From Acidobacteriota bacterium (GTDB lineage Bacteria; Acidobacteriota; Vicinamibacteria; Vicinamibacterales; JAFNAJ01), in contig JAHDVP010000025.1 of the NCBI GenBank assembly GCA_023384575.1, positions 1-48,068 of the forward strand: 48,068 bases of DNA. The letters are read 5' to 3'. How positions within the stretch are numbered: position 1 is the stretch's first letter; each line of letters opens with the position of its first letter. Both the position numbers and the translations under genes were made by a program. Shown here one piece after another: positions 1 to 48,068 of the stretch. The notes under the pieces are model-generated. The model searched no databases, had not been told where the DNA came from, and saw only the letters and a list, made by a program, of their open reading frames with translations.

Positions 1-275
1 GCCCTCACGAGCTGCTGCAGGTGTCTGAGCGCCTCGGCCCTCGTCGCGCCGCTCACCTCCTGGTACTCGCCGCCGCGCCGCGCCTCGGCCACCCACATGA
101 GGCGCGCGCGCACCGTCCACCCGTCGCCGGTCAGCGCGCGCTCGATGCCGTCGGGATCGCCGGGGCAGCCGAGCGCGACGATCGCGTCGAAGATGCCGCG
201 CAGCGCCTCGAGATCCTCGCACCTGGCGTTCGCGCCGTCGGGGACGGCGACCTCGATCGTCCGGTTGCCCGCCAT
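1..275 (-). CDS. Hypothetical protein, 3' end cut by window edge
   Basis: An open frame reads leftward from an ATG at 275 to the window edge with no stop, giving about 91 codons. It begins MAGNRTIEVAVPDG and ends in an alanine/arginine-rich helical stretch. A GGGGAGG ribosome binding site lies just upstream of the ATG, and the start is 24 bases after the stop of the KBL-like gene, so it is probably the last visible gene of that operon. I recognise no family. The ribosome binding site, the operon position and the unbroken frame support a real gene. Its full length and function cannot be judged from here. Confidence 0.55.
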   Translation of the reverse strand, partial: MAGNRTIEVAVPDGANARCEDLEALRGIFDAIVALGCPGDPDGIERALTGDGWTVRARLMWVAEARRGGEYQEVSGATRAEALRHLQQLVR

Positions 276-299
276 GACTGCCTCCCCTCGCCGCCGGCC

Positions 300-1571
300 T
301 CACGCGCCGTAGGCCTCGACGAGCGCCTTGCGGTCCTTGCCGAGGATGTCGTGCCGGCGCCCGACCTTCACGAACGCCTCGATGGCCCGATCGAGATGGC
401 GCGTCTCGTGGGCCGCCGAGAGCTGCGTGCGGATGCGCGCCTGCCCCTTCGGCACGACCGGGAAGAAGAAGCCGACGACGTAGATACCTTCCTCGAAGAG
501 CTCGCGCGCCACCTCCTGCGCGAGCCGCGCGTTGTAGAGCATCACCGGCACGATCGGGCTCTCGCCCGGCTTCACGTCGAAGCCGGCCTCGATGAGCAGG
601 CGGCGCCAGTACGCCGTGTTGCGCTCGAGCGTGTCGCGCCGGTCGGTCGTGCGCGCGATGATCTCGAGCACCTTCAGCGCGCCGGCGACGATGACCGGCG
701 GCACGGTGTTCGAGAACAGGTACGGGCGCGCCCGCTGCCGGCACATGGCCACGAGCTCGGTCCGCCCGCTCACGCACCCGCCCGAGGCGCCCCCGAGCGC
801 CTTGCCGAGCGTCGTCGTGATGAGGTCGATTCGCCCCAGCACCCCCTTCATTTCGTGCGTGCCGCGCCCGGTGCGCCCCATGAAGCCGGTGGCGTGCGAG
901 TCGTCGAGGAAGACGAGCGCGCCGTACCGGTCGGCGAGCGCGACGATCTCGTCGAGCTTCGCCACGTCGCCGTCCATCGAGAACACGCCGTCGGTCACGA
1001 TCACGCGGAAGCGCCGGTCCTGGTGCTCCTGCAGCTTCTCCTCGAGGTGCCCCATGTCGGAGTGCTTGAAGGTGTCCTGCATCGCCTTGCACAGCCGCAT
1101 GCCGTCGACGATCGACGCGTGCACGAGGCGGTCGGCGATGAGCACGTCGTCCTCGCCGAAGAGCGCCTCGAAGACGCCCGCGTTCGCGTCCATGCACGAG
1201 GGGAAGAGCAGCGTCGCCTCGGTCGCGAGGAAGTCGCTCAGCCGCGCCTCGAGGGTGCGGTGCAGGTCCTGCGTGCCGCAGATGAAGCGCACCGACGAGA
1301 GGCCGTAGCCCCTCGACTCGAGCCCCGCGTGCGCGGCGGCAATCACCTCGGGGTGGCTCGACAGCCCGAGGTAGTTGTTCGAGCACAGGTTGACGACGCG
1401 CCGGGGCGGCGAGCCGGCGGGAAACTCCACCTCGACTTCCGCCGCCTGCGCGCCGTGGATGAACCGCTCCTCGCGCAGCAGCCCCGCGGCCCGCGCCGCG
1501 TCGAGCTCGCGCCCGAAGTGCTCGCGGACTCTCGTCAGGTGTCCCGCGGTCGACACCACATCGCTCGCCAT
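300..1571 (-). CDS. KBL-like PLP-dependent alpha-oxoamine synthase (glycine C-acetyltransferase family)
   Basis: A cytoplasmic PLP enzyme of 423 residues, slightly longer than usual KBL (about 398). Family members condense an acyl thioester with an amino acid and release CO2. Visible landmarks are SNNYLGL (64-70), HASIVDG (151-157, ring-stacking His), DDSHATGF (223-230, Asp and His of the PLP site) and TTLGKALGG with the probable Schiff-base Lys257. The C-terminal PVVPKGQARIRTQ (371-383) is typical of 2-amino-3-ketobutyrate CoA ligase rather than of BioF or serine palmitoyltransferase. A strong GGAGGAGG site precedes the ATG. The gene is not beside threonine dehydrogenase but follows an acyl carrier protein, an acyl-activating enzyme and holo-ACP synthase, so an ACP-bound acyl donor is plausible (inference). 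The exact acyl and amino substrates are unknown. Confidence 0.9.
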   Translation of the reverse strand: MASDVVSTAGHLTRVREHFGRELDAARAAGLLREERFIHGAQAAEVEVEFPAGSPPRRVVNLCSNNYLGLSSHPEVIAAAHAGLESRGYGLSSVRFICGTQDLHRTLEARLSDFLATEATLLFPSCMDANAGVFEALFGEDDVLIADRLVHASIVDGMRLCKAMQDTFKHSDMGHLEEKLQEHQDRRFRVIVTDGVFSMDGDVAKLDEIVALADRYGALVFLDDSHATGFMGRTGRGTHEMKGVLGRIDLITTTLGKALGGASGGCVSGRTELVAMCRQRARPYLFSNTVPPVIVAGALKVLEIIARTTDRRDTLERNTAYWRRLLIEAGFDVKPGESPIVPVMLYNARLAQEVARELFEEGIYVVGFFFPVVPKGQARIRTQLSAAHETRHLDRAIEAFVKVGRRHDILGKDRKALVEAYGA

Positions 1572-1657
1572 GTCAGGGACCTCCTCCTGCTGCGGATGTC
1601 GGCCTCGGCCCGCAGCGGCCGGTCAGTCGGCGCCTGCGCCCGGAATGCCACGCCCAC

Positions 1658-1921
1658 CTACGCCGGGAACGCGGTCGATCGAATCCGGACGACGAGCTCC
1701 GCGATCCGGTCGACCGTGTCGAACGCGTCGGGCGTCGCCTGCGCGTCGGGAATCTGAATCGCGTACTTCTTCTCGAGGAACCGCTTGAGCGACACCATCG
1801 AGAACGAGTCGACGATGCCGCCGGTGATGAGCGGCGTCGCGTCGGTCACCTCGCGGTCGTCGCCCTCCTCGAGGTACTCCTTCACCACGTAGTCCCTGAT
1901 GACCCGCTTGAGGTCGTCCAT
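1658..1921 (-). CDS. Acyl carrier protein
   Basis: A small acidic four-helix carrier of 87 residues. The phosphopantetheine attachment motif is GGIVDSF, with Ser39 as the attachment serine (DSF instead of the fatty-acid-synthesis DSL). The following helix, MVSLKRFLEKKY, is typical of specialised carrier proteins. The ATG is preceded by GAGGAGGGAGC and lies 10 bases after the stop of the synthetase gene. The KBL-like gene follows after 86 bases. A gene for the modifying enzyme (holo-ACP synthase) lies two genes upstream in the same operon. I infer that it carries the acyl group made by the synthetase to the KBL-like condensing enzyme. It is unlikely to be the housekeeping AcpP, because fab genes are absent nearby and the motif differs. 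Confidence 0.88.
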   Translation of the reverse strand: MDDLKRVIRDYVVKEYLEEGDDREVTDATPLITGGIVDSFSMVSLKRFLEKKYAIQIPDAQATPDAFDTVDRIAELVVRIRSTAFPA

Positions 1922-1931
1922 CGCTCCCTCC

Positions 1932-3650
1932 TCACTCGTCGTCCATCAGCGTCGAGAGATCGCCCACCGGCTCGCCGAACTCCTTCGCGCGCAGCACGCG
2001 GCGCACGATCTTGCCGCTGCGCGTGCGCGGCAGCGAGGGCACGAACTCGATGGCCTGCGGCATGGCGAGCGGCGAGAGCTTGCGCCGCACGGTGTTCATG
2101 ATGTCGAGCTCGAGGTCGTCGCTCGGCTCGACGCCGGGCTTCAGGGTGATGAACGCCTTGACGACCTCCATGTTCACCGGGTCGGGCGTCGCCACGGCCG
2201 CCGACTCGGCGACGGCGGGATGCTCGAGCAGCGCCGACTCGACCTCGAAGGGCCCCACCAGATGGCCCCCGGTGTTGATGACGTCGTCGTCGCGCCCGAC
2301 GAACCAGTAGTAGCCGTCGGCGTCGCGCGTCGCGCGATCGCCGCAGACGTACCACCCGTTGGTGAACTTGGCCGCGTAGCCCTCGGGGTTGTTCCAGTAG
2401 CCGCGCATCATCGACGGCCATCCGGGCCGAAGCGCGATGAGGCCGACGCGTCCGGCTTCGACGATCTCCTCGTGCGTGCGCGGGTCGAGCAGGCCCGCGA
2501 CGATGCCCGGAAACGGCCGGCCCATCGACCCGGCCTTGATCGGCATCCCGGGGAAGTTGGTGATGACGATGCAGCCGGTCTCCGTCTGCCAGAAGGTATC
2601 GTGGAACGGGAGGCCGAAGGCGTCCTTCGACCAGTGCACCGCCTCGGGGTTGAGCGGTTCGCCGACGCTGCAGAGGTGTCGGAGCGACGAGAGGTCGAAC
2701 GAGCGCGCAAGCGGGGTGCCCTCGCGCATCAGCAGCCTGATGGCCGTCGGCGCGGAGTACCACACCGTCACGCGCAGGCGCTCGATGAACCCGTACCAGC
2801 GTGCCGCGCTGAAGCCGGCGTCGAGCACGACCTGCGTGACGCCGTTCGCCCAGGGCCCGATGATCCCGTACGACGTCCCGGTGACCCAGCCGGGGTCGGC
2901 GTTGCACCAGTAGACGTCGCCGGGGCGAAGGTCGAGCACCCACTTCGTGGTCAGGTACTGCGAGACGATCGACTGATGCACGTGCTGCGCGCCTTTCGGA
3001 CGTCCGGTCGTGCCCGACGTGTAGTGCAGCACCGAGGGCGTCTCGGCGTGCGACGGGTAGCAGTCGAACGCCTCGACGCGCGGCGCGGCGTCGAGCGAGA
3101 AGGCGACCTCGCCCGTCCGGAGCGCGGCGCCGGCGCCGTCGACGACCACCACATGGCGCAGCGCCGGGAGCCGGTCGCGAATCCGCCTGACTTTCGGCAG
3201 GTGCTTCTTCTGCGTGAGCACGACGGCCGTTCCCGCCGCGTCGAGCCGCGTCCAGAGCGATTCCTCGCCGAAGGCCGAGAAGAGCGGCTGCGCGATGCCG
3301 CCCATCTTCAGGATGCCGAGGAAGCCGATGTAGAGCTCGGGCACGCGGTCGAGGAAGAGACAGACGCGCTCGCCGGGTTCGGCCCCGAGGTCCACGAGGA
3401 ACCGCGCCACGGTGTTCGAGAGCTGGCGCAGGTCGTCGAAGGTGTAGACGCGGCGGTGCGCCTCGTGGTCCTCCCAGATCAGCGCGGGCTCGCGCGCGAG
3501 CCCGCGCGCGCAGATCCGATCGCTGCAGTGCCAGCCGATGTTGAGCGGCGCGCCGGGGGCCCAGTCGAGCTCGCGCTCGGCCAGGTGCCAGCCGAAGCCG
3601 GCGGTTCGTTGCTCGTAGGTCGGGAAGCCATCGAGCGTCGGGGTGCTCAT
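1932..3650 (-). CDS. AMP-forming acyl/acetyl-CoA synthetase (AcsA-like)
   Basis: An ANL-superfamily adenylating enzyme of 572 residues, the same length as Bacillus AcsA. It carries the phosphate-binding motif YTSGTTGRPKGAQ, the later motifs TFWQTETG and GDRATRDADGYYWFVGRDDD, and the C-terminal catalytic lysine in PRTRSGKI (about Lys547). The reaction is carboxylate plus ATP to acyl-AMP, then transfer to a thiol. The chosen ATG at 3650 begins MSTPTLDGF and overlaps the holo-ACP synthase stop as ATGA; the longer upstream open frame is an artefact. The position between holo-ACP synthase and ACP suggests that the thiol acceptor may be the ACP phosphopantetheine rather than free CoA (inference). 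Plain acetyl- or medium-chain-acyl-CoA synthesis is the alternative. Confidence 0.9.
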   Translation of the reverse strand: MSTPTLDGFPTYEQRTAGFGWHLAERELDWAPGAPLNIGWHCSDRICARGLAREPALIWEDHEAHRRVYTFDDLRQLSNTVARFLVDLGAEPGERVCLFLDRVPELYIGFLGILKMGGIAQPLFSAFGEESLWTRLDAAGTAVVLTQKKHLPKVRRIRDRLPALRHVVVVDGAGAALRTGEVAFSLDAAPRVEAFDCYPSHAETPSVLHYTSGTTGRPKGAQHVHQSIVSQYLTTKWVLDLRPGDVYWCNADPGWVTGTSYGIIGPWANGVTQVVLDAGFSAARWYGFIERLRVTVWYSAPTAIRLLMREGTPLARSFDLSSLRHLCSVGEPLNPEAVHWSKDAFGLPFHDTFWQTETGCIVITNFPGMPIKAGSMGRPFPGIVAGLLDPRTHEEIVEAGRVGLIALRPGWPSMMRGYWNNPEGYAAKFTNGWYVCGDRATRDADGYYWFVGRDDDVINTGGHLVGPFEVESALLEHPAVAESAAVATPDPVNMEVVKAFITLKPGVEPSDDLELDIMNTVRRKLSPLAMPQAIEFVPSLPRTRSGKIVRRVLRAKEFGEPVGDLSTLMDDE

Positions 3651-4036
3651 GGTGTCGACTCCAGGACGACGAAGGCCGCGGCCAGACCGCGCGCATGGGT
3701 GACGGAGAGGAGGATGCGCCCGACGCCGCGTTGCGCGGCGAGCGCCTTCACGGGCCCGCGGAGGACGACGCCGTGACGCCCGGCGCGGCCGAGACGCACG
3801 TGGACGTGACGCCACGGCAGGCCGACGCCCCCGGCGGCGGCGATGCCGAGGGCCTTGACGAGCGCCTCTTTCGCGGCGAACCGGAGCGCGTAGCCAACGC
3901 AGGGCCGGCGGTGGCGGCGGCAGGCGGCGATCTCGCCGGGCGTGAAGATCGCACGGAGCCAGCCCGCGTCGGCCGCGCGCACCTCGGCCTCGAGACGCGG
4001 CACGTCGAAGAGGTCGACACCGAGACCGACGATCAT
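3647..4036 (-). CDS. acpS: Holo-[acyl-carrier-protein] synthase
   Basis: A 4'-phosphopantetheinyl transferase of the short AcpS type, 129 residues. It transfers phosphopantetheine from CoA to the carrier-protein serine. The magnesium-binding GVDLFDVPR (Asp8) and FAAKEALVKALG (Glu57, Lys61) motifs are present, and the C-terminal strand LSVTHARGLAAAFV fits the family. GGAGGGACC directly precedes the ATG. It is the first gene of the operon and its stop overlaps the synthetase start by four bases, so the two are translationally coupled. Co-transcription with one particular ACP suggests that it serves this pathway. It could still be the genome's only AcpS. Confidence 0.92.
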   Translation of the reverse strand: MIVGLGVDLFDVPRLEAEVRAADAGWLRAIFTPGEIAACRRHRRPCVGYALRFAAKEALVKALGIAAAGGVGLPWRHVHVRLGRAGRHGVVLRGPVKALAAQRGVGRILLSVTHARGLAAAFVVLESTP

Positions 4037-4137
4037 GGTCCCTCCACCACGGGGGTCGGTGGGACGCGGCGTGAACGCGGGAGCCAGACGTGTGGGGGGC
4101 GGTCACCGCGCGCGGTGGCGGCGATGACGGTCGGTCC

Positions 4138-4146
4138 TATTCTACT
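4138..4146 (-). promoter_or_regulatory. AGTAGAATA element upstream of the acpS operon
   Basis: Read on the minus strand, AGTAGAATA lies about 100 bases before the acpS start. It contains TAGAAT, a plausible -10 hexamer, but no good -35 is seen at 16-18 bases. The same nonamer occurs twice in the palindrome at 35769-35790, and close variants occur at 8993 and 29292. It could be a -10 element or an operator half-site. Confidence 0.3.
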
Positions 4147-4163
4147 CCGTGTGTCGTCTCCAT

Positions 4164-4718
4164 TCAGATCCCCAGCGCCTGGCGGCACCGGGCGACGACG
4201 CGGCGCGTCTGCTCGACGCGCTCGCCGGCACTCGAGACCACGTCGACCTTGTCGAAGAGCGTCATCAGGCGATCGTCGGCCTCGGGCGAGATCGTCCCGT
4301 CGGCCAGCGAGTAGAAGTACTCGTCCTCGATGCGGATGTGTTCGCGCAAGAGCGCGGTGTACTCGCGTGCGAGCGCGGGGAGCGCCCGGCGGGCCTCTTG
4401 GTCGCCATCGACCAGCCGCGCGCAGAGCGCGGCGAGATCCCGCCGGAACACGCGTCCGGTCTCGTGCTGCGCCACCAGCGCGGCCACGACCGCCGTGCTG
4501 CGCTCGACGCCGTGCGCCTCGAGCGCCGGAAACAGGACGTGCTCCTCCTTGATGACGTGGTTTTCGTCGACGTGAAACTGGAAGGCCGCCACGAGGTCGG
4601 CCAGCAGCGCCGGAGGGAACTCGCCGCCGGCGGCCAGGCGCGCCGCCGCGCCCTCGAGCGCTTCCATCATCCCGACGAGCAGCTGGTGCTCGCGCCCCAG
4701 GACGTCGATCGCCTTCAT
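4164..4718 (-). CDS. Hemerythrin-like HHE domain protein
   Basis: A 184-residue all-helical protein with the histidine/glutamate pattern of a di-iron hemerythrin: His11 (GREHQ), His49 and His54, Glu58/Glu59 and His60 (IKEEHVLFP), His85 (AQHETG), and His127 with Glu131 (LREHIRIEDEYFY). Such proteins bind O2 or NO or sense oxygen and iron. I chose ATG 4718 (MKAIDVLGREH) because GGAGGGGG sits just upstream and homology begins there; the longer frame adds an arginine-rich tail. It is monocistronic between the diguanylate cyclase and the acpS operon. No partner is evident, although a hemerythrin beside a cyclic-di-GMP gene could hint at redox signalling (weak inference). Confidence 0.88.
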   Translation of the reverse strand: MKAIDVLGREHQLLVGMMEALEGAAARLAAGGEFPPALLADLVAAFQFHVDENHVIKEEHVLFPALEAHGVERSTAVVAALVAQHETGRVFRRDLAALCARLVDGDQEARRALPALAREYTALLREHIRIEDEYFYSLADGTISPEADDRLMTLFDKVDVVSSAGERVEQTRRVVARCRQALGI

Positions 4719-4922
4719 GGTGCGTTCCCCCTCCGCCGCGACATGCCGCCGCCTGCGCCATCGGGCTGCGGTCGGTCGACCCTCGTTCCGCGGGTGCGGT
4801 GCCGACACCCGCTGCAAACAGCGCACCAGCCAGAAGACGCGGAGGATTCGGGCGGAATTCGGTGAAGACGCGACGGAGAACCGCGTCGTCCGGCCGGCCG
4901 TTGCCGGAGGTTCGGCAGGCCG

Positions 4923-6359
4923 TCAGCCCACTTCGATGCGGTTGCGCCCGAGGTTCTTCGCGCGGTAGCACGCGGCGTCGGCCCGGGCCACGAGCGCGTC
5001 GGCGTCCTCGTCGGTGTCCCGGGCCCCGGCGATGCCGAGGCTCACGGTGATGTCGAGCGGCGGACCCGACGGGCGCGTCGTGAACGGCGTGCCCCCGACC
5101 GCCGCCTGGATGCGCTCGGCGAGCGCCCGCGCTTCAACCGGCGGGGTGTGCGAGAGCAGGACGAGGAACTCCTCGCCACCCCAGCGGAAGAACAGATCGG
5201 TCTCGCGCATCACGGCCTGCACGCGGCCCGCGACGCCCCGCAGCACGGCGTCGCCGACGTCGTGGCCGAACCGGTCGTTGACGGTCTTGAAGTGATCGAG
5301 GTCGAGGAAGATCAGCGAGAGCGGCTGGCCGAGGCGGCGGCACCGGTCGGCCTCGCGCCGGAACAGCTCGTAGTAGGCCCGCCGGTTGTAGCAGCCGGTC
5401 AGGCTGTCGTGCCGCGCGTCGCGCCGCTCGCGTTCGCTGAGCCGCGCGAGCGCGGTCGAGAAGGCGCCCGTCGTCACGATGAGGCCGACGACGAGCAGGG
5501 CGAAGAACTGCTCGATCTCGTGCAGCCGCGGGAGGAGCAGCTCGCCGCTCGTCGTCCGGGCCTCGTGCGGAATGTCGAGCGACCGCTGCAGCATCTGCGT
5601 GCCGACGAGCACCAGCACGCCCATCAGGACGAACACCGACCACGCGAAGATGGCCGCGTGCGTGAAGCTCGCCTCGTGGCGGGGCGGCTCGGCGAACTGG
5701 CGGTCGACCCAGGCGCGCACGGCCGGACCGGCCCAGCGCAGCAGCGGCGCGACGACGACCACCAGGAGCAGGACGTCACCGACGACCCAGCCCCGCCAGA
5801 CGCGCTGCCCCTCGAGGAAGTCGAGGCCGAGCGACGTGTTCCAGATGAGGACCGCGAGCGACGACAGCGTCGCGGCGATGAACCCGACGGCGACGAAGGC
5901 CACGACGTCGCGCGACCGGCGGAGGTCGGGCGAGATGCCGAGCACGACCATCGAGCCCCACAGGATGGCGGTCTCGAGCGCGCCGGCGCCGGCGAACAGC
6001 ACGCTCATGCCGAGGGGCACGCCGCCGTAGATGGCGCTCGCGAGGTTGGCCAGATAGGCCGGGACGAGGCCCCAGGTCGGGCCGACCCAGACGACCGACA
6101 GCACGCTGATGACGATGGGAGGGTAGACAGTGAGGTCGATGACCAACTGCCCGACGGGCACCGCGATGCCGTTCCAGTCGAAGTGGACGTTGAGGAGCCC
6201 GGTGACAATGGCAGCCAGGTTGACGCCGAGGCCGACGAGGACGAGCCGCCAGAGACCCGGGGGGCGGGGTCGCGTCACGAGCCGGCTGGCACTCCACCAG
6301 CGCGGCCCGCCGGGCCCGTCGGGGGCGGCAGCGAAGGGCAAGAGAGGCAAGTCGACCAT
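4923..6359 (-). CDS. Membrane-anchored GGDEF diguanylate cyclase
   Basis: A 478-residue protein. The first ~310 residues contain about eight hydrophobic segments resembling a MASE1-type sensor, including a long loop before the last segment. A GGDEF domain follows. The active motif is GGEEF at 394-398, with an intact RxxD inhibitory site (RETD, 385-388) five residues upstream, and the characteristic DSLTGCYNRRAYYE and DLDHFKTVNDRFGHDVGD. It should therefore make cyclic-di-GMP from two GTP and be product-inhibited. No EAL domain is present. The N-terminal ~45 residues are proline- and glycine-rich, so the true start could lie slightly downstream. Confidence 0.9.
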   Translation of the reverse strand: MVDLPLLPFAAAPDGPGGPRWWSASRLVTRPRPPGLWRLVLVGLGVNLAAIVTGLLNVHFDWNGIAVPVGQLVIDLTVYPPIVISVLSVVWVGPTWGLVPAYLANLASAIYGGVPLGMSVLFAGAGALETAILWGSMVVLGISPDLRRSRDVVAFVAVGFIAATLSSLAVLIWNTSLGLDFLEGQRVWRGWVVGDVLLLVVVVAPLLRWAGPAVRAWVDRQFAEPPRHEASFTHAAIFAWSVFVLMGVLVLVGTQMLQRSLDIPHEARTTSGELLLPRLHEIEQFFALLVVGLIVTTGAFSTALARLSERERRDARHDSLTGCYNRRAYYELFRREADRCRRLGQPLSLIFLDLDHFKTVNDRFGHDVGDAVLRGVAGRVQAVMRETDLFFRWGGEEFLVLLSHTPPVEARALAERIQAAVGGTPFTTRPSGPPLDITVSLGIAGARDTDEDADALVARADAACYRAKNLGRNRIEVG

Positions 6360-6435
6360 TGGGGCCGCCCGCCCATGATACCGCCACGGGCGGCGCGGCG
6401 GGGGGCGAGGCGAGTACGGTTGCCAGGCGCCCGGC

Positions 6436-7857
6436 CTACCGGCCGCCTTCGCCGGGCCGGACCAGCAGCCGGCCGAGGTCGAAGAGCGGCGGTTCGGTCT
6501 TCAGCTTCTCGATCTCGTCGGCCTCGATCGGAATGAACCGCGTCAGCCACTCGTGGCCGGTCTCGGTCACGAGCACGTCGTCCTCGAAGGCGATGCGCAG
6601 GCCGTCGGGGGTCACCGCGCCCTGCTCGATCGTGATCACCATGCCCGGCTGGAGCGGCCCCACGTAGTCGCCGTGATCGTGCACCTCCATGCCGATGAAG
6701 TGGCCGATGCCGTAGGTGTAGGTCTTGTCGTAGCCACCCGCGTCGGCCAGCATCTTCATCGCGAGGTCGTGCAGCTCCCACCACGTGGCGCCGGGGCGCA
6801 CCCGCGAGATGACGGTCTTCTGCACGTCGAGCACGATCTCGTAGAAGGCCCGCTGCGCGGGCGTGAAGGTGCCGTCGGCGGGCACCTGGCGCTGGATGTC
6901 GGCCGAGTGCCGGTTGTACTCGGCGCCCGTGTCGAACCAGACGATGTCGCCCGGCCGGATGAGGATCGAGCCCTCGCGGGCCTCCATCTCCTCGCGCGCC
7001 GTCGCGTGCACCTCCGCGCGCTGCTGCCCGGCGAGCACGCCCGTCGGGAAGCCGAGGCGCGCGCCGTTCAGCCGGTAGATGAAGTCGGCGTACTCCATCA
7101 CCTCCTTGGTCGTGAGGCCCGGCCGCGCCATCCGCATGGCCTCCATCAGGCCCTTGCCGGTGATCTCGATCGCGCGCCGGAGCTGCGCGAGGCTGTAGGC
7201 GTCCTGGATCATCCGCAGCCGGTCGAGGATGTCGGCCGCATCGCGCATCTCGATCTCGGGTGACGCTTCCTGCAGGCGCGTCACGAGGCCCATGCGCGGG
7301 TTCGACGGCTCGTTGAGGTTGGTGAAGCGCGGGTAGTTGAAGTAGACGACCTTCTTCCCGTCACCCCAGCCGCGGCTGATGTCGGAGGCCACCGGCTTGA
7401 AGCGCAGCTGCGTGATGCGCAGGTTGCGGAAGTCGGTGATGGCGCTCGAGAGATCCTCGAGGAACTTCTCGTAGGGGAACACGTGCTCGATGCCGGTCTC
7501 CCGCTTCACCGTCTCGACGTCGTCGGCCGTGTAGAGCACTTCCTTGTGGGTCTCGCCGCGCGGGTTCAGCACGAGCACCGAGCCCGGCAGCTGCGGCTTC
7601 ACCATGCCCGTCAGGTAGAGGAAGTCGTGCTGCTCGGTCTCGGGGACGAAGAACTCGTAGATGTTCGGCTGGCCCCGGTCGACACTCTGGATGATGGCGA
7701 TGCCCTCGGAGATCCGCGCGGCAAACCGGGCGCGGCGCTCCTTGGCGGCGTCCTTGATGGTCGGCGCCTGCTGGGCCGACGCGGGTACGAAGATCACGCC
7801 CGCCACGAAGAGCACCCCTGCCAGCCACGACATCGGCACACGCATCGTTGGTCTCAT
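6436..7857 (-). CDS. Exported M24 metallopeptidase (Xaa-Pro aminopeptidase type)
   Basis: A 473-residue aminopeptidase P-like enzyme that would remove an N-terminal residue before proline. A signal peptide ends around PASAQQ (residue 30), so it acts in the periplasm or outside. The N-terminal creatinase/AMP_N domain is followed by the pita-bread fold with all five metal ligands: Asp309 and Asp320 (FDTGAEYNRHSADIQ), His386 (GIGHFIGM), Glu411 (ITIEQGAV) and Glu425 (AFEDDVLVT). ATG 7857 has GGAGAGG upstream at suitable spacing; an internal ATG four codons later is possible. A second exported M24 enzyme is at 37211-38611. Export is unusual for this mostly cytosolic family and suggests use on environmental peptides. 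Confidence 0.92.
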   Translation of the reverse strand: MRPTMRVPMSWLAGVLFVAGVIFVPASAQQAPTIKDAAKERRARFAARISEGIAIIQSVDRGQPNIYEFFVPETEQHDFLYLTGMVKPQLPGSVLVLNPRGETHKEVLYTADDVETVKRETGIEHVFPYEKFLEDLSSAITDFRNLRITQLRFKPVASDISRGWGDGKKVVYFNYPRFTNLNEPSNPRMGLVTRLQEASPEIEMRDAADILDRLRMIQDAYSLAQLRRAIEITGKGLMEAMRMARPGLTTKEVMEYADFIYRLNGARLGFPTGVLAGQQRAEVHATAREEMEAREGSILIRPGDIVWFDTGAEYNRHSADIQRQVPADGTFTPAQRAFYEIVLDVQKTVISRVRPGATWWELHDLAMKMLADAGGYDKTYTYGIGHFIGMEVHDHGDYVGPLQPGMVITIEQGAVTPDGLRIAFEDDVLVTETGHEWLTRFIPIEADEIEKLKTEPPLFDLGRLLVRPGEGGR

Positions 7858-7939
7858 TGGCTCACACCTCTCCGCCGAGGCTGCCTTCGACCTTGCTCAG
7901 GCCAGGCAAGCCCCGGCTGGGCGCGGCGGCGCCCGGACT

Positions 7940-7960
7940 GGGCGCGGCAGCGCCGCGCCC
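7940..7960 (-). terminator. Perfect 9-bp hairpin after the FMN dehydrogenase stop
   Basis: GGGCGCGGC and its complement are separated by AGC. The hairpin abuts the stop codon at 7961. No T-run follows on the minus strand, so any termination would be atypical or Rho-assisted. A related GGGCGCGGCGGCGCCC stretch lies directly to the left. Confidence 0.4.
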
Positions 7961-8965
7961 CTACAATTCGTGGACGATGGACGGGTCGATCTCCCGCACG
8001 GAGGCGCATCCCGTGATCGACATGTTCCGTCGGAGCTCGTCGACGAGGGCGACGACGAGATCGCGCACGCCGTCGGCCCCGTCGGCGGCGAGCCCCACCA
8101 TCAGCGCCGTGCCCAGCATCACCGCGTCGGCGCCGCGCGCGAGCGCCTTCAGCACGTCGGTGCCGGTGTGCAGCCCGCTGCCGGCAATCACGGTCACGCC
8201 CGACCCATCGAGCGCCCGGGCGATGTCGGGCAGCAGCTTCACGGGCGGCACCGCGTAGTCGATGATCTCGCCGCCGTGATGGCACACGACCACGGCCGAC
8301 GCGCCGACGTCGCGCGCCACGAGCGCGTCGCGCACCGACAGCACGCCCTTCACGATGAACGGCAGTCGCGTCTGCTCGCGGATGGCGCGCAGGTCGGCCG
8401 GCGCGATGGGCGCGACGTAGGGTTCGCCCACCGGCTCGTAGCGCGTGCGCACCCCGAAGTAGGCGTCGACGTCGATGCCGACGGCCACCGCGCCGCGCGC
8501 CTCGGCGTCGCGCATCTTGTAGAGGATCCGCTCGCGCTCGCGATAGGGCTTCACGATCACGTAGGTCGGCGCGCCGACGGCGACGACGGACTGCACCTGT
8601 TCGGAGGTCGAGACGCCGAGCCCCATGAGGCTGCCGGCGGCCTTGAGCCCCTCGGCGATCGGCTCGAGGTAGCCCGTGCCGTACTGCGGCCCGTGCGCGG
8701 CGAGCTGCCCGAGCAGCCGACCGAAGCCGAGCGGCGCGCCGATGACCGGCGCGGCGAGGTCGACGCCGAACAGCGTCGTACGCGTGTCGGCCACCACCGC
8801 ACCGAGCACGCGCATCTCGAAGGCGAGCCGGTCGAGATACGCGCGATTCAGCCGGTGCGACGCCTGCGTCTCGGCGTCGAGCACCAGGTCGGCCTCGCGC
8901 CCCATCTCGCGAATGCGCGCCAGGCCGCGCTGCCAGAGCTCGCCGAAGGTTCGCGGAGCCGTCAT
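7961..8965 (-). CDS. FMN-dependent alpha-hydroxyacid dehydrogenase-like protein
   Basis: A 334-residue TIM-barrel flavoprotein of the lactate/glycolate oxidase and lactate monooxygenase family, predicted cytoplasmic. Visible are VIGAPLGFGRL (flavin-side loop), the conserved lysine in FIVKGV (Lys206), the catalytic-histidine loop CHHGGEIIDY (His230) and the phosphate-binding AGSGLHTGTDVLKALARGADAVM region (261-283). The usual SNHGGRQ loop has become CHHGGEI: the substrate-carboxylate arginine is Glu233, and the DGG/DSG of the phosphate loop is GSG. Hydroxyacid oxidation may therefore be altered. The stop abuts a hairpin. A GGTAGAATT element lies 27 bases upstream of the ATG. Confidence 0.82.
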   Translation of the reverse strand: MTAPRTFGELWQRGLARIREMGREADLVLDAETQASHRLNRAYLDRLAFEMRVLGAVVADTRTTLFGVDLAAPVIGAPLGFGRLLGQLAAHGPQYGTGYLEPIAEGLKAAGSLMGLGVSTSEQVQSVVAVGAPTYVIVKPYRERERILYKMRDAEARGAVAVGIDVDAYFGVRTRYEPVGEPYVAPIAPADLRAIREQTRLPFIVKGVLSVRDALVARDVGASAVVVCHHGGEIIDYAVPPVKLLPDIARALDGSGVTVIAGSGLHTGTDVLKALARGADAVMLGTALMVGLAADGADGVRDLVVALVDELRRNMSITGCASVREIDPSIVHEL

Positions 8966-8992
8966 GTGCGCCTCGCGGGACGGGAACCAATA

Positions 8993-9000
8993 ATTCTACC
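8993..9000 (-). promoter_or_regulatory. GGTAGAAT element, likely -10 of the FMN dehydrogenase gene
   Basis: On the minus strand TAGAAT ends 27 bases before the ATG at 8965, a good distance for a -10 box. A weak CTGACG is found 19 bases upstream. The octamer belongs to the recurrent AGTAGAATA-type element. Confidence 0.35.
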
Positions 9001-9125
9001 TGAGAGTTGATTTATTTCGTCAGTGCCACGAGCGCCACCGGCGGGCGCCGCCCATCGTCCGGTGCAGATGGCCATCAACAGCCTTCCGGGATGCCGTGTC
9101 GCGGACGACCGCAATCTACCGGTTC

Positions 9126-9154
9126 TTGACTCAAAGGTCAAACACCGTGACAAT
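9126..9154 (+). promoter_or_regulatory. Sigma70-type promoter with overlapping inverted repeat
   Basis: TTGACT (9126-9131), a 17-base spacer and GACAAT (9149-9154) form a plausible promoter for the plus-strand operon. The -35 lies in an inverted repeat, TTGAC-TCAAAG-GTCAA (9126-9141), that could be an operator. Because the -10 covers the TTG at 9154, transcription should start near 9161, which favours ATG 9178 as the first codon. Confidence 0.45.
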
Positions 9155-9177
9155 TGAGGCGTTCCCGGTATTTCTTC

Positions 9178-10224
9178 ATGTTCCCGCAGCTGGGCGCCGT
9201 GCTCGCCCTCACCGGTCCGGAAGCGCCCTACGCGCGACAACTCTGGCACGCGCTCGCGCTCGCCGTCCACGACGTGCCGTGGCCGCTCGCTTTCCGGATC
9301 GAGGACGACCACGCCACGCCCGCGCGGGCCCGCGAGGCCGCCGCCCGCCTCGCCGACAACCCGCGCGTGGTCGCGGCCATCGGGCCGATGAACTCGTGGA
9401 CGTGCGAGGAGGCCGCGGCCGTCTTCGCCGAGGCCGGGCTGCCGCACATCACGCCGTCGGCCTCGAACGTGGCGCTCGCCCGCCGCGGCTGGCCGACCTT
9501 CTTCCGCGCGTGCCCGAACGACACCGTCCAGGCGCGCGCGCTCGCCGACGTCGCGGCGCGGCTCGCCGGCGCCACGTCGGTCGCGGCGGTCGACGACCTG
9601 TCGAACTTCGCGGCCCCGCTCGGCGCGGAGTTCCTCGCGAGCTGTCAGACGCTCGGACTCGCCTCGTACGGCCAGCACGGCGTCGACCACGGCTCGCCCG
9701 GCACGACGCTCGCGCTCGAGGCGCTCGGCCGGACCCTCGCCGAGTTCCAGCCCGACGTCGTGCTCATCGCGGGCCTCGAGGACGCCTGCCGCGCGAGCGC
9801 GCTCACGCTGCGGGCGCACGGGGTCCGCGGGACGTTCGTCGGCACCGACGGCATCAAGCCGACCCGCGCGCTGTGGGTCGACGGTCATCCGGCCGTCTGG
9901 CTCACCAACAGCGGCACCGACGCCGCCGAGCGCGCGCCCGCCTTCCACGACCGGATGCTCGCGCGGGCGGGCACGCACGCCTCCATCTACACCGTCGAGA
10001 CCTACGACGCGGCGCTGCTCCTCGCCACGCTCGTCGCGGAGGGGGCCGACACGCGCGAGGCGATGGCCGCGGCGCTCGGGTCGGGCCGGCGCTTCGACGG
10101 CCTCTCGGGCAACCTGGCGTTCGACGCGCGCGGCGAACGGCTCTTTGCCGACATCGGCGTGTACCGCGACGAGGGGCTCGGACCGCGGTTCGTGGGCACC
10201 GCCGCCAGCCTGGTGGCCGCATGA
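9178..10224 (+). CDS. Leu/Ile/Val-binding-type ligand-binding protein without signal peptide
   Basis: A 348-residue type I periplasmic-binding-protein fold of the branched-chain amino acid/amide family. The N-terminus MFPQLGAVLALTGPEAPYA matches the mature start of such proteins, followed by AAIGPMNSWTCEEAAAVFAEAG, HITPSASN and TDGIKP. No hydrophobic signal precedes it, even with the alternative TTG start at 9154, and no ABC permease or ATPase lies nearby. It may therefore be a cytoplasmic ligand sensor (AmiC-like) or have lost its signal. Its stop overlaps the first SDR gene as ATGA, which ties its ligand to SDR chemistry. The ribosome binding site is weak. Confidence 0.75.
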   Translation: MFPQLGAVLALTGPEAPYARQLWHALALAVHDVPWPLAFRIEDDHATPARAREAAARLADNPRVVAAIGPMNSWTCEEAAAVFAEAGLPHITPSASNVALARRGWPTFFRACPNDTVQARALADVAARLAGATSVAAVDDLSNFAAPLGAEFLASCQTLGLASYGQHGVDHGSPGTTLALEALGRTLAEFQPDVVLIAGLEDACRASALTLRAHGVRGTFVGTDGIKPTRALWVDGHPAVWLTNSGTDAAERAPAFHDRMLARAGTHASIYTVETYDAALLLATLVAEGADTREAMAAALGSGRRFDGLSGNLAFDARGERLFADIGVYRDEGLGPRFVGTAASLVAA

Positions 10225-10979
10225 CGGCCCCACCGCTCGCGGAACGCGTCGTGCTCGTGACCGGGGCCGCGCAGGGCATCGGCCGGGCCATCGCGCTCGC
10301 GGCCGCGCGCGGGGGCGCCGACGTGGGCGTCGTCGACCTCAACGGCGCGGGCGCCGACGCCACCGCCAACGACGTCCGCGCCCTCGGCCGCGCCGCGGCA
10401 GCCTTCGCCGGCGACATCACCAGCGCGGAGTCGCGGATCGCGGCGCTCGCCGCCCTCCGGCGCGCGATCGGCCAGCCCGACGTCCTCGTCAACAACGCCG
10501 GCGTCCAGATCATCGGCGATCCGCTCGCCTACGACGCGGCGTCGGTCGATCGCACCCTCGCCGTGAACCTCGTCGCGCCGTTCGCGCTCTCGCAGCTCGT
10601 CGCGCAGGACTGGGTCGACCGCGGAACGCCCGGCGCCATCGTCAACATCGCCTCGATCGCCGGCACGACGCAGTTCCCGCTCCACACGCTCTACTCGGTG
10701 TCGAAGGGCGCGCTGCGGACCATGACGGCGGCGCTCGCCTTCGAGCTGGCACGGTTCGGCATCCGGGTGAACGCGGTGGCGCCGGGCCACATCGACACGC
10801 CGCTCCTGCTCGTGTCGAAGGACCCCGTCGCGCTCGCCGCGCGGATCCGGCTCGTCCCGCTCGGCCGTCTCGGCACGCCCGACGACATCGCCCGCGCCGT
10901 CGTGTTCCTGGCGTCGAGCCGCGCGTCGTACATCACCGGCCAGACGCTCACCGTCGACGGGGGGTACACGCTGTCATGA
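10221..10979 (+). CDS. SDR-family oxidoreductase (first of pair)
   Basis: A classical short-chain dehydrogenase/reductase of 252 residues. The cofactor motif TGAAQGIG is at 14-21, with an acidic Asp39 after the second strand favouring NAD(H). NNAGV is at 91-95. The catalytic residues are Ser145, Tyr158 and Lys162 (TLYSVSKG), and the C-terminal TGQTLTVDGGY is typical of FabG/3-oxoacyl-ACP reductase relatives. The substrate is unknown; sugar, polyol and hydroxyacyl oxidations are all possible. It overlaps both neighbours by four bases, so the three genes are translationally coupled. Confidence 0.9.
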   Translation: MTAPPLAERVVLVTGAAQGIGRAIALAAARGGADVGVVDLNGAGADATANDVRALGRAAAAFAGDITSAESRIAALAALRRAIGQPDVLVNNAGVQIIGDPLAYDAASVDRTLAVNLVAPFALSQLVAQDWVDRGTPGAIVNIASIAGTTQFPLHTLYSVSKGALRTMTAALAFELARFGIRVNAVAPGHIDTPLLLVSKDPVALAARIRLVPLGRLGTPDDIARAVVFLASSRASYITGQTLTVDGGYTLS

Positions 10980-11701
10980 CCCTCACGCCCTCGCGCCCGG
11001 TCGCCCTCGTCACCGGGGGAGCGCGCGGCATCGGCCGCGCGATCGTCCGCCGCCTGCGCGAGCACGGGGCGCGCGTCGCCGTGTTCGACCGCGATGCCGT
11101 GGACGGACCGGACGAAGACGCCGTCGCCTGGTGGAGAGTCGACGTCACCGACCGGGCGGCCGTGGCGCACGCCGTGGCCGACCTCGTCGGCCGCTTCGGC
11201 CCCGTCTCGACGCTGGTCAACAACGCGGGGGTGCTCGACGCGCGGCCGGCCGCCGAGGTCACCCCCGAGGCCTGGCAGCGCGTGATGCGCGTCAACCTCG
11301 AGGCCGTCTTCTTCGTGACCCAGGCCCTCGTCCCGCACCTCGCCGACGAGGCGAGCGTGGTCAACATCGCCAGCACGTCGGCGTTCCTCGTAGGCCGCGA
11401 CCAGGCGGTCTACGAAGCGTCGAAGGCCGGCGTCGTGATGCTCACGCGATCGCTCGCCGTGGAACTCGCGCCGCGGGTCCGCGTGAACGCCGTCGCGCCC
11501 GGCCTCGTCGACACGCCGATGACGCGGGAGCTCTTCGGCACCACGGAACGCTTCGACGCGCGCGTGGCCGAGAAGGTACCACTGGGTCGCGCCGCGCAGC
11601 CGGGCGACATCGCCGACGCCGTGGCCTTCCTCGCCAGTGACGACGCCGCCTACGTGACGGGCGAGACGCTCGTGGTCGACGGCGGGTGGATGTTGCCGTA
11701 A
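10976..11701 (+). CDS. SDR-family oxidoreductase (second of pair)
   Basis: A second classical SDR of 241 residues. TGGARGIG is at 13-20, NNAGV at 82-86, the catalytic serine lies in IASTSAF (133-135), and Tyr146 and Lys150 are in VYEASK. It ends TGETLVVDGGWMLP. Asp38 (VFDRD) suggests NAD(H). It is only moderately similar to the upstream SDR, so the two probably catalyse successive steps rather than being a recent duplicate. It is the last gene of the operon; a large imperfect inverted repeat follows. Confidence 0.9.
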   Translation: MTLTPSRPVALVTGGARGIGRAIVRRLREHGARVAVFDRDAVDGPDEDAVAWWRVDVTDRAAVAHAVADLVGRFGPVSTLVNNAGVLDARPAAEVTPEAWQRVMRVNLEAVFFVTQALVPHLADEASVVNIASTSAFLVGRDQAVYEASKAGVVMLTRSLAVELAPRVRVNAVAPGLVDTPMTRELFGTTERFDARVAEKVPLGRAAQPGDIADAVAFLASDDAAYVTGETLVVDGGWMLP

Positions 11702-11729
11702 CAGGCTGCTGGCTGGCGGCCCGACGCGC

Positions 11730-11924
11730 GCGGCCGGGGGCAGCCGTCTGCGGACGCGAACCTTGCGGAGCGGGCGACGGGGCGAGCTGGAATCCGCGTC
11801 GGAAGCGCCAGAAGTCCGCGTGGGGTGACGAAGTGGGGCCCCGCGCTTCCGCCGACAGATCGCTGCAGACGCGGATTCCCGCCCGCAGAGCAGTTCGCGG
11901 GAGCAGATGGGTGCCCCCGGCCGC
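11730..11924. repeat. Large imperfect inverted repeat between convergent genes
   Basis: The 331-base gap 11702-12032 holds no gene. Its outer arms 11730-11751 and 11903-11924 match at 20 of 22 positions as reverse complements. Inner arms contain GGAATCCGCGTC and GGAAGCGC with their complements. To the right are repeats of CTGCAGGC and GGCTCCG. It may be a bidirectional transcription stop or a small non-autonomous element. Confidence 0.6.
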
Positions 11925-12032
11925 GCTCTCGGGCTCACGATTCACGGCGACCGGCGGCGACAGGCTGCAGGCGACGGGCTGCTGGTTGGCTTGAGGCTGC
12001 AGGCTCCGGGCTCCGGGCTCCGGGCCCTGAGG

Positions 12033-14270
12033 TCAGAACGCCAACAGATAGTTCATCTTCGCCACGAGCGAGCGGTTCCGGACGATGGCCGGCCGCCTCA
12101 GCTCGTCGAGCTCCGTGTAGACGACGAACACATCCGTCCCCGGCCGGACGATCCAGTGGAAGCGCACGTTCGACGAGAGTTGCCGCAGATCGGGGTTGTA
12201 CTGGAGCAACGGCAGCAGCACCATGTCCTTGGTGAAGGCGATCTCGATCCGGCTCGACGCGAGCTGCGACACGAATCGCGAGTCCGGCAGGTCGATCCGG
12301 TTCACCTCGTAGCGCAGCGACGTCCCGAAGTGCTTGGTGAACCGGTAGTAGCCGTCAGCAACGAAGGTGTCGCGCGATCCGCCCCAGAACGCGCCACTCG
12401 CCGCCGTCAGGTTGACGCGCCCCCGGCGCCGGCGGAAGGTGTTGAGCTGCGCACGCCACGTGCCGAAGCGGTACGTGCCGGGCGCGATGGTGACGCCGGG
12501 ACGAAGCGGGAACGGCTGCTCGATGGCCTCGAGCCGGTCGACGAAGTCGAGCGCCAGCGTATCGCCGGTCTCGAAGGCCCCTGACACCGCGAGGCCCCGC
12601 TCGCGCGTCTCGAGCGTGCCGGCCTGGTTCGTGACGTAGCGACCGCTCGCCGTCGCGTGCACCTGGCGCAGCCACGACGCGCGCGGCCGACGGCTCACTC
12701 GGACCTCGCCGGCATGATCTCGCCGGTCGAGGCGCGACACGAAGCCGACGCCCGGACGGAACGCTCGGTCGACGTCGACCAGCTGGTAGCTCACGCCCAG
12801 GCGATCGGCGTCGTACGCGGCGCGCGCGTACGCCGCGTGCTGCACGCCCGGCGCATCGTGCGCGTGGAGCGCCGCGACGAACCCTTCGGCCACCCACACG
12901 CGGCGAAACCGCAGGCTGGCATCGACGCCCGCGACGCGGTTGAACCCTTCCCCACCCTGCCGGTTCGTGACCACGGCGCCCACGCTCGACCGGCTGAAGA
13001 CGTCGCGCCGGACGCGGACGACGCTGAAGTTCTCGCCCGGCGTGGCGTCGGTCGCGTCGGTCTGGAGGCTCATGAGCCCCAGGCTGGTGCGGCCCTGGCG
13101 GCCCGACAACCGCGCCCCGCCGCGGATGGGAATGACTCGTCCGTCGTTCGAGAGCCCGATGCGGCGGGTGAAGATCAGGTCGGCCTCGCGCGCCAGGCCG
13201 AACTGGAACATCTGTTGTCCTTCGAGGAAGAACTGCCGCTTCTCCGGAAAGAACAGTGAGAACCGGGTGAAGTTCGTCTGCAGGACATCGGCCTCCTCCT
13301 GCGCGAAGTCGGTGTTCAGCGTGAAGTCGGCCGTCAGCCCCGGGGTCACGCCCCACTTGGCGTCGAGACCGGCGTCACGCCGGCCGCGCGCGGGAGCGGC
13401 CGGCGCCTCGCGCGCCACGCCGCCGACGGCGTACGGCCGCAGTTCCAGGTTGCGGCCGGGCACGACCCCGTCGAGGCCGTGCAGGCGACCGAGCTCGGAC
13501 GGCCGATACCACGACGAGTCGTTCGCCACGAACGGCCAGTTGGCCTCCTCGTTCTTCCGCGGCAGGTTGCGCTTGAACCCGATGCCGAAGACGAGCGGCT
13601 CGCCCGGCGCCGGGCGGTTGAAGCGCAGCGACTTGAAGGGGATCGCCAGCTCGGCGTCCCAGCCCTCGGGCGTCCGCGTGCCGCGTGCGTCCCAGACGGT
13701 GTTCCAGTTCTGATTGCGCGTGGCCGTGGTCTCGCCCGTCTGCAGCGAGTCGACCATGTAGCCGTTGGCGTTGGTGACGAAGTGCACCGAGCTGCGGCGG
13801 TCGTGGAACGCGTCGATGGCGACGAGGATGAGGTCGTCGCTGCTGTTCTCGTCGCGAAAGAGCGAGAGCGCACGGACGCCCGCGGGGTCGCTGTCGAAGC
13901 AGCGGATGCCGATGTACAGGTGTGTATCGTCGTAGAGCACGCGGATCTCGGTGCGCTCGCTCGCCGGCAGGCCTTCGTTGTTCTCGCCCTGGTAGAACTC
14001 CGACGCGGGAACGGCGCGATCCCAGGCGGGCTCGTCGACGCGGCCGTCCAGTCGCAGCGCACCCTCGAGGCGCGCCGCCGTGAGGCTCCACTCGCGTGCC
14101 TGCAGTTCCCGCACGCGGTCGGCGCGGGCGTCGTCGGCCGAGGCCGGGCGCGGCACGACCGCGGCCAGGGTCAGGAGGGCGGCCGCGAGGCCTCGACCGA
14201 CGCGCCCGACGCCCGTCAGCGCCACGTGTGGGAGCGGGTCGACACGGTGAGGGCGACAGCACGCCGACAC
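12033..14270 (-). CDS. CBM9-like/DUF5916 outer-membrane beta-barrel protein
   Basis: A 745-residue protein with a signal peptide ending near RPASADD. Residues ~60-250 form a CBM9-like sugar-binding fold (LDGRVDEPAWDRA, VLYDDTHLYIGIRCFD, EGWDAELAIPFKSLRF). The remainder is a DUF5916 barrel with FFPEKRQFFLEGQQMF and alternating strands. It ends in the aromatic MNYLLAF, a typical outer-membrane insertion signal. Family members are abundant in Acidobacteriota and Bacteroidota, but their ligand is mostly unknown. The chosen start is a GTG with AGGA upstream; other starts are possible. It lies after the hairpin that ends the tandem DUF885 genes, so it may have its own promoter. Confidence 0.85.
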   Translation of the reverse strand: MSACCRPHRVDPLPHVALTGVGRVGRGLAAALLTLAAVVPRPASADDARADRVRELQAREWSLTAARLEGALRLDGRVDEPAWDRAVPASEFYQGENNEGLPASERTEIRVLYDDTHLYIGIRCFDSDPAGVRALSLFRDENSSDDLILVAIDAFHDRRSSVHFVTNANGYMVDSLQTGETTATRNQNWNTVWDARGTRTPEGWDAELAIPFKSLRFNRPAPGEPLVFGIGFKRNLPRKNEEANWPFVANDSSWYRPSELGRLHGLDGVVPGRNLELRPYAVGGVAREAPAAPARGRRDAGLDAKWGVTPGLTADFTLNTDFAQEEADVLQTNFTRFSLFFPEKRQFFLEGQQMFQFGLAREADLIFTRRIGLSNDGRVIPIRGGARLSGRQGRTSLGLMSLQTDATDATPGENFSVVRVRRDVFSRSSVGAVVTNRQGGEGFNRVAGVDASLRFRRVWVAEGFVAALHAHDAPGVQHAAYARAAYDADRLGVSYQLVDVDRAFRPGVGFVSRLDRRDHAGEVRVSRRPRASWLRQVHATASGRYVTNQAGTLETRERGLAVSGAFETGDTLALDFVDRLEAIEQPFPLRPGVTIAPGTYRFGTWRAQLNTFRRRRGRVNLTAASGAFWGGSRDTFVADGYYRFTKHFGTSLRYEVNRIDLPDSRFVSQLASSRIEIAFTKDMVLLPLLQYNPDLRQLSSNVRFHWIVRPGTDVFVVYTELDELRRPAIVRNRSLVAKMNYLLAF

Positions 14271-14318
14271 GGCATCCTGTGGCGGGATGATGCGGGGTCG
14301 TTCTCGACCTGGAACGGG

Positions 14319-14348
14319 GGGGCGACCGTACGAGCGTACGGTCGCCCC
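14319..14348 (-). terminator. Perfect 14-bp hairpin downstream of the first DUF885 gene
   Basis: GGGGCGACCGTACG and its complement flank a two-base centre, 10 bases after the stop at 14358. It is strong but lacks a T-run, and it separates the DUF885 cluster from the DUF5916 gene. Confidence 0.5.
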
Positions 14349-14357
14349 GTTGACGGA

Positions 14358-16166
14358 TCAGCCGCGCGACGCGGTCGTCGTCGCTCTCGGCCGGTACTGC
14401 TGCTCGAGCTCGTGGAAGAGCGCCTCGCGCACGAGCGTGATCGGGAGGAACCCGATCTTGTAGACGCGGTCGTGGAAGTCCTTGAGCGTGCCCTTCTGAT
14501 CGAGCTCGCGCATCTTCTTGAAGTAGTCCTCGCGCAGCAGCATCCACTCGAAGTAGCCCACCGTCGGCGCGCCCCACATGCTGCCGCGCTCGGTGATGCC
14601 GTCGATGTTGATCTGCGCGCCGCGGCGCACGAAGCCGATGCGTTCGTTCTCGAGCTGCAGTGCCTCGTCGTAGCCCATGCGCCCGGTGTGCAGGCCCGAG
14701 TCGATGATGACGCGCCCCATCCGCCACAGCTTCAGCCGCAGCATCTCGAGCGTGTACAGCTCCTGCTTGTCGGCCGGGTAGAAGCCGTAGTTCGGCGTCA
14801 GCTCCCATTCAATGTAGTAGCACCACGCCTGGTTCGAGTAGCTGCTCTCGTAGACGCGCAGCGGCCGGTGGTTGGCGTTCTGCCAGAGCCGCTGCAGGTG
14901 ATGCCCCGGGTACACCTCGTGGGTCGCGATCGCCCACATGAAGCTGTAGTCCTTCTCCGTCAGGTTCTCGTCGATGACCTGCTCGGGCCAGTCGGGGTTG
15001 GGCGGGATGACCGTCCAGGCCGCCTTGCGCGACGCCGACCCGGCCGGCACGCCAGGCCCCCAGCCCCACCACTGCGTCATCGACTGGTTCGGCGCCGCCG
15101 CCACCATGATCGCGTCGTCGTCGTCCCACGGGATCGAGACCAGGTCCTTTTCGATCACCCACTCGCGCGTCTTTCGCGTCGCCTCGTGGTGCGCGTAGAC
15201 CAGCGCCTCGGCGCTCGGGTGGTCCTGCTTCATGTCGCGGATGATCTGCAGCCACGTGCGCGTCGGATCGATCTTCCGCGCCTGCACCCGCATCGCCCGC
15301 TCGACGATGTTGAACTGCCGCCAGCCCCAGTCGTGATAGTTCGGCACCCGCGTGAAGCCCGGCATGCCCCGCGCGATCCGACGCAGGTTGAAGTCGTCTT
15401 CCGGGAACATGTGGCGCGTCTCGAGCAGCTTGTTGAACGTCTCGGCGCCCATCTGCCAGTTGCCGACGGGCTTGCGGGTCAGCTCGCCGGTGACGAAGCT
15501 CCGGAAGTCCTTGAGCGCGGCCACCGCCTTCTGGTTCTCGGCGAGCAGGGCGGCGCGCTGGTCGGGCGCCCGGTCGGCGAAGGCGGGCACCTGGCGCTCG
15601 AGGACGAGCAGGATGCCGTCGATCATGGGCAGGGTCAGCTCGTTCCAGCGCGGGATGTAGCGCACCAGGTTTTTCTTGCCGTTGGCGATGCGCGCCTCGA
15701 GGTGCTTCAGGTCGCCCACCATGTCCGCCGCCCGGGCCGACGGCGTGCGCGGGTCGGCGTCGAGGCGGTAGTTGAGCTGGGCGATGTTCAGGTAGACCCG
15801 CGGATCCATCTGCCAGTTCTTCACCCCCTCGCCGTCGATGATCGACGACTGCAGGATGCTCTGCAGGAAGCGGTAGTCGATGCTCTGGTCGAAGGTGAGC
15901 GCCTGCTGGTTGATCGCCTGCAGGTCCTTCAGGATGCGCCGGCGCGTCTCGAGGCTGCGCTCGAAGGACGCGGCGCTCAGGTCGCTCGGCTCGCGAGCCT
16001 CGCCGACGCCGCGCACCTCCTTGAGGTAGCGCGCCACCAGGTCCTCGAACGGCTGGTGGAGCGCCGGCTGCGCGAGGATCGCGCTCGAGGCCAGCCAGAG
16101 GCCGACCAGTAGTGCCAGGGTGCCGATGGCCATCTGCGGCCACCGGCGCGTCGTCGTTCGCTTCAT
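14358..16166 (-). CDS. Exported DUF885 protein, putative metallohydrolase (tandem copy A)
   Basis: A 602-residue DUF885 (PF05960) protein with a signal peptide ending near ILAQ (residue 33), so predicted periplasmic. The best catalytic candidate is the family motif HEVYPGHH (His416, Glu417, His422, His423), which looks like a metal-binding peptidase-type site. The substrate is unproven. The usual EGW box is QAW (NQAWCYYIEWELTP). The C-terminal region has RMGRVIIDSGLHTGRM and DFHDRVYKIG. It is third of three tandem paralogs after a TonB receptor gene. Nucleotides 14467-14783 are almost identical in all three. The gap to copy B is 81 bases. A peptidase role is inference. Confidence 0.88.
   Translation of the reverse strand: MKRTTTRRWPQMAIGTLALLVGLWLASSAILAQPALHQPFEDLVARYLKEVRGVGEAREPSDLSAASFERSLETRRRILKDLQAINQQALTFDQSIDYRFLQSILQSSIIDGEGVKNWQMDPRVYLNIAQLNYRLDADPRTPSARAADMVGDLKHLEARIANGKKNLVRYIPRWNELTLPMIDGILLVLERQVPAFADRAPDQRAALLAENQKAVAALKDFRSFVTGELTRKPVGNWQMGAETFNKLLETRHMFPEDDFNLRRIARGMPGFTRVPNYHDWGWRQFNIVERAMRVQARKIDPTRTWLQIIRDMKQDHPSAEALVYAHHEATRKTREWVIEKDLVSIPWDDDDAIMVAAAPNQSMTQWWGWGPGVPAGSASRKAAWTVIPPNPDWPEQVIDENLTEKDYSFMWAIATHEVYPGHHLQRLWQNANHRPLRVYESSYSNQAWCYYIEWELTPNYGFYPADKQELYTLEMLRLKLWRMGRVIIDSGLHTGRMGYDEALQLENERIGFVRRGAQINIDGITERGSMWGAPTVGYFEWMLLREDYFKKMRELDQKGTLKDFHDRVYKIGFLPITLVREALFHELEQQYRPRATTTASRG
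14467..14783 (-). repeat. 317-nt near-identical coding block, copy 1
   Basis: This encodes ~105 residues of the DUF885 C-terminal region, from FYPADKQELY to KDFHDRV. By eye I find a single base difference (a G-to-A near 14499 on the plus strand) from the blocks at 16348-16664 and 18184-18500. Flanking gene parts differ clearly, including at synonymous sites, so recent gene conversion is likely. Confidence 0.85.
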
Positions 16167-16247
16167 CGAATGCCCCTTTCTCCTGTCAATCGTCGCTCTC
16201 GGGCCACGGTCCGGCGTCGGGCCCCGGCGTTCCTCCGGTCGGCACGC

Positions 16248-18047
16248 CTACCCGGCCGTGGCCGCGCGTGGCCGGTACTGCTGCTCGAGCTCGTGGAAGA
16301 GCGCCTCGCGCACGAGCGGAATCGGAATGAACCCTATCTTGTACACGCGGTCGTGGAAGTCCTTGAGCGTGCCCTTCTGGTCGAGCTCGCGCATCTTCTT
16401 GAAGTAGTCCTCGCGCAGCAGCATCCACTCGAAGTAGCCCACCGTCGGCGCGCCCCACATGCTGCCGCGCTCGGTGATGCCGTCGATGTTGATCTGCGCG
16501 CCGCGGCGCACGAAGCCGATGCGTTCGTTCTCGAGCTGCAGTGCCTCGTCGTAGCCCATGCGCCCGGTGTGCAGGCCCGAGTCGATGATGACGCGCCCCA
16601 TCCGCCACAGCTTCAGCCGCAGCATCTCGAGCGTGTACAGCTCCTGCTTGTCGGCCGGGTAGAACCCCATCGTGGGCGTCAGCTCCCACTCGATGTAGTA
16701 GCACCACGCCTGGTTCGAGTAGTAGCTCGTCTCGTGGACGCGCAGCGGCCGGGGATTCTGGTTCTGATAGAGCCGCTGCAGGTGATGGCCCGGGTACACC
16801 TCGTGGGTCGCAATCGCCCACATGAAGCTGTAGTCCTTCTCGGTCAGGTTCTCGTCGACGACCTGCTCGGGCCAGTCGGGGTTGGGCGGAATGACCGACC
16901 ACGCCGCCTTGCGCGACGCCGAGCCGGCCGGCACGCCGGGCCCGAAGCCCCACCACTGCGTCATCGACTGGTTCGGCGCCGCCGCCACCATGATCGCGTC
17001 GTCGTCGTCCCACGGGATCGTGACGAGATCCTTCTCGATCACCCACTCGCGCGTCTTCCGTGTCGCCTCGTGATGGGCGAACACCAGCGCCTCGGCGCTC
17101 GGGTGGTCCTGCTTCATGTCGCGGACGATCTGCAGCCACGTGCGCGTCGGGTCGATCTTCCGGGCCTGCACCCGCAGCGCCCGCTCGACGATGTTGAACT
17201 GCCGCCAGCCCCAGTCGTGGTAATTCGGCACCCGCGTGAAGCCCGGCATCCCCCGCGCGATCCGCCGCAGGTTGAAGTCGTCTTCCGGGAAGAAGTAGCG
17301 CGTGCGCTGCAATTGGTTGAAGAGAGTCTCGCCAATGCGCCACTCGCCCTGCGGCGTGCGCGGCAGCTCGTTCGAGACGAACGCCCGGAACCCGCCGAGC
17401 GCCTCGAGGGCCTTCCGGTTCTCGGCGAGCAGGGCCGCGCGCTCGCCGGGCGCGCGGCTGGCGAAGGCTGGCACCTGTTCCGCGAGGATCTGCTCGATGC
17501 CGTCGATCATCGGCAGGGTGAGCTCGTTCCAGCGCGGCACGTGGCGCACGAGGTTCTTCCGCCCGTTCGCGATGCGCGCCTGCAGCAGCCGCAGGTCGGC
17601 AATCATGTCGGCCGCGCGCGCCACCGGCGCGCGCGGATCCGCCTCGAGCCGGTAGTTGAGCTGCGAGATGTTGAGATAGAGCCGGGGGTCCTGCTGCCAG
17701 TGCCTGACCTGCTCCGCCTCCGCGATCGAGGAGCGCAGGATGCCGTCCAGGAACCGGTAGTCGAGATCCTGATCGAAGCTGAGGGCCTTGCGGTCGATCG
17801 CCTCGAGGTCGCCGAGCACCTGGCGGCGCGTGGCCAGGTCGCGCTCGAAGGCCGCCGCGCTCATGTCGTCGGGCGCCCGCCCGCCGATGCCGCGCACCTC
17901 CTTCAGGTAGCGCGCCACGAGGTCCTCGAACGGCTGGTGGAGCGCGCCCTGCGCGACGAGCGCGCCTCCGGTCAGCCACGCGCCCACGGCGAGCGCCCCC
18001 CCGATCGCGGCCGCCAGCTGGCGGCCCCGGCTGCTTCGCTCGATCAC
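16248..18047 (-). CDS. Exported DUF885 protein, putative metallohydrolase (tandem copy B)
   Basis: A 599-residue paralog of copy A. The signal peptide is MIERSSRGRQLAAAIGGALA, ending near ALVAQ. It shares ALHQPFEDLVARYLKEVRG with copy A at the mature N-terminus and has the intact HEVYPGHHLQ motif and the QAW variant of the second box. Copies A and B are alike along most of their length (for example GMPGFTRVPNYHDWGWRQFN), so they are the most recent duplicates. It lies 36 bases after copy C and 81 bases before copy A, in an operon-like arrangement. Function as for copy A: exported hydrolase, probably acting on peptides, unproven. Confidence 0.88.
   Translation of the reverse strand: MIERSSRGRQLAAAIGGALAVGAWLTGGALVAQGALHQPFEDLVARYLKEVRGIGGRAPDDMSAAAFERDLATRRQVLGDLEAIDRKALSFDQDLDYRFLDGILRSSIAEAEQVRHWQQDPRLYLNISQLNYRLEADPRAPVARAADMIADLRLLQARIANGRKNLVRHVPRWNELTLPMIDGIEQILAEQVPAFASRAPGERAALLAENRKALEALGGFRAFVSNELPRTPQGEWRIGETLFNQLQRTRYFFPEDDFNLRRIARGMPGFTRVPNYHDWGWRQFNIVERALRVQARKIDPTRTWLQIVRDMKQDHPSAEALVFAHHEATRKTREWVIEKDLVTIPWDDDDAIMVAAAPNQSMTQWWGFGPGVPAGSASRKAAWSVIPPNPDWPEQVVDENLTEKDYSFMWAIATHEVYPGHHLQRLYQNQNPRPLRVHETSYYSNQAWCYYIEWELTPTMGFYPADKQELYTLEMLRLKLWRMGRVIIDSGLHTGRMGYDEALQLENERIGFVRRGAQINIDGITERGSMWGAPTVGYFEWMLLREDYFKKMRELDQKGTLKDFHDRVYKIGFIPIPLVREALFHELEQQYRPRAATAG
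16348..16664 (-). repeat. 317-nt identical coding block, copy 2
   Basis: By eye it is identical to 18184-18500 and has one difference from 14467-14783. The identity begins and ends abruptly inside the DUF885 reading frames. Confidence 0.85.
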
Positions 18048-18083
18048 CGGCTGCTCTCCCTCCGTGGCGGGCCTCGTGGCGTG

Positions 18084-19886
18084 TCAGCCCGCCGTCGACG
18101 CGCGTGGCCGGAAGTCGCGCTCGAGTTCGTGGAACAGCGCCTCGCGCACGAGCGTGACCGGCAGGAATCCGATCTTGTAGACCCGGTCGTGGAAGTCCTT
18201 GAGCGTGCCCTTCTGGTCGAGCTCGCGCATCTTCTTGAAGTAGTCCTCGCGCAGCAGCATCCACTCGAAGTAGCCCACCGTCGGCGCGCCCCACATGCTG
18301 CCGCGCTCGGTGATGCCGTCGATGTTGATCTGCGCGCCGCGGCGCACGAAGCCGATGCGTTCGTTCTCGAGCTGCAGTGCCTCGTCGTAGCCCATGCGCC
18401 CGGTGTGCAGGCCCGAGTCGATGATGACGCGCCCCATCCGCCACAGCTTCAGCCGCAGCATCTCGAGCGTGTACAGCTCCTGCTTGTCGGCCGGGTAGAA
18501 GTTGCGCGGCGGCGTCAGGTCCCACTCGATGTAGTAGCACCACGACTGGTTCGAGTAGCTGCTCTCGTAGACGCGCAGCCTGCGGGGGTTCTCGTTCTGG
18601 TAGAGCCGCTGCAGGTGGTGGCCGGGATAGGCCTCGTGGGTGGCGATGACCCACATGAAGCTGAAGTCCTTCTCGGTGAGGTTCGCGTCGATCATCTCGT
18701 CGGACCAGTCGGGGCTCGGCAGGATCATGGTCCAGCCCGACTTGCGCGACTTCGAACCGGCCGGCACGGTGCCCGCGAAGCCCCACCACTGCGCCATCGC
18801 GAAGCTCGGCGGCGCCGCCACCATGATGTCGTCGTCGTCGTCCCACGGAATGGTGACGAGGTCCTGCTCGATCGTCCACTCGCGGCTCTTCCGCGTGGCC
18901 TCGAGGTGCGAGTAGACGAGCCCTTCGAGCGGCGCGTGCTCCTGCTTCATGTCGCGGATGATCTGCAGCCAGCTCCGCGTCGGGTCGATCTTGCGCGCCT
19001 GCACCTCGAGCGCCCGCTCGACCACCCGGAACTGCCGCCAGCCCCAGTCGTGGTAGTTCGGCACGCGCGTGAAGTTCGGCGTGCCCCGCGCGATGCGACG
19101 GAGGTTGAAGTCGTCGTCGTCGAACAGGTACTTCTTCTCGTGGAGCGCGTTGAAGACGTCGGCCCCCACCTTCCAGTCGCCCTGGGGCTTGCGCGGCATC
19201 TCGGTCGTGAGGAAGGTCCGGAAGTCGGTGAGCGCCGCCGACGCCTTGCGGGCCTCGGTCTCAAGCGCCTGCCGGGCGCCGCCGCCGACGCGCCGCGCGA
19301 ACTGCGGGATCTCCCGGTCGACGATCGCGAGGGTGCCGTCGAGCATGGCGAGCGACAACTCGACCCAGCGCGGGATGTGCTCGGTCAGGTTCTTCTTCCC
19401 GTTGACCAGCCGCGCCTGGAGCAGCTTCAGCTCCTCGGTGATCTCCTGGGCGCGCACGGCCGGATCGCGGGGGTCGCTCTCGAGCCGGTACGAGATGGGC
19501 CGGGTGTTCAGGTAGACCCGGGGGTTCTGCTTCCACCGCGGCACCCGCTCGTCCTGGATGATGTTGCCCTCGAGGAGGCTCTTCAGGAAGCGGTAGTCGA
19601 TGTCCTCGTCGAACGACAGGCTGCGGCGATCGATGGCCTCGAGCTCCTTCAGCAGCCGCTTCTGCGTCTCGAGCTCCGAGGCGAACCGTCCGGCACTCAG
19701 GTCGTTGGGCGTGCTCCGCGCGCCGACGCCGCGCACCTCGAGGAGGTACTTGTCGATCAGCGCGTCGAACTGCGGGTTCGTCGTCTGGACGTGCACGAGG
19801 CCCGACGAGAGGGCCACGGCGGCCGCCGCGGCGAGCAGCGCCGCGCAGACGGTGCGCGTCCGGCCCGGAGTGCCTGTGCTGTGCAT
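18084..19886 (-). CDS. Exported DUF885 protein, putative metallohydrolase (tandem copy C)
   Basis: A 600-residue paralog beginning MHSTGTPGRTRTV with a signal peptide ending near GLVHVQ. I chose ATG 19886 because AGGGGAG lies upstream and the signal starts there; the longer frame is spurious. It has HEAYPGHHLQ and NQSWCYYIEWDLTP. The N-terminal half is clearly diverged from copies A and B, but the 317-nt block is identical to that of copy B. It is the first DUF885 gene after the TonB receptor, separated by ~195 bases that hold a 15-bp hairpin. Read-through from the receptor promoter is possible. Confidence 0.88.
   Translation of the reverse strand: MHSTGTPGRTRTVCAALLAAAAAVALSSGLVHVQTTNPQFDALIDKYLLEVRGVGARSTPNDLSAGRFASELETQKRLLKELEAIDRRSLSFDEDIDYRFLKSLLEGNIIQDERVPRWKQNPRVYLNTRPISYRLESDPRDPAVRAQEITEELKLLQARLVNGKKNLTEHIPRWVELSLAMLDGTLAIVDREIPQFARRVGGGARQALETEARKASAALTDFRTFLTTEMPRKPQGDWKVGADVFNALHEKKYLFDDDDFNLRRIARGTPNFTRVPNYHDWGWRQFRVVERALEVQARKIDPTRSWLQIIRDMKQEHAPLEGLVYSHLEATRKSREWTIEQDLVTIPWDDDDDIMVAAPPSFAMAQWWGFAGTVPAGSKSRKSGWTMILPSPDWSDEMIDANLTEKDFSFMWVIATHEAYPGHHLQRLYQNENPRRLRVYESSYSNQSWCYYIEWDLTPPRNFYPADKQELYTLEMLRLKLWRMGRVIIDSGLHTGRMGYDEALQLENERIGFVRRGAQINIDGITERGSMWGAPTVGYFEWMLLREDYFKKMRELDQKGTLKDFHDRVYKIGFLPVTLVREALFHELERDFRPRASTAG
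18184..18500 (-). repeat. 317-nt identical coding block, copy 3
   Basis: Third member of the conversion block. It sits in the most diverged of the three tandem genes, which makes the identity stand out. Confidence 0.85.
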
Positions 19887-20009
19887 CGTGTGCTCCCCTG
19901 CTGCCGGCGGGGCAGCGTCTGGCTTGCGTGGTGGGCAAGGGCTGCCGGGCTCCGCGCTCGGCGGTGGCCCGGTGACCTGCCCGGAGGTGCGATCGTGGGG
20001 TCGGCGCAC

Positions 20010-20043
20010 CGGGGGGTGGACGCCTGCGGGCGTCCACCCCCCG
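20010..20043 (-). terminator. 15-bp perfect hairpin after the first TonB receptor
   Basis: Arms 20010-20024 and 20029-20043 (GGGGGGTGGACGCC core) enclose a TGCG tetraloop, about 40 bases after the receptor stop on the minus strand. No T-run follows, so it may be an attenuator or an mRNA-stabilising stem between the receptor and the DUF885 genes. Confidence 0.5.
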
Positions 20044-20081
20044 TCGGCCAGCCGAACCGGGGCCCGGTGCCGGGCAGCGAA

Positions 20082-22898
20082 TCAGAAGTCGAACTTGATG
20101 CCGACGCGCGCCACGCGCGGCGTCAGCACCACCGTCGGGCGATCGTAGTTGCTCGCCGTCAGCACGCCGGCCGCGAGCACGTTGTTCGCGTTCAGCACGT
20201 TGAAGAGGTCGAAGATCCCCTCGAGCTTGTAGGTGCCGAAGCGGAAGATCTTCGCCGCGCGGAAGTCGAGCACGCTCACGCCCTTCTGGCGGTAGCTGCC
20301 GTTCTCCTCGACCCGGATCTGGTAGAGCGCGTTGGTGGTCGTGTCGCGCACCTGCACGGTCCTCGCCATCGGAGACGCGCCGGCCGCCCCGGCCGTGAAG
20401 CTGTTGAGGCCGCTCGTGAAGCGGTAGGCGAGCGACGTATTGATCTGCCCGGGCATCATGTAGCCGGCCTGGAGGCGGAGGAGCCGCTTGGCATCGAGTC
20501 CGGCCGCGCCCTCGGGGAAGATCTCGTCGTCGTTGCGGTTCAAGTAGCCACCGACGCGCCCGTAGTTGTCCTGGAGCGTCAGCGAGCCGCGCGCCAGCCA
20601 GCGCCCGTCGAACCGCCGGTCGAAGACGATGTCGACGCCGTGGTACCGGGTCTTGTTGCTGTCGAACTGCGTGAGGATGATGTTATTGCGGATCGGCCCG
20701 AGGCCGGGCGTCACCGACCAGTAGTTGATCGTCGAGCCGGTGAGCGGGTCGACGGCCGTGCTCGGCACCGTGAAGCGATCGTTCTGCAGCGCGAGGTCGT
20801 CCTCGGCGAGGACCAGGTCGTTCGTGCGGTAGGTGTAGCGCACCGAGACCGACATCCGCTGGCCGATCGCCTGCTCGATGGCCGTGCTGATCTCGTCGGA
20901 GTAGGGCGACTTCAGGTCGGGCGAGATCGCGCCGCGCGCCGCCGGGATGCTGATCGACCGGAGCTGACCGAACTCGTTGCGCTGCGGGTAGTTGTCGCCG
21001 TTGGTGTCGACCCAGTCGAAGCGCGCCTCGGCCACGCCGTTGCTGTTGGCCGTGCCGTTGATGCGGTTGCCCTCGATCTGGTTGAAGTACCGGCCGAAGG
21101 TCGCCTTGACGACCGTCCGGCTGTTGCCCGAGACGTCGTAGACGAGACCCAGCCGCGGCGACCACGTCGTCCACCCCATCAAGTCCTTCCGCTCGTCGAA
21201 CGACTTCGCGCCGCCGAAGATATCGGCGAACTCGGCCGGGTTGTTCGACTGCGCCGGCAGCCAGCCCGTCCAGTCCTCGAAGCGCACGCCCATCGTCGCC
21301 GTCAGCCGGCCCCAGCGCGCCGAGTCCTGGATGAAGGCCATCAACGCCCGGTTCTTCGCGTTGCGCTCGACCGGCGTGTTGTACACCCAGACCTGGGCCG
21401 GGACGCCGTTGCGGTAGATGCGCTGCAGGTGGCCGTTGCGCGTGATGGTCTCGGGCACCTCGCCGTAGCGGTACTCGAGGCCGACCTTGAAGTCGTGCGA
21501 CGCGTTCAGCAGACGGTCCTGGAAGAACGACAGGTTGGTGCGCGCCGTCCTCATCTGGCCCCGCTGGAAGAAGTTCTGCGGCGCCGCGTCCGAGCGGATG
21601 CGCGTGATCTCGTCGAACGCCGTCGTCTTGTCGCCGACTTCCGAGCGGTAGCGCAGCGGGAAGGGCGACTCGAGCTGGCCGTAGCTCGCCTCGAGGATCA
21701 TCGTCGACGACAGGATGCGATCGTACCGGCCCTGGATGATCGTGTGTGCGCCGTCCTGCAGGTACGAGGCCTCGGGCCGGATGAACTGCGAGATGTCGCG
21801 GTTCGGCATCAGCTTCTGGCCCCACTCGTAGAAGAACAGGAAGCGGTTGGCCGGGTTGGTCTGCGCGTTGAGCTTGCCGGTGTAGTTGCGCAGGCGCGAC
21901 TCGTTGGTGCACTTCGACCCGTCCGGAAGGAAGCAGTTGAGCACGTACGGCAGCACGCTGTAGTTGCGGAACGCGCCGAACCACCACAGGTGGTCGCGCA
22001 CGATCGGGCCGCCCGCCTGGGCCGTGAAGTCCTTCAGCGACTCGAGCGGCGACCCCTCGGTGAGCACCCCGCGCGACCGCAGGTCGTCGTCGACGTTGGT
22101 CGACATCATCGCGTCGTTCTCGTAGTAGAAGCCCACCATCCCCGCGAGGCGGTTGCTGCCGCTCTTCACCACCTGGTTGATGATGAGGCCGCCGCGGCTG
22201 TGCTCGGCCGAGATGCCGGAGGTCGACACCTGAACCTCCTCGAAGGCGTCGGTGCTCATGTAGCCCGCGCCGAGGTTGTCCTGGTGCATCAGCGTCATGT
22301 CGATGCCGTTGATGTTGTGCTGCACGGCCGACGCGCCCGAGCCGTGCACCGACATCGACGAGAGCTGCGTGCTCTCGAACCCCCCGACGTTCTCACGCGG
22401 GACGACGAGGCCGGGCACCTGCTGGACGGTGTTCCACAAATCGCGAGACGAAGGGATCATCTCGAGGATTTCCTTCGTCACCGTCGCGCCCGACTGGGTG
22501 CTGCGCGTGTCGACGATGGGGCTCTCGCCCGAGACGGTGATCGATTCCTCGACCGTCGCCACGCCGAGCTGCCGGTCGAGCGTCAGCCCGAGGCCGACGT
22601 TGATGCGCAGGTTCTCGACGACGGCGGTCGCGAAGCCCTGAAGCTCGAAGCGGATGGTGTAGAGGCCTGGCGGCAGCGACGGGAACCGGTAGAGCCCCTC
22701 GCCGGAGGTGACGGCCACGAGGCTACCGCCCATCACGGCGCTGCTCTCGGCGGTCACGGCGACCCCGGGCAACGCGCCGCCCGTGTTGTCGGTGACGCGC
22801 CCTTGCAGCGACCCGGTGTCGGCGGCCTGGGCCCACAGAGGGCCGGCGAGCGCGAGACTCAGCGCGAGCCCACGAAGCAAGGACAGACATACCCGCAT
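20082..22898 (-). CDS. TonB-dependent receptor with carboxypeptidase-regulatory-like domain (1)
   Basis: A 938-residue outer-membrane receptor. The signal peptide ends near LWAQA. Residues ~28-110 form the beta-sandwich regulatory-like domain (GSLQGRVTDNTGGALPGVAV). A plug follows (IVDTRSTQSGATVTKEILEMIP, FEEVQVSTSGISAEHSRGG), then a ~22-strand barrel ending in VGIKFDF with a terminal aromatic residue. Such Oar-like receptors take up large ligands, using TonB energy from the inner membrane. The specific ligand is unknown. GAGGGGGG precedes the ATG. Three DUF885 genes lie downstream on the same strand, suggesting import and processing of related substrates. A good promoter and palindrome lie upstream. 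Confidence 0.92.
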   Translation of the reverse strand: MRVCLSLLRGLALSLALAGPLWAQAADTGSLQGRVTDNTGGALPGVAVTAESSAVMGGSLVAVTSGEGLYRFPSLPPGLYTIRFELQGFATAVVENLRINVGLGLTLDRQLGVATVEESITVSGESPIVDTRSTQSGATVTKEILEMIPSSRDLWNTVQQVPGLVVPRENVGGFESTQLSSMSVHGSGASAVQHNINGIDMTLMHQDNLGAGYMSTDAFEEVQVSTSGISAEHSRGGLIINQVVKSGSNRLAGMVGFYYENDAMMSTNVDDDLRSRGVLTEGSPLESLKDFTAQAGGPIVRDHLWWFGAFRNYSVLPYVLNCFLPDGSKCTNESRLRNYTGKLNAQTNPANRFLFFYEWGQKLMPNRDISQFIRPEASYLQDGAHTIIQGRYDRILSSTMILEASYGQLESPFPLRYRSEVGDKTTAFDEITRIRSDAAPQNFFQRGQMRTARTNLSFFQDRLLNASHDFKVGLEYRYGEVPETITRNGHLQRIYRNGVPAQVWVYNTPVERNAKNRALMAFIQDSARWGRLTATMGVRFEDWTGWLPAQSNNPAEFADIFGGAKSFDERKDLMGWTTWSPRLGLVYDVSGNSRTVVKATFGRYFNQIEGNRINGTANSNGVAEARFDWVDTNGDNYPQRNEFGQLRSISIPAARGAISPDLKSPYSDEISTAIEQAIGQRMSVSVRYTYRTNDLVLAEDDLALQNDRFTVPSTAVDPLTGSTINYWSVTPGLGPIRNNIILTQFDSNKTRYHGVDIVFDRRFDGRWLARGSLTLQDNYGRVGGYLNRNDDEIFPEGAAGLDAKRLLRLQAGYMMPGQINTSLAYRFTSGLNSFTAGAAGASPMARTVQVRDTTTNALYQIRVEENGSYRQKGVSVLDFRAAKIFRFGTYKLEGIFDLFNVLNANNVLAAGVLTASNYDRPTVVLTPRVARVGIKFDF

Positions 22899-22963
22899 GA
22901 TCGAACCCCCCTCGGAAGGAACAGGTCTTGCCGGACGGCGACAGATCTGGTCGGACGAGGTCG

Positions 22964-22993
22964 ATTGTCGAGGGACCGTAACCGCGCTGTCAA
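22964..22993 (-). promoter_or_regulatory. Promoter of the first TonB receptor
   Basis: On the minus strand TTGACA (22993-22988), an 18-base spacer and GACAAT (22969-22964) lie about 65 bases before the start codon. A palindrome sits 6 bases upstream of the -35. The remainder of the 347-base gap 22899-23245 holds the palindrome at 23086 and the terminator of the next gene. Confidence 0.55.
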
Positions 22994-22999
22994 GATTTT

Positions 23000-23019
23000 T
23001 TTACTGGCGAGTCAGTAAA
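23000..23019. promoter_or_regulatory. Palindromic operator candidate TTTACTG-N6-CAGTAAA
   Basis: Perfect 7-bp arms around GCGAGT, just upstream of the receptor -35. The size and symmetry suit a dimeric regulator, for example of the TetR family. Its AT-rich composition stands out from its surroundings. Confidence 0.5.
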
Positions 23020-23085
23020 TCTTTGTCTCCCGTTGGCGCCCACCGGGCAGACTTCGCGCGCACGCGGCGCCCTCGCCTCACATTG

Positions 23086-23101
23086 CTGACCGAGTGGTCA
23101 G
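23086..23101. promoter_or_regulatory. Palindrome CTGACC-GAGT-GGTCAG
   Basis: Perfect 6-bp arms with a 4-base centre. The GACC-N4-GGTC core recurs at 44769-44780 and, with one change, at 44918-44933, both also at TonB receptor promoters. Confidence 0.45.
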
Positions 23102-23180
23102 TCCACACGCGCTTCGACCGACTTCGCCGGACGCGCGCGACCCCGGGCCGCGAGGCGGCGACGTGGCGGGATCCGCCTCC

Positions 23181-23229
23181 GGCGGCCCTTCCGGTTCCCG
23201 GGGTCCCGGGACCGGCCGGAGGGGCCGCC
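23181..23229 (-). terminator. Hairpin after the fourth DUF885 gene
   Basis: Arms 23181-23194 and 23216-23229 pair with one G-T wobble around a second small CCCGGG repeat. It starts 16 bases after the stop at 23246. No T-run is present. Confidence 0.45.
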
Positions 23230-23245
23230 AGACACGGCGAGGCGA

Positions 23246-25051
23246 TCAGCCGCGCGGGGCCGGAGGCCCGAACTCGCGGTCGAGCTGCTGGAAGAGCTCG
23301 TCGCGCACCAGCGTGACCGGAATGAACCCGATGTTGTAGACCCGATCGTGAAAGTCCTTCAGCGTGCCCTTCTGGTCGAGCTCGCGCATCTTGTTGAAGT
23401 AGTCGTCGCGCAGCTGCATCCACTGGAAGTAGCCCACCGTGGGCGCCGCCGTGCCCGTGCCGCCGCCCATGATGCCGTCGATGTTGATCTCCGCCCCGCG
23501 CCGGACGAAGCCCGTGCGTTCCGACTCGACCTTGACCGCGTCCTCCCAGCTCATGCGCCCGGTGTGCAGCCCCGAGTCGATGATGACGCGCCCCATGCGC
23601 CAGAGCTTGAGGCGCAGCACCTCGAGGCTGTAGAGATCCTGCTTGTCCTTCGGGAAGTACCCGTAGTCGGGATCGGGCGTGAGCTCCCATTCCACGTAGT
23701 AGCACCAGCCCTGGTCGGAGTAGCTCGACTCGTACACCCGCAGCTTGCGGGGGTTCCGGTGGCGGTAGAGCCGCATCAGGTGGTGCCCGGGATAGGCCTC
23801 GTGCGGGCCGATCGCGTACATGAAGCTCCAGTCCTTCTCGGTCAGGTTCTCCTCGGCCACGTCATCCGACCAGTCGGGATGAATCGGGATGATCGGCCAG
23901 GCCATCTTCTTCGACTGGTGCCCCGCCGGCAGGTAGCCGGGCCCGAAGCCCCACCACTGCGACGCCGACAGGCTCGGATCGGACGCCACCATGATGTGGT
24001 CGTCGTCTTCCCAGGGAATCGTCACGAGGTCGTTCTTGATCGTCCAGTCGCGCGACAGCCGCGCGACCTTCATGCCCTCGTACACCAGTTGCTCGGCAAA
24101 CGGGTGGTTGCGCTTCATGCGCTTGATCTGCTGGAGCCACGGGGTCGACGGGTCGATCTCGGCCGCCTTCGCCTCGAGCGCCCTCTCGACGATCTGGTAC
24201 TGCTTCCAGCCCCAGTCGTGGTACTCGGGCACGCGCGTGAAGTTCGCCGAGCCCCTGGCAATCGTGCGCAGCCCCAGCTCCGAGGCCGGAAGCTGGTGCC
24301 GGTGCTCGTGGAGGTAGTTGTAGAGGTCGGCGCCAATCCGGAAGTCGCCCTCGGGCCGCTTGGTCCACTCGTCGTTGACGAAGGTCCGGAAGCCGCGCAG
24401 GGCCTCGATGGCCCGTTCGGTCTCGGCGAGCAGCTCGCCGCGCAGGTCGGGGCTGAGACGGGCGGCGAAGGTCGGAATCGAGTCCTGGAAGTGCAGGATC
24501 GAGCCGTCGATGCGCGCGTTGGCGTACTGCAGCCACTGCGGGATGTACTGCGTCAGGTTGATCTTCCCGTTGCGAATGCGGGCCTGCAGCGTCTTCATGT
24601 CGTTGACGAGCGCGCGGCCCCGCTCCTCCGGATGCCGGTGGTCGCCCTGCATCTTGAAGGTGATCGGGTTGGTCTCGACGTAGCGGCGCGGGTCCTGCCG
24701 CCAGCGCTGCACGGTCTCGGCCTCGCGGATGTTCGACCGCAGGATGCCGAGCAGGAACCGATGGTCGGTCGTCTGCTCGACGGTGAGCTTCGACGCGTCG
24801 AACGCCTCGAGCTCACCGAGCAGCCGCTTCTGCGTCTCGAGGCTCTGCGCAAACGCCGCCTCGCTCATGTCGGAGGGCAGGTCGCCGCCGACGCCGCGCA
24901 CCTCGCGCAGGTACTTGTCGATGAACGCCTCGAAGGCGGGGTCGAGGCCCGCGCCCGTCCCGGCCGCCGGCCCCGCGGCCGGCGCGCAGCCGGCGACCGC
25001 GACCGCCAGCACGAGCCCTGCAATCAACGACGCTCTCGATCGACGTGGCAT
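23246..25051 (-). CDS. DUF885 lipoprotein, putative metallohydrolase
   Basis: A 601-residue DUF885 protein that begins MPRRSRASLIAGLVLAVAVAGC, a lipoprotein signal with Cys22, so it is probably anchored to a membrane. It keeps HEAYPGHHL and the C-terminal RMGRVIIDSGLHTGRM, with QGW (YSDQGWCYYVEWELTP) in place of EGW. It belongs with the three tandem copies but lacks their identical block. GGAGGAGG precedes ATG 25051; the longer frame is spurious. It is third in a minus-strand operon after another DUF885 gene and a PQQ dehydrogenase (61-base gap). The enzymatic activity is inferred only from the motif. Confidence 0.88.
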   Translation of the reverse strand: MPRRSRASLIAGLVLAVAVAGCAPAAGPAAGTGAGLDPAFEAFIDKYLREVRGVGGDLPSDMSEAAFAQSLETQKRLLGELEAFDASKLTVEQTTDHRFLLGILRSNIREAETVQRWRQDPRRYVETNPITFKMQGDHRHPEERGRALVNDMKTLQARIRNGKINLTQYIPQWLQYANARIDGSILHFQDSIPTFAARLSPDLRGELLAETERAIEALRGFRTFVNDEWTKRPEGDFRIGADLYNYLHEHRHQLPASELGLRTIARGSANFTRVPEYHDWGWKQYQIVERALEAKAAEIDPSTPWLQQIKRMKRNHPFAEQLVYEGMKVARLSRDWTIKNDLVTIPWEDDDHIMVASDPSLSASQWWGFGPGYLPAGHQSKKMAWPIIPIHPDWSDDVAEENLTEKDWSFMYAIGPHEAYPGHHLMRLYRHRNPRKLRVYESSYSDQGWCYYVEWELTPDPDYGYFPKDKQDLYSLEVLRLKLWRMGRVIIDSGLHTGRMSWEDAVKVESERTGFVRRGAEINIDGIMGGGTGTAAPTVGYFQWMQLRDDYFNKMRELDQKGTLKDFHDRVYNIGFIPVTLVRDELFQQLDREFGPPAPRG

Positions 25052-25112
25052 GTGTCCTCCTCCCGAAAGCCGGTCCCTCGACGCGCCCGGCACATGCCGG
25101 CGTCGCCGTCTC

Positions 25113-27422
25113 TCATGTCGTCCGTCGGCCGCGCCGCGCGACCCAGACGCCGCCGATGCCGCCCGCCAGCCCGCCGACGAGCGCCCAGGCCCACGCCGGC
25201 ACCCCCGGCGGAGGCGCCGGCGGGGCGTCCGGCAACGCGAAGACGAAGATCGCGTTCTGCCCCTGCGGCGGCTTGATCTCGGGGTGCAGCGACAGCACCC
25301 GCTTCTCGGGCGACGCCGTGTCGCCACCGGCCGGAATGGCCAGATACTGGCGCCCGTCGACGGCATAACTGATCGGGTGGCCGGTGGGCGGTCCGCTGAG
25401 CGCGGTCTCCCACAGCACCTCCCCCGTCGTGTCGTCGAAGCCGTAGAACCGCCGGTTCACGTCGCCGCCGAACACCACGCCGCCCGCAACGGCGAGCAGG
25501 CTGCCAATCATGCCGGCGCGCTGCTCGTACACCCAGGCCGTCCGCCCGGTCGACGCCGAGATCGCATCGACGCGGCCGATCATGCCCGGCGTCGCCTTCG
25601 GGTCGTCGACCATCACCCAGCTCGTCGCGTAGCCGTCGGCGGGCATCGGCCGGTCGGTGTTGCCGGTGAGCAGCATGCACATGTTCTGCTGCGGCTGGTA
25701 CATCAGCCCCGTCAACGGGCTGTAGGCGCCGGTGGGCCAGTCCTTGCCGCCCCCGAGCGAAGGACACACGAGCTGCTCCTCGAAGGGGCCGACGATGCGC
25801 GACTCGTCGATCGTCACGCGGCCCGTCGCCGGATCGATGTCACGGACGACGTTCTGGTGAATCGTCTCGCGCGCCCAGAGGAACTCGCCCGTCTCGCGGT
25901 CGAGCGTGTAGACGATGCCGGTCTTGCCGGGAATACCGGTGACCACGCGCCGCGTCTCGCCCGGGGTCAGCGCGGGGTTGATCCAGCGCACCTCGGCCGG
26001 GTCGGGCGCGACGGCCGTGTCGACGAGCACGCGCTCGAAGACGTGATCGAGGTCCCAGTTGTCGCGCGGCAGGTGCTGGTAGTACCACTTCACGCGCCCG
26101 GTCTCGACGTCGATGGCCAGCGTGGCGTTCGAGAACAGCACGTCCTGCCCCGGCGTCCCACGCAGCCCCTCGAGCGACGGCGCGGGCACGGACGTGCCCC
26201 AGTAGACCAGCTTGAGCGCCGGATCGTAGCTGCCCGTGCCCCACGCGCCGACGTGCAGGCGCTGCTCGTAGGGCAGGCCGCCCCACGTCTCGTCGCCCGG
26301 TTCGCCCGGGCGCGGGATGAGCCGCACGCGCCACAGCTCGCGCCCGTCGTCGGGCGCATGCGCCGCGATGTAGCAGATCTCGGGGCCGCCCGTCGCGGCG
26401 CACGACCGGCCGCTCACGATCTTCCCGTCGGCGACCATCGGCCCGGCCATGTGGCCGATGCCGCGACCCGCCTCGGGCACCGCCCACGCCTGCACGCCGG
26501 TTCGCGCGTCGAGCGCCACGAGGTGGTTGTCGCGCGTGAAGTGGAAGAGCCGATCGCCGAGGATGGCGATGTTGCGCACGCTGCGGTAGCGGGCGCGTCC
26601 GGCCGCCCCGGCCGGTGCCCTCGGCGCGGCGTCGGCCCGCGCGGCGGGCGGCTCCCAGCGCCACTCCCAGATCAGATCGCCGTCTGTTGCGTCGAGCGCC
26701 TGGATCACGTCGCCCGGGTGCGCCAGGTACATCGCGCCGCGGTGCACGAGCGGCGTGCTGTACTGGCCGCCGGGCTCCATCGCGCGCGACCACGCCAGCC
26801 GGAGCGTCGCCACGTTGTCGCGCGTGATGTCGGCGAGCGGGCTGAAGGCCCAGGCATCGTGCGTGCGCCGGAAGTTGAGCCAGTCCTCGGGCGGCGGATC
26901 GTCGAGCCTCTCCTGCGTGACCGGCTCGAAGCCCTCGACCTCGCCCTGCGCCAGCGCGTGGAGCTCGACGCCCTTGAGGCCGGGCCGGCTCAGGCTCCGC
27001 GTGAACGCGACCAGATCCACGAGCGCCTGCCCGCGGACGTGCGGGAACGCGGGCATCTGAAAGCCGCCCGCCTGAATCTTCGCCGCGAGGTCGGCGTCGG
27101 TGAGCCCGTCCATGTAGCGCAGCGACGTCTGGTCGGCCGGCCGGGCCGAGAGGCCGGCCGCCGCGGGACCGTCGCCACGCCCGCCCTCGCCGTGGCAGAG
27201 CGCGCATTGCTCCTGGTACGCCCGCGCGCCGCGCGCGATCGCCTCGGCGTCGACGGCGACGAGCGGCGGCGCCGGGCCCCGCCGCGGCGGCGGAGGCAGC
27301 CGCTCGGCCGGCGTCGGCTGGGCCCGCACGACCGACACGCCGTGCCAGGCACCCGCCAGCGCCGCCGCTATCCCCAGGGCGGTCAGGACGCGCACGAATC
27401 TCGGCCGGGCGTTCGTCGTCAT
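25113..27422 (-). CDS. PQQ-dependent dehydrogenase with N-terminal cytochrome c domain
   Basis: A 769-residue exported quinohemoprotein candidate. After a signal peptide (ending ~SVVRAQ) comes a cytochrome c domain with heme motif CALCH (Cys73, Cys76, His77) and a likely axial Met in GGFQMPAFP. From ~residue 155 an eight-bladed PQQ propeller begins (DWLNFRRTHDAWAFSPL, WYYQHLPRDNWDLDH, GGVVFGGDVNRRFYGFDDTTGEVLWE). The adjacent-cysteine pair of methanol dehydrogenases is not seen. The last ~28 residues are a hydrophobic segment ending RRGRR, probably an anchor. It would oxidise an alcohol or aldehyde in the periplasm and pass electrons to its own heme. It overlaps the upstream DUF885 stop by four bases. 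Confidence 0.88.
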   Translation of the reverse strand: MTTNARPRFVRVLTALGIAAALAGAWHGVSVVRAQPTPAERLPPPPRRGPAPPLVAVDAEAIARGARAYQEQCALCHGEGGRGDGPAAAGLSARPADQTSLRYMDGLTDADLAAKIQAGGFQMPAFPHVRGQALVDLVAFTRSLSRPGLKGVELHALAQGEVEGFEPVTQERLDDPPPEDWLNFRRTHDAWAFSPLADITRDNVATLRLAWSRAMEPGGQYSTPLVHRGAMYLAHPGDVIQALDATDGDLIWEWRWEPPAARADAAPRAPAGAAGRARYRSVRNIAILGDRLFHFTRDNHLVALDARTGVQAWAVPEAGRGIGHMAGPMVADGKIVSGRSCAATGGPEICYIAAHAPDDGRELWRVRLIPRPGEPGDETWGGLPYEQRLHVGAWGTGSYDPALKLVYWGTSVPAPSLEGLRGTPGQDVLFSNATLAIDVETGRVKWYYQHLPRDNWDLDHVFERVLVDTAVAPDPAEVRWINPALTPGETRRVVTGIPGKTGIVYTLDRETGEFLWARETIHQNVVRDIDPATGRVTIDESRIVGPFEEQLVCPSLGGGKDWPTGAYSPLTGLMYQPQQNMCMLLTGNTDRPMPADGYATSWVMVDDPKATPGMIGRVDAISASTGRTAWVYEQRAGMIGSLLAVAGGVVFGGDVNRRFYGFDDTTGEVLWETALSGPPTGHPISYAVDGRQYLAIPAGGDTASPEKRVLSLHPEIKPPQGQNAIFVFALPDAPPAPPPGVPAWAWALVGGLAGGIGGVWVARRGRRTT

Positions 27423-29179
27423 GGGCGTGGCATCGGGGTGCGGTCGGCCAGCAGGCGCCGGGCGTGCTCACCACGTCCTGTCATCTCCCAGCGCGTGAGC
27501 TCGAGGGGCACCCAGGCGGCCTCGACGAGTTCATCGTGGAACGCGCGCAGGCTGAAGCGGTCGCCGAGCTGCTGCCTGCGCTCGCCGAGCAGCCGCTCGA
27601 TCTGCATCTTGCCGATCTGGTAGACGATGCCGCCGGTCGGCGCGGCGAAGAAGTCGTCGGCCTCCTCGCTCGCGATGCGGCGGTCCATCGGGACGGTCAT
27701 GAGCGCGGTCGTCCCCTCGTCGGCCGTCATCTCGCCGAGAGCCATCTTCACGTCGATGATCACGCGCAGCGCGCGCAGGCGGAGGAAGTTGTAGATCAGC
27801 TCCCGGCTGCGCGGCCGATCGTCGTAGAAGCCGAGCTGCAGGGCGGTCTCTTCCCAGTAGGTCGACCAGCCCTCGCTCTTGAACCGCTCGGTGTGGCGCG
27901 ACCGGATGGGCGAGGGATGCCTGCCCGAGACGACGCCCTGGAAGTGATGGCCCGGGATGCCGTCGTGGAAGATGTTCGTGCTCGCGTCGACGCGCATGAT
28001 GGCCTCCCAGTACGTGTCGACGTACGGGTGGTCCTCGGGTACGGAGTACTTCATGGCGCCGTTGCCGGGCATCGAGTAGCCGCTCAGGCCGGCCCAGAGC
28101 GAGAAGGCCACCATGTAGGGCGGCATCAGCGTCCGGCGATAGGGCCCGACGAACTCCGGGATCGTCAGCACGTCCTTGTCGACGAGGAACCGGCGGATCT
28201 TCTTCTCGTCGGCCTCGGTCATGGCGGCGTACTCGGCGGTCGTCGCCGCCCGCCGCGGCACGGGCAGGCCGCGGTTGCGCGCTTCCTCGAACGCGGTGAA
28301 CGACAGGTAGCGTCCGTATTCCTGCTCGCCGAACTGCAGGATCTCGCCGGCGTCGTACGGCAGCAGCCACACGCGGCGCAGGAGCCAGTCGTACAGCGCG
28401 CGCCCCACCGGCTGCGCCCTGACCATGGTGGGCAGCCTGGCCTCGATCCACGCGCGGTAGTCCTCGAAGGCCGCGCCCATGGCCTCGGCCGCCGGCCCGA
28501 GCTCCGCCGCGAGCGCGGGCGGGAAGTGGGGCGCGAGCGTCTCGGCGAACCGACGGCTGCTCTCGCGGGCGCCGGCGAGCGTCGGCAGGGCCCAGCGCGA
28601 CATCTCCTGCGTCGGCTCGGTGAGATTCGCCTTCGCCTGATCGAGGATGCGCGGGATGTTGCGCATGTGATCGAGCACGGCGCGGGCGCGCGCCTCGTCA
28701 AACGGCGCCGGCTGGCGCACGAGCTGCCCGAGCCGGCTGAGGGTCGCGCCGCTCGACAGGCCGAAGGAGGAGATCGACGACAGGTAGAAGTTCGGACTGC
28801 GCGACGTGGCGCGGTACACGTGCAGGCCGTAGTCGAGCATGTCGAGCGACGAGCGGACGATGAGGTAGTCGACCTGATCGCCAACGGGCCAGGCGCCGGG
28901 GTCGAGGCGATCGAATCGCCCGCGCAGCTCCGCCAGGCTGGCCTTCTGCCGCTCGACGGCCGCAGGCGTGTAGTCGGGGATGCCGTCGACGAGCGCCGGC
29001 TGGCGCAGCGCGCGCGCCGCGTCGAAGATCTCGACGAGCTCGGGCCGTGCGGCGAACGTCGCCGCCTGGCTGACAGCGAGCACCGCCACGGCGCCGGCGG
29101 TGGCCAGGCCGGCGGTGACGAGGGCGACGGCCGAGGCGCGAACGGCCGGGCGACGGCCGCCGGAACGCGGGCCAATCAT
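27419..29179 (-). CDS. Exported DUF885 protein with variant metal motif (HD)
   Basis: A 586-residue member of the second DUF885 subgroup. An N-terminal hydrophobic signal (ALVTAGLATAGAVAVLAVSQA) starts from ATG 29179; an upstream extension is unlikely. The core motif is HDGIPGHH (His405, Asp406, His411, His412), with Asp in place of Glu, and the EGW box (SEGWSTYWEE) is present. The C-terminal GIVYQIGKMQIERLL and FHDELVEAAWVPL fit the family. It is the first gene of an operon with the PQQ dehydrogenase (4-bp overlap) and the DUF885 lipoprotein. It is divergent from the DUF885 gene at 29338, with palindromes between them. The enzyme is probably an exported hydrolase; substrate unknown. Confidence 0.86.
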   Translation of the reverse strand: MIGPRSGGRRPAVRASAVALVTAGLATAGAVAVLAVSQAATFAARPELVEIFDAARALRQPALVDGIPDYTPAAVERQKASLAELRGRFDRLDPGAWPVGDQVDYLIVRSSLDMLDYGLHVYRATSRSPNFYLSSISSFGLSSGATLSRLGQLVRQPAPFDEARARAVLDHMRNIPRILDQAKANLTEPTQEMSRWALPTLAGARESSRRFAETLAPHFPPALAAELGPAAEAMGAAFEDYRAWIEARLPTMVRAQPVGRALYDWLLRRVWLLPYDAGEILQFGEQEYGRYLSFTAFEEARNRGLPVPRRAATTAEYAAMTEADEKKIRRFLVDKDVLTIPEFVGPYRRTLMPPYMVAFSLWAGLSGYSMPGNGAMKYSVPEDHPYVDTYWEAIMRVDASTNIFHDGIPGHHFQGVVSGRHPSPIRSRHTERFKSEGWSTYWEETALQLGFYDDRPRSRELIYNFLRLRALRVIIDVKMALGEMTADEGTTALMTVPMDRRIASEEADDFFAAPTGGIVYQIGKMQIERLLGERRQQLGDRFSLRAFHDELVEAAWVPLELTRWEMTGRGEHARRLLADRTPMPRP

Positions 29180-29241
29180 GATTTCAACCCCATGGTAGAA
29201 TTCCTGCCACGCGGGCGTGGCGCGAGCGTGTCGGTGTGGAC

Positions 29242-29271
29242 CTTGTAACGGTCCCTCCTCGGACTTGTCAA
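29242..29271 (-). promoter_or_regulatory. Promoter of the DUF885-PQQ operon
   Basis: TTGACA (29271-29266), an 18-base spacer and TACAAG (29247-29242) read leftward, about 60 bases before ATG 29179. An AGAAG-N6-CTTCT inverted repeat (29271-29286) touches the -35. Confidence 0.45.
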
Positions 29272-29287
29272 GAAGTTTCACCTTCTA

Positions 29288-29304
29288 GTCGGTAGAATAC
29301 CGAC
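29288..29304. promoter_or_regulatory. Palindrome GTCGGTAGAATACCGAC between divergent DUF885 genes
   Basis: Perfect 7-bp arms with a GAA centre. It contains the recurrent GGTAGAATA element in plus orientation, 35-45 bases before GTG 29338, so TAGAAT could serve as the -10 of that gene. A second GGTAGAATT lies at 29194-29202. Confidence 0.45.
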
Positions 29305-29337
29305 GGTCCCCGGCCGGCCGGGGAGAAGGAGGTCCTC

Positions 29338-30999
29338 GTGACCGTCTCGCCGTCAGCGACCGCCCGCCGGCTCGCCGCCGCCCTCCTGTCGCTCGTGACC
29401 GCCGCCTGCGGGGCCTCCGCGCCGCCCGCGGCGCCGCCGCCGAGCACCGACTACGACGAGCTCGTCGCTCTCTTCCGCGAGTTCCGCGACGCCGTCACGC
29501 CCAGGATCGTCGACGGCGTCCCCGACTACACCGACGCCGCGATGGCCGCCGAGCACCGGGCCGTGCAGGCGTTCGCGCGTCGTCTCGACGCGATCGATCC
29601 GTCGGGCTGGCCGATCGACCGGCAGGCCGACCACCTGCTCGTGCGGGCCGAGATGCGGGCGGTCGACTTCCACCACCGCGTCCTCAGGCCGTGGCGGCGC
29701 GATCCGTCGTACTACCAGACGGTGTCGCTCAGCTTCGGCCCGAAGATCGCCGGGGCCTTCGCCATCCCCACCTTCCCGCTGGCCGACGACGCGGTGGCCC
29801 CCTTTCAGGCGAAGCTGCGGGCGGTACCACGAATCTTCGACCAGGCCCGGAGCCACCTCACCGAGGTGCCGCGCGATCTCGCGCTGATTGGCGTCCGCCA
29901 GAAGCGCATCGAGGTCAACGTGTACCGCCGCATCGTCGAGGGCGTGGCCGAGCACCATCCCGCGCTGCGCCCGGACGCCGAGCGCGCGCGCGACGCCGCC
30001 GAGGGGTTCCTCGGCTGGCTCGAGGACGTCGCCGGACGCGCCAGCGGCTCGTCGGGCATCGGCAAGGACGACTACAACTGGTACGTCCGCTACGTGCTGC
30101 TCGTGCCGTACACGTGGGACGAGATGCGCCTCATCGGCGAGCGCGAATACGAGCGGGCGATGATGCGGCTGAAGATCGAGGAGCACCGGAACCGGCGCGA
30201 GCCCATGACCGAGCCCGCCGCGACGCTCGAGGAGTTCGAGCGCCGGCGCGAGGAGGCCGACGCGGCGCTCGTCGCCTTCCTGCGCGACGAGCGGATCTTC
30301 ACGGTGCCCGACGACCTCGTGCCGCGGCGCAACGAGGGGCCGTACGTCCTGCCCGCCGATCGCGACCCGACCTCGCCCGGCCCCTTCGACCCGCCGATCC
30401 GGCGGCACTTCTTCCGGCAGACGGAGGACCGCGAACCGCTGCCGCTCAGGGCCCACAACGTGCCGGGACACCTGCTCGACACGCTGATGCGCCGGCGCGA
30501 CGACCGGCCGATTCGTGGGACGTCCCGCCTCTCGCACATCGACGGCGGGCGCCTCGAGGGGTGGGCCTACTACCTCGAGGAACTGATCGAGCAGGGCGGG
30601 CTGCTCGCCGACCGGCCCAAGGCGCGCGAGGTGAACTACATCCTGATGGCGAAGCGCGCGGCCCGCATCCTGCCCGAGATCATGATGCACGGCCGCGACT
30701 GGACGTTCGACGAGGCCGTCGAGTCGATGACGAGCCGCACGCCCTACTGGATGGCCCCAGACGACCCGATTGCGCTCTACGACCTCGAGCTGTACCTCCG
30801 GCAGCCCGGGCTCGGCATCGGGTACCCGATCGGCAAGGTGCAGTTCGAGCAGTTGATGACCGACCATGCGCGGCAGCTCGGCCCCGACTTCGACCTCACC
30901 GCGTTCCACGACGAGTTCCTCGCGGCCGGCCTGATTCCGATCTCGCTCATCCGCTGGCAGATGACGGGGATGGACGACCAGGTGCGGTTCATGCGGTAG
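29338..30999 (+). CDS. DUF885 lipoprotein with degenerate metal motif
   Basis: A 553-residue member of the second DUF885 subgroup. A GTG start follows GAAGGAGG. The signal is a lipobox type, SLVTAAC with Cys24. In place of HExxPGHH it has AHNVPGHL (372-379), so the first His is Ala and the second His of the pair is Leu. The second box EGWAYYLEE is intact and GYPIGKVQFEQL is present. Loss of metal ligands may mean a changed or lost activity, although the frame is complete and well conserved. It shares RIVDGVPDYTDAA at the N-terminus with the divergent DUF885 protein (LVDGIPDYTPAA), so the two are ancient duplicates. Confidence 0.85.
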   Translation: MTVSPSATARRLAAALLSLVTAACGASAPPAAPPPSTDYDELVALFREFRDAVTPRIVDGVPDYTDAAMAAEHRAVQAFARRLDAIDPSGWPIDRQADHLLVRAEMRAVDFHHRVLRPWRRDPSYYQTVSLSFGPKIAGAFAIPTFPLADDAVAPFQAKLRAVPRIFDQARSHLTEVPRDLALIGVRQKRIEVNVYRRIVEGVAEHHPALRPDAERARDAAEGFLGWLEDVAGRASGSSGIGKDDYNWYVRYVLLVPYTWDEMRLIGEREYERAMMRLKIEEHRNRREPMTEPAATLEEFERRREEADAALVAFLRDERIFTVPDDLVPRRNEGPYVLPADRDPTSPGPFDPPIRRHFFRQTEDREPLPLRAHNVPGHLLDTLMRRRDDRPIRGTSRLSHIDGGRLEGWAYYLEELIEQGGLLADRPKAREVNYILMAKRAARILPEIMMHGRDWTFDEAVESMTSRTPYWMAPDDPIALYDLELYLRQPGLGIGYPIGKVQFEQLMTDHARQLGPDFDLTAFHDEFLAAGLIPISLIRWQMTGMDDQVRFMR

Positions 31000-31094
31000 A
31001 GGAGGACGCGAAGGGGGCAGAGGGCGCGGGTTACCGCAGAGACGCAAAGGCGCAGAGGGCTGTACGGCCCGGCGCGCGCGGCGCAGCCGCGCGG

Positions 31095-31177
31095 CCCGAG
31101 GTGCGGGGGCTCGGGCCGAGAACCGTCTGGAACAGCTGGCTGACGGCGGCTCTCGGCCCGAGCCCCCGCACCTCGGG
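31095..31177. terminator. Perfect 27-bp inverted repeat with 29-nt loop
   Basis: Arms 31095-31121 and 31151-31177 are exact reverse complements. The loop has a further CCGTC/GACGG pairing. It lies between a plus gene ending at 30999 and a minus gene ending at 31325, so it could stop transcription in both directions, or it may belong to a mobile repeat. Confidence 0.6.
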
Positions 31178-31204
31178 CGGATGGCCGCGAGGCGGCCATC
31201 CGCC
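31176..31204. terminator. Perfect 13-bp hairpin with GAG loop
   Basis: Arms 31176-31188 (GGCGGATGGCCGC) and 31192-31204 are exact complements. It directly abuts the 27-bp inverted repeat, forming a double hairpin. Confidence 0.55.
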
Positions 31205-31324
31205 GGGCCTCGACACCACCCCGACTCTCCGCGGGTGCTCTGCGGCTCGGCGTCTTGGCGTCTTGGCGGTTGGCGGTGAAGAGAAGCGTGCCAGCGCCTC
31301 GGCCCGTGTGGACGACCGCGGCGC

Positions 31325-32533
31325 TCAGCTCTCGATGGCGACGGCGATGCCCTGGCCGCCGCCGATGCACATCGTCAGCAGGCCGAGACCGCCACCCGTA
31401 CGCCGCAGCTCGTGCAGGGCCTTGACCGCGAGGATGGCGCCCGTCGCCCCAATGGGATGGCCGAGCGAGATGCCAGAGCCGTTCACGTTGATGGCGTCCT
31501 CGCGCGCCGCGAGCTCGGGATAGTCGCGCAGGCACGCCAGGATCTGCGCGGCGAACGCCTCGTTCAGCTCGATGAGCGAAAAGTCGTCGAGGCGGCGCCC
31601 GGTGCGATCGAGCAGCCGCTTCGTGGCCGGCACCGGTCCGATGCCCATGATCTCCGGCGGCACGCCGACGGCCGCGTGCCCGACGAGCCGGCCGAGCGGC
31701 TCGAGGCCCAGCTCGCGGGCCCGATCCTCCGACATGAGCACCAGCGCGGCGGCCGCGTCGTTCATGCCGCTCGAGTTGCCGGCGGTCACCGTGCCGCCGG
31801 CCCTGAACACGGGCTTGAGCCGCGCGAGCGACTCGAGCGTCGTGTCGCGGCGCGGGTGCTCATCGACCGCGAACGTCGTCGGCCCCTTCTTGCCGCCCGG
31901 CACCTCGACCGGCACGATCTGCGCGTCGAAGCGCCCCGCGTCCTGTGCCGCGATCGCGCGCGCGTGCGATCGCACGGCCCACGCGTCCTGGTCCTCGCGT
32001 GACACGGCGTACCGCGACGCGAGCTCCTCGGCCGTCTCGCCCATCGACATCGCCGCCGTGGGGTCGATGGCCGGGTCCTTCGCCGGGTCGCCCTTCTGCA
32101 CGAGCTGGTCGACGATCACCGCGTGCCCGAGCGGGTAACCGTTGCGCGCCCCGCGGAGCAGGAACGCCGCACGGCTCATCGACTCCATCGCCACGACGAG
32201 CGCCGAGTGCGCATCGCCGCACCGGATGGCCTGTGCCGCCGAGACGATGGCCTTGAGCCCCGTCCCGCAGTGCATGTTGAGGTTGTGGCCCGGCACCTCG
32301 ATGGGCACGCCGGCCCGCAGCCCGATCGGCCGGGCCGAGCAGCCGGGCAGGTCGGCGCGGTAGGTGTCCGACAGGTACACCTCGTCGATCGCCGAGCCAT
32401 CGATGCCGGCGCGTTCGAGCGCGGCGCGGGCCACGGTCGACCCGAGGTCGGCGGTGTGGACGTCCTTCAGGGCGCCGCGGAACCGCCCGATGGCGGTCCG
32501 GACGGCGCTCACGAACACGACGGGAGACGACAT
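31325..32533 (-). CDS. Thiolase family acetyl-CoA acyltransferase
   Basis: A 402-residue thiolase with all catalytic residues: Cys89 ([10 protein letters not shown]), His359 ([10 protein letters not shown]) and Cys389 (MCIGGGQG), plus NEAFA. It interconverts acyl-CoA plus acetyl-CoA and 3-ketoacyl-CoA plus CoA. The length and the GGQG ending fit acetyl-CoA C-acetyltransferase or 3-ketoacyl-CoA thiolase. The ATG is nine bases after the TetR gene and has only a weak ribosome binding site. It is last in the operon BCCP, biotin carboxylase, SDR, TetR, thiolase, so it probably acts in acyl-CoA degradation or in making a 3-ketoacyl-CoA for the SDR. Confidence 0.93.
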
Positions 32534-32542
32534 GAAGGGGGT

Positions 32543-33262
32543 TCAGCCCTTTCTCGCGCGCTTCGCGCGCAGGGGCGAGGCCGGCCGCGGCCGCCCAGCC
32601 GGCGGCGGCGCGGCGCTGCTCGCGGTGAACCGTTGCAGCTCGCCCACGGCGACGGGCGAGGCGAGCAGGCCATAGAAGATGAAGTCGACGTAGGCGTCGG
32701 CGATCTGCTCCACGGTCAGGCGCCCGGACGCCCGGTACCACCGCAGGAACCAGTTGATGCCGCCGAGGATCATGCGGACGGCGACGCGCTCGTCCTTTAC
32801 CCTGAAGAGCCGCTGGCGCACGCCGTCCTGGACGATCTCGAGCAGCCCGCGCTCGTACCGATCCCGCAGCTCGACGATCCGGGCGTGGTACGGCTCGGGC
32901 AGGTCGTACTCCTGCTGCAGGAGGAACGCGCCCTCGTAGTCGCTCGCGAGCACGCGCAGGTGGCCAGCGACGATGCGCTGGAGCTGGTCGACCGGCGAGC
33001 TGAACTCGGCCCGCACCTCGTCGAGCTGCGCCAGCACGTCCTGGAGCGACAGCAGGTGCACCTCGTAGAGCAGTTCTTCCTTGGTCGAGAAGTAGTAGTA
33101 GAGGCTGGCCTTCGTGACCTGCAGCTCGGCGGCGATCTCTTCGAGGGTGGTCGCGTGAAAGCCCTTCCGGCCGAAGACGTGAGCGGCGCTCTTGATGATC
33201 AACGCGCGGCGCCGGCTGAACTTCGAGTCGGCGGTGGCGGTCTGCCTGGCTGCTGCTCCCAC
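32543..33262 (-). CDS. TetR-family transcriptional regulator
   Basis: A 239-residue regulator. The helix-turn-helix is at about 37-62 (ATTLEEIAAELQVTKASLYYYFSTKEELL), a classical TetR N-terminal domain. The C-terminal ligand-binding domain resembles fatty-acid/acyl-CoA responsive members, and it ends with a basic tail (RAKRARKG). The upstream ATG at 33316 lies inside the SDR gene; the GTG at 33262 has AGAGGAGG at the right spacing and is preferred. Its place inside an acyl-CoA operon suggests autoregulation of that operon by acyl-CoA (inference). It is also a candidate binder of the palindromes at the TonB receptor promoters. Confidence 0.9.
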   Translation of the reverse strand: MGAAARQTATADSKFSRRRALIIKSAAHVFGRKGFHATTLEEIAAELQVTKASLYYYFSTKEELLYEVHLLSLQDVLAQLDEVRAEFSSPVDQLQRIVAGHLRVLASDYEGAFLLQQEYDLPEPYHARIVELRDRYERGLLEIVQDGVRQRLFRVKDERVAVRMILGGINWFLRWYRASGRLTVEQIADAYVDFIFYGLLASPVAVGELQRFTASSAAPPPAGRPRPASPLRAKRARKG

Positions 33263-33287
33263 TGCTGGCACCCTCCTCTGGAAGGCC

Positions 33288-34052
33288 TCACGACACGTTG
33301 AGCGCCTGGCCTCCATCGATGCGGAGCACGGCCCCGGTCATGAAGGCGGCCCCGTCCGACGCCAGGTACACGACGAGCGGCCCAATCTCCGCGGGCTGTC
33401 CGAACCGGCGGAGCGGAATGCGGGCGAGCACGCGCTGGCGCAGCTCGGGGTTGTCGAGGACGGCCTTGGGCATCTCCGTCTCGAAGTAGCCTGGAGCCAC
33501 CGCGTTGACGGTGATGCCGTAGCGCGCCCACTCGACCGCGAGCGACTGCACCATCTGCTGCAGCCCGCTCTTCGACACGCCGTAAGCCAGGGTGAACGGC
33601 AGCACGCGGTCGACGAAGCTCGTGCTGAAGAACACCATGCGCCCCCCGCTCGCCTTCATGTGCGGGAACGCCGCCCGGGCGGCCACGAACGCGCCCGTGA
33701 GGTTCACCCGCAGCACGGCCTCCCAGTCGAGGGTCGTCGTCTGGGAGGCGGGAGCGGCGTGCATGACGCCCGCGGCGTACACGAGCACGTCGAGCGAGCC
33801 GGCGGCCGCCACCCGGTCGACGACGGCCGCGAGGGCCGCCTCGTCGCCCGCGTCGACCGGCCAGATCGTGGCCTCGCGGCCTTCGGCCGCGAGTTCCTCA
33901 CCGACGCCGGCGAGCGCCTCGGCGCTGCGGGCCGCGAGCGCCACTCGCGCGCCGGCCCGAGCCAGCGCCAGCGCCGCTTCGCGGCCGAGGCCCCGGCTCG
34001 CGCCGACCACGAGGGCCCCCTTGCCCGTCAGGTCGAACGGCTGTCGCATCAT
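33288..34052 (-). CDS. SDR-family oxidoreductase
   Basis: A 254-residue short-chain dehydrogenase. The cofactor motif VGASRGLG is at 16-23, followed by an Arg (AARS) that hints at NADP(H). YAAG stands in the NNAG position (92-95). The catalytic residues are Ser143/Ser145, Tyr157 and Lys161 (LAYGVSKSG), and it ends TGAVLRIDGGQ. It could reduce or oxidise the keto/hydroxy group of an acyl-CoA together with the neighbouring thiolase. The start is ATGATG, with the stop of the carboxylase overlapping by four bases. Confidence 0.9.
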   Translation of the reverse strand: MMRQPFDLTGKGALVVGASRGLGREAALALARAGARVALAARSAEALAGVGEELAAEGREATIWPVDAGDEAALAAVVDRVAAAGSLDVLVYAAGVMHAAPASQTTTLDWEAVLRVNLTGAFVAARAAFPHMKASGGRMVFFSTSFVDRVLPFTLAYGVSKSGLQQMVQSLAVEWARYGITVNAVAPGYFETEMPKAVLDNPELRQRVLARIPLRRFGQPAEIGPLVVYLASDGAAFMTGAVLRIDGGQALNVS

Positions 34053-35413
34053 AGATCATCCGGCTCCTCATCCGGAGGCAGCAGGCTCGGAAGAAAAGCG
34101 AGCGTGTAATTTCCATCGACGAAGGCCGGCTCGGCCATCACCTGCCGCAGAAACGGCGCCGTCGTCCCGAGCGGCGCGGCCTCGAACTCGGCGAGCGCCC
34201 GGCGCATCACCGCCACGGCCTCGGCCCGCGTTCGCGCGTGCGCGATGAGCTTGCCGACGAGCGAGTCGTAGAAGACCGGCACCTCGTAGCCTTCGAAGAG
34301 GTGCGTGTCTAGGCGCACGCCGCGGCCGCCCGGCAGGCGCAGCCGCTCGATCCGGCCCGGCTGCGGCAGGAATCCCTGGTCGGGATCCTCGGCGTTCAGC
34401 CGGCACTCGATCGCGTGGCCGTGGAAGGCGACGTCGGACTGCGTGAACGGGAGGCGGCCGGTGGCGGCCACCTCGAGCTGCGCGCGAATCAGGTCGATGC
34501 CCGTGATGGCCTCGGTCACGGGATGCTCGACCTGGATCCGCGCGTTGATCTCCATGAAGTAGAAGGCGTGCTGCTCGTCGACGAGGAACTCCACCGTACC
34601 GGCGTTGCGGTAGCGCATTGCCGACACCGCCCGGCACGCCGCCTCGTGCAGGCGCGATGCCGCCTCGGCGGGCAGCGCCGGCGACGGCGCCTCCTCGATC
34701 AGCTTCTGATGGCGCCGCTGCACCGAGCAGTTGCGTTCGCCGAGGTGCACGGCCCCGCCCGCGCCATCGCCGACGACCTGCACCTCGATGTGGCGCGCGC
34801 CGACGATGAGCCGCTCGATGTACAACGTCGGGTCGCCGAACGCGGCCCGCGCCTCGCCCTGCGCCAGCGCGAAGTCCTCGAGCAGCGTGTCGTGATCGGG
34901 CACGACGCGCATGCCGCGTCCGCCGCCGCCCGCCGAGGCCTTGAGCATCACCGGGTAGCCGATGGTGTCGGCGATGCGCACGGCCGTCCGCACGTCGAGG
35001 ATCGGCTCTTCCGAGCCGGGCACCACGGGCACGCCGGCGGCCTGCAGCGTCTGCCGCGCGCCGAGCTTGCTGCCGGCGAGGCGCATGTTCTCGGGGGTCG
35101 GGCCGATGAAGACGAGGCCGGCCGCCTCGACGGCCTCGGCGAAGTCCGCCTTCTCGGCGAGGAACCCGTACCCCGGGTGGATGGCCGTCGCGCCGGTCGC
35201 TCTGGCGGCCTCGACGATGGCGTCGACGCGCAGGTAGCTCTTGGTGGCGGGGGCGGGGCCGATCGGGACGGCCTGGTCGGCGAGCGCGACGTGGCGGCTG
35301 TCGCGGTCGGCCTCGGAGTACACGGCGACCGACGGCACGCCGAGATCCCTCAGCGTACGCAGGACGCGAACGGCGATCTCGCCGCGGTTGGCCACGAGGA
35401 CCTTGGCGAACAC
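34049..35413 (-). CDS. Biotin carboxylase subunit of acyl-CoA carboxylase
   Basis: A 454-residue ATP-grasp enzyme close in length to AccC (449). It has MFAKVLVANRGEIAVRVLR, HPGYGFLAE, the glycine-rich ATP loop KASAGGGGRGMR (158-169) and MEINARIQVEHPVTE, which carries metal-binding and catalytic residues. It carboxylates the biotin of the carrier protein using ATP and bicarbonate. The start is a GTG one base after the carrier-protein stop. No carboxyltransferase gene is present in the window, so the acyl-CoA acceptor (acetyl-, propionyl-, methylcrotonyl- or geranyl-CoA) cannot be told. Confidence 0.93.
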   Translation of the reverse strand: MFAKVLVANRGEIAVRVLRTLRDLGVPSVAVYSEADRDSRHVALADQAVPIGPAPATKSYLRVDAIVEAARATGATAIHPGYGFLAEKADFAEAVEAAGLVFIGPTPENMRLAGSKLGARQTLQAAGVPVVPGSEEPILDVRTAVRIADTIGYPVMLKASAGGGGRGMRVVPDHDTLLEDFALAQGEARAAFGDPTLYIERLIVGARHIEVQVVGDGAGGAVHLGERNCSVQRRHQKLIEEAPSPALPAEAASRLHEAACRAVSAMRYRNAGTVEFLVDEQHAFYFMEINARIQVEHPVTEAITGIDLIRAQLEVAATGRLPFTQSDVAFHGHAIECRLNAEDPDQGFLPQPGRIERLRLPGGRGVRLDTHLFEGYEVPVFYDSLVGKLIAHARTRAEAVAVMRRALAEFEAAPLGTTAPFLRQVMAEPAFVDGNYTLAFLPSLLPPDEEPDDL

Positions 35414-35414
35414 G

Positions 35415-35669
35415 TCAGACCCGCTTCAGGCGCACGAGCACCTGACCGACGCTGACCGCCGCCTCGTTCTCGGCCATCACCTCGACGACGAACCCGTCGG
35501 CAGGCGACTTCACCTTCGAGAAGAGCTTCATCGACTCGAGCAGCGCCAGCGTCTGTCCCTTCCGGACGGCCGCGCCGGGCTCGACGAGCGGCGGGGCCTC
35601 TGGCGACGCCGAGCGATAGAACACGCCGGAGATCTGGGCTTTCACATCGACGAAGTGGTTCTGCGACAC
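35415..35669 (-). CDS. Biotin carboxyl carrier protein (biotinyl-domain)
   Basis: A stand-alone biotinyl domain of 84 residues. The biotin site is ESMKLF with Lys48, a variant of the usual EAMKM that is also seen in AccB-type proteins. PADGFVVEVMAENEAAVSVGQVLVRL completes the barrel. It lacks the long proline/alanine linker of AccB. The start is GTG with AAGGAG at good spacing. It is the first gene of the operon and is divergent from the MFS transporter, with a strong palindrome between them. Confidence 0.9.
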   Translation of the reverse strand: MSQNHFVDVKAQISGVFYRSASPEAPPLVEPGAAVRKGQTLALLESMKLFSKVKSPADGFVVEVMAENEAAVSVGQVLVRLKRV

Positions 35670-35768
35670 GGCGGCTCCTTGAACGGACGCGGCGCGGACG
35701 GCGGCGCCCCAGAGTATTCGACCGGCCTCCGGCCCCTGTCAATCGCCGGCAGGGTGGGCGGCGCCCGT

Positions 35769-35790
35769 TATTCTACTCGATAGTAGAATA
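35769..35790. promoter_or_regulatory. Perfect palindrome TATTCTACT-CGAT-AGTAGAATA
   Basis: Exact 9-bp arms with a 4-base centre between the divergent BCCP operon and MFS gene. It ends 3 bases before the MFS -35. On the minus strand the left arm provides TAGAAT, a possible -10 of the BCCP operon, about 100 bases before its start. An operator controlling both directions is likely. Confidence 0.6.
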
Positions 35791-35793
35791 CGA

Positions 35794-35822
35794 TTGACTT
35801 TAATTCGGCGAGCCGATAAAAG
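35794..35822 (+). promoter_or_regulatory. Promoter of the MFS gene
   Basis: TTGACT (35794-35799), a 17-base spacer and TAAAAG (35817-35822), 30 bases before the ATG. The spacer contains TCGGC-GA-GCCGA, a small inverted repeat. The layout matches the promoter at 44940. Confidence 0.6.
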
Positions 35823-35851
35823 CGAACGACCAGAACGATGAGGCGCCCCAT

Positions 35852-37156
35852 ATGACACCGCCCCCCGGCCGGCTTCGCTGGTCCATCGTCGCCATGCTGG
35901 TCGGCTTCAGCCTGGTCAGCTACATCGAGCGGATGAACATCTCCGTCGCCGCGAAGTTCATGGAGCCGGATCTCGGGCTGACGCCGGTCGAGATGGGCCG
36001 CGTCTTCAGCGCGTTCGTGCTCGGCTACGCGGCGCTGCAGATCCCGGTCGGCATGCTCGCCGACCGGTTCGGCCCGGCGCGCATGTTCGGCACGATCGTC
36101 TGGCTCTGGGCGGCGTTGACCGTCGCCACCGGCTGGCTGCCCGGTCTCTGGGGCGGCGCCGGGGGCGCGCTCGTCACCCTGATGGCCGTCCGCTTCCTGC
36201 TCGGCCTCAGCGTCGCCGGCGTCTACCCGCTCTGCGCCCGCACGGTGGCGAACTGGATGCCGACGCCCGAGCGCGCGTTCGCGTACTCGTTCGTCATCGC
36301 CGGCGTCTCGCTCGGCTCGTCGGTCACCCCGCCGGTGATGGCCTGGCTCATGACGACGCTCGGCTGGCGGGAGGCAATCTACATCTCGGCCATCCCGGCG
36401 GTGCTCATCGGGCTCGTCTGGATGCGCTACGGCGCCGACTCGCCGCGCACGCACCCGCGCGTCAGCGCGGCCGAACGCGACTACATCCTCGCGGGCCAGT
36501 CGGTCGACGCCGCGACGCCGGCCACCGCGGCCACGTGGCTCGCCATCCTCCGCACGCCCTCGCTGCTGCTGCTCAGCGTGAGCTACTTCTTCATCGGCAA
36601 CGTCCTCTACGTCTACATCTTCTGGTTCTTCCGCTACCTCATCGACGAACGGCAGTTCAGCGTGCTCGGCAGCGGCTTCGTCACCAGCCTGCCCTTCGTG
36701 GCGGCCTTCATCCTCTCACCCATCGGCGGCGCCGTCTGCGACCGGTTGACCGAGCGCTTCGGCAAGCGCACGGGCCGGCGGACGACCGCGATGGTCGGCG
36801 TGCTCATCGCCGCGTCGTGCCTCGTCATCGGCGTGCGCACGGAGCACCCGTACCTGGCGGTCGCCACCCTCTCGCTCGCCTTCGGCTTCCAGATGTTCGC
36901 CGAGAGCGCCTACTGGTCGTCGGCGATGGACATCGCCAACCGGGCGACTGGCGCCGCCACGGGCCTGATGAACACGGTGAACAACCTCGGCGGGGTCGTG
37001 TCGACGGCCCTGACGCCCATCGTCATCCAGCACTACGGCTGGACCACGGCGTTCAACCTGTGCGCGGGCGTCTCGGTGATTGCGGCACTGCTGTGGCTCG
37101 GGATCAAAGCCGACCTGCCTCTGGCGGAAGCCAGGGGCGAGGCACGGGCGCGCTAG
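35852..37156 (+). CDS. MFS transporter, anion:cation symporter family
   Basis: A 434-residue inner-membrane transporter with about twelve hydrophobic segments. The first helix and loop YIERMNISVAAKFM and the loop 2-3 motif GMLADRFGPARMFG are characteristic of the ACS family (hexuronate, glucarate, phthalate, tartrate carriers). A large cytoplasmic loop follows helix 6. The likely substrate is an organic acid or sugar acid taken up with protons. The ATG is preceded by GAGG. It is co-oriented with the M24 peptidase (54-base gap with a 22-bp palindrome), so the three genes to 40047 may be one transcript. Confidence 0.9.
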   Translation: MTPPPGRLRWSIVAMLVGFSLVSYIERMNISVAAKFMEPDLGLTPVEMGRVFSAFVLGYAALQIPVGMLADRFGPARMFGTIVWLWAALTVATGWLPGLWGGAGGALVTLMAVRFLLGLSVAGVYPLCARTVANWMPTPERAFAYSFVIAGVSLGSSVTPPVMAWLMTTLGWREAIYISAIPAVLIGLVWMRYGADSPRTHPRVSAAERDYILAGQSVDAATPATAATWLAILRTPSLLLLSVSYFFIGNVLYVYIFWFFRYLIDERQFSVLGSGFVTSLPFVAAFILSPIGGAVCDRLTERFGKRTGRRTTAMVGVLIAASCLVIGVRTEHPYLAVATLSLAFGFQMFAESAYWSSAMDIANRATGAATGLMNTVNNLGGVVSTALTPIVIQHYGWTTAFNLCAGVSVIAALLWLGIKADLPLAEARGEARAR

Positions 37157-37157
37157 A

Positions 37158-37179
37158 GCGGATCGCACGTGCGATCCGC
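37158..37179. terminator. Perfect 22-bp palindrome after the MFS stop
   Basis: GCGGATCGCAC followed directly by its complement GTGCGATCCGC, one base after the TAG. With no loop it may act as a protein-binding site or, in RNA, as a stem with a distorted tip. It separates the MFS gene from the peptidase gene. Confidence 0.45.
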
Positions 37180-37210
37180 CCTGGTGTGGCCGCGGCCGGG
37201 AGGGTCGCTC

Positions 37211-38611
37211 ATGCGGATGTCACTCGCGATCGGGGTCGTCGTGCTGTCTCTTTGTGCCGGGGCGCTGCCCGGGCTCGGCGCCGGGCGCGATCCGGCGGTG
37301 CCCGGCATCCTGAGCCTGCACGAGCAGGCCGTGATGCGCGACACCTGGCTGCTGCGGCGGCTGGAGACGGTGCTGCCCGCGCTGATGGAGCGCGAGGGCA
37401 TCGACATGTGGCTGCTCGTCGCGCGCGAGTACAACGAGGACCCGGTCGTCACGACCATGCTGCCGGCCACCTGGCTCTCGGCGCGGCGGCGGACGGTGCT
37501 GATCTTCCATCAGCCGGGGACGGGTCAGCCGGTGGAACGGCTGTCGGTCACCTACCACGCGGTCCGATCGCGTGACGCCCGCGACCGGGATCGGCCAGGC
37601 GGCGAGCTCTATCAGCACGTGTGGTCGCCGCGCGAGGAGCCCGACCAGTGGGCCCGCATCCGCGAGGTGATCGCCGAACGCGACCCGCGGAAGATCGCCG
37701 TCAACCGCTCGACGGTCTTTCCCCTCGCCGACGGGCTCAGCGCGAGCGAGGAGAAGGCGCTCGTCGCCGCGCTCGGAGAGCCGTACGCGAGCCGTCTCGT
37801 CTCTGGTGAGAATCTCGCGCTCGGCTGGCTCGAGACCCGCATTCCGGAGGAGATGGCCGCCTACACGAACATCCAGCGCGCGGCCCATGCCATCGTCATC
37901 GAGGGGCTGTCGGACAGGGTCATCACGCCGGGCGTCACCCGGACGAGCGACGTGCAGTGGTGGTATCGCGAGCGCATTCGGGAGCTCGGGCTCGACACCT
38001 GGTTCCACCCTTCGGTGTCCGTCGAGCGCGCTCAGGCCGAGGTGCGCAGGATGGCGACGCTGTTTGCCGACCCGGGAGGCGACCCGGTCATCATGCCCGG
38101 CGACCTGCTGCACGTCGACTTCGGCATCAAGTACCTCGGGCTCACCACCGACACGCAGAATCACGCCTATGTCCTGAGACCTGGCGAGACCGATGCGCCG
38201 GCAGGCCTCAAGGCGGGCCTCGCGGCGGCCAACCGCGTGCAGGACATCCTCATGGCGAACTTCCGTGCCGGCGAGCCGGCCAACGGCCTGCTCGTCCGGG
38301 CCCGCGCCCAGGCGGTGGCCGAGGGACTCGCCGCCACCATCTACAGCCATGCGCTCGGGTATCACGGACACGGAGCGGGACCCTGGATCGGGTCGACCGA
38401 CAACCAGGAGGGCATCCCCGGCGCCGGCGAGTACCCCATCCAACCAAACACCGCCTGGTCGATCGAGCTCAGCGTCGAGCACGCCGTGCCCGAATGGGGC
38501 GGACAGAAGGTCCGGTTCAGGCTGGAGGAAGACGCCTACTTCGACGGCCAGACGGTGCGCTTCATCGACGGCCGCCAGGAACGTCTGCACCTGATCCCCA
38601 GACCTCGCTGA
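37211..38611 (+). CDS. Exported M24 metallopeptidase (Xaa-Pro peptidase type)
   Basis: A 466-residue M24 enzyme. ATG 37211 has GGGAGGG seven bases upstream; starts further up run through the palindrome. The signal peptide MRMSLAIGVVVLSLCAGALPGLGAG is clear. The metal ligands are Asp303 and Asp314 (HVDFGIKYLGLTTDTQNH), His385/His387 (GYHGHGAG), Glu419 (SIELSVEH) and Glu439/440 (RLEEDAYFDG). The N-terminal domain is of the creatinase type. It is distant from the M24 protein at 6436, so not a recent duplicate. It lies between a transporter and a PQQ propeller and would cleave Xaa-Pro bonds in the periplasm. Confidence 0.9.
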   Translation: MRMSLAIGVVVLSLCAGALPGLGAGRDPAVPGILSLHEQAVMRDTWLLRRLETVLPALMEREGIDMWLLVAREYNEDPVVTTMLPATWLSARRRTVLIFHQPGTGQPVERLSVTYHAVRSRDARDRDRPGGELYQHVWSPREEPDQWARIREVIAERDPRKIAVNRSTVFPLADGLSASEEKALVAALGEPYASRLVSGENLALGWLETRIPEEMAAYTNIQRAAHAIVIEGLSDRVITPGVTRTSDVQWWYRERIRELGLDTWFHPSVSVERAQAEVRRMATLFADPGGDPVIMPGDLLHVDFGIKYLGLTTDTQNHAYVLRPGETDAPAGLKAGLAAANRVQDILMANFRAGEPANGLLVRARAQAVAEGLAATIYSHALGYHGHGAGPWIGSTDNQEGIPGAGEYPIQPNTAWSIELSVEHAVPEWGGQKVRFRLEEDAYFDGQTVRFIDGRQERLHLIPRPR

Positions 38612-38622
38612 GGCGTCGCGCC

Positions 38623-40047
38623 ATGCACAGGCCCTGGCTTCTGGCACCGGTCGCGGCTCTCGTTCTGGCGGTCGGCCACGTGTCAGTGCCCGCAGAGGGC
38701 CTTGCCGGTTGGCCCCAGTTTCGGGGCCCACAGGGCGACGGGGTCGTCGACGATGGCCTGCGCCTGCCGGACCACTGGTCGGCCCGCGATCACGTCCGGT
38801 GGGTGGTCGACGTGCCGGGCCACGGCTGGTCCTCGCCCATCGTGTGGGGCGAGCGCGTGTTCGTGACGACCGCGATTGGCGGCACGAAGGAGCCCTCGAC
38901 GGGCATCTTCGGCCAGGACTACGTCGCGGAGTTGACGCGCGCGGGGCTCTCTCAGGAGGAGGCGCTCGAGAAGGCGCGGGCGAGGGACACGGAGAAGGCC
39001 GCGGAAATTGGCGGCGTCCAGTACCTGGTGATGGCGTTCGACCTCGCGACGGGACGCCGGCTCTGGGAGCGGGAGGCGCATCGCGGCGATCCGTTCGGCG
39101 GCCGCCATCGCAAGAACACCTTCGCGTCGGAGACGCCGGCCACCGACGGCGAACGCGTGTATGCGTACTTCGGCAACGTCGGACTGTTCGCGTTCTCGCT
39201 CGACGGCCGGCCGGTGTGGGCGCGCCGCTGGGCGCCGCAGCCCATGTGGGCCACAATCGGGACGGCCTCGTCGCCGGTCGTGCACGACGGACGGGTGTAC
39301 GTCCTGCACGACAACGAGGGAGAGGCGTTCCTGGCGGCCGTCGACGCCGCGACCGGACGCGACGCGTTCCACGCGCGCCGCGCCGGCGGGTCGGGCCGGA
39401 CGAAGTCGGGATGGTCGACGCCGTTTGTCTGGCGGACTGGAGGTCGAACGGAGATCGTCACCATCGGACGCGGCCGCGTGGTGAGCTACGAACCCTCCGG
39501 GCGAGAGCTGTGGTGGTTCGACGGCCTGACGGGATCGGCGACGCCCTCGCCGGTGAGCGACGGGCGATGGCTCTTCGCGGGAACGGGCTCGCAGGGAGAA
39601 TCGAACCGCCCGATGGTGGCCATCCGCCCGGGGGCGTCGGGCGACATCTCGTTGAGGGACGGGGAGGCGTCCAGCGCCTACGTCGCCTGGCACCAGCCAC
39701 GCGTCGCCTCGTACACGCCGTCGCCGCTCGTCTACCGTGGCCGCGTGTATCTCGTCAACGACAACGGCATCCTGACGGTGCTCGACGCGCAGACGGGCCG
39801 CGAGGTCTACAAGGCCCGCGTGGGTGGCGGCGGCCACACGTTCTCGGCGTCGCCCTGGGCCAACGCCGGCCGCGTGTTCCTGCTGACCGAGGACGGCGAG
39901 ACGTTCGTCATCGAGGCTGGCGACGAGTACCGGGAGATCGGGCGGAACGATCTGGGTGAGATGACGCTCGCGACCCCGGCCATCGCCGGCAGCAGCCTGC
40001 TGATTCGCACCCGCACGAAGCTGTACCGGATCGACGGCGCGCGATGA
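38623..40047 (+). CDS. Exported PQQ-like beta-propeller repeat protein
   Basis: A 474-residue protein with signal peptide MHRPWLLAPVAALVLAVGHVS. It begins with WPQFRGPQGDGV, the hallmark of the WD40-like/PQQ_2 'outer membrane protein assembly BamB-like' quinoprotein group common in planctomycetes and Acidobacteriota. Propeller blades follow, with repeats such as FDLATGRRLWERE, VDAATGRDAF and LDAQTGREVYKA. No heme motif and no obvious PQQ-ligand set are seen, so enzymatic activity is doubtful and a binding or scaffold role is as likely. It starts 11 bases after the peptidase stop and shares its transcript; TGAGGCG serves as the ribosome binding site. Confidence 0.85.
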   Translation: MHRPWLLAPVAALVLAVGHVSVPAEGLAGWPQFRGPQGDGVVDDGLRLPDHWSARDHVRWVVDVPGHGWSSPIVWGERVFVTTAIGGTKEPSTGIFGQDYVAELTRAGLSQEEALEKARARDTEKAAEIGGVQYLVMAFDLATGRRLWEREAHRGDPFGGRHRKNTFASETPATDGERVYAYFGNVGLFAFSLDGRPVWARRWAPQPMWATIGTASSPVVHDGRVYVLHDNEGEAFLAAVDAATGRDAFHARRAGGSGRTKSGWSTPFVWRTGGRTEIVTIGRGRVVSYEPSGRELWWFDGLTGSATPSPVSDGRWLFAGTGSQGESNRPMVAIRPGASGDISLRDGEASSAYVAWHQPRVASYTPSPLVYRGRVYLVNDNGILTVLDAQTGREVYKARVGGGGHTFSASPWANAGRVFLLTEDGETFVIEAGDEYREIGRNDLGEMTLATPAIAGSSLLIRTRTKLYRIDGAR

Positions 40048-40054
40048 GCCGGGC

Positions 40055-40086
40055 GGGCAGGCGTCGAGAGCGGGTGGCGCCTGCCC
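40055..40086. terminator. Hairpin between convergent genes
   Basis: GGGCAGGCG (40055-40063) and its complement (40078-40086) enclose a 14-base loop in the 55-base gap between two convergent stops, so it may work in both directions. Confidence 0.45.
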
Positions 40087-40102
40087 GGCATCGTGTGCGC
40101 CG

Positions 40103-41749
40103 TCAGCGCCCGGGTGTCCGCGCCGCGGTGGCGGGCGGCTGGCTGCCACGCAGGGCGAGCACCTTCTTCAGCTCGGTGTCGTCGCCGGTGAGCTCCCAGG
40201 CGGTGAGCACGATGGGGATTGGCCCGGCCTCCATGAAGCGATCGTGGAACGCGCGCAGGTCGAAGCGATCGCCGAGCTGTCGCCTCAGGTGCGCGACGAG
40301 CGATTCGAGCTGGTACTTGCCGGCCGTGTACACCGTGCCGCTCGTCGGGTTGACGAAGTAGCCCGCGCCCTCGCTCCAGGCCACCTGGTCCTCCATGAGG
40401 GGCACCCAGAACTTCTGCAGGTCGACGGCCTGCTGTGGCGTCATGTCGCCGGCCGCCATCTTGATGTCGAGCTCCATGCGGACGTAGCGGAACAGCTGGA
40501 AGTTGTGAATCAGCTCGCGCGTGCGCGGCCGCTCGTCGAACATGCCCGACATGAGGGCCATCTCCTCGAGGTAGAAGCCCCACCCCTCGGAGCGTCCGCG
40601 GTCGCTGTGCCCCGCCCGGATCGGCCGCGGGTGGCTGCGCATGACCCGGCCGTCGTAGCGGTGCCCGGGGATGCCGGCGTGCAGGTGATCGGGCAGCGGG
40701 TCGCGGAACTGGATCTCCTGCCAGTAGTGCACCGGCGTCACCTGCCCGACCTTGCCGCCTTCGCGCCACGGCACGGTGACGCCGACGTCCGGGGTGTCGT
40801 CGGCGACGGTGAGGATGTTCCCCTCCTTCAGCCACCGCCGCGTCAGCCGGTCGGCCTCCGCGACGCGGGCGAGGTAGTCGGCCTCGGTGGCGGCGGGCAG
40901 GAGCGGCGGGGCGGTGCGATTGCGGTTCTCCTCGAACGCGAGGTTCGCCATCGTCCGCGTCGTGTCGCGGTAGGCGAGTTCGAGCAGCGTTTCCGCCCGG
41001 TAGGGCATCATCAGGACGTGCTGGAGGTACCAGTCGAAGCCGTCGAGGCCGATGTGGCCGCGAGAGGTCATGCTCGGCATGAACTCGCGAATCCAGGCCG
41101 CGTAGCCGGTGAGGGTCTTCGCGGCGGCTTCGGCACGCTTCGACACCTCGGGATGGCGCGTCGCGGTGAGCGTGGCCAGCCACTGGAACCGGTCGATGGC
41201 GCTCTGCTGCACCCTCACGCCGCGCACCTGTTCGAGCGCGCGCAGGGCGAGCTCGGCATGGGTGCGCGAGGTCTCGGTGAGGTTGACGCGCGCCTGGCCG
41301 ATGAGGGCCGGCACCGTCTCGAGGCGCCTGGCGAGCGTGGCGGCCTGTTCGTCGGTGAGGGTCTCGGGGTCGGCGGGGACGAGCGTCAGGGCGCGCTGCA
41401 CGTAGAAGCCGGGGTCGCGCGAGGGCGAGCGCCGGATGCGCCGTTCGTACTCCTCGAGGTTCAGCTCGGTTTCGAGGACGTACCAGTCGACCTGGTCGGC
41501 GACCGGCCAGGTCGACCGCGGCATCTGGTTCAGCCGGGCCCGGAAGTCCGCGAACCGCCTGCCGTGCGCGGCGACGGCGGCCGAGGAGTAATCGGCGCGC
41601 TCGGTGAAGGCGCGCCGTGCCTCGCGCAGGTCGTTGGCGAGCTGCGCCAGTTCCGCCGGGGCCTGTCCGCGACCGGGCGCGTGCTGGGCCAGCGCGGGCA
41701 ACGCCGCGAGCGAGCCGGTGAGCGCCCATACGGCCACCCATCGTGTCAT
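40103..41749 (-). CDS. Exported DUF885 protein with variant metal motif (HA)
   Basis: A 548-residue member of the second DUF885 subgroup with signal peptide MTRWVAVWALTGSLAALPALAQ. The core motif is HAGIPGHR (His357, Ala358, His363, Arg364): the acidic residue and the second His are lost. The EGW box (SEGWGFYLEE) and GTVYTAGKYQLESL are intact, as is FHDRFMEAGPIPI. Together with 27419 and 29338 it shows stepwise change of the motif. It lies 87 bases downstream of the second TonB receptor on the same strand, with a hairpin between them. This repeats the receptor-then-DUF885 order seen at 20082. Confidence 0.86.
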   Translation of the reverse strand: MTRWVAVWALTGSLAALPALAQHAPGRGQAPAELAQLANDLREARRAFTERADYSSAAVAAHGRRFADFRARLNQMPRSTWPVADQVDWYVLETELNLEEYERRIRRSPSRDPGFYVQRALTLVPADPETLTDEQAATLARRLETVPALIGQARVNLTETSRTHAELALRALEQVRGVRVQQSAIDRFQWLATLTATRHPEVSKRAEAAAKTLTGYAAWIREFMPSMTSRGHIGLDGFDWYLQHVLMMPYRAETLLELAYRDTTRTMANLAFEENRNRTAPPLLPAATEADYLARVAEADRLTRRWLKEGNILTVADDTPDVGVTVPWREGGKVGQVTPVHYWQEIQFRDPLPDHLHAGIPGHRYDGRVMRSHPRPIRAGHSDRGRSEGWGFYLEEMALMSGMFDERPRTRELIHNFQLFRYVRMELDIKMAAGDMTPQQAVDLQKFWVPLMEDQVAWSEGAGYFVNPTSGTVYTAGKYQLESLVAHLRRQLGDRFDLRAFHDRFMEAGPIPIVLTAWELTGDDTELKKVLALRGSQPPATAARTPGR

Positions 41750-41789
41750 TGGTGTCTCCTCTCTTCTCGCAAGGGTCGCCCAGGGGGCG

Positions 41790-41823
41790 CCGGCGGGACC
41801 CCCGAGCGCGGGTGTCCCGCCGG
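41790..41823 (-). terminator. Hairpin after the second TonB receptor
   Basis: CCGGCGGGAC (41790-41799) pairs with 41814-41823, with an inner CCC/GGG pairing after one mismatch. It begins 13 bases after the receptor stop and precedes the DUF885 gene. No T-run. Confidence 0.45.
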
Positions 41824-41836
41824 TCTCTCGTCTCGT

Positions 41837-44689
41837 TCAGAAGCTGATGCGGGCGCCGAGGCGCACCGCCCGCGGCAGCAGGATCTCGGCCGGCCTCAGG
41901 AAGTTGGCGAGCGTGGTGTTGAGCGTCTCGACGCGCACCACGGTATTGGCGTTGTGGACGTTGAAGACGTCGAGCATGAGGTCGAGGGTGCGGTTCTGAC
42001 CGAGCGAGGTGGTCTTCTGCGCCCTCAGGTCGAGACGCGTTTCCGCGTCGTGCCGCCGCGTGCCCTGCGGTTCGCCCGGGACCGTGACGAAGGCGCTCGT
42101 CTGGATGCCCGGGTACTGCGCCCGGTCGAAGCGCACGTAGTACGCGCCGGTGACACCGGAGCCGCCAGAGCCCGTCGTCAGCAGCGGGATCCCCGACAGG
42201 TACTCGAAACGTCCGCTCACCTGGATCCCGTGAGGCAGCCGGTAGAGGCCCGACAGCTTGAACATGTGCCGCCGGTCGAGCTTCTGATCGCCATCGACGT
42301 TGATCAGGTTGTTCGGGTTCGTGTAGGGGTTACCCTGCGCGTCGAAGAAAAGCGTGCCGATCGTCCCGTAACTGTGGCCCCAGTTGTAGGAGGTCTGGAA
42401 CATCCAGTTGTTCTGGAGCCGGCGCCTCAAGACGACCTCGACGCCGTCGTAGTTGTGGAAGAGTTCGACCGGGTCGTCCGGATTCGTGAGCAGCGTCGTC
42501 GACGGGATCGCCTGGAACTCGGGCTTGACCGAGAACACCGTCATCGGCTGGCCGTCGAGCGGGTTGATCACCGTCACCTGGTTGTAGGCCACGTCGAACG
42601 GCTTGGTGACGTCGATGTTGCTGCGGTAGTTCCGGTCGCGCTTCCACACCCCGTTCACCTGCAGGCTGAAGACGGACGCGAGCTGGACTTCGACGCCGGC
42701 GTTGAACGCGTCGGTGTACGCCATCTTGACGTCCGGGTCGATGCTGCCGAAGGTGGCCGGGTTGCGGCGGCCGTCCGAGCGCAGCGTGCCCTCCTCGCCG
42801 GGCTGGTAGACGCGGTCGCCGTTTCGGTCGATCCAGTCGTAGGTGAGGTTGCCCCCGGTCGTGCGGCGCAGGCCCGAGATGTCGGTGCCGGCGATGCGCT
42901 GGTAGAAGCGGCCGAAGTTGGCCTTGACCGCGAAGCGGCGCGTGCCCGTCACGTCCCAGGCCAGGCCCACGCGCGGTGCGACGTGGGAGAGCGGAATCAG
43001 GCTGCCCTGCTTGTCGACGCGCTCACCGGCGTCCCAGGGGCCCGCCTCGAACACGTCCGGGCCGAGCGACCCGTTCCACTTGTCGTACCGAATGCCCGCG
43101 TTCAGCGTCAGCCGCGAGTTGACCGACCACTGGTCCTGCACGTAGACGGCCCAGTGATCGATCGTCGTCAGCGCGTGGCCCGGCCCGGCCAGCAGCTGCA
43201 CGCGGTACGGCTGGCCGTTGAGCAGCTGGTGCCTCACGTAGTTGGCCTGCGGGAGGTCGATCCGCTCGGAGTCCATCGGCAGGTGCTCGAACTGGAACCC
43301 GGTCTTGAGCTCGTGGCTGCCGCCTCGCGTCCCGGTGATGAACCGGGACACGTCGGTCTTGATCTCGTAGCGGTCGCGCTGCATGAGGCCCTGCGTCGCG
43401 GTCGTCCCGCCGGTGACGATGCCCGTCGTCGTTTCGGTGTAGATGGGGGTACCCGCCACGGCGTTGGGCGAGCTGTTGATCAGGTCAAACAGCGCGGCCC
43501 CCCCGCGCACCTGGACGACGGTCCGCGATCCGGGGGTCGCAGTCCAGTTGACACCGAGCAGGTGGTTCTTCCACCCGATGGCGCCCCACGTCCGCGGGTC
43601 GCCCGCCGTCTGGAAGCTCGGATTCCACGGCAGCGCGTAGCGGTCGCGGAAGTTGTAGAACACGCCGAACCGGTTGGTCGCGTTGACCTGCCCGTCGAGC
43701 TTGACGGTCGACTGCCACTGCGTGACGCCGATGGGTTCGGGGAAGTCCGACTGGCTGCGCTCCTGCTTCTGCCGGTGGTAGCTCCCGAAGAACCACAGGC
43801 GATCGCGCCTGAGGGGCCCGCCGAGGTTGCCGCCTCCCTCGTAGTCCTTGTCGAGCACCGACGGCCCGATGCCCTGCGCGGCCAGCTCGCTCGAGATGTT
43901 GTTCGACGCGAGGCTCTTGTTCTGCCCGTAGACGCTGGCGAGGCCCCGGAACTGGTTCCCGCCGGACTTCGTGATGAAGTTGAAGACGCCGCCGCTCGCG
44001 CTGCCGAACTCGGCCGACTGCCCCGAGGTCGACACCTGCACTTCCTGCAGGTCGTCGAACGGGATGTCGGTGACGGCCGACTGCACCTGCGGGTCGTTGA
44101 AGTTGACGCCGTCGACCGTGTAGGCGTTGTTCGTGACGCGGCTGCCGTAGACGGAGTTGGCAGGCGAGAAGGTGTAGAGGCCGTTCTGCACGCCCGGCAT
44201 GACGTTCAGCAGGTCGGTGAAGCGGCGCTGCACCGGCACCTGCTCGATCGTGGTCCGGTCGACGGTCGACGCGACCTGGGTGCCCTTCACGTCGACGACC
44301 GGCGACTCGCCCATCACCACCACTTCCTCGGCCACGGTGGCGGGCCGCATCGTCTGGTCGAGGGTCACGGTCCGGTCCGGCTCGACGATGAGGTTGGTCC
44401 GTTCGACCGACGCGAAGCCCGCGAGCTCGAAGGCCACGGCGTAGGCGCCTGGGGGCAGCACCGGGAACCGGAAGCTGCCGTTGCCCTCGGTCACGCGGGT
44501 CTGGCTGCCGCCGATGAGCGACGGGCTGGCCAGCGTCACCGCCACGCCGGGCAGGACGCCTCCCGTTTCGTCCGTCACGGTGCCGGCAATGGTACCGGTG
44601 AGTCCCTGGGCGGCGGCGCCAGCCGGAGCCAGCAGTGACAGCGCGAGGGCCACGCGCGCGGCCCGGGTCCATCCACGCATGAGGGGCAT
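41837..44689 (-). CDS. TonB-dependent receptor with carboxypeptidase-regulatory-like domain (2)
   Basis: A 950-residue outer-membrane receptor. The signal peptide ends APAGAAAQ. The regulatory-like domain (GTIAGTVTDETGGVLPGVAV) is followed by a plug with RRFTDLLNVMPGVQNGLYTF and LQEVQVSTSGQSAEFGSASG, then a barrel ending RLGARISF. It is a clear paralog of the divergent receptor at 45047 (shared NNISSELAAQGI-type and NLGGPL blocks) and more distant from the receptor at 20082. GGGAG is at suitable distance from ATG 44689; ATG 44680 is an alternative. Ligand unknown. A DUF885 gene lies just downstream. Confidence 0.92.
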   Translation of the reverse strand: MPLMRGWTRAARVALALSLLAPAGAAAQGLTGTIAGTVTDETGGVLPGVAVTLASPSLIGGSQTRVTEGNGSFRFPVLPPGAYAVAFELAGFASVERTNLIVEPDRTVTLDQTMRPATVAEEVVVMGESPVVDVKGTQVASTVDRTTIEQVPVQRRFTDLLNVMPGVQNGLYTFSPANSVYGSRVTNNAYTVDGVNFNDPQVQSAVTDIPFDDLQEVQVSTSGQSAEFGSASGGVFNFITKSGGNQFRGLASVYGQNKSLASNNISSELAAQGIGPSVLDKDYEGGGNLGGPLRRDRLWFFGSYHRQKQERSQSDFPEPIGVTQWQSTVKLDGQVNATNRFGVFYNFRDRYALPWNPSFQTAGDPRTWGAIGWKNHLLGVNWTATPGSRTVVQVRGGAALFDLINSSPNAVAGTPIYTETTTGIVTGGTTATQGLMQRDRYEIKTDVSRFITGTRGGSHELKTGFQFEHLPMDSERIDLPQANYVRHQLLNGQPYRVQLLAGPGHALTTIDHWAVYVQDQWSVNSRLTLNAGIRYDKWNGSLGPDVFEAGPWDAGERVDKQGSLIPLSHVAPRVGLAWDVTGTRRFAVKANFGRFYQRIAGTDISGLRRTTGGNLTYDWIDRNGDRVYQPGEEGTLRSDGRRNPATFGSIDPDVKMAYTDAFNAGVEVQLASVFSLQVNGVWKRDRNYRSNIDVTKPFDVAYNQVTVINPLDGQPMTVFSVKPEFQAIPSTTLLTNPDDPVELFHNYDGVEVVLRRRLQNNWMFQTSYNWGHSYGTIGTLFFDAQGNPYTNPNNLINVDGDQKLDRRHMFKLSGLYRLPHGIQVSGRFEYLSGIPLLTTGSGGSGVTGAYYVRFDRAQYPGIQTSAFVTVPGEPQGTRRHDAETRLDLRAQKTTSLGQNRTLDLMLDVFNVHNANTVVRVETLNTTLANFLRPAEILLPRAVRLGARISF

Positions 44690-44731
44690 GACGGGACTCC
44701 CTTCGACGACCGGGGTTGAGAGGATGGCGTC

Positions 44732-44759
44732 AGTATACGTGTCGAACCCGTGACGTCAA
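44732..44759 (-). promoter_or_regulatory. Promoter of the second TonB receptor
   Basis: TTGACG (44759-44754), a 16-base spacer and TATACT (44737-44732), about 40 bases before ATG 44689. The 357-base gap 44690-45046 holds this promoter, the opposite promoter and two palindromes; I see no gene in it. Confidence 0.6.
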
Positions 44760-44768
44760 CCAGAATTC

Positions 44769-44780
44769 GACCTCTTGGTC
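44769..44780. promoter_or_regulatory. Inverted repeat GACC-TCTT-GGTC upstream of receptor 2
   Basis: Four-base arms, 9 bases upstream of the -35 of receptor 2, flanked on each side by a GAATTC. The same core occurs at 23086 and nearly so at 44918. Confidence 0.4.
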
Positions 44781-44917
44781 AGATGAATTCCGTGTCCACC
44801 ATCCGGCCGGACTCGTCGCCAGGCTGATGGCAACGACCTCGAGCGTACAGAGTCCGGGCAGACAGCCGGGTGTCGAGGTCGAGGGTTCACCGGCCGGTCG
44901 AGCGGCGCCCTGGGTAT

Positions 44918-44933
44918 TTGACCAGCTGGTAAA
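44918..44933. promoter_or_regulatory. Palindrome TTGACCAGCTGGTAAA upstream of receptor 3
   Basis: The core ACCAGCTGGT is a perfect palindrome; the outer TT and AA also pair. It ends 6 bases before the -35 of receptor 3, the same placement as at the other two receptors. Confidence 0.5.
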
Positions 44934-44939
44934 CTTTCG

Positions 44940-44968
44940 TTGACTTCCCGCCCGAGGCCGGGTAAAAC
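44940..44968 (+). promoter_or_regulatory. Promoter of the third TonB receptor
   Basis: TTGACT (44940-44945), a 17-base spacer and TAAAAC (44963-44968), about 80 bases before ATG 45047. Nearly the same boxes as the MFS promoter. Confidence 0.6.
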
Positions 44969-45046
44969 ACGGATCATCCAGTTGAGTCACCAATGGGCGA
45001 GGGCTTGCGCTACCGCGACCGCTCGTCCGGCCTGGGGAGGTTGGGT

Positions 45047-47956
45047 ATGTTGCGAGGAGTTGTGAGGTTGGTCGTGCCGATGCTCGTGGTCGTCGCGCTG
45101 GCGGCGCCCGCGCGGGGGCAGGGCCTGACGGGCAGTGTCGAGGGGACGGTCAAGGACCAGACGGGGGCCGTACTGCCCGGCGTCACCGTCACGCTTTCGA
45201 GCCCGGGCCTGCTCGGCGGCCCCCGGGTGCAGGTCACCGAGATCGACGGGGCCTACCGTTTCCGCAATTTGAACCCGGGCACGTACTCGCTGCTCTTCGA
45301 GCTGCCGGGCTTCCAGCGGGTCGAGCGCACCGGCCTGGCCGTGAGTGCCGACCGCACCATCACGCTCGACCAGGTGCTCGGCGCGGCGACCGTGGCCGAG
45401 GAGGTCACCGTCACGGGCGAGGCGCCCACGGTCGACGTGCGCAGCACGGCGGTGGCGAGCACGGTCGACGCCACCGTCATCCAGCAGATTCCGGTGGCGC
45501 GGCGCTTCACGGACCTCCTGAACACGATGCCGGGCGTGCAGAACGGCCTCTACACGTTCTCGCCCATCAACGCCGTGTACGGGAGCAAGGTCACCGACAA
45601 CGTGTACCAGGTCGACGGCATCAACTTCGTCGACCCGAACGTCTCGGCGCCCATCACGGACGTCGCCTACGACGACATCGCCGAGGTGCAGGTGTCGACG
45701 TCGGGGCAGACGGCGGAGTTCGGCAGCGCGAGCGGCGGCGTCTTCAACTTCGTGACGAAGTCGGGCACGAACCGTTACAGCGGTCTCGGGGCGGGGTACT
45801 TCCAGAACAAGAGCCTGACCGGCAACAACATCTCGAGCGACCTCGCCGCGCAGGGCATCCGCCCGACGGTCTTCGACCATCAGTACGATTTCGGCGGCAA
45901 CCTCGGCGGCCCGATCGTCCAGAACCGGCTGTTCTTCTTCGGCAGCTACTACAAGTTCGATCAGAAGCAGAGCATCTCCGACTTCCCGGTGCCGATCCCG
46001 ACCACGCAGTGGCAGACGACCGGCAAGGTCGACGCGCAGGTGAGCACGGCCAATCGCGTCAACTTCATGGTCAACTACCGCAACCGGACGTGGGAGCCGT
46101 TCAACTTCGGCTTCACGACGGCGGGCGACCCGCGCACGTGGATCGGCATCCAGTGGAAGAACCCGCTGTCGACGATGTCGTGGACGTCGACGCCGACCTC
46201 GCGCACGGTCTTCCGCGCGCGCTTCGGCCTCGCGATGTTCGACCTCGTGAACTTCGAGCCGTTCAAGGAGCCCGGCACGCCCGTTTACCAGGAGACCAAC
46301 ACGGGCGTGCTCACCGGCGGCGCCAACGGCAGCTTCGGCGTGCAGCAGCGCGACCGGTACGCGTTCAACGCCGACGTCTCGCACTTCCTCTCGAACGTGG
46401 CGGGCGGCAACCACGAGTTGAAGTTCGGCATGGAGTACGAGTGGCTGCGCATGAACAACACGCGGAAGGACCAGGCCGACGCGGAGGGCATCCTGCACCA
46501 GACGCTCTCCGGCCTGCCCTACCGCGTCCAGCTCCGCAACTGGGAGGCGCAGCGCAAGAACAGCATCGACCACATCTCGTTCTTCGCGCAGGATCAGTGG
46601 ACGATCGGCGCGAAGACGACCATCAACGCCGGCGTGCGGTTCGACCGCTGGTCGGGCCGTCTCGGACCCGACGAGCTCTTCGGCAACCGCTTCTTCCCGG
46701 CGGAGTCGATCGGCGAAACCGAGGTGGTGTCCGGACTCTCGCACGTCTCGCCGCGCATCGGCGTCGCCTACGACGTCTTCGGCGACCGGCGCTTCGCCAT
46801 CAAGGCCAACTGGGGCCGGTTCTACCAGCGGCTCGACGGCACGGTGACCGGCATCGGCGAAACGGGCGGCTTCGGCGTGCTCACCTACGACTGGCTCGAC
46901 TGCCGCTCGGCCGCCGGAACTCCGGTGACGTGCCAGACGGCGGGCGCGCTGCCGGGCGACGGCCGCTTCACGGGTAACCCGGCCGAGCTCGGCACCCTGC
47001 GCGGCGACTCACGGCCGCGTGGCAGCGGCCGGATCGATCCCGACATCAAGATGCCGTACAGCGACTCGTTCAACGCCGGCATCGAGTGGGATCTCGGCAA
47101 CAACCTCGGCATGCAGGTCAACTACGTCTACAAGCGCGAGCGGAACATCTGGAACCGGGTGGACCTCTCGCGGTTCGACCTCGGCGCCGCCGACCCCTAC
47201 GCCATGGCGTACGACCGGTACCCGGTCACGCTGGGCGGGCAGAGCACGAGCATCTTCTCGGTCAAGCCCGCGTTCCAGGCGTTGCCGCCGCAGCTGTTGC
47301 TCATCAACCCGGACAACCCGCAGCGCCTGTTCAGGGACTACAACGGCCTCGAACTGGTGCTGCGTCGCCGCCTCGCCGACCGCTGGTCGATGCAGGCGTC
47401 CTACAACCTCGGGAAGAGCAACGGCTCGGTCGGCACGCTCTTCTTCGACCACCAGGGCAACCCGTACCAGAACCCGAACAGCCTGATCAACATCGAGGGC
47501 GACCAGCAGCTCGACCGGCGCCACATGTTCAAGGTGAGCGGCCTCTACCAGGGCCCGTACGGCATCAACCTCAGCTCGCGCTTCGAGGTGCTCTCCGGCG
47601 TGCCGTGGTACACGTCGGGCTCCGGCGGGTCGGGCGTCACGGGCGCCACGTACGTGCGCTTCAACCGTGGGGTAGACTATCCCGCGACGAGCGTCGATGC
47701 GTTCATCCGCGTGCCGGCCGAGCCGCAGGGCTCGCAGCGCTTCGACGCCGAGGTGGCCTGGGACTTCCGGGCCGAGAAGCGGCTGCTGCTCGGCGGGGCC
47801 CGCTCGCTCGACCTGATGCTCGACGTCTTCAACCTGCTGAACTCGAACACGGTCGTGCGGGTCCAGACGCTCAACAGCGACCTCGTAAACTACCTGCGCC
47901 CCGCGCAGATCCAGCAGCCGCGCGCCGCGCGCATCGGTCTGCGGTTCAACTTCTGA
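45047..47956 (+). CDS. TonB-dependent receptor with carboxypeptidase-regulatory-like domain (3)
   Basis: A 969-residue outer-membrane receptor. ATG 45047 (MLRGVVRLVV) follows GGGGAGG and gives a clean signal peptide ending APARGQ; the ATG at 44993 would add 18 hydrophilic residues. The regulatory-like domain starts GSVEGTVKDQTGAVLPGV. The plug has RRFTDLLNTMPGVQNGLYTF and IAEVQVSTSGQTAEFGSASG, and the barrel ends RIGLRFNF. It matches the divergent receptor along its whole length, including GSGGSGVTGA near the end, so the pair arose by duplication with inversion. It ends close to the degraded window end, so its downstream partner is not visible. Confidence 0.92.
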   Translation: MLRGVVRLVVPMLVVVALAAPARGQGLTGSVEGTVKDQTGAVLPGVTVTLSSPGLLGGPRVQVTEIDGAYRFRNLNPGTYSLLFELPGFQRVERTGLAVSADRTITLDQVLGAATVAEEVTVTGEAPTVDVRSTAVASTVDATVIQQIPVARRFTDLLNTMPGVQNGLYTFSPINAVYGSKVTDNVYQVDGINFVDPNVSAPITDVAYDDIAEVQVSTSGQTAEFGSASGGVFNFVTKSGTNRYSGLGAGYFQNKSLTGNNISSDLAAQGIRPTVFDHQYDFGGNLGGPIVQNRLFFFGSYYKFDQKQSISDFPVPIPTTQWQTTGKVDAQVSTANRVNFMVNYRNRTWEPFNFGFTTAGDPRTWIGIQWKNPLSTMSWTSTPTSRTVFRARFGLAMFDLVNFEPFKEPGTPVYQETNTGVLTGGANGSFGVQQRDRYAFNADVSHFLSNVAGGNHELKFGMEYEWLRMNNTRKDQADAEGILHQTLSGLPYRVQLRNWEAQRKNSIDHISFFAQDQWTIGAKTTINAGVRFDRWSGRLGPDELFGNRFFPAESIGETEVVSGLSHVSPRIGVAYDVFGDRRFAIKANWGRFYQRLDGTVTGIGETGGFGVLTYDWLDCRSAAGTPVTCQTAGALPGDGRFTGNPAELGTLRGDSRPRGSGRIDPDIKMPYSDSFNAGIEWDLGNNLGMQVNYVYKRERNIWNRVDLSRFDLGAADPYAMAYDRYPVTLGGQSTSIFSVKPAFQALPPQLLLINPDNPQRLFRDYNGLELVLRRRLADRWSMQASYNLGKSNGSVGTLFFDHQGNPYQNPNSLINIEGDQQLDRRHMFKVSGLYQGPYGINLSSRFEVLSGVPWYTSGSGGSGVTGATYVRFNRGVDYPATSVDAFIRVPAEPQGSQRFDAEVAWDFRAEKRLLLGGARSLDLMLDVFNLLNSNTVVRVQTLNSDLVNYLRPAQIQQPRAARIGLRFNF

Positions 47957-47973
47957 TCGTTCGTCCCGTTCGG

Positions 47974-48060
47974 CCGGGGGGGGGCCCCCGGGGGGGCCCC
48001 CCCCCCCGGGGCCGGGGGCCCCCCCCCCCCACACGGCCCGGGGGCGCCGGAGCAGGGATA
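47974..48060. other. Low-complexity G/C runs, probable assembly artefact
   Basis: After the receptor stop the sequence collapses into long alternating runs of G and C, then a short ordinary stretch. A real strong GC hairpin (terminator) that sequencing could not read is a likely source. I would not annotate any gene here. Confidence 0.7.
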
Positions 48061-48068
48061 CACACATG

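What the first reader, a model, noticed from the sequence alone, without database searches (positions are those of the whole stretch)
14467..18500. A 317-nt block kept identical among three tandem DUF885 genes
Seen: 14467-14783, 16348-16664 and 18184-18500 differ by one base by eye, including all synonymous sites, while the sequences on both sides diverge abruptly. It codes for the C-terminal region with the GLHTGRM element. Inference: recent gene conversion homogenising this part. Alternatives are strong selection at RNA level or assembly collapse of a repeat longer than the reads.
Basis: seen in the sequence. Interest (0 to 1): 0.6.

Follow-up and report, generated by a model that had tools for sequence, protein, structure and literature searches.

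The report
Gene conversion in tandem DUF885 genes
Three neighbouring copies of a predicted secreted, protease-like gene share one stretch of about 300 bases that is practically identical while the rest of the genes has drifted far apart, most simply because the copies recently overwrote each other by ordinary recombination (gene conversion); it is a clean but ordinary example, and the perfect identity still needs long reads because the assembly could have hidden a few differences.

Summary
They lie in the 3' part of three tandem minus-strand DUF885 genes. Silent divergence is 0.014-0.028 inside the block and 0.29-0.39 outside (Fisher p 2e-8 to 1e-12). The RNA-selection alternative is refuted: at the same codons a fourth paralog in the window and relatives from other bacteria differ at 28-53% of silent sites, and the RNA has no unusual fold. 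Recent gene conversion, at least two transfers, is the best explanation. A tandem pair of the same family in a gammaproteobacterium has its own smaller exact tract (191 nt, adjoining), so such exchange is not confined to this genome. Assembly collapse cannot create the block but could have polished it: three scaffold gaps in this genome are flanked by exact 55-base repeats, typical of a k=55 SPAdes-type assembly, and the one retained difference sits 33 bases from the block edge, where collapse could not remove it. No genus-mate genome was held, so sister loci could not be inspected. Ordinary mechanism, new instance; interest low.

The parts
14358..16166 (-). Gene A: DUF885 protein, 602 aa, with N-terminal hydrophobic (signal-like) segment
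   Evidence: ORF; PF05960 E=6.8e-37
16248..18047 (-). Gene B: DUF885 protein, 599 aa
   Evidence: ORF; PF05960 E=4.6e-38; AlphaFold model pLDDT 86.6 matches DUF885 crystal structures 3u24, 3o0y, 3iuk
18084..20009 (-). Gene C: DUF885 protein, up to 641 aa (start probably further in)
   Evidence: ORF; PF05960 E=2.4e-35
14467..14783 (-). Homogenised block, copy in gene A (284 nt exact plus one synonymous difference at 14499)
16348..16664 (-). Homogenised block, copy in gene B (317 nt identical to copy C)
18184..18500 (-). Homogenised block, copy in gene C
14499..14499 (.). Only difference among the three blocks: GAT in A, GAC in B, C, D and all relatives compared; derived in A
15062..15136 (-). 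Possible older, shorter A/B exchange: 75-nt exact run (residues 343-368), uniform-null p 0.002 but site-permutation global p 0.11
23246..25366 (-). Gene D: fourth paralog of the same subfamily, not homogenised (83% over the block)

Best explanation
The three tandem direct copies of one DUF885 subfamily diverged long ago, and then a ~0.3-kb internal stretch (residues 462-567 of gene B, the C-terminal helices after the HEVYPGHH motif) was copied between them by ordinary homologous recombination without exchange of the flanks, i.e. ectopic gene conversion. Three equal copies need at least two transfers (one donor to two recipients, or in series). Shown: the tract, its boundaries, the silent-site contrast, the phylogenetic contrast. 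Inferred: that the events were non-reciprocal and recombinase-dependent, and that they are recent (no silent difference between B and C inside the 317 nt, ~70 silent sites). Donor and direction cannot be told. Nothing indicates selection for the homogenisation; the tract may lie in the protein's more conserved half simply because recombination needs local identity.
For: Silent divergence inside against outside the block: A/B 0.014 vs 0.290 (p 1.9e-8), A/C 0.028 vs 0.347 (p 3.1e-9), B/C 0.014 vs 0.391 (p 1.4e-12). Runs of 53-57 matching informative sites, permutation p 2e-4, the smallest possible with 5000 draws. A, B, C form one near-zero-length cluster in the block tree (support 98), while in the N-terminal tree C falls outside A+B and a Chromatocurvus gene (support 67-89). 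No other exact repeat of 100 nt or more in 867 kb of the same genome; another paralogous pair at 81.6% identity there has a longest exact run of 56 nt. An independent case: the tandem pair in L016 (Gammaproteobacteria MAG) has a 191-nt exact run at residues 407-469 with silent divergence 0.026 vs 0.237 elsewhere (p 0.0014). The flanks are coherent: A and B are closest over the 90-nt tail and in the body beyond 300 nt, so the three paths through the repeat were probably joined correctly. Conversion between duplicated bacterial genes, with contiguous tracts, a mean walk of ~500 nt in the model fitted without mismatch repair, and shorter tracts with it, is measured for tuf in Salmonella (PMC5485169).
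Against: The genome looks like a k=55 short-read assembly, so exact identity in the interior is not proved. No sister genome carries the array, so timing relative to speciation is unknown. GC3 is 0.95-0.97, which lowers the number of truly free silent sites, though it does so outside the block too. Flank agreement right next to the block (right 120 nt) does not favour A+B, and support for the N-terminal branching is moderate.
Confidence: 0.88

Rival explanations
1. Assembly artefact: the copies are similar but not identical, and a short-read assembler collapsed the differences into one consensus placed three times.
For: Three 100-N gaps in the same genome are flanked by exact 55-nt repeats, i.e. 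a SPAdes-type assembly with k=55; 317 nt exceeds usual short reads; the only retained difference lies 33 nt from the edge, within one k of a unique flank, where a bulge cannot form. metaSPAdes is documented to collapse larger bulges than SPAdes (PMC8021871).
Against: A bulge needs shared 55-mers at both ends; outside the block only one other A/B run reaches 55, so the true copies must already be locally near-identical. The contig passes through all three copies with coherent flanks. So collapse could polish the block but not create it.
Confidence: 0.07
2. Selection on the nucleotide sequence (RNA structure, regulatory element or overlapping code) keeps the block identical.
For: Silent divergence in the block is somewhat lower than outside in some cross-species pairs, e.g. 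L015/L019 0.38 vs 0.61.
Against: Paralog D differs from A, B, C at 20-22 of ~70 silent sites in the block and relatives at 0.32-0.53. No Rfam family. RNA folding no better than shuffles, z +0.91.
Confidence: 0.01
3. Recent unequal crossing-over or recent duplication produced the copies.
For: Tandem direct repeats favour unequal exchange.
Against: A single crossover or a fresh duplication leaves at least one flank of each new copy identical to its parent; here both flanks are 10-25% diverged in all pairs.
Confidence: 0.03

Closest known systems
Ectopic gene conversion of duplicated tuf genes in Salmonella (PMC5485169)
   Same: Contiguous internal tract copied between paralogs on one chromosome
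   Different: tuf copies are far apart, inverted and nearly identical throughout; here tandem, direct, strongly diverged, one main tract
Long-lasting concerted evolution in prokaryotes (PMC6053082; 26 genes such as tuf, psbA, amo/hao)
   Same: Paralogs more alike within a genome than to relatives, by conversion
   Different: Those are alike over nearly the full gene and in at least five species; here only ~18% of the gene and one genome, with one smaller independent case elsewhere. DUF885 is not among the 26
DUF885 (PF05960), placed in clan Peptidase_MA according to PMC12572635; structures 3u24, 3o0y, 3iuk
   Same: Family of the encoded proteins
   Different: The genes tested match no NCBIfam model and have only 14-16% identity to the solved structures

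Membership tests
Gene conversion between paralogs | Tract of near-zero silent divergence bounded by diverged sequence on both sides | tested here: met
Gene conversion between paralogs | Phylogenetic conflict between tract and rest of gene | tested here: met
   block cluster support 98, N-terminal splits support only 67-89
Gene conversion between paralogs | Non-reciprocal transfer, donor unchanged | not testable with these tools
   needs sister genomes or experiment
Long-lasting concerted evolution | Same paralogs homogenised in several related species | tested here: inconclusive
   No genus mates held; array absent from the other 161 genomes searched in the order; one separate case in L016 with a different tract
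Long-lasting concerted evolution | Homogenised over nearly the full gene | tested here: not met
   317 of ~1800 nt
DUF885 (PF05960) | Score above Pfam gathering cut-off | tested here: met
   123-133 bits against 32.4
DUF885 (PF05960) | Fold of solved members | tested here: met
   3u24 TM 0.71-0.77, E 1.8e-16
Peptidase (clan MA) | Zinc-dependent peptidase activity | not tested
   HEVYPGHH motif at residue 415 seen; no activity data

The most novel reading that the evidence does not exclude
Tandem DUF885 arrays in unrelated bacteria repeatedly homogenise the same C-terminal third while the N-terminal part diversifies, a partial concerted evolution that keeps one module common and lets the other vary. 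Support is thin: one independent tract in L016, and contig ends of relatives in four other genomes that cluster at residues 453-477, the 5' edge of the block, as if assemblers break there.
Probability: 0.12. Interest if true: 0.45.

Novelty: new member of a known kind. Interest (0 to 1): 0.22.

Why it matters
It is a clean, statistically strong case of intragenic gene conversion between diverged tandem paralogs, in a family of unknown function. If the partial homogenisation recurs across DUF885 arrays it would show which half of the protein is free to diversify, and it warns that trees built on whole DUF885 genes mix two histories. It also illustrates how short-read assemblies can hide differences or break at such tracts.

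Tried and rejected
RNA element: Rfam negative and folding z-score +0.91, and silent sites free in D and relatives. Sister genomes: none in the genus; 40 relatives, 162 of the order and 396 of the phylum gave only one truncated relative, nearest to D. Viral contigs: none. Contig-end lead: searched the assemblies of G521, G522, G519 and G035 with two of the broken ends (G521, G035); no identical second copy found, so paralog collapse there is unproved. Donor: trees cannot tell. Literature on DUF885: no functional study seen among the 12 papers listed.

Full report
Observation. The three stretches were compared base by base. 16348-16664 and 18184-18500 are identical over 317 nt; 14467-14783 differs from both only at 14499. 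On the coding (minus) strand this is GAT in gene A and GAC in B, C, the fourth paralog D and all nine relatives compared, so it is a synonymous, probably derived change in A. The next 120 nt on the 5' side of the genes are 80-83% identical and the 30 nt on the 3' side 21-26 of 30. If the differences among the three genes were scattered evenly, the longest invariant run would be about 19 nt and never exceeded 50 in 20,000 draws; 284 is observed.

Setting. The genes are tandem, all on the minus strand: A 14358-16166, B 16248-18047, C 18084-20009, all DUF885 (PF05960). D (23246-25366) is a fourth member of the same subfamily, separated from C by a TonB-type outer-membrane receptor gene (20082-22898); further DUF885 genes lie at 27419-29281, 29338-30999 and 40103-41749. 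The block is residues 462-567 of B: C-terminal helices 465-494, 499-510, 514-527, 533-554 and part of 561-571, after the helix with HEVYPGHH (residue 415), in an AlphaFold model of mean pLDDT 86.6 that matches the DUF885 crystal structures 3u24, 3iuk and 3o0y. DUF885 is placed in the peptidase clan MA according to PMC12572635; activity is not tested here.

Silent divergence. By codon, silent differences per silent site are A/B 0.014 inside and 0.290 outside, A/C 0.028 and 0.347, B/C 0.014 and 0.391 (Fisher p 1.9e-8, 3.1e-9, 1.4e-12). The one 'inside' difference of B/C is in the edge codon 567. At the same codons D differs from A, B and C at 0.28-0.31 of silent sites, and eight gene copies from other genomes at 0.32-0.53. 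So the region is free to change at silent sites, and the identity of A, B and C is not due to constraint on the nucleotide sequence. The RNA strand folds no better than shuffles (z +0.91) and no Rfam family matches. GC3 is 0.95-0.97 in A, B and C, so silent sites are fewer in effect than the counts suggest, but inside and outside alike.

Trees. In residues 80-400, A and B are closest, with a Chromatocurvus halotolerans gene (L015) next and C outside, at supports of 67-89; in the block A, B and C form one cluster of almost zero length with support 98. Both flanks of each copy are diverged, which a recent duplication or single crossover would not leave. Gene conversion, at least twice, explains this. 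A 75-nt A/B run at 15062 may be an older tract but is not significant by the site-permutation test (p 0.11).

Recurrence. The nearest relatives found are gammaproteobacterial, several in tandem pairs. One pair (L016) has a 191-nt exact run at residues 407-469, silent divergence 0.026 against 0.237 elsewhere (p 0.0014), while the same codons compared with L020 and L017 are ordinary. The L017 pair shows no such tract. Contigs of four other genomes end inside the gene at residues 453, 458, 460-464 and 477, next to the block's 5' edge; this could mean that assemblers stop at homogenised blocks, but searches with two of the broken ends found no identical second copy. It stays a lead.

Assembly. In 867 kb of the same genome there are fourteen gaps, thirteen of them of 100 N; three are flanked by an exact 55-nt direct repeat, the mark of a de Bruijn assembly with k=55 (inference). 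No other exact repeat of 100 nt or more occurs there apart from runs of N. metaSPAdes collapses bulges aggressively (PMC8021871), so isolated interior differences among copies could have been merged, and the one surviving difference lies 33 nt from the block edge, where merging is impossible. But collapse requires shared 55-mers, which the diverged flanks lack, so the local near-identity is real even if its perfection is not proved. Whether the source is an isolate or a metagenome bin was not told.

Known background. Conversion with contiguous tracts between duplicated genes is measured in Salmonella tuf (PMC5485169), and long-lasting concerted evolution is known for 26 prokaryotic genes (PMC6053082), over nearly the whole gene; DUF885 is not among them. 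The case here is an ordinary mechanism in a new place.

Noticed in passing
G000:C8:33344-33562 (L130:13344-13562) and 45 further matches in the genome; partial copy at C25:68575-68666, beyond the window: A dispersed repeat of about 219 nt, up to 97% identical, with 52-nt imperfect terminal inverted repeats (77%) beginning TTAGA and ending TCTAA: looks like a MITE. No Rfam match; several contigs end in it.
   Followed up: partly
G000:C8:143681-143869 (L136:3681-3869) and 39 further matches: A second dispersed family of about 189 nt, 80-98% identical, with short terminal inverted repeats (16 nt, 81%); no Rfam match.
   Followed up: partly
14358-25366: This DUF885 subfamily is nearly absent from the genome's own order and phylum (one other genome among those searched) and its nearest relatives are gammaproteobacterial, up to 71% identical: a patchy distribution that suggests horizontal transfer.
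   Followed up: partly
L018, L021, L022, L024 (G519, G521, G522, G035): Contigs of four other genomes break at residues 453-477 of the homologous gene, at the 5' edge of the homogenised block.
   Followed up: partly
16170-23018 (+): A 2282-codon open frame antisense to genes B, C and the receptor gene; in a 70% GC window with GC3 of 0.95 this is most likely a by-product of codon bias.
   Followed up: no
41837-44689 (-) and 44993-47956 (+): Two divergently oriented outer-membrane receptor paralogs, about 75% identical at the DNA level over 0.9 kb, without a homogenised tract.
   Followed up: no
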